Shown in pieces: positions 1 through 40,083 of a stretch of 40,083 bases of DNA. The position numbers were made by a program, and so were the translations under genes. Below the pieces are notes generated by a model. The model did not search any database. It saw nothing but the letters and a program-made list of their open reading frames with translations, and was not told where the DNA came from. The stretch comes from an uncultured Methanomicrobiales archaeon (lineage in GTDB: Archaea; Halobacteriota; Methanomicrobia; Methanomicrobiales; Methanospirillaceae). Positions within the stretch are counted from its first letter, which is position 1, and each line of letters starts with the position of its first letter. Location of the stretch: NCBI GenBank assembly GCA_903900025.1, contig CAIULN010000009.1, positions 1-40,083 on the forward strand. The letters run 5' to 3'.

Positions 1-162
1 CGGCGCGAACATGACCCGGGCGAATGTGACCGGGACCTTCGATATGATCGCGATGTCGAAGATCCGCTCCGGCCCGCTCAGCGTCATCTGGACGATGCCC
101 CGGGCCTTCGCGATCGGGACCGCTTCCTCCAGCGCCCGGTGCGGGCGGGGGCCGCGGCTCAT
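1..162 (-). CDS. Hypothetical protein, second copy, 5' end only (runs off window)
   Basis: This is the first 54 codons of a second copy of the unknown gene at 1328-1744; the rest lies beyond the left edge. It starts MSRGPRPHRALEEAV and reads without interruption to base 1. Over the coding part it differs from the other copy at two bases, both synonymous (Leu and Arg codons), so the visible protein is identical. The region before the start differs: the other copy has a GGAGG ribosome binding site 8 nt before ATG, and here it is replaced by G/C-rich sequence without one. Translation of this copy is therefore doubtful. It is divergent from the hydrolase gene at 227. Function unknown. Confidence 0.5.
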   Translation of the reverse strand, partial: MSRGPRPHRALEEAVPIAKARGIVQMTLSGPERIFDIAIISKVPVTFARVMFAP

Positions 163-172
163 GGGGGGCGCC
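1..172. repeat. Direct repeat, copy 1 (partner 1583-1754)
   Basis: Bases 1-172 match 1583-1754 with only three substitutions by eye, an offset of 1582 bp. The repeat covers the 5' end of the unknown gene and about 10 bp before its start. It probably continues past the left edge, so its true length is not known. Similarity stops just upstream of the start codon, where the two copies have unrelated sequence. Confidence 0.9.
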
Positions 173-226
173 CGGGCACCGGCTGGTTTTTATCCGCGGA
201 GTGTGAGGATGGGTATAGGTGACTGT

Positions 227-1093
227 ATGCAGATCACGCCGCATATCCATGCCATCAGGACTCCGCTGGGACCCGCAAAGGACCGGTTCGTGTACGTCTA
301 TATCGTGTACGGGGAACGCATTGTCGTCATCGACACCGGCTTTGCTGGTGCGGAGAAACTCATCCTTGACGATATCCGCTCGGCCGGCCGGGACCCTTCC
401 GACATAGACTGCATCGTGCTGACCCACGGGCACCCAGATCATACCGGGTCGGCCCGGACGATCCGCGACCTTTTCGGCTGCACGGTGGCAGCCCACCCGC
501 AGGACCGCCATGCCATCGAGAACCCGGACCCGGCCCTCCTTTCGGGTCCTGCCCCGGGTGTCCCGCCGCTCGTCAGCGGCCCGGTGCCGGTCGGGAAGCT
601 CCTTTCAGAAGGCGATACGATCAGCGTCGGGAAGGGGCTGGACCTTACGGTGCTCCATACCCCGGGCCACTCGCCGGGATCGATTGCCCTCCTGCTCAAA
701 AGCGAGGGGGCGCTCTTTACCGGTGACGCGGTACAGGCCCCCGGCCGCATGCCCATATTTACCGACCCGGCCGCACTAGTCCGGTCGCTCCGGCGCCTGA
801 AGGCAATCCCCGGGCTTGTGCATTACCTGCCGGGGCACGACCAGCCCGCGGAGGGAACTGCACTGTACCAAAAGTTTGATGACTCGATAGCTAATATCCG
901 GCGCTTCCATGCCGCGGTGAAGCAGGCTGCAGCGGAGACTGGCGGGAAGCCGGACCCGCAGGCAATCGCGTCCCGGGTCTTCGCATCCCTGAACCTTCCC
1001 CCGGCACCCAGCCCGCAGCTTGCGGCAATGACAAACAACATCATCCTTGCCGACCTGAACGCAGCCGGCCTCGATGCCCTCCTGCAGGAGTGA
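227..1093 (+). CDS. Metallo-beta-lactamase fold hydrolase
   Basis: A 288-residue MBL-fold metal-dependent hydrolase, probably cytoplasmic. The zinc-binding signature THGHPDH is at about residues 65-71, followed by further metal-ligand regions LHTPGHSPGS and FTGDAV, and a late LPGHDQP. It begins with a beta-strand and VIDTGF, typical of the glyoxalase II-like branch. I chose ATG 227 because GGTGA, a good archaeal ribosome binding match, lies at 218-222, and MQITPHIHAIRTPLG is a normal family start; ATG 209 is an alternative. The frame stays open upstream to 11, but that part is antisense to the repeated unknown gene and is not believable protein. The substrate cannot be told from sequence; thioester hydrolase or other glyoxalase II-like activity are possibilities. 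Confidence 0.88.
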   Translation: MQITPHIHAIRTPLGPAKDRFVYVYIVYGERIVVIDTGFAGAEKLILDDIRSAGRDPSDIDCIVLTHGHPDHTGSARTIRDLFGCTVAAHPQDRHAIENPDPALLSGPAPGVPPLVSGPVPVGKLLSEGDTISVGKGLDLTVLHTPGHSPGSIALLLKSEGALFTGDAVQAPGRMPIFTDPAALVRSLRRLKAIPGLVHYLPGHDQPAEGTALYQKFDDSIANIRRFHAAVKQAAAETGGKPDPQAIASRVFASLNLPPAPSPQLAAMTNNIILADLNAAGLDALLQE

Positions 1094-1327
1094 TCCTGTC
1101 CCGCGGGCGGGGTTATGGCCCACGTCCAAAACCACATCCCCTCCTCCGATCAGCCTCTGTAACATCGCCAAATACAACCTCATCCGTTCCCGCCGGAGAC
1201 AGCCCGATTATTCCGGCCCGGTTCCGCATTTTTCCGAATTATGACCTCTGGAATCCGGGCGGTGAGGGAAAAGAGGTACAACCGGGCCCGATACGGGCTC
1301 CGGTACAAAACAGGAAATGCAGGGGAG

Positions 1328-1744
1328 TTATGAGGGGGCTGATCCCTCCTCCCTCGCAGCAATCCCGGCCACGTACGCAACTGTCTGTCCTGACACGATC
1401 CGTTTCCCCTCGCGGTCGATCTCTACCAGCGAGTTCGGCGTGACCAGGAAGAACCGCCACGTCCCGTGCTTTGACCGGAGCCAGAGCTCGGCCGTAATGG
1501 CCGTATCCCGGGCGATGAGCCGGAGCTGGGCGATCTCGTCTTTGAATTCTTCGGCCAGCTGCTGGATGGTCGCGAGGATTGCCGGCGCGAACATGACCCG
1601 GGCGAATGTGACCGGGACCTTCGATATGATCGCGATGTCGAAGATCCGCTCCGGCCCGCTCAGCGTCATCTGGACGATGCCACGGGCCTTCGCGATCGGG
1701 ACCGCTTCCTCGAGCGCCCGGTGCGGGCGGGGGCCGCGGCTCAT
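1328..1744 (-). CDS. Hypothetical protein (intact copy of the duplicated gene)
   Basis: A 138-residue soluble protein that I do not recognise. It has no signal peptide or membrane segment. The start is supported by GGAGG 8 nt before ATG. The N-terminal 55 residues (MSRGPRPHRALEEAV... to ISKVPVTFARVMFAP) are mixed alpha/beta, the middle (ATIQQLAEEFKDEIAQLRLIARDT) is a helix, and the end (WLRSKHGTWRFFLVTPNSLVEIDREGKRI) looks like a small beta sheet. It is GC-rich like the core genes. The same 5' end occurs again at 1-162 and as a 32-bp scrap at 3551-3582, so this gene or its start is prone to duplication. Convergent with the MBL gene, with a 234-bp gap in which I see nothing definite. Confidence 0.65.
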   Translation of the reverse strand: MSRGPRPHRALEEAVPIAKARGIVQMTLSGPERIFDIAIISKVPVTFARVMFAPAILATIQQLAEEFKDEIAQLRLIARDTAITAELWLRSKHGTWRFFLVTPNSLVEIDREGKRIVSGQTVAYVAGIAAREEGSAPS

Positions 1745-1754
1745 GGCGGGCGCC
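1583..1754. repeat. Direct repeat, copy 2 (partner 1-172)
   Basis: Second copy of the repeat described at 1-172, here carrying the start of the intact 138-residue gene. The two units flank the MBL hydrolase gene, so the arrangement is repeat-MBL-repeat in direct orientation. Confidence 0.9.
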
Positions 1755-2038
1755 TCCTAGTAGTGCTGTGGTTTGTTTGATCTTTCATGACGTGTTTCCT
1801 CCTTGATTTTCTTTTTTAATTTCTGGTGTCTTCGGGGCCCTCTGACAGAATATCGTTGGGCGGCCAAAGGAGATGGGCTTGGCTGAATAAATTTTCCGGA
1901 GGAAAATCCGGGTATAATAACAATGGATTGGGAGCAAACGGGGCGCGGATTTTCGAGATTGGTTTTAGCAAAAATGGGATGGTGAAAGTGTAGTGTTAGA
2001 GAGATTTATCGATTACCATATAGAAAAAGAAACAATAC

Positions 2039-2047
2039 TAATAATAT
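2039..2047 (+). promoter_or_regulatory. Probable TATA box of the SIR2-like gene
   Basis: TAATAATAT lies centred about 26 nt before ATG 2069, the normal archaeal distance from TATA box to transcription start. This predicts a leaderless mRNA beginning at or near the start codon, and no Shine-Dalgarno sequence is seen. Confidence 0.5.
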
Positions 2048-2068
2048 GAGACAATTTCGATTCAATTT

Positions 2069-3349
2069 ATGGATAAGACTATTTTTGTCATAGGTGCTGG
2101 AATGTCCGCTGAATGTGGTGCTCCAGTAATTAGAGATTTTCTAAAACCTGACTTTTTGAAAATGGTCCCAACAAAACAAAGAAAGATCATTAGTAATTTT
2201 TTAAATTCTGACTATTTTTCAAGCAATAACATTACGATTGAAGATGCATTAAAAAAAATTGATACTGAAATAGTTCATGCAAAAACATCCTCAGAATATT
2301 CGATTGAACAACTTGTAAAAATTAGAACAATTCTTGTCAATTATATCATTGAAATCTTGTCTGTTTGTGGGAATAATCTGATGGATGAGTTACGGACAAC
2401 TCCAATAGACCAACCGTATCTGGTCCAATCTTCAAGAGAGAAAGATCAAGAACTGTTATTCAGGCAAAAACTAATTGGTCAACTGACAAGAGAAATGGAG
2501 CATCTATCCGGCAATGAACGTACCATTCCAATTATTGGTATAAATGCAAAAAAGTGGCTCGAAACATATTCAAGTATTCTATTGTTAATGAAGCCGGATG
2601 ATGTCGTAATAAATTTAAATTTTGATCAATTTTTTGAATTAGCATTATTGGAATTACCTCAAGATGTAATGGTTGATTATGGTGTTGATTACTTCGAATT
2701 ATCTGCGGACGAAGACGTCTTATGTAATGGTTTTTTACCAAAAATATCGAGACCTCCAAAGGATTCTGAAATAAGAAAAATTTCATTATTTAAGATCCAT
2801 GGTTCGTTAAATTGGGGTATTTGTTCCGGATGTAAATCTTTAATTTCAACAGTTCGCACTCCAATAATTAGGGTGAAAGATTACATTCAAAAATTACAGA
2901 AAACTCCCAAAAAATTTAGAGAGAAAGAATTATGTTGTGACCAATTTGCAATCGAACCTCTTATCGTGATCCCAACAATTTATCCCAGACGAGGATATGA
3001 AAATAAATATTTGAGAGAACTCTCGAAAGCTGCGATAATTGAAATTTCGAAAGCCGCCAATCTAGTGTTTTTAGGCTATTCATTATCAGATTCAGATCAA
3101 TATGTTCGTAATCTTTTTGAAAAAGCAAAAAGCGTTCGAAAGAATAAACCCTGGAAGAGTGTTTTGGTAATTAATCGTTCTATTGCTTCAATAAAAGAAA
3201 ACTATGAAGGAATTTTTGAGAATATTGAATTCATTAAATCCACTACATCAAAATTTATCCAAGAACAATTGAAAAGAATTGATCCAAAAAAATGTACTCT
3301 AAAAAGCTGTATAATGAAAAAAAAGCCAATTAAATGGATTAAAGTTTAA
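2069..3349 (+). CDS. SIR2-like NAD-binding domain protein, probable defence gene
   Basis: A 426-residue protein with features of the prokaryotic SIR2-like families often found in anti-phage systems. Seen: a glycine-rich nucleotide-binding start (FVIGAGMSAECGAP, residues 6-19), LNFDQFFE at about 184-191 carrying the Asn/Asp pair of sirtuin-like active sites, KIHGSLNWG at about 241-249 with the likely catalytic His, CSGC at about 252 and a CC pair near 293 that may hold zinc, and FLGYSLSDSDQYVRNLFEKA near 335-354, a hallmark end of this domain. The C-terminal tail is lysine-rich. Codon use is strongly AT-biased against GC-rich neighbours, suggesting horizontal transfer. It stands alone with no recognisable effector partner. 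NAD hydrolysis is inferred from the family, not shown. Confidence 0.8.
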   Translation: MDKTIFVIGAGMSAECGAPVIRDFLKPDFLKMVPTKQRKIISNFLNSDYFSSNNITIEDALKKIDTEIVHAKTSSEYSIEQLVKIRTILVNYIIEILSVCGNNLMDELRTTPIDQPYLVQSSREKDQELLFRQKLIGQLTREMEHLSGNERTIPIIGINAKKWLETYSSILLLMKPDDVVINLNFDQFFELALLELPQDVMVDYGVDYFELSADEDVLCNGFLPKISRPPKDSEIRKISLFKIHGSLNWGICSGCKSLISTVRTPIIRVKDYIQKLQKTPKKFREKELCCDQFAIEPLIVIPTIYPRRGYENKYLRELSKAAIIEISKAANLVFLGYSLSDSDQYVRNLFEKAKSVRKNKPWKSVLVINRSIASIKENYEGIFENIEFIKSTTSKFIQEQLKRIDPKKCTLKSCIMKKKPIKWIKV

Positions 3350-3550
3350 AAAAGTGTGTATCACTTTTGGGAAATCTTACGTTTAATTTTGATACGAGCC
3401 CAATCTCACAACCGGGGCGAATTTTGTGGAGAGTGACACGAGGGCTGCGGGGGCCTGGTCGAGCGGGGGATTTTCGAAGGGGACGGGTCACGATCCATTC
3501 TTCGGGTAACGTCGGCGGCATTCCTGGAGGCGGAACTCAGGGCCGGATGG

Positions 3551-3582
3551 GGTGCGGGCGGGGGCCGCGGCTCATGGGGGGC
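3551..3582 (-). repeat. Third fragment of the duplicated gene start
   Basis: These 32 bases equal 138-169 exactly and, read on the minus strand, encode the same start MSRGPRPH. Here the frame runs only four more codons (PIRP) to a stop. It is a remnant or recombination scar of the gene seen at 1-162 and 1328-1744, joined to unrelated sequence on both sides. Confidence 0.8.
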
Positions 3583-3596
3583 ATCGACCTCCCGTA

Positions 3597-3958
3597 ATAC
3601 GCCTCGCCCGCTATCGTGTAAGAGAGGAGCCCGTTGCCAGCGAACGCGAGCAGGGTGAAGACCCGCCAGGGTTTTTCAAACTGTACATCCCGCCCGCGTT
3701 CATCGTGCAATTCTCTGCCGGACCGGTGCTGATGGAATGGTACTGCAACGCTGCTGCACTTGCAGGGTCGAGGTTTGTTGCCGGTTCGATCTTCCAGCCG
3801 AGCAGTGTGCTGTAGAATTTTTTTTCACGGCCGATGTTGTCAGCCGGGATCTCGAAGTACTCGATGTTTGGAATAGAGAGAGATGGATACCGGGGAATGT
3901 TGAGGGTTTCGGGTGGATCCCTGTCGCTGCCATCAGTATCGACCGAATTGTCGGACAT
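3597..3958 (-). pseudogene. Truncated VOC (glyoxalase/bleomycin-resistance fold) family gene
   Basis: The minus strand from 3958 encodes an N-terminal stretch typical of VOC-family enzymes: IEYFEIPADNIGREKKFYSTLLGWKI, then a segment ending NAGGMYSLKNPGG at about 3662. The second half of the fold is missing. After NPGG the frame becomes unconvincing, while an overlapping frame reads WRVFTLLAFAGNGLLSY and runs into the MSRGPRPH scrap at 3575, so the gene appears to have been cut and joined to foreign pieces. GC content is core-like. A functional half-domain protein is possible but unlikely. Confidence 0.6.
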
Positions 3959-4030
3959 TTGTCTGATAACGCGGTTCCATCAACCTGTTATCACCCCAGG
4001 GGACAACGGGACTTCCAAGATCAGCACTCC

Positions 4031-4617
4031 CCGACGGTAGCATGTTCCCGGAAGGTGATCCCGGGGCTGAAAATATGTCTTAATCCGGAGAAACCAAGTC
4101 TTATTCGCACAAAAACAGGCATTTTTAAGCATCCTACCGACGTGTTTTCAAAATGTCCTATTAGGTCCTTTCCAGCGGCAGATCGGCGATGCAGATTACC
4201 TGCAGGACGTTGGAACACGGAAAAACCCCAGTTTTTTCTGAAAGTAACACATTTCCACCGACGGACACCGACGATGATTTTGGGTATTGGTCAGGCAGGT
4301 GTCTGACAACCCATACGTACGGGGAGCTATGAAACACCTGGGAGAGAGCAGTACTTTTCCGGACTGCACTCTCCGACGGTGGCACAATCCGGAGCGGGTC
4401 CCTGATGCATCATCGGGGCCTGGATTCCGGGCATAATTCGCAAAAAACCGGGCATAATTCCCACTTTTCCTCCATTTCTCCGACGTAAAAGTCAGGACGC
4501 AAATAGCGCTAATTACGGGCACGATCTTAGGCCGGAACGGGTTGTACTACTCTGGACACAGAAAAACCCCACTTTTCAGGCCCCGGATATGCAAATCTGA
4601 TCGTCAGGTAACGTCGG
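4031..4617. repeat. Degenerate periodic repeat, about 106-132 bp per unit
   Basis: CCGACG occurs at 4031, 4137, 4258, 4373 and 4480, and its reverse complement CGTCGG at 4612, giving spacings of 106, 121, 115, 107 and 132. Four of the five intervals have a T-rich motif about 20-35 bp before the next CCGACG (CATTTTT, AGTTTTTTC, GTACTTTTCC, CCCACTTTTCC), and the fifth has CCCACTTTTC near 4569. GAAAAACCCCA followed by C/G and TTTT occurs near 4219 and 4561, and CCGGGCATAATTC occurs twice at about 4427 and 4449. No gene is convincing here. This reads as an old, decayed tandem array; units were compared by eye only. Confidence 0.4.
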
Positions 4618-4640
4618 GGGTTTTACGGGAAGTGGAGGGA

Positions 4641-4660
4641 AGAGGGGGTGACACCCCTCT
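4641..4660. repeat. Perfect 7-bp inverted repeat before the restriction-modification gene
   Basis: AGAGGGG and CCCCTCT flank the loop GTGACA. It lies about 40 bp upstream of the TATA box of the next gene. A related but shorter GGGG-TGA-CCCC inverted repeat lies after that gene at 7890-7900. It could be a terminator stem, an operator or an island edge; no T-tract follows. Confidence 0.45.
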
Positions 4661-4700
4661 ACCCTTGGATGATGGATAGTAAGAACCACGGAACAAACAT

Positions 4701-4710
4701 TATAAAAATA
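4701..4710 (+). promoter_or_regulatory. TATA box of the type IIG-like gene
   Basis: TATAAAAATA is centred 26-27 nt before ATG 4732, predicting transcription start at that ATG (leaderless mRNA). This decides the start codon against the earlier in-frame candidates at 4648 and 4720, which would lie upstream of the predicted transcript start. Confidence 0.65.
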
Positions 4711-4731
4711 TCCAACTTAATGTTACTATCA

Positions 4732-7725
4732 ATGGAAAAATTCAAAATCACCGAACATACTGAACGTCCAGATTTTATTTCACAATTAAACCAAAAATTA
4801 GGAATTCAATTTCGAATTTTTCAAGAATTAAGTTTAGGGAAAAGTGAGGGGAAAAAGTCACAAGGTGACATTTTCATTTTTCGCTCCGACAAGGTTTCCC
4901 GAATATCTAATGAGGAGATCTCTTTCGATTCTTATGATGAGGCAATCGTAACTGTTATTGAAACGAAAAATCCTCACGAACAAGTTTTGGAAAAACATAC
5001 AGATCAACTAAAAAGGTATTTGAAAAAAGCAAATTGTCGAATCGGATTCATCACAAATTACAAGGATATTCGATTTTTTGAATTTTCGCGTGAATGTCGA
5101 GTGATCGATTCCGATATATATCAAGCGGATAATTTTGAAAATCTCGCGATTTATATTGCTAGGAAGATTGAGGAATCAACAAAAATATCCGTCGGTTATG
5201 ATGCCAATGAAATCATCAAATTTCTTGAAGATACTATCGATGATCTCATGGTCTATACAAAACGTGTAGATGCTGATGTTTGGGAACATATTCTTAGATT
5301 AAGTGATGAATTAGAAAAAGATGCCAAAATCAAAGAACTATCTGAGCAGGAAAAGAAAGAGCGGGATCTCTTTTTTCAACGAAGCGCTGCGTACATCGGT
5401 ATAGCACAAATCTTATTTTATTGCGTTCTCAGAAACCACGTGATTGAACGGAGACTGGATAAACAGTACCAGGATTATCCAATCCTACGTCCATTGGGGA
5501 TTGCTTATGGGATTCCTACTCAGATCCAAGAAATTATTCAAGACATACCAAAAAATAACTACGATTTCAAATCAATCTTTGATGAAAGACATGATATTTT
5601 TTCACGTTTAGATGATGAAGCAGCGGAAGTATTATCGAAAATTGTTAGGAAATTTGAAGGGATCTCCGCATCATTTGTGATCAAACAGAATTTAATCGGA
5701 GAAATTTTCCAACGTTTAATGCCTTTTGAAATCCGCAAAAAATTTGCAGCTTATTATACGCGAAACAAGGCTGCTGAATTACTTTGTGAACTTTCCATTC
5801 TCGATCAAAATCAACTCATTTATGATCCTGCCTGTGGATCAGGAACCCTTCTCGTAAAAGCATACCATAGAAAGAAACATCTGGGTCTGAACCAACACAC
5901 AAAACTTCTTGAACAGATTCATGGTTCTGATATTTCCGATATTGCCGCAATGATGTCTACAGTTAATCTGGCAATCCAGGATCCAGCAAAATGGACTAAT
6001 GAGGTTAACATATATCCTGTCGATGCGTTTGCATTAATCTCCGGTTTAACGCGGTTCATGTCTCATGATCAAATGACCGCGAATGGATTGAAAACAGTTT
6101 CACCCATTTTTTTACCAACACAAGATTATCGCGTCGACGTTCTTTTAGGGAATCCACCTTTTACACGCGGGTCCCGATTGCCGCTCAATACCCGAGATGT
6201 TTTGAAGAATCTGGATATGGTGCGAAAATACAATATCCACTGTGATTTTAAGCGGATCAACCTTTACGCATTTTTCTTATTAATCGCTCCATCATTAGTA
6301 AAAAAAGAAAATGGTTCAATTGCTTTCGTTCTACCAATCGGTGCAATCAATAGTGAAATAATGATAGAGGTATGGAAATCGCTTTTTAATGAAAAATTTG
6401 GAATGAAATATTTGATCGAGGCGTCTGATATTGATGAATCATTTTCAGATTCCCAAGATCAAGAAATTATTGTTGTTCTGGAGAAAAATTACGACAAAGA
6501 TGCACGCTTGGTAAAATTATTCGGTTCCTTTGAATCAAAAGATATCTCTAAACTTGTAAGTGAAATCCAGTCTGTTGATACAACAAGTAAAAAAACCGAT
6601 GATTTTCTAGTTCAGCTTATACCCCAGATCGAACTGCAAAACAAACCCTGCATGGAATGGAGAGTGAATCCAAGTAATATCTTAATTTTATTGTATGACA
6701 AATTCGTTCCTCTGGATAGAAATCAACTGAATGAATTCCAAAAACAAAAGTATTCGACGGATTTAAGCGATCATATTCAAATCGTTACAGAAAATGCATC
6801 TCGTCCTGTCGATTATTGGTTTATCCCCAATAAATTCTGGGAGATCGAAAGAATTGAGAATGAGAAAATTTTCATAACTGCTACGTCATCCAACACGATT
6901 GTATCAAAAAATCCGGACAGTAAAAAAACTCTCGTATTACCAAAAAAAATTTTCACTCCATCAATGGCACGTTCTTTAAAAGAATACACGAATTATCCAC
7001 CGGTAATTCCCGAAAATTTGATCAATGATTTTTATCTGGTTGATGAACAGGGATCACAGTTCGATTTAAAAGAATATTACAAATGGGGTCAAGAAGGGCA
7101 TAAACAAAAATTATTTGGAGAAAGTCATTCGAGTTTTACAGCTGTGAAAAATGCAATAGGACTTGTAAAAAGAATAAATTTTTCAAATTCAAAAACACTA
7201 GCGTTAAGATTCATTTACCCGTTGATGGGAACCCAAATTATTCGCATTGGTTTTTCAGGATTTGAGAGAGAAGATAACGACTTATTTTTCGCTTATTTGA
7301 CGAGTTCAATTTTTTTATTAGATGCATTAGAAAAATCTAGAGCGAGATGTGCTGAATTTGTTCTTATCAATCAAATCGATTTTTTCAAAATCTATCGTTT
7401 TCCCAATTTGAATGAGATCGAAAAGCATACAGAAAAAACAAATAAAATTCTTTCGGCTTCCGACAATTATAATAGCACAACGGCGTTGAAAGATCGCCCG
7501 AGAATCCCAGACCTCATTCAACAAGTGAGAACCAACAAACAACACCTGTTACGAAAATTAGATGAAGCGTGGTTTGAAGCATTGGGAATCCCTGTTTCAT
7601 TCATCGATACCCTTTACCAAGAAATTGAAGAACGACTTTCAGATATCGTCCAGAAAAAAGAAGAGGCTCCAGAAAAAGAATCCGTTATTGTAAAACCACT
7701 AGGTGGGCAACAAAAATTATTGTGA
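4732..7725 (+). CDS. Type IIG-like restriction endonuclease / adenine-specific DNA methyltransferase
   Basis: A 997-residue single-chain protein. The N-terminus carries a likely PD-(D/E)xK nuclease: GDIFIF near residue 45 supplies the Asp and VIETKNP near 75 the E-x-K, followed by QLKRYLKKANCRIGFITN. A helical linker leads to an N6-adenine methyltransferase: YYTRNKAAELL (AdoMet-side motif X), DPACGSGTLL near 364 (motif I) and GNPPFTRG near 472 (motif IV, NPPF). The C-terminal third has the layout of a target recognition domain. It should both cut and protect DNA at its own site; no separate methylase, nuclease or specificity gene is next to it. The gene is AT-rich and probably acquired. A BREX PglX-like role is less likely because no other BREX gene is present. 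The recognition sequence cannot be predicted. Confidence 0.85.
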   Translation: MEKFKITEHTERPDFISQLNQKLGIQFRIFQELSLGKSEGKKSQGDIFIFRSDKVSRISNEEISFDSYDEAIVTVIETKNPHEQVLEKHTDQLKRYLKKANCRIGFITNYKDIRFFEFSRECRVIDSDIYQADNFENLAIYIARKIEESTKISVGYDANEIIKFLEDTIDDLMVYTKRVDADVWEHILRLSDELEKDAKIKELSEQEKKERDLFFQRSAAYIGIAQILFYCVLRNHVIERRLDKQYQDYPILRPLGIAYGIPTQIQEIIQDIPKNNYDFKSIFDERHDIFSRLDDEAAEVLSKIVRKFEGISASFVIKQNLIGEIFQRLMPFEIRKKFAAYYTRNKAAELLCELSILDQNQLIYDPACGSGTLLVKAYHRKKHLGLNQHTKLLEQIHGSDISDIAAMMSTVNLAIQDPAKWTNEVNIYPVDAFALISGLTRFMSHDQMTANGLKTVSPIFLPTQDYRVDVLLGNPPFTRGSRLPLNTRDVLKNLDMVRKYNIHCDFKRINLYAFFLLIAPSLVKKENGSIAFVLPIGAINSEIMIEVWKSLFNEKFGMKYLIEASDIDESFSDSQDQEIIVVLEKNYDKDARLVKLFGSFESKDISKLVSEIQSVDTTSKKTDDFLVQLIPQIELQNKPCMEWRVNPSNILILLYDKFVPLDRNQLNEFQKQKYSTDLSDHIQIVTENASRPVDYWFIPNKFWEIERIENEKIFITATSSNTIVSKNPDSKKTLVLPKKIFTPSMARSLKEYTNYPPVIPENLINDFYLVDEQGSQFDLKEYYKWGQEGHKQKLFGESHSSFTAVKNAIGLVKRINFSNSKTLALRFIYPLMGTQIIRIGFSGFEREDNDLFFAYLTSSIFLLDALEKSRARCAEFVLINQIDFFKIYRFPNLNEIEKHTEKTNKILSASDNYNSTTALKDRPRIPDLIQQVRTNKQHLLRKLDEAWFEALGIPVSFIDTLYQEIEERLSDIVQKKEEAPEKESVIVKPLGGQQKLL

Positions 7726-7929
7726 TTTAATTAGTCCCCCCACCGTCAAAAAATAAATCGGGGGTGAGGGGGGTGGCGGGTATAAGGGGAGGTATCAGCG
7801 GGACCCCGGTCTGACACAATCAAAATCGCGGTTCGGCCGTCGGGGAGTCTCTGAATGGTATAGGGCTGGATAGGGGGGAGGGGGGTTTAGGGGTGACCCC
7901 CCAACTTGATACAAGATTATAAAAAAGAT
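7726..7929. other. G/C-tract spacer between convergent accessory genes
   Basis: No gene is seen. The stretch holds several runs of five or six G or C, including CCCCC near 7735 able to pair with GGGGG near 7760 around an A-rich loop, and GGGG-TGA-CCCC at 7890-7900. It separates two AT-rich convergent units and could hold terminators for either side, but none is clear. Confidence 0.3.
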
Positions 7930-8112
7930 TTACTTTCTATATTGGGTAGTTCTAAGAGGTTTTGTTATTACGCAATATGCGTCTTGAAGAGTGCACCTTT
8001 TTCCTTTGTGAGTTTCTGAATCATGAATTAGTTTTTCGGATGATAATTTACTATATTGACAAACTATCCGTTCACCTTCGATAGCGTCATTATGTTGTCG
8101 ATAAATTGTCAT
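7930..8112 (-). CDS. Small hypothetical protein
   Basis: A 60-residue basic protein (starts MTIYRQHNDAIEGERIV, ends LRTTQYRK) of unknown function, without signal or membrane segment. Its start overlaps the stop of the upstream 178-residue gene by 4 bp (ATGA), the usual sign of translational coupling, which is the main reason to accept it. It contains two cysteines too far apart to suggest a metal knuckle. Last gene of a three-gene AT-rich cassette. Confidence 0.5.
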   Translation of the reverse strand: MTIYRQHNDAIEGERIVCQYSKLSSEKLIHDSETHKGKRCTLQDAYCVITKPLRTTQYRK

Positions 8113-8645
8113 ATTGCTTCTTCCAATTTTCCGTCTTTAATGAGATCATCTGTAATTTGAATGACTTTCTTTAAATCCAAGCTAAGTGCATCTGCAACTT
8201 CATCGGGATATACATCTCCATGAGTGTTATAATAATCCAAAACCATGGTTTTAATTTCATCAAGAGATTTATCATCAATATTAACAACCCTTACGTAGAC
8301 AGGTGCTTGATAAATCCTATTTTCAAGTGATTCGATACGCTCACTCATTTCAAAGACTCTTTTCTGTAAATGGGCAATTTCTCGTTCTTTTTGTCTTAAA
8401 ATATAAAAGAATTCATGTGTAGTTCTAAATCCTGAAAAAATATTACCAATTAGAGATGGCACTCCAGGACCAAAACAAATAGTAGATTCTTCCATACTAT
8501 CTGAAATAGATTTTGAGGTATATCCTATGGTAAATTTTTTATCTATTACTGATTGCGAAGAAGCTGAACCGTAAAAAGCAAGAGATTTATCGGCTTTTTT
8601 TTGCATTGGTGTATACACGCCACCATCAATTCCAACGGATTGCAT
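8109..8645 (-). CDS. Hypothetical coiled-coil protein with possible winged-helix end
   Basis: A 178-residue protein I do not recognise. Residues about 80-110 (ILRQKEREIAHLQKRVFEMSERIESLENRI) form a clear coiled coil, so it probably oligomerises. The C-terminal 50 residues (SLDEIKTMVLDYYNTHGDVYPDEVADALSLDLKKVIQITDDLIKDGKLEE) look like a small winged helix: helix, then DEVADALSLDLKKVIQITDDLIKDG as helix-turn-helix. The N-terminus is glycine/serine-rich and probably unstructured. It lies 26 bp after the DUF3467 gene and overlaps the next gene, so the three are probably one transcript. A DNA-binding or adaptor role is inference. Confidence 0.6.
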   Translation of the reverse strand: MQSVGIDGGVYTPMQKKADKSLAFYGSASSQSVIDKKFTIGYTSKSISDSMEESTICFGPGVPSLIGNIFSGFRTTHEFFYILRQKEREIAHLQKRVFEMSERIESLENRIYQAPVYVRVVNIDDKSLDEIKTMVLDYYNTHGDVYPDEVADALSLDLKKVIQITDDLIKDGKLEEAI

Positions 8646-8671
8646 ATTGTATCAGCCCAAGGTTATTATAT

Positions 8672-8935
8672 TCATAAATTTTTTATTTGAATTTCACCGA
8701 ATTGTTTTTCATAATTCTGAACAGTTTCATTACATAATTTGCTAAATACCTTAGCAAAATTGGGGCTCATCACTATCCTTCCAAGACATACTGGTTTTAT
8801 TCGTTTATCACCCGCTGGGGGCATTTGTTGAGAGAATTCAAAATTGAAAGTAAATTGATTATATAAGATATTTGAGACATCGCAATATCCAGCAGCACGG
8901 GACAGATCCTCTAGGATCTCTTGCTCTTCTGTCAT
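8672..8935 (-). CDS. DUF3467-like protein
   Basis: An 87-residue protein whose second half, GRIVMSPNFAKVFSKLCNETVQNYEKQFGEI (given here in two parts: residues about 52-65 and 66-83), matches the conserved pattern of DUF3467 (R-[IV]-V-M-S-P...YE..FG.I). The first half, with YNQFTFNFEFSQ, fits the family's beta strands. DUF3467 proteins are small and of unknown function. First gene of the cassette, with a TATA box about 25 nt before the start codon, so the mRNA is probably leaderless. Confidence 0.65.
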   Translation of the reverse strand: MTEEQEILEDLSRAAGYCDVSNILYNQFTFNFEFSQQMPPAGDKRIKPVCLGRIVMSPNFAKVFSKLCNETVQNYEKQFGEIQIKNL

Positions 8936-8954
8936 AAATTAGACTATTCTCACA

Positions 8955-8965
8955 GATATAATAAT
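8955..8965 (-). promoter_or_regulatory. Probable TATA box of the DUF3467 cassette
   Basis: On the minus strand ATTATTATAT is centred about 25 nt before the ATG at 8935. The spacing predicts a leaderless transcript for the three-gene unit. The surroundings are AT-rich, so chance matches are likely. Confidence 0.4.
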
Positions 8966-9162
8966 ATGTAACATCCTTTTTTGTGTAAAGCTTTTTGTGT
9001 AAAAATGTCTCCCCGAATTAACTCCAATCAATACATTATTTTCAAAAAAAAATGAAAATTCTATTCAGAAATAATCTGCCAGTTAACAATCTTGATCCTT
9101 CACTTATTTCCGCAATTAAGTCATCTGTTCCAAGTATTCCTATCCCCCCACAAACCCGCCCG

Positions 9163-9171
9163 TTTTAAATA
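9163..9171 (+). promoter_or_regulatory. Probable TATA box of the aromatic amino acid operon
   Basis: TTTTAAATA stands out in a C-rich stretch. A start about 26-28 nt downstream puts the 5' end of the mRNA near 9193, leaving a leader of about 230 nt before the first structural gene at 9425. That leader contains the aromatic-rich ORF and hairpin described below. An ATG at 9195 would lie at the very 5' end. Confidence 0.6.
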
Positions 9172-9194
9172 CCACCCCCAATATACAACTAATC

Positions 9195-9257
9195 ATGCAG
9201 GAAGAGTGCGTCCGCCCTCATGAGTGTCTTTTCGCTCGTGAATGTCTTTATCTCTGA
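9195..9257 (+). other. Candidate leaderless mini-ORF (20 codons)
   Basis: ATG 9195 sits where the TATA box at 9163 predicts transcription to start, and opens a 20-residue frame, MQEECVRPHECLFARECLYL, ending at TGA 9255-9257. It overlaps the aromatic leader ORF in another frame. The EC pair recurs every six residues because the DNA here is an 18-bp imperfect tandem repeat (9204-9257). It may be translated as part of the leader control or may be incidental. Confidence 0.3.
9204..9257. repeat. Three imperfect 18-bp tandem repeats in the aro leader
   Basis: The three units begin GAGTGCGTCCGC, GAGTGTCTTTTCGCT and GAATGTCTTTATCTC, at 9204, 9222 and 9240. Units two and three are closest. They lie 10-65 nt after the predicted transcription start, a position suited to repressor binding, but the length being a multiple of three also fits a coding repeat. 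Confidence 0.5.
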
Positions 9258-9369
9258 GAGCGTAGCACCTGTCCATTGCATGAATAACTGCATTTCTAAA
9301 ACGCCATCTGACAACGGTACGTCCGCGTATCGCTATTCTGGCTTTGGCTTTTATTTCTGGTATCAGTAG
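9220..9369 (+). CDS. Aromatic-rich leader peptide of the aro operon
   Basis: A 49-codon ORF in the leader of the aromatic operon. The last 13 codons encode YRYSGFGFYFWYQ: four Tyr, three Phe and one Trp, all three end products of the pathway, just before TAG 9367-9369. The first 36 residues contain only two aromatics, so the cluster is local. Start ATG 9220 is chosen as the longest frame; ATG 9280 (29 codons) would keep the whole aromatic run. No strong ribosome binding site precedes either. The stop codon lies one base before a hairpin covering the ribosome binding site of the first structural gene. By analogy with bacterial attenuators the peptide would be a sensor of aminoacyl-tRNA supply, its sequence mattering only through ribosome stalling. 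Not experimentally known; inference from sequence. Confidence 0.7.
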   Translation: MSVFSLVNVFISESVAPVHCMNNCISKTPSDNGTSAYRYSGFGFYFWYQ

Positions 9370-9370
9370 A

Positions 9371-9411
9371 TCCCTTTTTCATCTGCTCTGAATTCTGCGA
9401 TGGAAGGGGGG
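9371..9411 (+). promoter_or_regulatory. aroA': Hairpin sequestering the aroA' ribosome binding site
   Basis: Bases 9371-9383 (TCCCTTTTTCATC) pair without interruption with 9399-9411 (GATGGAAGGGGGG): nine Watson-Crick and four G-U pairs, with two more G-C pairs inside after one bulged T. The 3' arm contains the G-rich ribosome binding site (9402-9413) of the gene starting at 9425. A ribosome terminating at 9369, or stalled on the last Trp/Tyr codons at 9358-9363, would sit over part of the 5' arm and open the site. The T5 tract in the 5' arm could alternatively serve as an archaeal transcription terminator. Confidence 0.6.
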
Positions 9412-9424
9412 GGTTGTTGTTGTT

Positions 9425-10216
9425 ATGAGAGGAAAGGAAATTCGTCTGGAACGGATCATGAACCGAAATACGAAAAAGACCGTGATTATACCGATGGATC
9501 ACGGGGTGACCAATGGCCCGATCGACGGGCTCATCGACCTGTCGCAGGCCGTGAACCTCGTCGCCGAGGGCGGTGCGAACGCGGTGATCGGGCACATGGG
9601 GCTCGCGCTCTACGGCCATCGTAAGGGCGGGCGGGACGTGGGGCTGATCCTGCACCTGTCCGCGAGCACCTCGCTTGGCCCGGACCCGAACAACAAGGTG
9701 CTGGTCAATTCGGTGACAAATGCCCTGAAGATGGGCGCTGACGCGGTGTCGATGCACATCAACATCGGCGCGGACTCCGAGGCCCGGATGCTCTCCGACC
9801 TCGGTGCGGTAGCCGTCGAGTGCATGGAATGGGGCATGCCGCTCCTTGCGATGATGTATCCGCGTGGGAAAAAGATCAAAACCGAGAACGATGTCGAGCA
9901 CGTCAAGCTGGCGGCACGGGTTGCCGCAGAGCTCGGTGCCGATATCGTCAAGACCGTCTATACGGGAGACCCGGACAGCTTCCGCGAGGTGACCCGGGGG
10001 TGTCCGGTGCCGGTGGTGGTTGCCGGAGGTTCCAAGACCGATGACCGCACAACACTGGAACTGATCGAAGGGGCGATGGCGGGAGGAGCTGCCGGCATCT
10101 CGATCGGCAGAAACGCATTCCAGCACACAACCCCCGCCCTGTTCGTGAAGGCGGCGGCATGTATCGTACATCACGGCAGGACCGTGGATGAGGCACTGGA
10201 AATTCTGAAGGTGTGA
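9425..10216 (+). CDS. aroA': 2-amino-3,7-dideoxy-D-threo-hept-6-ulosonate synthase (AroA' type)
   Basis: A 263-residue class I aldolase-fold enzyme of the archaeal early shikimate route, which replaces DAHP synthase: it joins a ketose phosphate fragment (from 6-deoxy-5-ketofructose 1-phosphate) with aspartate semialdehyde. Seen: [16 protein letters not shown] (phosphate/active-site Asp region), [30 protein letters not shown] with the Schiff-base Lys, VVVAGGSKT and SIGRNAFQH. It resembles the characterised Methanocaldococcus MJ0400 (from memory) in the [10 protein letters not shown] and [14 protein letters not shown] stretches. First gene of the aromatic operon, three bases before its own paralog. 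Its ribosome binding site is inside the leader hairpin. Confidence 0.85.
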
Positions 10217-10219
10217 AAC

Positions 10220-11005
10220 ATGATTGGAAAAGAGATCAGGATCGAACGGATCATGAACCGGAACACGGGGCGGTCGGTGATCGTGCCCATGGACCACGGG
10301 TTCTCGATGGGACAGATTGAAGGACTCCTTGATATGACACAAGTCATCTCGGACGTGAGCGAGGGCGGAGCGAACGCGATCGTGCTTCACAAGGGACTGG
10401 TCAAGCGCGGACACCGCAAACACGGCCGCGATATCGGCCTGTTCATCCACCTCTCGGGGAGCACGTCCCTGAACCCGGACCCGAACGACAAGGTGCAGGT
10501 CTGCACGGTGGAAGAGGCAATCGCGCTCGGCGCCGATGCGGTCTCGATCCACATCAACCTCGGCTCGCCCAACGAGTCCAAGATGCTGGAGATCGGCGCC
10601 AACGTGGCAAAAGACTGCAACCGCTGGGGCATGCCGCTGCTGACGATGATCTACCCGCGGGGCAAGGGGATCGACGCGTTCTCGCCCCAGTCCGTCGGCC
10701 ACTGCGTGCGGGTGGCAGAAGAGCTGGGCGCGGACCTGATCAAGACCAATTACCCGGGCGATCCCGCAGCATTCAAAAAGATCGTAAAAGCCTGCTCGGT
10801 GCCGGTCTTCATCGCCGGAGGCGAAAAAACAGGCGACCTTGATTCCCTGAAGATCATCCGGGATTCCGTGGGAGTCGGGGGGGCGGGTGTCTGCGTCGGC
10901 AGGAACGCCTTCCAGCGGGAGGACACGCGGTCATTCGTCCAGGCCCTCTGCCGGGTCGTCCACGATAACGTGGACCCGGAGGAGGCATTGGGGAAAAAGA
11001 AATGA
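10220..11005 (+). CDS. AroA' paralog: aldolase for DKFP formation or second ADH synthase
   Basis: A 261-residue paralog of the preceding protein with the same motif set: VPMDHGFSMGQIEGL, GADAVSIHINLG, MIYPRGKGI, IKTNYPGDP with the Schiff-base Lys, VFIAGGEKT and CVGRNAFQ. In methanogens two such aldolases act in series: one makes 6-deoxy-5-ketofructose 1-phosphate from a sugar phosphate and methylglyoxal, the other condenses it with aspartate semialdehyde. The tandem pair here suggests that division, but which gene does which cannot be settled by eye. The start ATG follows the previous stop by 3 bp, and the stop overlaps aroB'. Confidence 0.75.
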   Translation: MIGKEIRIERIMNRNTGRSVIVPMDHGFSMGQIEGLLDMTQVISDVSEGGANAIVLHKGLVKRGHRKHGRDIGLFIHLSGSTSLNPDPNDKVQVCTVEEAIALGADAVSIHINLGSPNESKMLEIGANVAKDCNRWGMPLLTMIYPRGKGIDAFSPQSVGHCVRVAEELGADLIKTNYPGDPAAFKKIVKACSVPVFIAGGEKTGDLDSLKIIRDSVGVGGAGVCVGRNAFQREDTRSFVQALCRVVHDNVDPEEALGKKK

Positions 11006-11988
11006 AGCAGTTCTGGGTCGACGTCCGCCCGTGGAACAAGGAGATCGCAACGACAGCAATCGAGAGCGGGGCGGATGCGGTCGTCGTGGATCGAGCAGAT
11101 GATATAAAAAAGCTGGGGCGGATCACCACCATTGCCCCGGACGGCGACCTGAAAATCGGTACCGATGTAGCCGAGGTATCGATCACGGACAAGTCAAGCG
11201 AAAATACGGCAGCCGGGATCAAAGACAAAAAATTCGTGATCGTCACGACGAGCGACTGGACGGTCATCCCGCTGGAGAACCTCGTCGCACAGTCCGACCG
11301 TATCATCGCGAAGGTAAAGGATCTCAAAGAAGCAGAGCTTGCCGCAACCGTCCTGGAGCGGGGGGTTGCCGGCATCCTTCTGGCAACAAAGGACCCGGAG
11401 GTCGTGCGGGCGGTCGCCCAGCGGATGAAGGCATCGGCCGGGCAGGTCACGCTTGTCCCGTTCACGGTCACAAAGATTACGCCGGTCGGCATGGGCGACC
11501 GGGTCTGCGTGGACACCTGCTCGATGCTTGAGGACGGGCAGGGCATGCTGATGGGCAACACCTCGTCTGCGATGCTCCTTGTCCATGCCGAGACACTGGA
11601 GAACCCCTACGTCGCGCCCCGCCCGTTCCGGGTCAACGCCGGGGCAGTCCACGCGTACATCCTGCTCCCGGACGGGAAGACCGCGTATCTCTCCGATCTT
11701 GCGATCGGCGGCAGCGTGCTCGTTGCCGATGCGAAAGGAAAAGCCCATACGGCAATTGTTGGCCGGACCAAGATCGAACGCCGCCCGCTCCTGCTGGTCG
11801 AGGCAGAATCCGGCGGAGCAAAAACCAGCCTGATCCTCCAGAACGCGGAGACAATCCGGCTCGTGAAAGAAGACGGGAGCGCCATCTCGGTCGTCCACCT
11901 CAAAAAAGGCGACCGGGTGATGGGCTGCGCCCTTGAGGGAGGCAGGCATTTTGGCATCGCTGTCAAAGAGACAATCATCGAGAAGTGA
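11002..11988 (+). CDS. aroB': 3-dehydroquinate synthase II (AroB')
   Basis: A 328-residue archaeal DHQ synthase II, unrelated to bacterial AroB. It oxidatively deaminates and cyclises the AroA' product to 3-dehydroquinate, using NAD+. The start MKQFWVDVRPWNKEI, the segment CVDTCSMLEDGQGMLMGN, PRPFRVNAGAVHAY and the beta-rich C-terminal half (GRTKIERRPLLLVEAES, GDRVMGCALEGGRHFG) are typical of the family, and the length is normal. ATG overlaps the preceding stop by 4 bp, indicating coupled translation. Confidence 0.9.
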   Translation: MKQFWVDVRPWNKEIATTAIESGADAVVVDRADDIKKLGRITTIAPDGDLKIGTDVAEVSITDKSSENTAAGIKDKKFVIVTTSDWTVIPLENLVAQSDRIIAKVKDLKEAELAATVLERGVAGILLATKDPEVVRAVAQRMKASAGQVTLVPFTVTKITPVGMGDRVCVDTCSMLEDGQGMLMGNTSSAMLLVHAETLENPYVAPRPFRVNAGAVHAYILLPDGKTAYLSDLAIGGSVLVADAKGKAHTAIVGRTKIERRPLLLVEAESGGAKTSLILQNAETIRLVKEDGSAISVVHLKKGDRVMGCALEGGRHFGIAVKETIIEK

Positions 11989-11992
11989 GCGC

Positions 11993-12820
11993 GTGAAGAA
12001 AGCAGGCATCATCGGCGGCACCGGCAGGATGGGCCGGCTCTTTGCCGGAGTCTTCCGGCGGGCGGGGTATGAGGTCATGGTATCCGGGAGATCAACGAAG
12101 ATCACCAGCCATGACATCGCACAAGAGTGCGACCTTGTGATTATCTCCGTGCCCATCCGCGACACGGTGCGGGTCATCGAAGGGATCGCGCCGCTGCTGG
12201 AAAAAGGCCAGCTCCTCTGCGACCTCACGTCATTAAAAGCCGGACCGGTTGCATCGATGCTGAAATCAAAAGCGGAGGTGATCGGCCTCCACCCGATGTT
12301 CGGGCCGACCGTCACATCGTTAAAACAGCAGACCATCATCGCCTGCCCGGCGCGTGCGGCGAAAGCAACCGTACAAGCCCTGCTCGATGTGTTCCGGAAC
12401 GAGGGCGCCGTCTGCACCATCACGACACCTGAAGATCATGACCGGATGATGGCGGTCGTCCAGGGCCTCACGCATTTTCTCACCCTCTGCATGGCGGATT
12501 CGGTGCGCCGGCTCGGGATCGATATCGACACAACAAATGCGTTCACGAGCCCGGTCTACAAAATCGAGCTCTCGCTTGTCGGGCGCCTGCTCTCGCAGGA
12601 CCCGGAGCTGTACGGCAGCATCCTGCAGCAGAACCCGTTTGTGCCCGCGGTTCTTGCGGCATGCAGGGATTCGGTGTGCAACCTGCAGGAGATCATTGCT
12701 GAAGGGGACCGGGACGAGTTTGTCCGGTTCTTCAACGACAACACCCGCCATTTCGGGGACTACTGCACCGAAGGCATGGCAACGACGGACGCCCTGATCG
12801 AATGCCTGGTGAACCGATGA
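11993..12820 (+). CDS. tyrA: Prephenate dehydrogenase
   Basis: A 275-residue enzyme converting prephenate to 4-hydroxyphenylpyruvate, the tyrosine branch. The Rossmann start is VKKAGIIGGTGRMGRLF; SVPIRDT, LCDLTSLK and GLHPMFGPT are family motifs, with the HFLT region near residue 160 closing the active site. There is no chorismate mutase or ACT domain. The start is GTG 11993, 5 bp after the aroB' stop, since the glycine-rich loop must be close to the N-terminus; the open frame continues upstream to 11933 but only within aroB'. The stop overlaps pheA. Confidence 0.88.
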   Translation: MKKAGIIGGTGRMGRLFAGVFRRAGYEVMVSGRSTKITSHDIAQECDLVIISVPIRDTVRVIEGIAPLLEKGQLLCDLTSLKAGPVASMLKSKAEVIGLHPMFGPTVTSLKQQTIIACPARAAKATVQALLDVFRNEGAVCTITTPEDHDRMMAVVQGLTHFLTLCMADSVRRLGIDIDTTNAFTSPVYKIELSLVGRLLSQDPELYGSILQQNPFVPAVLAACRDSVCNLQEIIAEGDRDEFVRFFNDNTRHFGDYCTEGMATTDALIECLVNR

Positions 12821-13608
12821 CGACGTTTGTGCTGGGCCCGGAAGGGACATTCTCCCACGAACTCGCCCTTCGCCTTAACGTGGGTGATATCCGTCTCTCC
12901 CCTACCATTCACCGCATCTTTGAAGCGGTCGGGAGGGGGGAAGGGGACGGCATCGTCCCAAGCGACAACTCAGAAGCCGGCGGAATTGGCGCAACCCTTG
13001 ACGGGCTCCTGCAGCATCCGGTCTTTATCACCGCTGAGATGTATATGCCCATCCACCATCATCTCGCAGCGTATGTGCCGCTGGAACAGCTCACAAAAAT
13101 CTACGCCCATCCCCAGACGCATGAACAGTGCAGCGAGCATCTGGAGCAGTGGGAAATTCCGGTCATCCACACCAGCAGCAATGCAGCGAGTGCGCTCGAG
13201 GTGCAGAAGGACAAGACGTCAGGGGCAATTGTCTCATCCTTTGCGGTATCGGTGTACCGCCTTCCCGTCATTATTGACCATATTGAGAACAATTCAGAGA
13301 ACATTACCCGGTTTGTCAGGATCTCCTGCACTCCGGACAGAGAGGAAAAACCCGAGAAATGCAGCATCATCATTGATCCAAGTGCCGATCGCGCCGGGCT
13401 GCTCCATGACCTGCTGGCAGTATTTGCGGTCAAGAAGATCAACCTGACACGGATCGAATCCCGCCCGTCAAAACGGGGGATGGGAAATTATGTCTTTTTT
13501 ATTGATTACTCGACCTCTCCGGGATACCGTGATGCCATTATATACTTAAAGACAATGACGATTGTAAAAGAGCTTGGGTGTTATAAAAAAACCGGGATAC
13601 CGCAATGA
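12817..13608 (+). CDS. pheA: Prephenate dehydratase with ACT domain
   Basis: A 263-residue enzyme converting prephenate to phenylpyruvate, the phenylalanine branch. Seen: TFVLGPEGTFSHELA at the start, the catalytic NITRFVRIS (Thr-Arg-Phe) near residue 165, and a C-terminal ACT domain (AGLLHDLLAVFAVKKINLT) with the ESRPSKRGMGNY motif used for phenylalanine feedback in this family. No chorismate mutase domain is fused. ATG 12817 overlaps the tyrA stop (ATGA) and is preferred to 12802. It should be inhibited allosterically by Phe through the ACT domain. Confidence 0.9.
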   Translation: MTTFVLGPEGTFSHELALRLNVGDIRLSPTIHRIFEAVGRGEGDGIVPSDNSEAGGIGATLDGLLQHPVFITAEMYMPIHHHLAAYVPLEQLTKIYAHPQTHEQCSEHLEQWEIPVIHTSSNAASALEVQKDKTSGAIVSSFAVSVYRLPVIIDHIENNSENITRFVRISCTPDREEKPEKCSIIIDPSADRAGLLHDLLAVFAVKKINLTRIESRPSKRGMGNYVFFIDYSTSPGYRDAIIYLKTMTIVKELGCYKKTGIPQ

Positions 13609-14873
13609 TCAGATCACTCTCACGTGCGCACGGTGTTGAAAGTCGCTTTAGCGCCCCGCCATCCAAGAGTTACACGCACCGGGCGATGGTCATTGCAGCA
13701 CTGGCAAATGGTATGTCCTTCCTCCACAATCCGCTCATCGCAGAGGATACCGGTCTGACACGATATGCACTGGAATCGCTCGGGGTCAAAATTCATGCCG
13801 ATACCGCCCTCATCCGTATCAGCGGCCGGGACGGGCAGTTTACCTGCGGAGAGGAAAAAACACTTGACCTGGATAACTCAGGGACGACCCTTCGCCTGTT
13901 CACTGCGCTTGCCCTGCTCTGCGACCAGGCAATCATCCTGACCGGCAGCAGCCGGATGCAGGAGCGGCCGGTAGGGCCGCTCGCAGATGCACTCAGTTCA
14001 CTTGGCGGGACGGTCGAATTCTTAAAAAAGACCGGTTACCCGCCACTACGGGTGCGGGGAACCCTGAAAGGGGGAACCGCGAAGATCGACGGGTCCATGA
14101 GCAGCCAGTTTATATCGTCCGTGCTCATCGCTTCGCCGTATGCACAACAGCCGGTGGAACTGGAGATCCCTTCTCTGCCGGTCTCCCGTTCCTATCTTGA
14201 TGTGACGGTAACGATCATGCGTGCGTTCGGTGCACGGGTGATGATGGATGATCAGCACCGCTGGTTCCAGGTCAGTAACCGTCAGCGGTACCAGGCAAGG
14301 AGCTATGATATCGAGGGGGATTATTCATCCGCATCCTACTTCTTTGCGATCGCCGCGATTTGCGGCGGCAGGGTAACGGTGGAAAATCTCAATCCCCACT
14401 CGGTACAGGGTGACCGGCAGTTCCTTGAGATCCTCCGGTCAATGGGGTGCACCGTAACTGAAGGGTCTGACACCATCACCGTTGAACGGACCGGTGAGCT
14501 GACAGGAACTGACTGCGACATGTCGTCGCTTCCCGACACGGTACAGACGCTCTGTATGGTTGCCGCGGTCGCATCCACACCCACCACGATCCGGGGCATC
14601 ACCCACCTGAAGTACAAGGAAAGTGACCGGGTCCTCGGGACGGCCCAGCGCCTGAACCAGCTCGGCGGGGATGTACGGGTAGAGCCTGACACCATCACGG
14701 TCGTCCCGCGACCCCTCCACGGGGGTACAGTTGACCCGGGAAATGATCACCGCACCGCGATGAGTTTTGCCGTGCTCGGGCTGGGGATCGGCGGGGTCAC
14801 CATCGAAAATGCAGAGTGCGTGAATAAATCGTTCCCCGGTTTCTGGGACGCGCTGGCAGGAGCAGGATTATGA
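13605..14873 (+). CDS. aroA: 3-phosphoshikimate 1-carboxyvinyltransferase (EPSP synthase)
   Basis: A 422-residue enzyme transferring enolpyruvate from PEP to shikimate 3-phosphate. Full set of family motifs: SAPPSKSYTHRAM at the N-terminus, LDNSGTTLRLF near residue 87, RMQERPVGPLADAL, SSQFISSVLIASPY, EGDYSSASYFFA and LKYKESDRV. Length is normal for the two-domain inside-out barrel. The start overlaps the pheA stop and the stop overlaps the next gene, both as ATGA, so it is in the same coupled string. Confidence 0.95.
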   Translation: MIRSLSRAHGVESRFSAPPSKSYTHRAMVIAALANGMSFLHNPLIAEDTGLTRYALESLGVKIHADTALIRISGRDGQFTCGEEKTLDLDNSGTTLRLFTALALLCDQAIILTGSSRMQERPVGPLADALSSLGGTVEFLKKTGYPPLRVRGTLKGGTAKIDGSMSSQFISSVLIASPYAQQPVELEIPSLPVSRSYLDVTVTIMRAFGARVMMDDQHRWFQVSNRQRYQARSYDIEGDYSSASYFFAIAAICGGRVTVENLNPHSVQGDRQFLEILRSMGCTVTEGSDTITVERTGELTGTDCDMSSLPDTVQTLCMVAAVASTPTTIRGITHLKYKESDRVLGTAQRLNQLGGDVRVEPDTITVVPRPLHGGTVDPGNDHRTAMSFAVLGLGIGGVTIENAECVNKSFPGFWDALAGAGL

Positions 14874-16261
14874 AACGGATCGTTATGTGCGGTTTCCGCG
14901 GCACCGGCAAAACAGAGATCGGAAAGGTCATCGCTGACCGGTTGCACCTTCCCTTCATCGACACCGACCAGCTGATCGAATTCAGGACCGGACGTTCAAT
15001 CCCGGCCATCTTCCACGAAGAAGGGGAGGAGCGGTTCCGGGCAGAAGAGCGGGACGTGATCGCAGCGCTCCCGGAAAAGGATGTCGTTGTAAGCACCGGT
15101 GGCGGCGTTGTGATCGATCCATCGAACGTGGAGCAGCTGCGGAAAGAGAGTGTGCTGGTGCTGCTCGTGGCGGACATTGATACGATAGAGCAGCGGTTAT
15201 TGAGAAAGCCACGCCCCCCGCTCACGGGCCTTCCGCTGCGTGAGGAGATCGCGGAGCTGATGGACCGGCGCCGGCAGAACTACTACGCCGCATCAGATCT
15301 CTGCATTGATACGAGCGAGACCACGGTGGAGGCTGCCGCAGACAAAGTTATCCGCACCCTCCAGGACGGTGCACTCACGATAAAACAGCGGGAGACGGGG
15401 ATGGCATTCTTCAGAACAGGGCGGATTCCCGCACCGGCATTCCATACGCTTGAAACGATCTTCACTGCACCGGGGCGGGACCCGTTAACCCGGCTTATGG
15501 GGGTTGCCGGCTATCCCTGCGCCCACAGCAAGAGTCCGGCCCTTTTCAACACGCTCTTTACCCGTTACTCCCTCAACTATCATTATACATGGTTCGAGGA
15601 CCCCGAAATTGATGAGATTATGAGGATCGCACGGGCTCTCGATGTCAAAGGGCTCTCCATCACCATCCCGTTCAAACAGGATGTGATACCGCACCTTGAC
15701 GAGGTTGATGAACATGACGCCCGGCAGATCGGCGCGGTGAACACGGTGGTCTTTGCCTGTGGGTCAGCAATCGGGTATAATACCGACTGGATCGGTGTGC
15801 GAAAACCGCTGGTCTCCATGAAAGGAGCGACTGCTGTACTGCTGGGTGCGGGAGGAGTGGCAGCCGGGGCGGCATACGCCCTCACCGACCTTGATATGAA
15901 GGTGACAATCCTGAACAGGACACCTGACAATGCAAAAGTGCTTGCGGAGCGGTTCGGCTGCAGCTGGGGTGCATGGGAGGACTTCGATTCCATCAGGCCC
16001 GACCTTGTAGTAAATGCCACCCCCCTTGGCATGCATCCCGATGACCACAGCCCGCTCTCTGATACCCAGCTGAACAGGGAGATGACCGTATTTGACCTCG
16101 TCTACACTCCGCCGGAGACCCCGCTCATCGAACAGGCGCGCCGGATCGGGTGCAGGACAATTACCGGTACCGAGATGTTTATCGGGCAGGCACGCGAGCA
16201 GTTCTATCTCTTCTTCGGGATTGATGTGCCTATAGAAACCATACGGGCGATGATACCATGA
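14870..16261 (+). CDS. aroK-aroE: Shikimate kinase - shikimate dehydrogenase fusion
   Basis: A 463-residue fusion of two consecutive pathway enzymes. Residues 1-170 form a P-loop shikimate kinase of the bacterial AroK type: [12 protein letters not shown] (Walker A), [26 protein letters not shown] lid and [10 protein letters not shown]. This differs from the GHMP-type shikimate kinase of most archaea. After a 35-residue linker, residues about 207-463 are shikimate dehydrogenase: [28 protein letters not shown] with the catalytic Lys, [16 protein letters not shown] with the Asp, the NADP site [11 protein letters not shown] and [10 protein letters not shown]. The dehydrogenase reaction precedes the kinase, so substrate handover is possible. 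Overlaps both neighbours by 4 bp. Confidence 0.92.
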
Positions 16262-17244
16262 ACACCTTTGGCAGGAATTTTAAGATCACGACATTCGGGG
16301 AAAGCCATGGAAAAGCACTCGGGGTGGTCATCGATGGCTGCCCTCCACGGTTCAGGCTTTCAGAATCTGATGTCCAGCCGCTGCTTGACCGGCGCAGGCC
16401 GGGCAAGAGCACCCTTGAATCTTCCCGGCAGGAGCATGACCGGGTCGAGATCCTTTCAGGGATCTTTGAGGGTATGACGACCGGCGCACCGATCGCGATT
16501 ATCGTACGAAACGAGGATGTCAAATCAGAGGATTACGAAGCACTCCGCGATGTATTCCGGCCCGGGCACGGGGACATAACGTATTACGGGAAGTATGGCA
16601 TCCGAGACCACCGGGGCGGCGGCAGGAGTTCGGGCCGCGAAACGGTGGCACGGGTCGCAGCGGGTGCGGTCGCGATGAAATACCTCGCGCAGCAGGGAGT
16701 TGCGATCTCCGGACACATTGTCGAGGTGCATGGCAGGACACTGCCGCAGGAGATCGAGAACGAGATCCGCGCCGCGCAGGCAGCCGGGGATTCAGTTGGG
16801 GGGATCGCTGCGATCACTGCAACAGGATGCCCCGCAGGACTCGGGGACCCGGTCTTTGGAAAGCTGGATGCGCTCATTGCCGGCGCGATGATGGGTATTG
16901 GCGCAGTAAAAGGTGTTGAGATCGGCGACGGGTTTGCCGTATCAAAAAGGTTTGGCAGCGAGAACAATGATCCGATCACAAAAGACGGGTTTGCCAGCAA
17001 CCATGCCGGTGGTATTCTTGGCGGGATCTCAACCGGGCAGGAGATTGTCGTGCGCATTGCAGTAAAGCCAACGCCATCGATCGAAAAGGTCCAGCAGACG
17101 CGGGATATCAACGGAAACGAGGTTGCAATCTCAGTGAAAGGCCGGCATGACCCCTGCATCGTCCCCCGCATTCTGCCGGTGGCTGAAGCGATGCTTGCAC
17201 TCGTGATTATGGACTGCCTGCTGGAACAGAGGAAATATCAATAA
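16258..17244 (+). CDS. aroC: Chorismate synthase
   Basis: A 328-residue FMN-dependent enzyme converting EPSP to chorismate. Seen: [17 protein letters not shown] near the start, [44 protein letters not shown], and the late [10 protein letters not shown] and EAM. It is somewhat shorter than the usual 350-390 residues but all core motifs are present. Last plus-strand gene of the operon; ATG overlaps the aroK-aroE stop. A T-tract follows at once. Confidence 0.94.
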
Positions 17245-17248
17245 TTAT

Positions 17249-17258
17249 TCATTTTTTT
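17249..17258 (+). terminator. T-tract terminator of the aro operon
   Basis: TTCA followed by seven T, 5-14 bp after the aroC stop. Archaeal RNA polymerase can stop at such T-rich tracts without a hairpin, and the position between convergent genes fits. Confidence 0.5.
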
Positions 17259-17295
17259 ACGGTACCGGATTAACACAACAAGGATATTGACAGGT

Positions 17296-17940
17296 TCACT
17301 GGTGCTTTTCTGTACCGAACATCTCCATTGCCGCTTTTACTTCCGCGACAGAATACTGCCCTTCTGCAGTCGCTGTGCCGATGTGACAGTACACAAATTC
17401 CGAGCCAAAGAGCGGGAGCACGAGGCGGGCATACCGGAACCCGGCACCCATGACACCGGTACAGACGGGTTTTTTTGCGGCATGGGTAAACGAGATCAGC
17501 TCGATGATATCCTCATCATGACGGGGGGTTACCACGATCTTGGGAATGTCGCCGTACACCTGAAGTTCGCGCTCCAGCCCGAAAAGCTCGAAAAGGGAGG
17601 GCATCTCCGGCGTATGGCAGGACGCAATGATCCCGACATCATGGGTCCTGATAGCTTCAGCATGGGCGGAGAAACGCCGTTCGATATCGATATAGTCCGC
17701 ATACGGGATGACCGGCAGGATAACCTGGAGCCATTCATCTGGATTTCCTGAGTAGTTCCCCCCTTCCTGAATTGAGCGGAGCGTTACAATGACAGGGAGC
17801 CCGGTGAGCCTGTGGCACTCCTGCACTCCTTTCAGAATGTCGTCATCCATCAGGTCAAGGCGGAGTTCGATCAGGTCAGCCCCCGCTGCTGATGCGGCTG
17901 GTGCGTCACCAGGGTCCGTAAGCGATGCAACGATCTTCAC
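17296..17940 (-). CDS. aroD: 3-dehydroquinate dehydratase, type I
   Basis: A 214-residue class I Schiff-base enzyme dehydrating 3-dehydroquinate to 3-dehydroshikimate, the one shikimate step missing from the plus-strand operon. Seen: LIELRLDLMDD (substrate Glu/Arg), IIASCHTPE with the catalytic His and DIPKIVVTPRHDEDI with the Schiff-base Lys. Start is GTG 17940. It is convergent with aroC (51-bp gap) and must have its own promoter, so the leader control proposed at 9220 would not act on it. Confidence 0.9.
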   Translation of the reverse strand: MKIVASLTDPGDAPAASAAGADLIELRLDLMDDDILKGVQECHRLTGLPVIVTLRSIQEGGNYSGNPDEWLQVILPVIPYADYIDIERRFSAHAEAIRTHDVGIIASCHTPEMPSLFELFGLERELQVYGDIPKIVVTPRHDEDIIELISFTHAAKKPVCTGVMGAGFRYARLVLPLFGSEFVYCHIGTATAEGQYSVAEVKAAMEMFGTEKHQ

Positions 17941-18339
17941 AATGCAAACCTGCTATGCGTTCAAAGCTTATGTCCCGTGATCGTAAAAAAAGCACTCCTT
18001 TCGTTATCAGATACCTGACATCAGCCATCGGGTCGCCCAATTTCCTGTATCATTTCCCGCTTCCCAAACGTCTCCCTTGGTATTCCCAGAACCGGTTTCC
18101 CGTCATGAGCAGATCTTGTGAACCATATCATCGTGTTTTCAGACACATCCTTTCCAGCTGTTCTCTCACACCTTCATCCTCTTGCATGAATTATGGAGAG
18201 AAATCCGGATCTGATTGGTGAAAAACTGGGGAAAAACCCAGGCACGACAGAAATTCTGCGAAGTTTTTGTCCCTGATTCAACCGTTCCATTTGAAAAATA
18301 TAATAGCATCTGTGACACAATAGGTATCTGGTTAGGATC
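17941..18339. other. Intergenic region between divergent aroD and the FG-GAP gene
   Basis: No convincing gene. It must hold the aroD promoter (minus strand) and the promoter of the gene at 18340; AAAAATATAATAG at 18293-18305 is the best TATA candidate for the latter, about 40 nt before its ATG, which would leave a short 5' UTR. Short open frames here have no family features or ribosome binding sites. Confidence 0.35.
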
Positions 18340-20040
18340 ATGATCTCGAAACGGGTAATCCCTCTGGTATTTCTTCTTGTCCTGTGCCTGAGCTGCTGCC
18401 ATGTGCTGGCCGCACCGGAAAATTTCATTGTGGCCACGAGTGAGTATGGTGCAAGCTACTGTCTCACAAGCAAAGGAGGGGGAGCCCTTTCCGGCCAGGT
18501 TCAGTTTGGGGACCTCGGTGACTCCAGCTGGAGCACCGGCATCGGCGATTTTGATAATGATGGTGATTACGATTTTATTATCGCAACAGGTTCAGTACCT
18601 CATGGAAATATATCCTTATATAAAAATATTGGGAAAGGTCCTATTTTCTCCGGTCCAACCCTTATCGGTACGTGGGAAGAGTTGGGTTATGTGCCGTCCG
18701 ATATGGCGGTCGCGGATTTCAATGAAGACGGGAACCTTGACTTCATTGTCACTCATTCCAAATATGATAATTCTGAATTGTATCTCGGCGACGGAAATAT
18801 GCATTTCACACGATCCGTTTTATTAGAAACCGAACCCCATTCAAATGTCGGCGCCGACGCTGCCGATATCAACAATGACGGCCACATGGATTTTGTGGTG
18901 ATGCCATGGGTCCCCGATGAGTTTGACCATTCGATCCATGTCAATATCGGGAAAGGAGATGGGACCTTCACACTAATGAATGGCCCTCTTTCAGAAAAGA
19001 AATATTGGGGATGTGCACTTGCCGATATCAATAGTGATTATAATGTCGATCTAATCGCCACTTATGACCAACACATTGATATTTTCACTGGAGATGGTAC
19101 CGGAAATCTCTCGTTCTCGAAGACTATTGATGACCCGAACATCGGCCCCCAATCTCCGGTTGACAATTACGACCTGAACGGGGATGGGAACCAGGACCTC
19201 GTGGTGGGAAATTACCAGGCCGTTGGCACCGTTGCCGTATTGCTCGGTGACGGAGCGGGCAATTTTAACTTTGCGGATTCCTATGCAGGGGACGGCAACA
19301 GTGGCCGCGAGAGTATTGCCGCCGCGCCATACATACAGGCTTCCCCAAATAAACCACCGGTCGCGTCAATAACCCCGCCATCCAGAACCATTACCGCTGG
19401 CGAAGAGGTCTGCTTTGATGCGTCACGTTCGAAAGATCCCGACGGCAAGATTGTATCGTACGAATGGAAATTCGGGGACGGGTCCACCGGCACAGGAGAG
19501 AAGGTAACGCACCGCTTCACCCAGACCGGTGTGTATACCGTTACGGTAACGGTCACGGATGACAGGGGCGCAAAGACAACCGCGACCAGCACGATCACGG
19601 TGAATGCGATCAAGGCGACCGTTGACTTCATTCCAAAGATCCTGAACCTGAACAGTATGAGGGAATACGTTACCGCAACAATCTCCCTGCCAACACCATA
19701 TGATGCCAAGAAGATCAACATAAAGGACGTCGGGGTCAGGTACGGTGATTCCCCCATCATCTATGCCGTTAACGATCCCAAGTGGAGATTTACCTCATAC
19801 TGTCAGATGGGGAACCATGGCAGGTATGTCATGATCGTGAAATTTGACAAGAGCGCCCTTGAGAGCGTGATCCCCAAGCCTTCAATGAAAACGGTTCTGC
19901 ATGTGACCGGGACAGTGAAGTATGCGGGCGTGGACGTCCCGTTCGACGGGTCGGACACGATCTGGACAATCATGGAACGGGAAAAAACCGACAAGAACAA
20001 CAACAACGACAACAATAACGGTAACTGGGAAAAGAAATAA
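18340..20040 (+). CDS. Secreted FG-GAP/VCBS repeat protein with PKD domain
   Basis: A 566-residue exported protein. Residues 1-25 are a signal peptide (basic start, VIPLVFLLVLCLSCC core, likely cut near VLAAP). Five FG-GAP/VCBS-type units follow with Asp-rich calcium loops: DFDNDGDYDF, DFNEDGNLDF, DINNDGHMDF, DINSDYNVDL and DLNGDGNQDL, forming a probable beta-propeller to about residue 330. Then a PKD domain (PPVASITPP, SKDPDGKIVSYEWKFGDGS, YTVTVTVTDD), a C-terminal beta domain of about 130 residues, and an Asn-rich tail (NNNNDNNNGN). No transmembrane anchor or sorting motif is seen, so it is probably secreted or held by other surface proteins. Such proteins act in adhesion or surface structure; the ligand is unknown. 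Confidence 0.85.
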   Translation: MISKRVIPLVFLLVLCLSCCHVLAAPENFIVATSEYGASYCLTSKGGGALSGQVQFGDLGDSSWSTGIGDFDNDGDYDFIIATGSVPHGNISLYKNIGKGPIFSGPTLIGTWEELGYVPSDMAVADFNEDGNLDFIVTHSKYDNSELYLGDGNMHFTRSVLLETEPHSNVGADAADINNDGHMDFVVMPWVPDEFDHSIHVNIGKGDGTFTLMNGPLSEKKYWGCALADINSDYNVDLIATYDQHIDIFTGDGTGNLSFSKTIDDPNIGPQSPVDNYDLNGDGNQDLVVGNYQAVGTVAVLLGDGAGNFNFADSYAGDGNSGRESIAAAPYIQASPNKPPVASITPPSRTITAGEEVCFDASRSKDPDGKIVSYEWKFGDGSTGTGEKVTHRFTQTGVYTVTVTVTDDRGAKTTATSTITVNAIKATVDFIPKILNLNSMREYVTATISLPTPYDAKKINIKDVGVRYGDSPIIYAVNDPKWRFTSYCQMGNHGRYVMIVKFDKSALESVIPKPSMKTVLHVTGTVKYAGVDVPFDGSDTIWTIMEREKTDKNNNNDNNNGNWEKK

Positions 20041-20289
20041 CACAAATTTTTGCAGATCCCAACAGATCAACCTGATAATAATTTTCAAATAATGATTCGG
20101 GCTATCTTGCGTTTTTTGAATGGGAATACGGTCCAACAGATCTCTGCAATTTCAAAGAAAAGGCAGGCTTAAGAAGACATCATGAACACTATCATCGATA
20201 TGACCATCCCGCCACTGCAGTATTCCCGGGTCTGATCAAACAAAAGATACCTGTTTATTTCATTCCCGCCAAATCCTGTTCACTGGACT

Positions 20290-20829
20290 ATGGAAGAGAT
20301 CCCATTCACCCATTACCTGGAACACCTTATCGCTGCACTTGCCAGATTTGGTCTGATCGTCATCATCCTGCCTGTTATCCCTGTCGTTATTTTTAATCTC
20401 TCCCTTTCGGCAACCCTTGCCCTGATGACATCGGCATTTGTGATTGAGTATGGCGCTGCGCCTGTCGGGATTGGGCTCGGATTACCCCCGTTCTTTGTTT
20501 TCTATGTCCTTGTCTGCATTGCATCCGGGGTCATATTCTTTATGTTTGATATCTTCGGCACGCTGGGTGAACATTCTGAACGCATTGCAAAGTTCCTGGC
20601 GGGATCCTGTGAACGGGCGCGGCAATCGAAGATTCTCTCAAAGTACGGGATCTTTGGGCTGGTGCCCTGCGTGATGACTCTGGGATTCTATGCCTGTCCA
20701 CCGATCGCCTGGGTCTTTGGCTGGCGCCGCGACCTCTCAATCCTCATGACCATGGCAGGATATGCCGCCATCTCGATCGTCACCATACTGGTCTCGCTGG
20801 GTATTTTCGACGTGTTGTTTGCAAAATGA
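20290..20829 (+). CDS. Small multidrug export-like membrane protein
   Basis: A 179-residue integral membrane protein with about four to five hydrophobic segments: LIVIILPVIPVVIF, ATLALMTSAFVIEYGAAPVGIGLG, FFVFYVLVCIASGVIFFMF, GIFGLVPCVMTLGFYACPPIAW and MTMAGYAAISIVTILVSLGIF. The layout, with a cytoplasmic loop (LGEHSERIAKFLAGSCERARQSKILSKYG) before GIFGLVP, fits the Sm_multidrug_ex family (COG2426), whose transport role is assigned mainly by name. It ends 9 bp before the U32 gene and may be co-transcribed with it. Confidence 0.7.
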   Translation: MEEIPFTHYLEHLIAALARFGLIVIILPVIPVVIFNLSLSATLALMTSAFVIEYGAAPVGIGLGLPPFFVFYVLVCIASGVIFFMFDIFGTLGEHSERIAKFLAGSCERARQSKILSKYGIFGLVPCVMTLGFYACPPIAWVFGWRRDLSILMTMAGYAAISIVTILVSLGIFDVLFAK

Positions 20830-20838
20830 GGATCTACG

Positions 20839-23499
20839 ATGCCACATCTACCCCCGCACCAAAAGGGACGTAACCTGCCTGAACTCCTCGCACCCGCCGG
20901 TTCACCCCGGGCATTCCGGGCAGCGATGGCTGCAGGGGCAGATGCGGTCTACCTGAGCGGGAAACGGTTCGGTGCGAGGAGCTATGCTCAAAACTTCACC
21001 GATGAAGAGATTGCAGATGCTGTTGTCACTGCCCATACAAGGGGCGCCAGGGTCTACGTAACTGTGAATACCCTTATCCACGACCGGGAGCTGGCAGCTG
21101 TTGGCGAATATCTCATCTGGCTCTATTCCATTGGCGTTGATGCCGTCCTTGTGCAGGACATCGGGGTCGCTGCACTCGCCCGTTCAATAGTTCCCGACCT
21201 GCCGCTTCACGCATCAACCCAAATGACGATCCACACCGCTGATGGAGTGCGCTTCGCGGCTGATCAGGGGTTCTCCCGGGTTGTGCTCGCCCGTGAGCTC
21301 TCCCTTTATGAGGTACAAGGAATTGGCAGGGAAACGGCGGATCTGGACATCGGACTCGAGGTGTTCGTCCACGGGGCACTCTGTTACTGCTATTCGGGCC
21401 AGTGTCTTCTCTCATCTGTGATCGGCGGCAGGAGCGGCAACCGGGGGATGTGCGCGCAGCCCTGCAGGAAACCCTATACCATGGTAACCGGGGAACCGGA
21501 TGCATACGGACGCCCGGTCAAGCTGAAGGAATTCCCGCTGCCCGACCACTACCTCCTCTCCCCAAAGGATTTGTGCACGTACCCGTATCTTGACCGCCTC
21601 GTGCAGTCACCCGTTATCTCACTGAAGATTGAAGGGCGGATGAAATCCCCTGAATATGTCGCTATAGTCGTTTCAATATACAGGAGGGCACTCGATGGAA
21701 TCGCTTCAGGAATATGGACTTTGCAGGATACTGATATGCAGGATCTCGCGGTTGCGTTCAACCGGGAGTTTACGCGAGGGTACCTGTTTGGAGAACGGCA
21801 CGGCGCGCTGATGGGCAGGAAGCAGCCGGACAACCGAGGGCTCCTGATCGGGACAGTAACAGGATGCGACACACGCAGCGGGGAAGTAACCATCAGGCGA
21901 ACCGTTCAAAGAGAACTATCTGCCGGCGACGGGCTCCTGTTCCGGAACCCTCACCGTGCAGATAAAGAATCCGGGTTCCCGCTCAATGCCAGGCCCCTTC
22001 AGGAGAACGGGATGATCAGGCTCATTGCTCCGTTCCCGGTCCGGTGCGGTGATGATGTCTACCTCACATCAAGTACCGGCCTTACCGAGAGGGCGCACCG
22101 GGTCATCCGGACTCCCCTTTCTCTTGCCCGCCGCCCGCTCCCGATCGATCTCTCCGTCAGGATAAGCAACAGAGGAATCCCGTTCCTTGAGGGAATAATC
22201 GATGCTGGCGGGGGACACCGTGTTCCTGTCACCTGTACCTCTGCTGTCAGGTTCTTGCCTGCCCGCACCCGTCCCCTGACCGCAGAACAGGTGATGACAG
22301 GCATGAAAAAAACCGGGGGGACACCGTTTGCTATCCGGAGCATTTCCATGGAATATGACGGGAAGATGTTCGTACCGGTCGCGGAACTGAACCGGATACG
22401 CCGGGAGTTCCTTGCACTGGCAGAAAATAAGCTCGTTACTGCCCTGCGGCCAACTGAAGAATCTTTCGGGCGGGCGAAAAAGCGATGGGCAGCAGTCGCA
22501 CCCGGCATCGATACCCCTCCCATAACCCCGCCATGTCACCGGACGGAAAACCAAAAGATTGCAGTCTATGCTGACCGGATTGACGTTGTAAAAGCAGCCG
22601 TATCTGCCGGATGCGACAGGGTCTATTTCGAGGCAGGCCTCAGTGCAGGTGCATATCCATCCCGCATGAACGCCCACGTTGAGTTTGATGATACCCAGCT
22701 CAGGGACGCTCTTGCTGTCTGCAGAGGGGCAGGCATCCCCCTCGTCTGGAAACTCCCGCGGATCATAAAGGCACCTGAACGTGAATTCATCCTTTCGGTT
22801 CTCCCGGGTCTCTACAAGGACGGACTGCCTGCATTCATGGTCGAAAGTCCCGGCACTGCACGAGCCATCGGAAGTGCGTTGCCTGGTATGGACATCTATG
22901 GCTCAACCGGGTTAAACATATTCAATCAGGTAACGGTCAGAAACCTGGCGAATCAGTTCTTCCTGCTGACGATCTCGCCGGAACTTTCCGGGGCCGGGGT
23001 TGAGGACCTCATCCGGCTGGCCCGGACGGAACGGTGCGATACCAAGCTTGAACTGATCGTTCAGGGAAGTGCTGAAGCAATGGTTTCAGAGGACTGCCTT
23101 CTCCAGATCCTGTCAGGCTGCAACGAAGGGAAACAAAAAGGTTGTACTTCCCGCGGGTTCTTTGGGATCAGGGACAGCACCGGCCGGGTATTTCCCGTGC
23201 ACACCGATGGTCTGTGCCGGACGCATGTGTTCAATGCGGTGGAGACCTGTCTTCTCGACCACATCCCATTCCTTCTGCAGGCGGGGATCGATTCGGTGGC
23301 CATTGATGCACGCGGCAGGACTGCTGCCTATGCCAGAGAGATGGTGCACATCTACCGGGATGCAATTAGTAAAGCCCGTCAGCACAACACGGGAATCCGT
23401 GAGGGTCTAATCCCTCTTAAAAAACGGGTAAAAGAGATAGCCCTTGGCGGGATCACGGCTGGTCATTTTGAACGGGGACTAAAAAGTCACGAGACCTGA
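20839..23499 (+). CDS. U32 peptidase-family protein (RlhA-like, with DUF3656-type region)
   Basis: An 886-residue protein. Residues about 13-240 form the U32 barrel: ELLAPAGSPRAFRAAMAAGADAVYLSG, QDIGVAAL, and the signature EVFVHGALCYCYSGQCLLSS with further cysteines in GNRGMCAQPCRKPY; these four family cysteines may hold an Fe-S cluster. A middle region (about 290-550) fits the DUF3656-type extension of large U32 proteins, and a last region (about 575-870) resembles a second, degenerate barrel. In bacteria such proteins (RlhA, TrhP) hydroxylate rRNA or tRNA bases rather than cut peptides; an RNA-modifying role is likely here but not proven. Start ATG 20839 is preceded by GAGGATC. Confidence 0.82.
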   Translation: MPHLPPHQKGRNLPELLAPAGSPRAFRAAMAAGADAVYLSGKRFGARSYAQNFTDEEIADAVVTAHTRGARVYVTVNTLIHDRELAAVGEYLIWLYSIGVDAVLVQDIGVAALARSIVPDLPLHASTQMTIHTADGVRFAADQGFSRVVLARELSLYEVQGIGRETADLDIGLEVFVHGALCYCYSGQCLLSSVIGGRSGNRGMCAQPCRKPYTMVTGEPDAYGRPVKLKEFPLPDHYLLSPKDLCTYPYLDRLVQSPVISLKIEGRMKSPEYVAIVVSIYRRALDGIASGIWTLQDTDMQDLAVAFNREFTRGYLFGERHGALMGRKQPDNRGLLIGTVTGCDTRSGEVTIRRTVQRELSAGDGLLFRNPHRADKESGFPLNARPLQENGMIRLIAPFPVRCGDDVYLTSSTGLTERAHRVIRTPLSLARRPLPIDLSVRISNRGIPFLEGIIDAGGGHRVPVTCTSAVRFLPARTRPLTAEQVMTGMKKTGGTPFAIRSISMEYDGKMFVPVAELNRIRREFLALAENKLVTALRPTEESFGRAKKRWAAVAPGIDTPPITPPCHRTENQKIAVYADRIDVVKAAVSAGCDRVYFEAGLSAGAYPSRMNAHVEFDDTQLRDALAVCRGAGIPLVWKLPRIIKAPEREFILSVLPGLYKDGLPAFMVESPGTARAIGSALPGMDIYGSTGLNIFNQVTVRNLANQFFLLTISPELSGAGVEDLIRLARTERCDTKLELIVQGSAEAMVSEDCLLQILSGCNEGKQKGCTSRGFFGIRDSTGRVFPVHTDGLCRTHVFNAVETCLLDHIPFLLQAGIDSVAIDARGRTAAYAREMVHIYRDAISKARQHNTGIREGLIPLKKRVKEIALGGITAGHFERGLKSHET

Positions 23500-23571
23500 A
23501 CCGGTAAAAGATCCCAAATCTTCATCATTTTTCAACCGGAATTCTTGATTATAGCAGGGGTGTCTTAAAAA

Positions 23572-24240
23572 ATGTCATCACCGTTGATCCTCGTCAACCT
23601 CAAAACGTACAAAGAAGGAATGGGTTCCCGCGCCCACGCGATCGCAACCGCGGCGCAGGCAATCGCACAGGAAAGTGGCGTTTCTATCGGCATTGCTCCG
23701 TCGTATATTGACCTTCACCCGATCGCCCGGCATTTCATGATCCCGGTCTACGCGCAGCACGTCGATGGTTCCGAACCCGGCGCCCACACCGGGCAGATCA
23801 CTGCGCATGCGATCAAGGCCGCCGGGGCGAGCGGTTCACTCGTCAACCACTCGGAGCGGCGCCTCACCCTTGCTGATATCGAGGCATCGGTGAAAGCGCT
23901 CCAGATGCAGAAGCTGGTTTCAGTGATCTGTTCAAACAACGAGATCACAAGCGCCGGGGCAGCCGCCCTTGCCCCGGACTATGTTGCCATCGAGCCCCCG
24001 GAGCTGATCGGCAGCGGGGTCTCGGTATCAAAAGCGAACCCGGAGATTATCAGGAGATCAGTCGCCGCGGTCCGTGCTGTAAACCAGAAAGTGAAGGTTC
24101 TGACAGGAGCAGGTATCCAGTCCGGGGAATGTGTGAAGATCGCCGTTGACCTTGGTACTGACGGGGTATTGCTTGCTTCCAGTGTTGTAAAAGCTCAGGA
24201 ACCGGCAGTGGTGTTGCGGGATCTCGTGTCAAAGCTCTGA
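23572..24240 (+). CDS. tpiA: Triosephosphate isomerase, archaeal type
   Basis: A 222-residue isomerase interconverting dihydroxyacetone phosphate and glyceraldehyde 3-phosphate. Catalytic residues are visible: Lys in [10 protein letters not shown], His in VNHSERR and Glu in [11 protein letters not shown], with the phosphate loops GSGVSVSK and GAGIQSGE. Its short length compared with about 250 residues in bacteria is normal for archaea, which form tetramers. It has its own spacing from the U32 gene (about 70 bp) and is followed by a T10 tract. Confidence 0.94.
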
Positions 24241-24314
24241 TACCTGAATATAGTAAAAATGTTCCGGATTCGGATACCACTTATTTGGATTCCATGGGCT
24301 CTGTAGAAAACATA

Positions 24315-24324
24315 TTTTTTTTTT
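24315..24324 (+). terminator. T10 terminator tract after tpiA
   Basis: Ten consecutive T about 75 bp after the tpiA stop, a typical archaeal termination signal on the plus strand. It lies immediately before a GC-rich hairpin. Confidence 0.5.
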
Positions 24325-24333
24325 AACGTTCTT

Positions 24334-24348
24334 GGGGGCTTTGCCCCC
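24334..24348. repeat. GC-rich hairpin GGGGGC-TTT-GCCCCC
   Basis: A perfect 6-bp stem with a 3-nt loop in the 290-bp gap between convergent tpiA and the HTH-CBS gene. On the plus strand the T-tract precedes rather than follows the stem, so it is not a bacterial-style terminator in that direction; on the minus strand it is followed by an A-run. It may be a dispersed genomic element. Confidence 0.45.
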
Positions 24349-24532
24349 GCCACTTTGGCAACCCTTTTTGCGATTTCTGTGGAAAACCGTTTCAGCATTA
24401 TCTCTTTTTGCCGATGTTTGATTAGGGATTTCTAAAGAGCCGATTCCACGAATAATTGAAAAAGGGTCAGGTGTTATTCCAGCCCCCATTTTTTCTTGGG
24501 TATTCGGTAGTATCAGCTTGATCGATATTGTC

Positions 24533-25087
24533 TCACGTGATCAGGGAAATTAAATCGTGCTTGGTAACCACACCCACAACCACCCCACCGTCTATGACAA
24601 GCACCGCATGGTTCTGCTGCAGGATATTGACGACCGTCTCAACATCCATATCCGGGGGCACGGTGGGAAAACCTGGTTCGGTAAAATCCCGCACATAGAA
24701 AGGCTGGACCCTGTGCAAACGCTGCTGCTCGATTGCTTTCATTATGACCGCTTCTGATATGCAGCCGATGGGTATCCCATTATCGATTACGGGAAGCTGG
24801 GAGATGTTATTTTTTTCAAAGATGTCAAGAGCCCGGATGATCGTATCGTCAGGCTGGACAGCGATCACCGGTGTATGTATGATCTGGACTGCGGTAATCC
24901 TCTTTTGCCCTGCACTGTTCAGTACCGTGATGATCTTGTTGAGCGTGCTGACCCGGGGGTCCACACTACCCGCTTCAATCCGGGCAACCATTGACTGACT
25001 GATACCGGCGCGCCGGGCAAGCTCAGTCTGCTTCATACCGAGCATCTCGCGCCGGTTTCGCAACTCATCCGGAGTCGGAATATGCAT
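24533..25087 (-). CDS. XRE-type HTH regulator with two CBS domains
   Basis: A 184-residue predicted transcriptional regulator. Residues about 8-60 are a Cro/XRE helix-turn-helix (LRNRREMLGMKQTELARRAGISQSMVARIEAG), followed by two CBS domains: about 68-125 (TPVIAVQPDDTIIRALDIFEKNNISQLPVID) and about 128-184 (FPTVPPDMDVETVVNILQQNHAVLVID, GVVVGVVTKHDLISLI). CBS pairs bind adenosine nucleotides or S-adenosylmethionine, so DNA binding is probably controlled by such a ligand. This HTH-CBS fusion is common in euryarchaea. Minus-strand TTTATAA at 25104-25110 lies close before the start. The regulon is not evident from the neighbours. Confidence 0.85.
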   Translation of the reverse strand: MHIPTPDELRNRREMLGMKQTELARRAGISQSMVARIEAGSVDPRVSTLNKIITVLNSAGQKRITAVQIIHTPVIAVQPDDTIIRALDIFEKNNISQLPVIDNGIPIGCISEAVIMKAIEQQRLHRVQPFYVRDFTEPGFPTVPPDMDVETVVNILQQNHAVLVIDGGVVVGVVTKHDLISLIT

Positions 25088-25287
25088 GATGTATTACTCA
25101 TGGTTATAAATGGTAATGAACCTTATTCATTTCTGGCCGTTTCATGCCATATTCAGACCGGGTTTTTTTAATTGTGCATTTCTTTTTTGTTCGTAAACCA
25201 CCCTACAACCCAAAAATTCTATTAACCGATCTCGTGCATAGTACATATAACAGATAATCCACGATCCAAGTGGATTAGTGTTCTTTC

Positions 25288-25524
25288 ATGGGCGATAGTC
25301 AAATAAACGACGATAACGATGATGAGAACCATCCTGGTCTCTCAGTCTTTCCTCAAACAGATTTCTGTGATATCCCCCCGCTGGCAACCGGGTGTGCATG
25401 GATTTTGCCAGGTGCAGTCCTGCACCCTGTTTCCATAAATCCAACAGGGATTTTCCTCCAAAAAACACCTGATGATACCGGTATAATCCAAGCACATGGG
25501 CGGGGTGGACTGAACCTCTCATGA
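25288..25524 (+). CDS. Possible small protein upstream of the RLAN-like gene
   Basis: A 78-residue frame (starts MGDSQINDDNDDENHPGL) of unknown function, acidic at the N-terminus, with two cysteines and a neutral rest. Support is only that its stop overlaps the next start as ATGA, and that it begins a little after possible promoter sequence (ACATATAAC at about 25242-25250). No ribosome binding site is clear and no family is recognised; it could be non-coding leader. Confidence 0.35.
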   Translation: MGDSQINDDNDDENHPGLSVFPQTDFCDIPPLATGCAWILPGAVLHPVSINPTGIFLQKTPDDTGIIQAHGRGGLNLS

Positions 25525-26333
25525 ACGAACGAAAGGACGGTACAAGAACCATGGATCCAAACGAGATCCCTGTTCCACCTCTGGCAGGACCACTCCGCCA
25601 GCTCCCTGCAACCGGCAGAACCGGGTTACTCTCGGTCCAGCAGACAATATCCACATACCTCCCTCCAAAAAAGAATGGCACAAGAACCCAGCCAAAGCGC
25701 GACCAGGCACTGCTTAAAGATTCACTGGTTGTTATCAGACGCAATGATACCCATCATGTCATCTCTGAAAATTATTACTATAAGACAGAACCCTATTATA
25801 CGATCCTCAGGCTTGAACTGGAGGGCAAACGGGTTGAACCGAGCAGCAGCGCGGTCCTCGACGCGTATGTTATCCCCATCTGCCTGTCACGAGCGGCATC
25901 TGCAGGAATTCCGGTCTGCGAATGGGGGATATCCCAGGCATACGTCCCGCTCCCCGCGATCCTGTACGGGCTGAACTATTTTTCAACAACGCTGGACTAC
26001 TTCATCGTCGATGACAACGAAAAGGCAAAGGATGTGATCAAACACATCACCAACAACGGAAAATATCCATTCTGTTACCAGAAGTATCCGGAAGGATCTG
26101 AGATCCTCACCTGCACCGCGATATTTGGCCAGACCACCGGTGCGTCCACCCCTGTTGCCGATTATGCACAAAAAATTTACGAGCTTTTCCGTATCCCGCT
26201 TGTAAAAATGGTCTTTATTATGACGGGCGCTTTGTATGCCCTTTCCTCTCTCTCACCAACCCGCTATGCACAGCTCTCTGAAGGTGAACGTGCCCTGCTT
26301 TCTGCATACCTCTCAAACCAGGAGTTCCTATGA
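25521..26333 (+). CDS. RLAN-like protein (RimK-like ATP-grasp N-terminal domain), stand-alone
   Basis: A 270-residue protein. Residues about 65-260 resemble the RLAN domain, which normally precedes a RimK-like ATP-grasp ligase in one chain: LVVIRRNDTHHVISENYYYKTEPYYTILRLELEGKRVEPSS, then PAILYGLNYFSTTLDYFIVDD, and an end pattern RIPLVKMVFIMTGALYALSSLSPTRYAQLSEGERALL. Here it is separate but overlaps the ATP-grasp gene by 4 bp, so the two proteins probably form one complex. The first 60 residues are proline-rich and weakly conserved in look; ATG 25551 (MDPNEIPV) is an alternative start. RLAN has no known catalytic activity; a role in substrate presentation is inference. Confidence 0.62.
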   Translation: MNERKDGTRTMDPNEIPVPPLAGPLRQLPATGRTGLLSVQQTISTYLPPKKNGTRTQPKRDQALLKDSLVVIRRNDTHHVISENYYYKTEPYYTILRLELEGKRVEPSSSAVLDAYVIPICLSRAASAGIPVCEWGISQAYVPLPAILYGLNYFSTTLDYFIVDDNEKAKDVIKHITNNGKYPFCYQKYPEGSEILTCTAIFGQTTGASTPVADYAQKIYELFRIPLVKMVFIMTGALYALSSLSPTRYAQLSEGERALLSAYLSNQEFL

Positions 26334-27202
26334 GCAGGCTGGGAATTTTTGTGGATAGGAAGACACTATCCAATTCTGAACAGCTCAATGCGCTCATCAG
26401 GTGCCGGGACGTTGCCGAAAATCTGGGACATTCCGTTGAGTTCATCTTTCCTGTCGACATCAACAAAATTGAAAAGGTGGACGCACTCTTCATCCGCGCC
26501 CGCACCGACCCGATGAACATCACGTATGTCGCTGCACGGATGGCCAGTCTCCACGGGATTCCGGTCATTGATGATCCCCGCTCTATCCAGATCTGCTCCG
26601 ATAAGATCAACATGTATTCTCACCTGATCAGGGAGCACGTGTCCGTCCCCAGGACCGTTTTCCTGTCCCGCAACGATCTCACCATAGAGCACGTCGCACG
26701 CCTTTTTGATGACTTGGGATCACCGCTTGTGGTTAAGGAACCCTCAACTTCGTTCTCCCTTCGTGTGGAAAAAGTCCATGATGTCGCGGAATTTTTCAGG
26801 GTGGCGCGACGGTTCATAAAAATGTCAGACTGGATCGTAGTGCAACAGTTCATCGAGAGCAAATACGACTGGAGAGTGGGGGTGCTGGACGGGAAACTCC
26901 TGTACGCCTGCAAATACACAATACCCTCCGTGACCTTCAAGATTCAGGCGTCCGTGAACGGTCACCTTGTCTACTGCGGGGTTGAAAGCGTTCCCCCCGG
27001 TCATGTTCCGCCCCATGTAATCCAGCTTGGGATAGACGCGGCAAACGCTATCGGCAGGGGGCTCTACGGAGTTGATATCAAAAATAATAACGGGGATTCC
27101 TATGTCATCGAAGTGAACGACAATCCCTCACTTGAGAGCGGGGAGGATACCTGTTACCCGTCAGTCTATCACACACTCATATCACACCTCCTGCGGAAGT
27201 AA
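26330..27202 (+). CDS. RimK-like ATP-grasp ligase
   Basis: A 290-residue ATP-grasp enzyme that should activate a carboxylate as acyl phosphate and join it to an amine, thiol or amino acid. Seen: an N-terminal Rossmann-like part (LGIFVDRKTLSNSEQL, ALFIRARTDPMNIT), IDDPRSIQICSDKINMYSHL, the ATP-grasp Lys regions PLVVKEPSTSFSLRV and WIVVQQFIESKYDWRVGVLDG, and the metal-binding end YGVDIKNNNGDSYVIEVNDNPSLESG. Start overlaps the RLAN-like stop (ATGA); the GCS2-type gene follows within a few bases. The substrate is unknown; related gene sets are proposed to make small peptides or peptide tags. Confidence 0.83.
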   Translation: MSRLGIFVDRKTLSNSEQLNALIRCRDVAENLGHSVEFIFPVDINKIEKVDALFIRARTDPMNITYVAARMASLHGIPVIDDPRSIQICSDKINMYSHLIREHVSVPRTVFLSRNDLTIEHVARLFDDLGSPLVVKEPSTSFSLRVEKVHDVAEFFRVARRFIKMSDWIVVQQFIESKYDWRVGVLDGKLLYACKYTIPSVTFKIQASVNGHLVYCGVESVPPGHVPPHVIQLGIDAANAIGRGLYGVDIKNNNGDSYVIEVNDNPSLESGEDTCYPSVYHTLISHLLRK

Positions 27203-27209
27203 TGTGCCA

Positions 27210-28319
27210 ATGACGATTGGAACTGAACACGAATACTCCATCAATAATCCCGGATTCACCCCACAGCCGGTGTCGGACCAGATCATAAAAAAGATCTGCG
27301 GGCGGGTGGAAAACGAGATCCTCTTTGGAGATGTGAAACTGGGAAAGGAACTCCAGAAAACAGTACTCGAATTCATTCCCCGCAGGCCACACCATGAACT
27401 TGCACCCCTCGAACAGCAGCTGTATCACGGTATCCAGAAATTCTCCCGCATATTCCACGACACGTACCGCCTCCTCGGGCTTGGCATGCACCCGACACTC
27501 ACCCTTGACAAAACCGCCGTCTGGGATTATGATGAGGGGGAATATTATGATGTCTATGACCGGTTGTTTAATATCCGGCAGCATGGCTGGCTGAACATAC
27601 AGTCGCTCCAGATCAACCTGTCATATACCCATGAGCAGGACATGGTGTATGTCTACAACCGCATCCGTACACTGCTGCCGTACCTTGTCGCTGTCACTGC
27701 ATCATCACCGATGGTTGAAGGGCGGCTGACCGGCAATGCAGACAACCGCCTGATCTTCTACCGGGAGAACCAGAAGGAGATTCCCCGTATCTGCAACCGG
27801 ATCATTCCCGAACCAATACGTGATGTGGCTCAGTATCATGCGATGCAGGAGGAGTTTTTTTCAGAACTCCGTGCACGGGGTGCAGGAATCCTTTGCGAGG
27901 AATGGGTGAATTCCGGCGGGATCATCATACGGTTCTCCCGAAAATGCCTTGAGATCAAAGCGCTTGACGAGCAGGAATGCGTGCACTCTGATATGGCAGT
28001 CTGTGCATTCATCCGGGCTCTGTTACGCTGCAAAAATCTCCCGGTGATCACCCGGCGGGATGAACTCCTCTTTCTGCTGGACGAGGCAATCAGAGATGGC
28101 ACTGAAGGACTGCACGCCGATCTCAAACAGTTGTACACAAGCGCATGGCAGCACGCAACCGATGATGAACGGGTGTACCTGCCGGTAATCAGGGATCGGA
28201 TCGAAAACGGGAGCCTTGCTGAGCAGATGAGAGACCGACTTGAGCATGGCGAAGAGATCACCACCATCATGGGGGATATGGCACGGTGTCTGGAGGAAAA
28301 CCATCCCTATGGCAGCTGA
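27210..28319 (+). CDS. GCS2-type carboxylate-amine ligase (glutamate-cysteine ligase family 2)
   Basis: A 369-residue member of the glutamine-synthetase-like GCS2 family, which forms amide bonds between an acidic amino acid side chain or alpha carboxylate and an amine using ATP. Seen: MTIGTEHEYSINNPGF (metal/ATP Glu residues), LGLGMHPTLTLDK, LQINLSYTHEQD, TASSPMVEGRLTGNADNRLIFY and KCLEIKALDEQECVHSD. ATG 27210 is chosen since EHEY must be near the N-terminus; GTG 27204 is possible. It follows the ATP-grasp gene by 7 bp. Two different amide-forming enzymes side by side suggest successive couplings in one product; its identity is unknown. Confidence 0.8.
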   Translation: MTIGTEHEYSINNPGFTPQPVSDQIIKKICGRVENEILFGDVKLGKELQKTVLEFIPRRPHHELAPLEQQLYHGIQKFSRIFHDTYRLLGLGMHPTLTLDKTAVWDYDEGEYYDVYDRLFNIRQHGWLNIQSLQINLSYTHEQDMVYVYNRIRTLLPYLVAVTASSPMVEGRLTGNADNRLIFYRENQKEIPRICNRIIPEPIRDVAQYHAMQEEFFSELRARGAGILCEEWVNSGGIIIRFSRKCLEIKALDEQECVHSDMAVCAFIRALLRCKNLPVITRRDELLFLLDEAIRDGTEGLHADLKQLYTSAWQHATDDERVYLPVIRDRIENGSLAEQMRDRLEHGEEITTIMGDMARCLEENHPYGS

Positions 28320-28399
28320 ATATCGAGCCTTCGCTTTTTTAAGGAACAACGGACTTAACCAACCCGGTAAAGAATTGTAGTGAGGAGTTGAGGACACTG

Positions 28400-30454
28400 G
28401 TGACTCATGTGCTTATACGGGAGGCTGAGGGGTACGAACTGTTGAAAACCTGCGGGATTCCTGTACCACGGTATGCCATTACCGGTTCATCATCTGAAGC
28501 AGCAGATATGGCGGACCGGATTGGATATCCCGTAGTACTCAAAGTCATTTCGCCGCAGATTATTCACAAGAGCGATTCGGGCGGTGTGATTGTTAATATC
28601 GGCAGCGCAGCAAAAGCCCGCGAAGCGTATGATGCAATCATACATGCAGTGGCTCAATTCAACCCATCAGCAGTGATCGAAGGAGTGATGATCGAACAGC
28701 AGCTGCCTCCCGGGCTTGAGCTGATTGTTGGCGGAAAGACCGACCCTGCATTTGGGAAGGTTCTCACGATTGGGATCGGCGGGACACTGGTAGAGCTTCT
28801 CAGGGACGTATCCACCTGTGTCCTCCCGATTGACAGAAAAGAGATTGAGGTCATGATCCATGAACTGCAGGGGTATCCCCTGATCGCAGGGTTCCGCAGG
28901 GAACCGGCGCGGGATGAGCAGGCATTGATCGGGATTATTGAGTCCGTTGCCCGCCTCTTTATCTCACGTCCCGATGTTGTTGAATTTGACATTAATCCCA
29001 TCATACTCTATGAGAAAGGGGCCTGTGCTGTGGATGCACGCTTTTATGTAAGCGACCACGCTCCCCCTGAAATCCCGCGCCCGAAGAAACAAGCCATATC
29101 CGGATTGCTCACGGTGAAGTCCATCGCTGTTGTCGGAGCATCGCAGGAGCCAAATAAAGTAGGCTATGCAATTGTCCGGAACCTCCTCACCTTCCCCGGT
29201 GCACTCTATCCGGTGAACCCCAAACACGCCATGATTATCGGAAGAAAGGCTTACCCGACGCTGGGATCCATACCAGAACCTGTCGATATCGCTGTCATCG
29301 CAGTACCGGCCCGCATCGTCCCGCAGATCATTGAAGAAGCAGGTAAAAAGGGCATCCCGCTTGCCATCATCGTCTCCTCCGGGTTCCGGGAGACTGGAGC
29401 AGAGGGAAAAATACATGAGGATCAAGTGCTCTCCATTGCCAACCGTTATGGCATCCGGATCATGGGCCCCAACTGTCTGGGACTCATGCTTCCCCATCAG
29501 GGCATCAATACCACATTTGATCCGGTGTCCCCGAAACCGGGCAAGATTGCGTTCATATCGCAGAGCGGTGCGATCATCTCCACTATCGTGGACTGGAGCC
29601 TCCCTGAGGGGATCGGATTTTCCGCAGTGATAAGTGTGGGCAACCAGGCAGACCTTACCTTTGACGATTTCATCGAGTACGCTGGCGCCGATCCCAAAAC
29701 GAACGCTATCATCCTGTACATCGAACAGATCCATGACGGAAAACGGTTCATGGATATGGTTCGTTCCATCACGCCCAAAAAACCCATTGTGGCAATCAAG
29801 TCAGGGTCATCGAAGATCGGGAAGAAAGCGGCATCCTCCCATACCGGATCCCTTACCGGAAGCAACGAAGTCTACCTCGCAGCATTCCGGCAGGGCGGTG
29901 TGATCCCTGTCCAGTCAATCCGGGAAGCATTCCAGGCTGCAGAACTGCTCTCATCGGAAGGTTATCCCAAAGGGGTACGGGCAGTGGTCATCACAAATGC
30001 CGGCGGATTTGCCGTGCTCTCCTCCGATTATGCTGAACGGTTCGGAATCGAGTTAATAGAGTTCCCCCGTGCCCTCATTGCCGAACTCGACACGATCCTG
30101 CCGGCAGACTGGAGCCGCGAAAATCCAATTGACATGGTAGGGGATTCAGGTGTTGACCGGTTCGCCCGTACATTTGACGTGATGATAAAAAACCAGGATC
30201 TCTGGGACATTGCCTTTGTTATCGCAGTTCCCTCCGCAATCTCCGATCCTCTCCGTGTGGCAAACGAACTCGTCCGTTTCTCAAAGCATACCCAAAAGAT
30301 GATCGTAGGGTGCATGATCGGCGGCGATTCCATGAAGACCCCTTTGCGCATCCTGCGTGATGCAAACATCCCCAATTTCCCCGACCTTGAAGATGCATTC
30401 AGGGCTGTGGGAAACATATGCAGGAACACGGGCATGTGTTGTCGGCTCAAATAG
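28400..30454 (+). CDS. ADP-forming acyl-CoA synthetase (acetate-CoA ligase type), beta-alpha order
   Basis: A 684-residue enzyme of the NDP-forming acyl-CoA synthetase family, converting acyl-CoA, ADP and Pi to acid, CoA and ATP or the reverse. Residues about 5-225 are the ATP-grasp (beta) part: GIPVPRYAI, GYPVVLKVISPQIIHKSDSGGV, GRKTDP-like GGKTDPAFGK and EFDINPIILY. Then the CoA-binding Rossmann part (SIAVVGASQEPNKVGYAIVRNLL) and succinyl-CoA-synthetase-like parts with SQSGAI and the phospho-His segment SSHTGSLTGS. The order beta then alpha is reversed compared with common alpha-beta single chains. Start: GTG 28400 has GAGG about 5 nt upstream; TTG 28388 is also possible. It follows the ligase cluster by about 80 bp. 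Confidence 0.87.
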   Translation: MTHVLIREAEGYELLKTCGIPVPRYAITGSSSEAADMADRIGYPVVLKVISPQIIHKSDSGGVIVNIGSAAKAREAYDAIIHAVAQFNPSAVIEGVMIEQQLPPGLELIVGGKTDPAFGKVLTIGIGGTLVELLRDVSTCVLPIDRKEIEVMIHELQGYPLIAGFRREPARDEQALIGIIESVARLFISRPDVVEFDINPIILYEKGACAVDARFYVSDHAPPEIPRPKKQAISGLLTVKSIAVVGASQEPNKVGYAIVRNLLTFPGALYPVNPKHAMIIGRKAYPTLGSIPEPVDIAVIAVPARIVPQIIEEAGKKGIPLAIIVSSGFRETGAEGKIHEDQVLSIANRYGIRIMGPNCLGLMLPHQGINTTFDPVSPKPGKIAFISQSGAIISTIVDWSLPEGIGFSAVISVGNQADLTFDDFIEYAGADPKTNAIILYIEQIHDGKRFMDMVRSITPKKPIVAIKSGSSKIGKKAASSHTGSLTGSNEVYLAAFRQGGVIPVQSIREAFQAAELLSSEGYPKGVRAVVITNAGGFAVLSSDYAERFGIELIEFPRALIAELDTILPADWSRENPIDMVGDSGVDRFARTFDVMIKNQDLWDIAFVIAVPSAISDPLRVANELVRFSKHTQKMIVGCMIGGDSMKTPLRILRDANIPNFPDLEDAFRAVGNICRNTGMCCRLK

Positions 30455-30486
30455 TCGTTCAACCAGCCCGCCCAGCCGGATCGCGG

Positions 30487-32169
30487 TCAGAGACTGATCT
30501 TTTTTAATATCTGGCCATTCTTGAAAAGGGTGATCCCACCGCCACTCTGCGACACCACAATGCCAACTGCTTTGGTCACATGTGTCATGGCAGCGACTGA
30601 ATTATGGCGGGTTCCCATCCCTTGGGGAAGATTCACGCCGCTTGTATCAACGGTAATATACCTTCCTGACGCTTCGATGAAACCATCACCGCTCACGACA
30701 AATGCACCGTCAAGCTGGGCAAACTCCTTGATGTTTTCCTTGAGATCAGCATTGGTCACGATCCGCATTTCCGGAGGATGGCCTTCAAATGAATTCAGCA
30801 TGATCTGGCGGGACTTCCCCATGACATTTTCAGCATCGCCGATCAAAAATGTTGTCCCGACCGCTTTGCCCTCCCTGCCCTCAACAGAGATCTCGGTGCA
30901 GATATGGAAGACAGCATCAAAGACATCCTCCCGGATATCAGTATCCGCCACCACCTGATCCTTCCATGTGTCCGTGCTGATCCTGACCTCTATGCTCCCA
31001 CGGCGGCGGTCGGTGATGTCGTTTCCGATGCAGAGCACCTCGACAATCCGCCCCTCTTCATCCCGGATTGCCTTGTTGATCCAGGCAATCCAGACGCGGT
31101 CACCATTCCTGCGGACATTCTCCATCACATTGATTGCGTACCCTTCTGCATTAAACCCGAGATCGTTTGCCATCATCGAGAGATCATGACCGGAACGTGT
31201 CTTTGCCGGGATAATGGTGCCGACAACATTTTTCCCGATCACATCATCAGAATTGTAATCGAAAAACGAGAGTGCAAATGTATTGAAAAATGTGATTGTT
31301 CCCTGCGTATCAATCCGGATGATGATGCTCTGGGTATTCTGCATCATCTCCCGGTACTTCGCTTCACTTCCCTTGAGTGCATCAGCAAGCTTTTTGCGCT
31401 CGGAAATGTCTGTCACAACAAATGTACCGCCTTTCGCAACATCGTGGGGGTCAAGTGCGAGCACCCGTACCTGGCAGGGGACTGGCGATGTATCTTTTCT
31501 CACCAGATCGAATTCCATTCTTGCGGAACCGTCAATTTCCCGTTTGACCTCGAGATCACGGAGCACCTGCTCATATTCTTCGGGTTTATAAAACAGCACC
31601 CTCAAATCCTTGCCGAGCAGCTGGCTCTCCACATATCCGAGCATTGAGAGGAGGGGACGGTTCACCCATTCGATGACATGGTTTCGCATCTGGAATATGC
31701 CAAGCGGTGTGGCGGAAAGTATAGCAGAAAGCTGGTCGTTCTGCGCCTTGATCTCCCGGTCTGCCCGATGACGCAGCATCGTCTGTTTCACGAGCATCAC
31801 CAGGTCCCCCAGCTGTGTGCGTCCGTCACCCCCTTTTGGGAGCGGCAGTTCGGTGCCATGAATCACCTCAGCAATCACGACTTTGTTCTGGCCTCTGCGG
31901 GAGATCATAATAAAAGGCGTTGTGTTGCCCTGCGATTTGAGGTATTTTAAAAATTCGATCCCGTTCATGTCGGACACGAACTCGATCCCATTAATATCCG
32001 GCACCTGCTCGTAGCAGACGATCACATCGTACGTCCGGTTCTTCAGCTTTTCAAGTGCCTGTTTTGTGGAGTGGACGATGTCGAGCCGGATTTCTCCCGA
32101 TTTTTCAAGGACAGAACGGGCATGTACCATCAGCTCGGAATTGTCATCCACAAAAAGAACAGCGATCAT
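30487..32169 (-). CDS. Receiver-PAS-PAS-diadenylate cyclase signalling protein
   Basis: A 560-residue soluble signalling protein. Residues 1-125 are a response-regulator receiver fold (MIAVLFVDDNSEL), but the phospho-acceptor Asp is replaced by Tyr53 (VIVCYEQVPD), and a 9-residue duplication gives INGIEFVSDMNGIEF (59-73). Two PAS domains follow, about 135-255 (LSAILSATPLGIFQM, ending GGTFVVTDISERKK) and 262-385 (REMMQNTQSIIIRID, ending LCIGNDITDRR). The C-terminus is a DisA-type diadenylate cyclase domain: LDGAFVVSGDG near 485 (DGA motif), LPQGMGTRHNSVAAMTHVT near 512 (RHR-like region, here RHN), and AVGIVVSQSGGGITLFKNGQI. It should make cyclic di-AMP from ATP under control of the sensor part. 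ATG 32169 has GGAG 7 nt upstream. Confidence 0.8.
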   Translation of the reverse strand: MIAVLFVDDNSELMVHARSVLEKSGEIRLDIVHSTKQALEKLKNRTYDVIVCYEQVPDINGIEFVSDMNGIEFLKYLKSQGNTTPFIMISRRGQNKVVIAEVIHGTELPLPKGGDGRTQLGDLVMLVKQTMLRHRADREIKAQNDQLSAILSATPLGIFQMRNHVIEWVNRPLLSMLGYVESQLLGKDLRVLFYKPEEYEQVLRDLEVKREIDGSARMEFDLVRKDTSPVPCQVRVLALDPHDVAKGGTFVVTDISERKKLADALKGSEAKYREMMQNTQSIIIRIDTQGTITFFNTFALSFFDYNSDDVIGKNVVGTIIPAKTRSGHDLSMMANDLGFNAEGYAINVMENVRRNGDRVWIAWINKAIRDEEGRIVEVLCIGNDITDRRRGSIEVRISTDTWKDQVVADTDIREDVFDAVFHICTEISVEGREGKAVGTTFLIGDAENVMGKSRQIMLNSFEGHPPEMRIVTNADLKENIKEFAQLDGAFVVSGDGFIEASGRYITVDTSGVNLPQGMGTRHNSVAAMTHVTKAVGIVVSQSGGGITLFKNGQILKKISL

Positions 32170-32735
32170 ACGGGTTCTCCGCAACCAACCGACGGTACAC
32201 TTCTCATATGAGGTGGAGATTGGTGCAATAAATAGTTGTTGAGAATGAACAGATGATGCATGACGGTAATAATCCGGAGAAGAGAAAAATTGACTGGCGA
32301 AGATTATCTGCGGGGGAGAGATAGCCCTTTATAAAACATGTGTTGAGACTTTGTTTTGGACTTAAAAGAGACTGCCACGAGCCCATGATGATGATTACAG
32401 AAATCCGGCTTGCTATCGGTTTTCCCCATTCACATCAGCAGGATTCCCAGCGGCACCCGGCATCCTGCGAAGAATACTTCTCCTGTAACCAGGGAAAGAA
32501 TGGGGATTCATTTGTCAACGGTGATACCCTGTATAAAAAAATTGTATAGGTTCTAATCAGGAGCGCAGCACCAGGAATTTCAGAACCAGGGCAGCGTGCA
32601 GGTATTGGAACTCCATTGTACCTGTTCACAATGCAGGAAACCATGTGCCCGCCATCTCTGCGATAACCATTGGATACCGTTTCATATCCAATGAAATTCA
32701 AAGAGCGGACAAAACGGTTTTAAAAGGGATAGGGT
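32170..32735. other. Intergenic region upstream of the cyclase gene
   Basis: About 565 bp without a convincing gene, between two minus-strand genes. It contains a minus-strand TTTTATAAAG near 32331-32340, a TATA candidate about 160 nt before the cyclase start, and a perfect inverted repeat at 32668-32693. Short open frames on both strands lack family features. Confidence 0.35.
32668..32693. repeat. Perfect 9-bp inverted repeat (possible operator or terminator stem)
   Basis: CATTGGATA and TATCCAATG flank an 8-nt spacer (CCGTTTCA). It lies 43 bp past the stop codon of the winged-helix gene on the minus strand. No T-run follows in that direction, so it is not a classic terminator; the 17-bp centre-to-centre spacing of the arms would suit a dimeric regulator. 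Confidence 0.5.
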
Positions 32736-33080
32736 TCATTCACCGGCATGCTGCACGATGGCAAGCTGGTACATCCAGTCCATCAGGGGGTGACATTCTT
32801 CAACGATGCACTCCAGGTCACACCCGATGCAGGGGATGAGTTCATCGCCAGCGAGCAGGTCAGCCGGGTTGACAGGCTGGCGTTTTGCACGCAAAAGGTA
32901 CGTCTTTATGCCATCTTTCCTGTATTCAACGCGGTCAATAAGCCCTTTCTCTTCAAGCTTCTTCACGATCCGCGAGCATTTCCGGCTGTCAACACCCAGC
33001 TCTTTCCAGAGCTCGCTCTGGAGGACGCCCTCCGGTTTGGACTGGATGAGCCTTAATCCCTCTTCTTCAGGGTCTGCCAT
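32736..33080 (-). CDS. Winged-helix transcription regulator with C-terminal four-Cys motif
   Basis: A 114-residue protein. Residues about 8-65 are a winged helix of Lrp/MarR type (GLRLIQSKPEGVLQSELWKELGVDSRKCSRIVKKLEEKGLIDRV, wing EYRKDGIKTYLL). The end has Cys84, 87, 91 and 96 (C-x2-C-x3-C-x4-C) in PCIGCDLECIVEECHP, a likely zinc or Fe-S site, so DNA binding may respond to metal or redox state. It starts 8 bp after the LSm stop, with GAGGTG 5 nt before ATG, so the two are co-transcribed. The target genes are unknown. Confidence 0.78.
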   Translation of the reverse strand: MADPEEEGLRLIQSKPEGVLQSELWKELGVDSRKCSRIVKKLEEKGLIDRVEYRKDGIKTYLLRAKRQPVNPADLLAGDELIPCIGCDLECIVEECHPLMDWMYQLAIVQHAGE

Positions 33081-33088
33081 CAGGCACC

Positions 33089-33325
33089 TCAGATGAGCGG
33101 AGCGATTGTTAAAATATTGTTGCCCCTGATTACAACAGTCCCGAGGCTTCTGCCCCGCTGGTTGTCGACAAACTCGATCGTCTCATCCATGTGGATGTTT
33201 AAATATTCATCCACCGCAACAAGACGCCCCTGCAGCTTGCGCTTTTCGTCTTTGATTTCGACAGCAATCTTTGAGTCAACGAGGGCAAAGACCTTTTTTA
33301 TCGGCAAAACAATTCCATTAACCAT
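33089..33325 (-). CDS. LSm (Sm-like archaeal) RNA-binding protein
   Basis: A 78-residue Sm-fold protein. The Sm1 motif is AVEIKDEKRKLQGRLVAVDEYLNIHMDET and the Sm2 motif GTVVIRGNNILTI; such proteins form heptameric rings that bind U-rich RNA. ATG 33325 is chosen because TTAAATTAT at 33348-33356 predicts transcription start there (leaderless) and the family normally starts near VLPIKKVF; TTG 33346 would extend it by seven residues but would precede the transcript. First gene of a two-gene unit with the Cys-rich regulator. Confidence 0.88.
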   Translation of the reverse strand: MVNGIVLPIKKVFALVDSKIAVEIKDEKRKLQGRLVAVDEYLNIHMDETIEFVDNQRGRSLGTVVIRGNNILTIAPLI

Positions 33326-33347
33326 CTGCCCTAATTTGGTGGGCAAG

Positions 33348-33356
33348 ATAATTTAA
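33348..33356 (-). promoter_or_regulatory. TATA box of the LSm gene
   Basis: TTAAATTAT on the minus strand, centred about 27 nt before ATG 33325, so the transcript should begin at the start codon. Confidence 0.5.
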
Positions 33357-33528
33357 GGTTTGCTTCCCGAAAGCATCACTGGTTCATCCGGGAGAGGTGC
33401 CCGATAAATGCTGGTACAACGGGGATTATCCTGGCGGTATGTTTTCATTGATTTTTATCGTTGATTTTTCCGAGGTAAGGAAAATCAAAAAAGAGAAAGA
33501 GACTGTGCTAAAAATTCAGATCTGATGA

Positions 33529-34626
33529 TTATTCAGTGAGAGGTCCCCACCGCTTTGCAAGTTCCTTTTCGACTGCGGGCAACGTAGTGTACTCCATCTC
33601 TTCAAGTGACAACCGGTGCGGCTCGAAGGGGCCCTGCGCCCGGATTACATCGGCAAGCTCATTACAGCGTGCCCGCACGCGGTCAAAAGCGGGATCATCA
33701 AACATGTCAACCGGACCGATCAGTTTGCCGTTGCTTACCTGGAACCCGAAGCAGATGACCCGCGGGGGGCCGTCAAACCGTGTGCAGTTGGCATCAGGAA
33801 GACCTACCGGCATGAACGGGCCGTGGTGGGAACCCCTCATCCAGCCGGCGACGAGCACCGGTATACAGAAGGGATCGATGACTTCGCCAACCGCAGGGAA
33901 GCCGCTCTGGGAGCGGATGATCATGACCGGATCGTCTTTTCCGACATACCTGCCCGCCATCATATTGAGACGCTGGGTGCTCGTTGATGCCCCGATTGTC
34001 CCGTCTTTTTTGAAGACATGCTTGATGACATAGCGGGAGGGAGCACCGATGTAGGCTAACAGGCTGTAACTTTCCTCCGGTGTCCTGAACATGATCTTGC
34101 GCTTTTTTATCAGGTCGTGCACCTCAAAGACAAAACCGCCGTGCATTGACGGGTCGATGACAAGACCCGGTGTGTTAAACGGGTCAGCGAAGATCTTGTA
34201 CAGGAAAAAGTTCCACGCGCCCGGCTCTGTTTTATCAGCCATGAAGACGAGCACGGGATCGCTGCCACGCTCCTCAAATTCCATCTCTGCGACACCGGGG
34301 CCCATGCCCTTGACGTTTCCGCTGAAGGCATCGGAGAGGATGTCCTGCCCTGCACCATAGAGCTTCATGCTCTTTGCGATCGCAGCGCATTCGGTAAAGA
34401 CATCCCACGCCAGTTTGTGCACCTTCTCATTGTCCACGCCCTGGGTGTGCGTCATGATCAGCTCAAGGTCGTCGCCACAGTGGGTTACGACAGAGTCGGT
34501 CAGCAGTTTACCCTGCTGAGCCTTGAGCATCTGGGCTGCTTTTTCAAGGAGCTTGGGGTGCGTGCGGGAGTGTCCGGGAAAACTTCCCACATCTGCTTTA
34601 ATGACGGAAATGGTTGTCTTTGGCAT
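33529..34626 (-). CDS. fbp: Fructose-1,6-bisphosphate aldolase/phosphatase, bifunctional
   Basis: A 365-residue archaeal gluconeogenic enzyme that both condenses triose phosphates to fructose 1,6-bisphosphate and removes the 1-phosphate. Seen: TTISVIKADVGSFPGHSRTHP at the N-terminus (metal-binding Asp and His), THCGDDLELIMTH, YGAGQDILSDAFSGNVKGMGPGVAEMEFEER-type central block, ADKTEPGAWNFFLYKIFADPFNTPGLVIDP, and YSLLAYIGAPSRYVIKHVF with the Tyr and Lys used in the aldolase step. Start ATG 34626 has AGAGGG about 6 nt upstream, and the 11-residue extension from 34659 is rejected. A TATA-like TTTTAT lies at 34661-34667. Together with TpiA it covers the lower part of gluconeogenesis. Confidence 0.94.
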   Translation of the reverse strand: MPKTTISVIKADVGSFPGHSRTHPKLLEKAAQMLKAQQGKLLTDSVVTHCGDDLELIMTHTQGVDNEKVHKLAWDVFTECAAIAKSMKLYGAGQDILSDAFSGNVKGMGPGVAEMEFEERGSDPVLVFMADKTEPGAWNFFLYKIFADPFNTPGLVIDPSMHGGFVFEVHDLIKKRKIMFRTPEESYSLLAYIGAPSRYVIKHVFKKDGTIGASTSTQRLNMMAGRYVGKDDPVMIIRSQSGFPAVGEVIDPFCIPVLVAGWMRGSHHGPFMPVGLPDANCTRFDGPPRVICFGFQVSNGKLIGPVDMFDDPAFDRVRARCNELADVIRAQGPFEPHRLSLEEMEYTTLPAVEKELAKRWGPLTE

Positions 34627-34695
34627 GAAAATTCCCTCTATAGTAGATACTGCTGGCACTATAAAATAGGTGATGATACAAAAAGCGGTTTATCA

Positions 34696-35151
34696 TCAGG
34701 GACTATGCTTCTTTTCTCCCTGATGTTCACTCTGTACTGCGAACGTGACCTCGAGCACCCCATTTTTGAACGACGACCTCATCGAAGATTCATCGATCGG
34801 GGGGAGGTCAGCCCGTGTGTGGTAGTGCTGCCCATGGCCATCGGCATCGATAACAATCGCACTATGCCGCACGGTGAGCCGTATGCTCTCCTTTTCAGCA
34901 CCGGGAAGTCCTGCCACCACTTTCACTTCGTTACCGACACGGTGAACCTCGGGTGCCGGTTCGTGCGGATCGTGCGGGGGGATGACACTACCATGCGGTG
35001 GCTGCTGCAGTGTATCGCCCCCCCGTATAATGATCCGGTAGCCCGTTGCATGGGGCGGCATACCGGAGACCATCCCGCGGGTCATATTTGCCACCATCTG
35101 TGCAATCATCGCGTCCATCTGCCAAAATACATCCTGTGGGTCATCTTTCAT
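34696..35151 (-). CDS. Hsp20/alpha-crystallin-like protein
   Basis: A 151-residue protein. Residues about 68-140 form a small heat-shock-like beta-sandwich: EVHRVGNEVKVVAGLPGAEKESIRLTVRHSAIVIDAD, then YHTRADLPPIDESSMRSSFKNGVLEVTF, the usual strand order of Hsp20 domains. The first 65 residues are Met- and His-rich (MIAQMVANMTRGMVSGMPPHATG) and probably disordered. It starts 20 bp after the VAT stop with a near-perfect ribosome binding site, so it is made together with that ATPase. A chaperone or adaptor that hands substrates to VAT is plausible from context. Confidence 0.75.
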   Translation of the reverse strand: MKDDPQDVFWQMDAMIAQMVANMTRGMVSGMPPHATGYRIIIRGGDTLQQPPHGSVIPPHDPHEPAPEVHRVGNEVKVVAGLPGAEKESIRLTVRHSAIVIDADGHGQHYHTRADLPPIDESSMRSSFKNGVLEVTFAVQSEHQGEKKHSP

Positions 35152-35156
35152 GACAT

Positions 35157-35165
35157 ATCACCTCC
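35157..35165 (-). promoter_or_regulatory. Strong Shine-Dalgarno site of the Hsp20-like gene
   Basis: GGAGGTGAT, a full match to the archaeal 16S rRNA 3' end, 5 nt before ATG 35151. An ATG just upstream opens only a two-codon frame, so it is not the start. This is the best ribosome binding site in the window. Confidence 0.75.
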
Positions 35166-35171
35166 ACTTTG

Positions 35172-37559
35172 TTACTTCTTCTCCATCTGCGATTCCAGCG
35201 CCTCAGTCTGCTTCTTGATCTCGGTAAAGTCCTTCTTGCGCAGGAACGTCTGTTTGCGCAGGTCATGGGCGCTTTCTGCGGGCACCTTCTTACCCATCAG
35301 CTCGGCGCGTTTGAGCACTGAGGCGGCATGCTCGAGTGTGGTGCGCTGCTCCTGGTTATAGAGCATCTCCCATGCCTGCCGCTCTGATCTTTCAATCGCA
35401 TCACGGTCCAGCGACTCCTTGACTTTGCCCATTGCATTCTGGAAGTGTTTTTTCGTGATCATGACGTTCTTGATCGCATCGATCCGCTCCTGCTCGCTCT
35501 TGTCTGCCATTGCAAGGATGAACTCCCGCATCGCGCCCATCTTTGCCTCACGGACCAGCGCTTCGATGTCAGCGCCGACGTAACCATCGGTCTGCTTTAC
35601 CAGCTCATCGGTATCGATGTCCTTTGCGAGGATTGCACCTGCATCACCGAGATATACATCGAAGATCTTTTTACGGCTCTCCTCATCAGGTGCCGGTACG
35701 TAGATATGGCGTTCGAGGCGTCCGGGGCGCAGGAGCGCATCGTCCAGCATGTCCGGGCGGTTGGTGGCTGCAAGGACTGTGACGTTCTTGAGCTCCTCCA
35801 TGCCGTCCAGCTCGGTCAGGATCTGGGAGACGACGCTCTCGGTCACATGGGAAGACCCCATGTATGTGCCCCTCTTTGGGACGAGCGCATCGACCTCATC
35901 GAAGAATATGATGGACGGCGATGCCTGCCGGGCCTTGCGGAATATCTCGCGCACACCCTTCTCCGATTCGCCGACCCACTTGGAGAGCAGCTCGGGTCCT
36001 TTCACCGCGATGAAGTTGCACTCGCTCTCGTTTGCAACCGCTTTTGCAAGCAGCGTCTTGCCCGTGCCCGGGGGACCGAAGAGCAGGATACCTTTGGGCG
36101 GCCGGGCCTGGAGCTTTTCAAACACGTCGGAGTACTTCAGGGGCCACTCGACAGCCTCGCGGAGCTCCTGCTTGACCTCTTCAAGCCCGCCGACCTGCTT
36201 CCACGTGATATCCGGCACCTCGACAAGGACCTCGCGCATCGCAGAGGGTTCGACGTGTCTCCTTGCCTCATCGAAGTCCTCCTTCGTGACCTTGAGCGCA
36301 TCAAGGACCTCGTTGGGGATTTCTTCATCGATCTTGATCTGCGGGATTACCTTGCGAAGCGCATGCATCGCGGCTTCCTTTACCAGCAACGCGATATCCG
36401 CGCCAACAAAGCCGTGGGTGGTATTGGCGAACTCCTCAACCTTTACATCTTCTGAAAGCGGAACCCCGCGGGTGTGGACCTGGAAGATCTCCAGCCTGCC
36501 CTTCTTATCGGGAATTCCAATCTCGATCTCCCGGTCAAACCGCCCTCCGCGCCGGAGTGCGGGGTCGATGGCATCGGGGAGGTTTGTCGCTGCAATCACG
36601 ATCACCTGGCCGCGCCCCTTCAACCCGTCCATGAGCGCCAGGAGCTGCGCGACAACGCGCCGCTCAACTTCGCCCTGGACTTCGGCACGTTTGGGCGCGA
36701 TCGAGTCGATCTCGTCGATAAAAATGATCGCCGGGGCATTCTGCTCTGCTTCTTCAAACTTCTCCCGCAGCCCCTTCTCGCTCTCCCCGTAATACTTGCT
36801 CATGATCTCCGGGCCCGAGAGCGAGATGAAGTGGGCGTCCACCTCGTTTGCGACCGCCTTTGCGATCAGGGTCTTACCCGTGCCCGGGGGACCGTAGAGG
36901 AGTACTCCCTTTGGGGGCTGGATGCCCAGCCGTTCAAAGATCTCCGGGTGGCGCAGCGGGAGCTCGATCATCTCACGCACGAGCTGGAGTTCTCTGCCCA
37001 GCCCGCCGATATCCTCGTAGTGGATATTGGACGGTTCCTTCTTGCCTTCCTCCGGTTTGTACGGCTCTTCCTTGAGCTCGATCTCGGTCTCATCGGTAAC
37101 GATCGCGATCCCCTTGGGTGTGACCTTGGCGATTACAAGCGTGATGGAGTTGCCTATAACATCGACACGGACAGTCTGTCCCTCAATCACCGATCGTCCA
37201 CGCAGCAATCTCGAAAGGTACTGTTCACCGCCAACGAGCCGGATCGGCTGCGTGGGTTGGATCACTACCTTCTTTGCGTACGCGGCATCGGATTTGCGGA
37301 TTTTAACCTTCTCGTCGATGCCTGTACCGACGTTGCCGCGGATGTTGCCGTCGATCCGCAGGATCGCGCCACCAGTATCCTGTGCAAATCCGGGCCAGAT
37401 GATCGCAGCAGCCTTGCGTTTGCCCTGGATCTCGATCACATCACCGGAGACGAGCCCGAGCTTCTTCATCACCTCGATGCTTACCCGCGCAATGCCACGC
37501 CCGGCATCATCGTGGGTTGCCTCCTTTACTGTAACTTCTGTGAAATCTTTCTCGGTCAT
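35172..37559 (-). CDS. CDC48/VAT family AAA+ ATPase
   Basis: A 795-residue hexameric unfoldase. An N-terminal double-psi barrel substrate domain (about 1-185, [20 protein letters not shown]) is followed by two AAA+ modules: D1 with GPPGTGKT near 223 and [12 protein letters not shown] near 280, D2 with GPPGTGKT near 494 and [13 protein letters not shown] near 555, each with arginine-finger regions ([26 protein letters not shown]). A lysine-rich C-terminal tail follows. It unfolds proteins for the proteasome. Start ATG 37559 has GGAG 9-12 nt upstream; ATG 37592 lies ahead of the predicted transcript start. Heads a two-gene unit with the Hsp20-like gene. Confidence 0.95.
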
Positions 37560-37606
37560 CGTAAACTTCTCCTTACCCTCAAGGTTTACCATAAGTTAGC
37601 GTGCAA

Positions 37607-37617
37607 TAATATATAAA
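37607..37617 (-). promoter_or_regulatory. TATA box of the VAT operon
   Basis: On the minus strand TTTATATATTA, a close consensus match, predicts transcription from about 37585, leaving a 25-nt 5' UTR before ATG 37559 and excluding the ATG at 37592. Confidence 0.65.
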
Positions 37618-37714
37618 TGTTGCGTGGTCGCCATACCTCTGGAGACATGCAGGGTCCATCCCAAAAATCATAAGAAAAATTCTGGAAATGGGTAGCAGTT
37701 CGCCGACCAAAAAA

Positions 37715-39700
37715 CTATTTCTCCGCTTGGATGGGGAGGATAACGGTGGTGATCCCGCTGTATTGGAGCCGCCGCTGAATCGCAAACGCGGTCTCATTGT
37801 GCAGTACCTTCTGGAACGGATTTTCGTGGCGGAACACGATCTGGCCGGTGAAGAACGTGGAATTCGGGAACTCCTTTGCGATGTTTTTACAAAGGGGCAC
37901 GGCCAGGTCAACGACATCGGTGCCGATGTCGATCCGGTAATCGGCGGCAAATCCCATGTCCTGGGCAAGGTCAACATATTTTAAGAGTGCTGTCTTTGTG
38001 GATTCTGCCAGCGCATTTACTTCAGCTGAACCCTTGAATGTCCCGGAATCAACGACGGCAATCGAAACGAAGATGAAGTTTTCATAAACGCCCGGGAAAT
38101 TTTTCACGATGGAATAGAAGGTATTTACCCCAAAGCCGTGGAAACCGTTGACGAGCTGGACGGCGGTCATCTTGTGCGGGTTGACCGGGCTGGTGTTCTT
38201 GACACCGGTGGTGGGAACGGTATCGAGCAGGACATCCAGTTTGCGCATCCCCCGCGTTACTGACTGGTAATGGCCGTGGATGGCAAAACACACCCCGATC
38301 AGACCCGATGTCAGGAACAGGGTCAGCCACCCCCCCTGGCCGAATTTTTCATAGAGGGTAATACTGAGAATCGTGCTGCACAACACAAGACCAAGCAAGT
38401 GGATGAAGATGTGCCGCTTCCAGTCTTTATCAACGGTACGGTTTTTATAGAAAAACCGTGACATCCCGAACTCTGAAATCGAGAATGTGAGGAACACATT
38501 GATTGCGTACATGGTGACAAGGAACGTGATTGAGCCATGTGTGAAAATCATCAGGATGAGTGCCGACCCGCCCATTAAAACGATCCCATTTGTCATCGTC
38601 AGGCGCTCCGACAGCAGTGCGAAGGAACGGGGGAGCCACGAATCGATTGCCATGTTCGCCATGACCCGGGGACCATCGATAAACCCGGTCTGGGCTGCGA
38701 CCATGAGCAGCGCACCCTCCGAAAATATGGTGATAAGCGCGAACACTTCCCCAAGAGGCCAGTTCCCGAACACTTTTGCAGCAAGTACTGCATTCAGGGT
38801 CTGGCCCGGAACCGGGGCTACATTCCAGAGCAGGTAACAGAGAAAGAGACCCCCTGAAAGGACGGCAAGGGAGACTGCCATGTACGCCATGGTCCGTTTA
38901 CCGGTCTTTACCTTCGGTTCCCGCATGATCTGCATCCCGTTTGCAACCGCTTCAATCCCGGTATAGGTACCGCCACCCAGCGAATACGCCCGGAAGAAGA
39001 CTGCCAGTATCCCGACGACACCAATCGCGGCAAGGTCACGGGAAAGCCCGGCTTGGATTCCGTCGGCAACAGGAACAAACTGCGCACTATGGGCAAAGAG
39101 CCCGTAGCCAAGGAGCAGGGCATGCGCCGCGATGAATACAAGAAACAGCGGGGCGAGGATTGTCACGGATTCCTTCACACCCCTCAGGTTCAACTCGATA
39201 AGGATCAGGATGAGCAGGCAGGCAAACACAAGTTTGAATGCCTGCCAGCGGTACGGCAGGAACGAGAAGATCGCATCAGCACACGCGGCAATGGAGACCG
39301 TGATGGTCAGCATATAGTCAATAAGGAGTGCACTCCCGGAGACAACCCCTGCCCGTTCACTGATGGTATGGGTGGCGACAATATAGCCACCGCCGCCGCT
39401 GGGAAAATGCTCGATGATGCGCGTGTATGCATAGGAGATGATAAAAACGGTAAAGGCAGTCCCCAGAGCGAGGAAGACGGCAAGGTACGCGTAATTACCG
39501 AGGGCAACAACCGCCTCAGGCGGCCCGTAGGAGGAGGAGGAGACCCCATCTGCACCCAGTCCGATCCATGCGAGGAGAGGGAAAAGGGCAATCTTATGGA
39601 ATATGCCGGGGTCTTCGATGTTCTTCTTGGCCCCGATAATGGTACGCCGGGCGCCCGCACGGATATCCTCCCAGTTCCATGCGTCCTTAGGAGGATCCAC
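37715..39700 (-). CDS. APC-superfamily transporter, KimA/KUP-like
   Basis: A 661-residue membrane protein with about 12 transmembrane segments in residues 35-490 and a soluble C-terminal part of about 165 residues. Motifs resemble the KimA branch of APC transporters: GLGADGVSSSSYGPPEA in the first helix, FPSGGGGYIVATHTISERAGVVSGSALLIDYMLTITVSIAACADAI (positions about 105-150), and GGTYTGIEAVANG. The C-terminal part is alpha/beta with HENPFQKVLHNETAFAIQRRLQ near the end. KimA of Bacillus imports potassium and is inhibited by cyclic di-AMP; amino acid transport is the alternative. Start is GTG 39700 with AGGTGG about 6 nt upstream. Confidence 0.72.
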   Translation of the reverse strand: MDPPKDAWNWEDIRAGARRTIIGAKKNIEDPGIFHKIALFPLLAWIGLGADGVSSSSYGPPEAVVALGNYAYLAVFLALGTAFTVFIISYAYTRIIEHFPSGGGGYIVATHTISERAGVVSGSALLIDYMLTITVSIAACADAIFSFLPYRWQAFKLVFACLLILILIELNLRGVKESVTILAPLFLVFIAAHALLLGYGLFAHSAQFVPVADGIQAGLSRDLAAIGVVGILAVFFRAYSLGGGTYTGIEAVANGMQIMREPKVKTGKRTMAYMAVSLAVLSGGLFLCYLLWNVAPVPGQTLNAVLAAKVFGNWPLGEVFALITIFSEGALLMVAAQTGFIDGPRVMANMAIDSWLPRSFALLSERLTMTNGIVLMGGSALILMIFTHGSITFLVTMYAINVFLTFSISEFGMSRFFYKNRTVDKDWKRHIFIHLLGLVLCSTILSITLYEKFGQGGWLTLFLTSGLIGVCFAIHGHYQSVTRGMRKLDVLLDTVPTTGVKNTSPVNPHKMTAVQLVNGFHGFGVNTFYSIVKNFPGVYENFIFVSIAVVDSGTFKGSAEVNALAESTKTALLKYVDLAQDMGFAADYRIDIGTDVVDLAVPLCKNIAKEFPNSTFFTGQIVFRHENPFQKVLHNETAFAIQRRLQYSGITTVILPIQAEK

Positions 39701-39821
39701 AGTACCACCTAATAGTTAGACATTGACAAAGGATCGTCGTTGTTTTGGGTATTCCCCGGTTGATCGTATTTTGCTTCAAAATAATCTCTATGCACTCACA
39801 TGATGTCTAACTTTATTCATA

Positions 39822-40079
39822 TTATATAATTTCTTCAACGGAGAAGATGAGGGTCTGACAGCAGGGCAGCACTTGCGTCTCGTGCAGAACGATGGAGCAT
39901 GAGAGGTGATTCTTGTCGTCAAATGGCAGCATTTGGTTCCTGCGTTGCCAGATCCTGTCATCATGAGGCGGAGGTGACGGCATGCCCGTTTTTATCTGTG
40001 ACGAACCCACGGGGATCATTTCATAAAACTCAAAAAAATCTTCCTTATCCCAAATCCATTTTACTTGTGCTGTAAACAA
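39822..40079 (-). CDS. Possible small hypothetical protein at the window edge
   Basis: An 85-residue frame (MFTAQVKWIWDKEDFFEFYEMIPVG at the start, TLIFSVEEII at the end) with three cysteines, not recognised. Its upstream region lies outside the window, so neither promoter nor ribosome binding site can be judged. GC content is lower than its neighbour. It could equally be a chance frame or the fragment of a larger gene. Confidence 0.3.
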   Translation of the reverse strand: MFTAQVKWIWDKEDFFEFYEMIPVGSSQIKTGMPSPPPHDDRIWQRRNQMLPFDDKNHLSCSIVLHETQVLPCCQTLIFSVEEII

Positions 40080-40083
40080 CTAA

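Follow-up and report, generated by a model that had tools for sequence, protein, structure and literature searches.

Amidoligase systems of the kind described here were reportedly discussed by Iyer et al. in 2009 (cited in PMC12239564 and PMC8939145) and are said to have been linked there to unidentified peptide metabolites; to our knowledge, no product of the RLAN-linked ligases has been identified to date. The general idea of a novel peptide metabolite, which the original prediction for this locus had taken over from comparative work on amidoligases, is not new, because that link had already been published. RLAN-linked ligases are widespread, with at least 581 confirmed relatives. Among 80 bacterial loci, the fused RLAN-RimK gene precedes GCS2 in 62, and an N-formylglutamate amidohydrolase (FGase) gene occurs in 40; the same module was found in Legionella, Bacteroidetes, and Planctomycetes. 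The compact operon present in many methane-producing archaea is the split archaeal version of this bacterial gene set. It was analyzed here in a stretch of 40,083 nucleotides from an uncultured Methanomicrobiales archaeon (the window), in which the following features were assigned:

25255 to 25277, forward strand: leader hairpin, an operon-specific cis element (TAATCCAC-loop-GTGGATTA), from covariation, copy number, and in silico folding.
25288 to 25524, forward strand: acidic micro-ORF of 78 aa (MGDSQINDDNDDENHP...), in a separate frame from RLAN, from conserved position, motif, and overlap.
25521 to 26333, forward strand: stand-alone RLAN protein of 270 aa, a probable degenerate ATP-grasp pseudoenzyme, from PF14401, an AF2 model, Foldseek, and a weak profile match.
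26330 to 27202, forward strand: RimK-type ATP-grasp ligase of 290 aa with intact catalytic residues, from PF08443, conservation in 31 sequences, and nearest structures.
27210 to 28319, forward strand: GCS2-type gamma-glutamyl ligase of 369 aa, from PF04107, motif conservation, and nearest structures.
28388 to 30454, forward strand: ADP-forming acyl-CoA synthetase, a neighbor outside the system, from PF13549, PF13607, and PF13380.

All four families named in the original prediction are present in this region as Pfam profile matches, namely RLAN (PF14401, 32 bits against a cut-off of 25), ATP-grasp (PF08443, 39.8 bits), GCS2 (PF04107, 135 bits), and ADP-forming acyl-CoA synthetase in its fused form (PF13549, PF13607, and PF13380). 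The close spacing it described is borne out as well, with an ATGA overlap at the RLAN/ATP-grasp junction and 7 nt between the ATP-grasp stop and the GCS2 start. Position 25288, however, where the predicted cluster had been taken to begin, is not the start of RLAN: it opens the 78-aa ORF in another frame, and the RLAN frame starts at 25521. Among 199 genomes of the class, RLAN and ATP-grasp occur in an identical set of 57 and GCS2 in 56, with the genes adjacent. The three are jointly missing from genomes of three genera (G037, G045, and G084) that are at least 96% complete, and Methanothrix-, Archaeoglobus-, and Methanoregula-type genomes preserve the contiguous gene order. RLAN, ATP-grasp, and GCS2 constitute a real unit whose genes travel and are lost jointly, so GCS2 is no ordinary enzyme working by itself, in line with the original prediction. 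The losses are nested, in that the cysteine-cluster gene described below goes first and GCS2 next, and neither RLAN nor ATP-grasp is ever lost by itself, which gives an order of dependence among the genes. Methanocella-like genomes, f36, and G008 retain RLAN and ATP-grasp without GCS2, and G119 and G171 carry them alongside a decayed GCS2, so the product of GCS2 cannot be the sole substrate everywhere.

The co-occurrence expected of a four-gene set does not extend to the acyl-CoA synthetase. This gene is present in 191 of the 199 genomes, with or without the cluster, and adjoins GCS2 in two genera only; it is therefore rejected as a member and is a housekeeping neighbor. The usual fourth archaeal gene encodes a cysteine-cluster (YkgJ-type) protein, PF03692, which is found in most archaeal loci, including those of Methanothrix-, Archaeoglobus-, and Methanoregula-type genomes. 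No copy was found elsewhere in the window genome; the gene was lost from the window lineage and was thus invisible from the window sequence. In FliB, PF03692-like cysteines bind a [4Fe-4S] cluster (PMC8598068), and the archaeal protein probably carries an Fe-S cluster too. The original prediction recognized the three genes of the ligase unit but did not include the micro-ORF, the leader hairpin, or the cysteine-cluster gene; the degenerate ATP-grasp character of RLAN was not visible to it. Its statement that RLAN stands apart from its ATP-grasp partner holds in archaea, whereas in bacteria the two are fused.

The architecture of RLAN is predicted to be that of an ATP-grasp protein. A template-free AF2 model built from RLAN sequences only has a pLDDT of 90, and comparison of this model with the PDB using Foldseek returned 461 matches at E ≤ 0.001, of which the 50 listed are all ATP-grasp proteins; the best is ArgX with LysW (3vpb, E 8.8e-10, TM 0.62), and PsnB is also among the matches. 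The same pipeline applied to a model of the cysteine-cluster protein gave zero PDB matches at E ≤ 0.001. A PDB sequence search with RLAN revealed no relatives, and the archaeal RLAN profile showed no sequence match to the archaeal ATP-grasp profile. With enriched profiles the comparison scored 30.1, above all 40 shuffles (maximum 21.1) and the reversed profile (16.2), at an hhalign probability of only 13.7%, and this weak match runs in the ATP-grasp register. A strong hhalign match between RLAN and ATP-grasp was rejected as an artefact of overlapping cuts, and the rlb/grb match is the same artefact. In the weak alignment the RLAN residues opposite ATP-grasp K92 and K136 are not lysine, and LSSLxP, judged by eye, occupies the expected EVNDNP site, so that the E-x-N Mg motif is absent there. 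Since the predicted fold is ATP-grasp and the ATP-site residues are gone, RLAN is probably a pseudoenzyme partner that has lost ATP binding.

The two ligases, by comparison, retain the motifs of their families. In the ATP-grasp enzyme, residues K92, K136, Q172, D180, W181, R182, D249, E261, and N263, which include ATP and Mg residues, are invariant across 31 sequences; its closest solved structures are ArgX, LysX, and RimK, and it is 36% identical to a Legionella RimK family protein. The GCS2 protein starts at the ATG at 27210, where the alignments of its relatives begin, and not at the mechanically called TTG at 27132. It retains the GTEHE motif and the conserved columns of the family, is 33% identical to Legionella GCS2 (E 7e-46), and has plant glutamate-cysteine ligase and YbdK as its closest solved structures.

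Upstream of RLAN lie two small elements that appear to be new, as does the reading of RLAN as an ATP-grasp fold devoid of ATP-site residues. The hairpin ends 10 nt 5' of the micro-ORF start, folds in silico, and is found at the equivalent position in 28 of 31 relatives; in seven of eight genomes it is a single copy located at this operon. Its inner pairs covary, being Watson-Crick in 53 of 75 cases against a maximum of 50 in 10,000 shuffles, and because they do so and the loop length varies, a dimer operator is less likely. Comparison with known RNA families gave nothing at gathering level and two chance-level matches elsewhere; a tRNA scan and a sigma-70 scan yielded nothing useful. The stop of the micro-ORF overlaps the RLAN ATG as ATGA in the window, and about 29 relatives have an ORF in the equivalent position with an acidic N-terminal motif and an overlap that is mostly ATGA or TGATG. 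The motif is under purifying selection; the tail is near neutral and its C-terminus is not conserved, yet its 1068 codons contain no stop, compared with 56 and 34 stops in the other frames. Although protein searches for relatives of the micro-ORF found none, the conserved motif and overlap led to rejection of a chance ORF. A frameshifted RLAN N-terminus was likewise rejected, since stops in the RLAN frame just upstream of 25521 leave no read-through from the micro-ORF into RLAN. Methanocella- and Archaeoglobus-type RLANs have similar acidic N-termini, an observation that is no more than a lead.

The operon may encode an ATP-dependent pathway whose product is a small gamma-glutamyl peptide or an acceptor bearing a gamma-glutamyl modification, with RLAN as the inactive partner of the ATP-grasp enzyme, a reading to which we give about even chances. 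GCS2 would activate the side-chain carboxylate of glutamate and couple it to an amine to give gamma-Glu-X; the RimK-type enzyme would then activate a carboxylate of gamma-Glu-X, or one on an acceptor from another source, and add an amino acid, the two ligases acting in turn by analogy with GshA and GshB in glutathione synthesis. The ATP-grasp enzyme would have RLAN, a degenerate ATP-grasp domain that would not bind ATP, as its obligate partner, the two being separate subunits in archaea and fused tandem domains in bacteria; RLAN would probably bind substrate or complete a dimer. The cysteine-cluster protein would assist in most archaea, the window lineage managing without it, and the leader hairpin and translationally coupled micro-ORF would control synthesis, providing a regulatory handle on the operon. 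A compatible solute, cofactor, or tag is possible as the product.

The small acidic translated ORF at the head of the operon invites a different reading, in which a protein or carrier receives residues from the RLAN/ATP-grasp pair, the micro-ORF product possibly serving as that carrier or as a guide, and GCS2 works on the group either after its release or while it is attached. Precedent exists in RimK acting on S6 and in ArgX and LysX acting on LysW, which are also the solved relatives nearest to the ATP-grasp enzyme and, through ArgX with LysW, to the RLAN model. LysW ends in EDWGE, however, and no such end is seen in the micro-ORF, whose unconserved C-terminus and nearly neutral tail are unlike a C-terminal acceptor; free glutamate is, moreover, the normal substrate of GCS2 enzymes. 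Modification of a protein or carrier is thus regarded as unlikely, if still worth entertaining. The composite version, which joins the active ligase and RLAN, as an ATP-grasp paralogue devoid of catalysis, in an obligate enzyme/pseudoenzyme pair and has the ligases build on the micro-ORF product as carrier or guide peptide, would amount to a carrier-borne gamma-glutamyl assembly line under an RNA switch of its own; it is quite improbable. Synthesis of gamma-Glu-Cys by GCS2 and of a glutathione-like thiol by the ATP-grasp pair, for use by the cysteine-cluster protein in metal or redox handling, would accord with the relationship to plant glutamate-cysteine ligase, with the cysteine-cluster partner in most archaeal loci, and with a thioredoxin-like DUF255 gene upstream of the cluster in Methanothrix-type genomes. 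The DUF255 link is confined to one family, though, the cysteine-cluster gene is dispensable, and GCS2 scores at most 48.9 bits against glutamate-cysteine ligase equivalog cut-offs of 176 to 463, leaving a thiol system rather unlikely.

Coenzyme tailoring, in which the ligases lengthen the glutamate side chain of methanofuran, F420, or methanopterin, has a precedent in the RimK-like ligases MyfB and MptN, which extend the glutamate side chains of methylofuran and tetrahydrosarcinapterin, respectively (PMC8141765). The MptN and CofF models match the window ATP-grasp enzyme distantly. Yet the cluster is patchy among close methanogen relatives, and the module also occurs in Legionella, Bacteroidetes, and Planctomycetes, which as a rule lack these coenzymes, making such tailoring very improbable. 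Least likely of the readings weighed is a compatible solute tied to the neighboring diadenylate cyclase. Most of the family's loci have a response regulator-PAS-DAC gene next to the cluster, an arrangement seen against two distinct gene backgrounds, and c-di-AMP governs osmotic balance in other prokaryotes; but no diadenylate cyclase lies near the cluster in f4, f9, f14, and f22, and shared synteny accounts equally well for the link.

The RLAN model makes a sharp prediction, namely an ATP-grasp fold without ATP binding, and the role of RLAN is directly testable because the archaeal split makes it a separate, purifiable protein. Cultured species are available in Methanoregula, Methanothrix, and Archaeoglobus for comparing metabolites.

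Compared with known systems, the archaeal operon shares its catalytic families and GCS2 subfamily with the bacterial RLAN-RimK/GCS2/FGase operons, in which RLAN is fused to RimK, whereas the archaeal loci seen have separate, mostly overlapping genes. The archaeal RLAN is longer and retains more of the ATP-grasp layout, and a cysteine-cluster gene accompanies GCS2, unlike in bacteria. FGase, the third gene of the bacterial operons, is unlinked or absent in archaea: none was found in 40 archaeal loci or in the window, and three of nine archaeal genomes have one unlinked copy. The glutathione pathway (GshA then GshB) likewise pairs a gamma-glutamyl ligase with an ATP-grasp ligase, but the archaeal ATP-grasp enzyme is RimK/LysX-like and has an RLAN partner, and GCS2 falls below all GCL equivalog cut-offs. 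Among solved structures, ArgX and LysX with LysW, and RimK, are closest to the ATP-grasp enzyme and, by predicted fold, to RLAN; in contrast to ArgX/LysX, no LysW-like carrier was found, and GCS2 is linked. Graspetide systems (omega-ester or amide RiPP, e.g., PsnB) likewise place an ATP-grasp enzyme beside a short ORF whose N-terminus is conserved and whose tail varies, whereas here the micro-ORF tail is nearly neutral, without a repeated Asp/Glu/Thr/Ser core, and GCS2 is present.

The genes of the window discussed here, as assigned by Pfam, are as follows.

25521-26333, (+), RLAN protein
26330-27202, (+), RimK-type ATP-grasp ligase
27210-28319, (+), GCS2 (gamma-glutamyl ligase)
28388-30454, (+), fused ADP-forming acyl-CoA synthetase
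30487-32184, (-), response regulator-PAS-PAS-DisA_N protein, a putative two-component-controlled diadenylate cyclase

The first three genes form a real, conserved system. In the window, whose genome is archaeal and 1.75 Mb in size, the RLAN and ATP-grasp genes are joined by an ATGA overlap. The same 57 of 199 genomes of the class hold both RLAN and ATP-grasp, and 56 of 199 hold GCS2, in agreement with the original prediction of a co-occurring unit; the exceptions are two contig ends (G187, G132) and G008, a genome estimated to be 98% complete where RLAN and ATP-grasp are present but GCS2 is absent. All three genes are missing together from G037, G045, and G084, which are at least 96% complete and represent three genera, and are therefore lost as a block. 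Neither RLAN nor ATP-grasp of the operon's family occurs on its own among the complete loci seen, and gene order is conserved in relatives' loci within the stretches fetched. The original prediction also included the acyl-CoA synthetase. Pfam confirms all four families, and the synthetase is rejected as an operon member: it is encoded by 191 of 199 genomes, cluster present or not, with close copies in four genomes lacking the cluster (G084, G066, G113, G127).

In most relatives a PF03692 cysteine-cluster protein of ∼165 residues, with Cys 13, 16, 20, 21, 62, 70, 80, and 104 invariant or nearly so, is encoded between ATP-grasp and GCS2. This four-gene module extends to Methanothrix-type (f22) and Archaeoglobus-type (f9) genomes, the latter with varying gene order. 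The cysteine-cluster gene is found nowhere in the window's genome or its nearest sister genomes, is missing from G008, G119, and G171, and is decayed in G009; GCS2 is not found in the Methanocella-like and f36 genomes tested. This nested pattern of absence identifies the RLAN/ATP-grasp pair as the core, GCS2 as the next layer, and the cysteine-cluster protein as accessory. An Fe-S role for the latter is plausible, because FliB uses PF03692-like cysteines to bind a [4Fe-4S] cluster (PMC8598068).

The catalytic motifs of ATP-grasp and GCS2 are generally conserved, and ATP-grasp is the most conserved of the operon's proteins (76-89% in the two nearest genera). GCS2 motifs are lost in G119 and G171. 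The GCS2 of genus g33 (L050 5639-6631; G171:C6), which has lost its catalytic motifs beside a still conserved ATP-grasp gene and in L050 also lacks a stretch of its middle, is a decaying or repurposed copy. Methanothrix-type ATP-grasps (L092-L099) carry a C-terminal extension of ∼50 residues, found in no other family, whose YxIDF-like end looks conserved. In two f36 loci from genomes without GCS2 (L085, L086) a GNAT-like acetyltransferase gene adjoins RLAN/ATP-grasp, recalling the bacterial GNAT-C39 association (Azospirillum L103).

The Pfam entry for RLAN describes its fold as uncharacterised. Sequence search found no relatives of RLAN in the PDB. An AlphaFold2 model built from 36 archaeal RLAN sequences without templates (pLDDT 90.1, pTM 0.84) matches ArgX in Foldseek (3vpb, E 8.8e-10, TM 0.62), followed by PsnB, LysX/ArgX, RimK, D-Ala-D-Ala ligase, and synapsin; a cysteine-cluster model from the same procedure has no match below E 1. 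Archaeal RLAN and ATP-grasp show no sequence match to each other. Once 80 bacterial RLANs are included, 126 collinear columns align in hhalign (score 30.1, E 0.002, at a probability of only 13.7%), against a maximum of 21.1 in 40 column shuffles and 16.2 for the reversed profile. The alignment is in the expected register, with RLAN 'GKRVEPSSSAVLDAYVIPICLSRAASAGIPV...PAILYGLNYFS' falling on ATP-grasp 'GIPVIDDPRSIQICSDKINMYSHLIREHVSVP...PLVVKEPSTSFS'. Both ATP lysines of ATP-grasp lack a counterpart in the aligned RLAN, and by eye LSSLxP replaces the Mg-binding EVNDNP. RLAN is likely to be a degenerate ATP-grasp, one that would no longer bind ATP. Archaeal RLANs keep a stretch of ∼55 residues missing from bacterial RLANs, and the stand-alone archaeal form therefore looks the less eroded.

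Most likely GCS2 would make gamma-Glu-X, which the RLAN/ATP-grasp pair would then extend, or the pair would act on an alternative substrate, with RLAN as a non-catalytic partner of ATP-grasp. The persistence of the pair without GCS2 argues that it can take a substrate of other origin.

The original prediction begins the cluster at 25288, a position that in fact opens a separate ORF. Such a short ORF precedes RLAN in nearly all genomes examined of the window's and Methanoregula-type genera (∼29, including a few of other genera), opens with an MNExLxxDDDDEENHRxFSxF-like motif, and in most cases overlaps RLAN at its end by ATGA or TGATG. Purifying selection acts on the motif (pS 0.82, pN 0.21, window versus relative L032; pS 0.66, pN 0.14, L043 versus L045), and the tail evolves nearly neutrally. 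The tails contain no stops in 1068 codons, where the other frames have 56 and 34; because the ORFs were selected as open, more weight falls on their ending exactly at RLAN. A hairpin whose outer arms are TAATCC/GGATTA lies 9-10 nt 5' of the micro-ORF ATG. Its inner pairs covary (53 of 75 Watson-Crick, versus a mean of 32 and a maximum of 50 in 10,000 shuffles that ignore kinship), its pattern occurs exactly once per genome, at the RLAN operon, in seven of eight genomes searched, and no Rfam family matches at its position. These elements are most simply read as a coupled leader ORF and an RNA hairpin acting in cis, which would regulate the operon; an operator is less likely because the spacing differs among relatives.

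Several neighbors recur. The DisA_N protein reads RHN at its RHR-type motif; most of the family's loci place it or a homologue next to the cluster, against two different gene backgrounds. Archaeoglobus-type and f4 genomes (L087, L088, L090, L047-L051) repeatedly carry a CitMHS/ArsB-type anion permease gene close to the cluster, and other genera of the family an amino-acid permease; the recurring permease is a possible exporter of the operon's product. Upstream, 20839-25087 encodes an 886-residue protein, triosephosphate isomerase, and a CBS-HTH regulator, a position kept in two genera. The low-GC stretch 2069-7725 (32-47%), encoding a SIR2-like protein and a 1025-residue methylase/restriction-like protein (N6_Mtase, HSDR_N_2; PADLOC match mads_2), is likely a defence island.

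A Legionella adelaidensis plasmid carries genes for a fused RLAN-RimK, GCS2, and N-formylglutamate amidohydrolase (FGase) in a row. A search for the fused protein across bacterial and archaeal genomes gave at least 581 confirmed relatives, among the matches listed in Bacteroidetes, Planctomycetes, Gammaproteobacteria, Nitrosomonas, and others. Among the best 80 of these, GCS2 is nearby in 62, nearly always immediately downstream, and FGase in 40; the archaeal operon is therefore a split form of this known bacterial system. FGase is not found in the 40 archaeal loci or the window, and is present unlinked in three of nine archaeal genomes, the window's included. Whereas the bacterial system fuses RLAN to RimK with GCS2 nearby and often FGase, the archaeal variant encodes RLAN and ATP-grasp separately with FGase unlinked or absent, and what is new in it relative to the bacterial kind is the split genes, the cysteine-cluster partner, the micro-ORF, and the hairpin.
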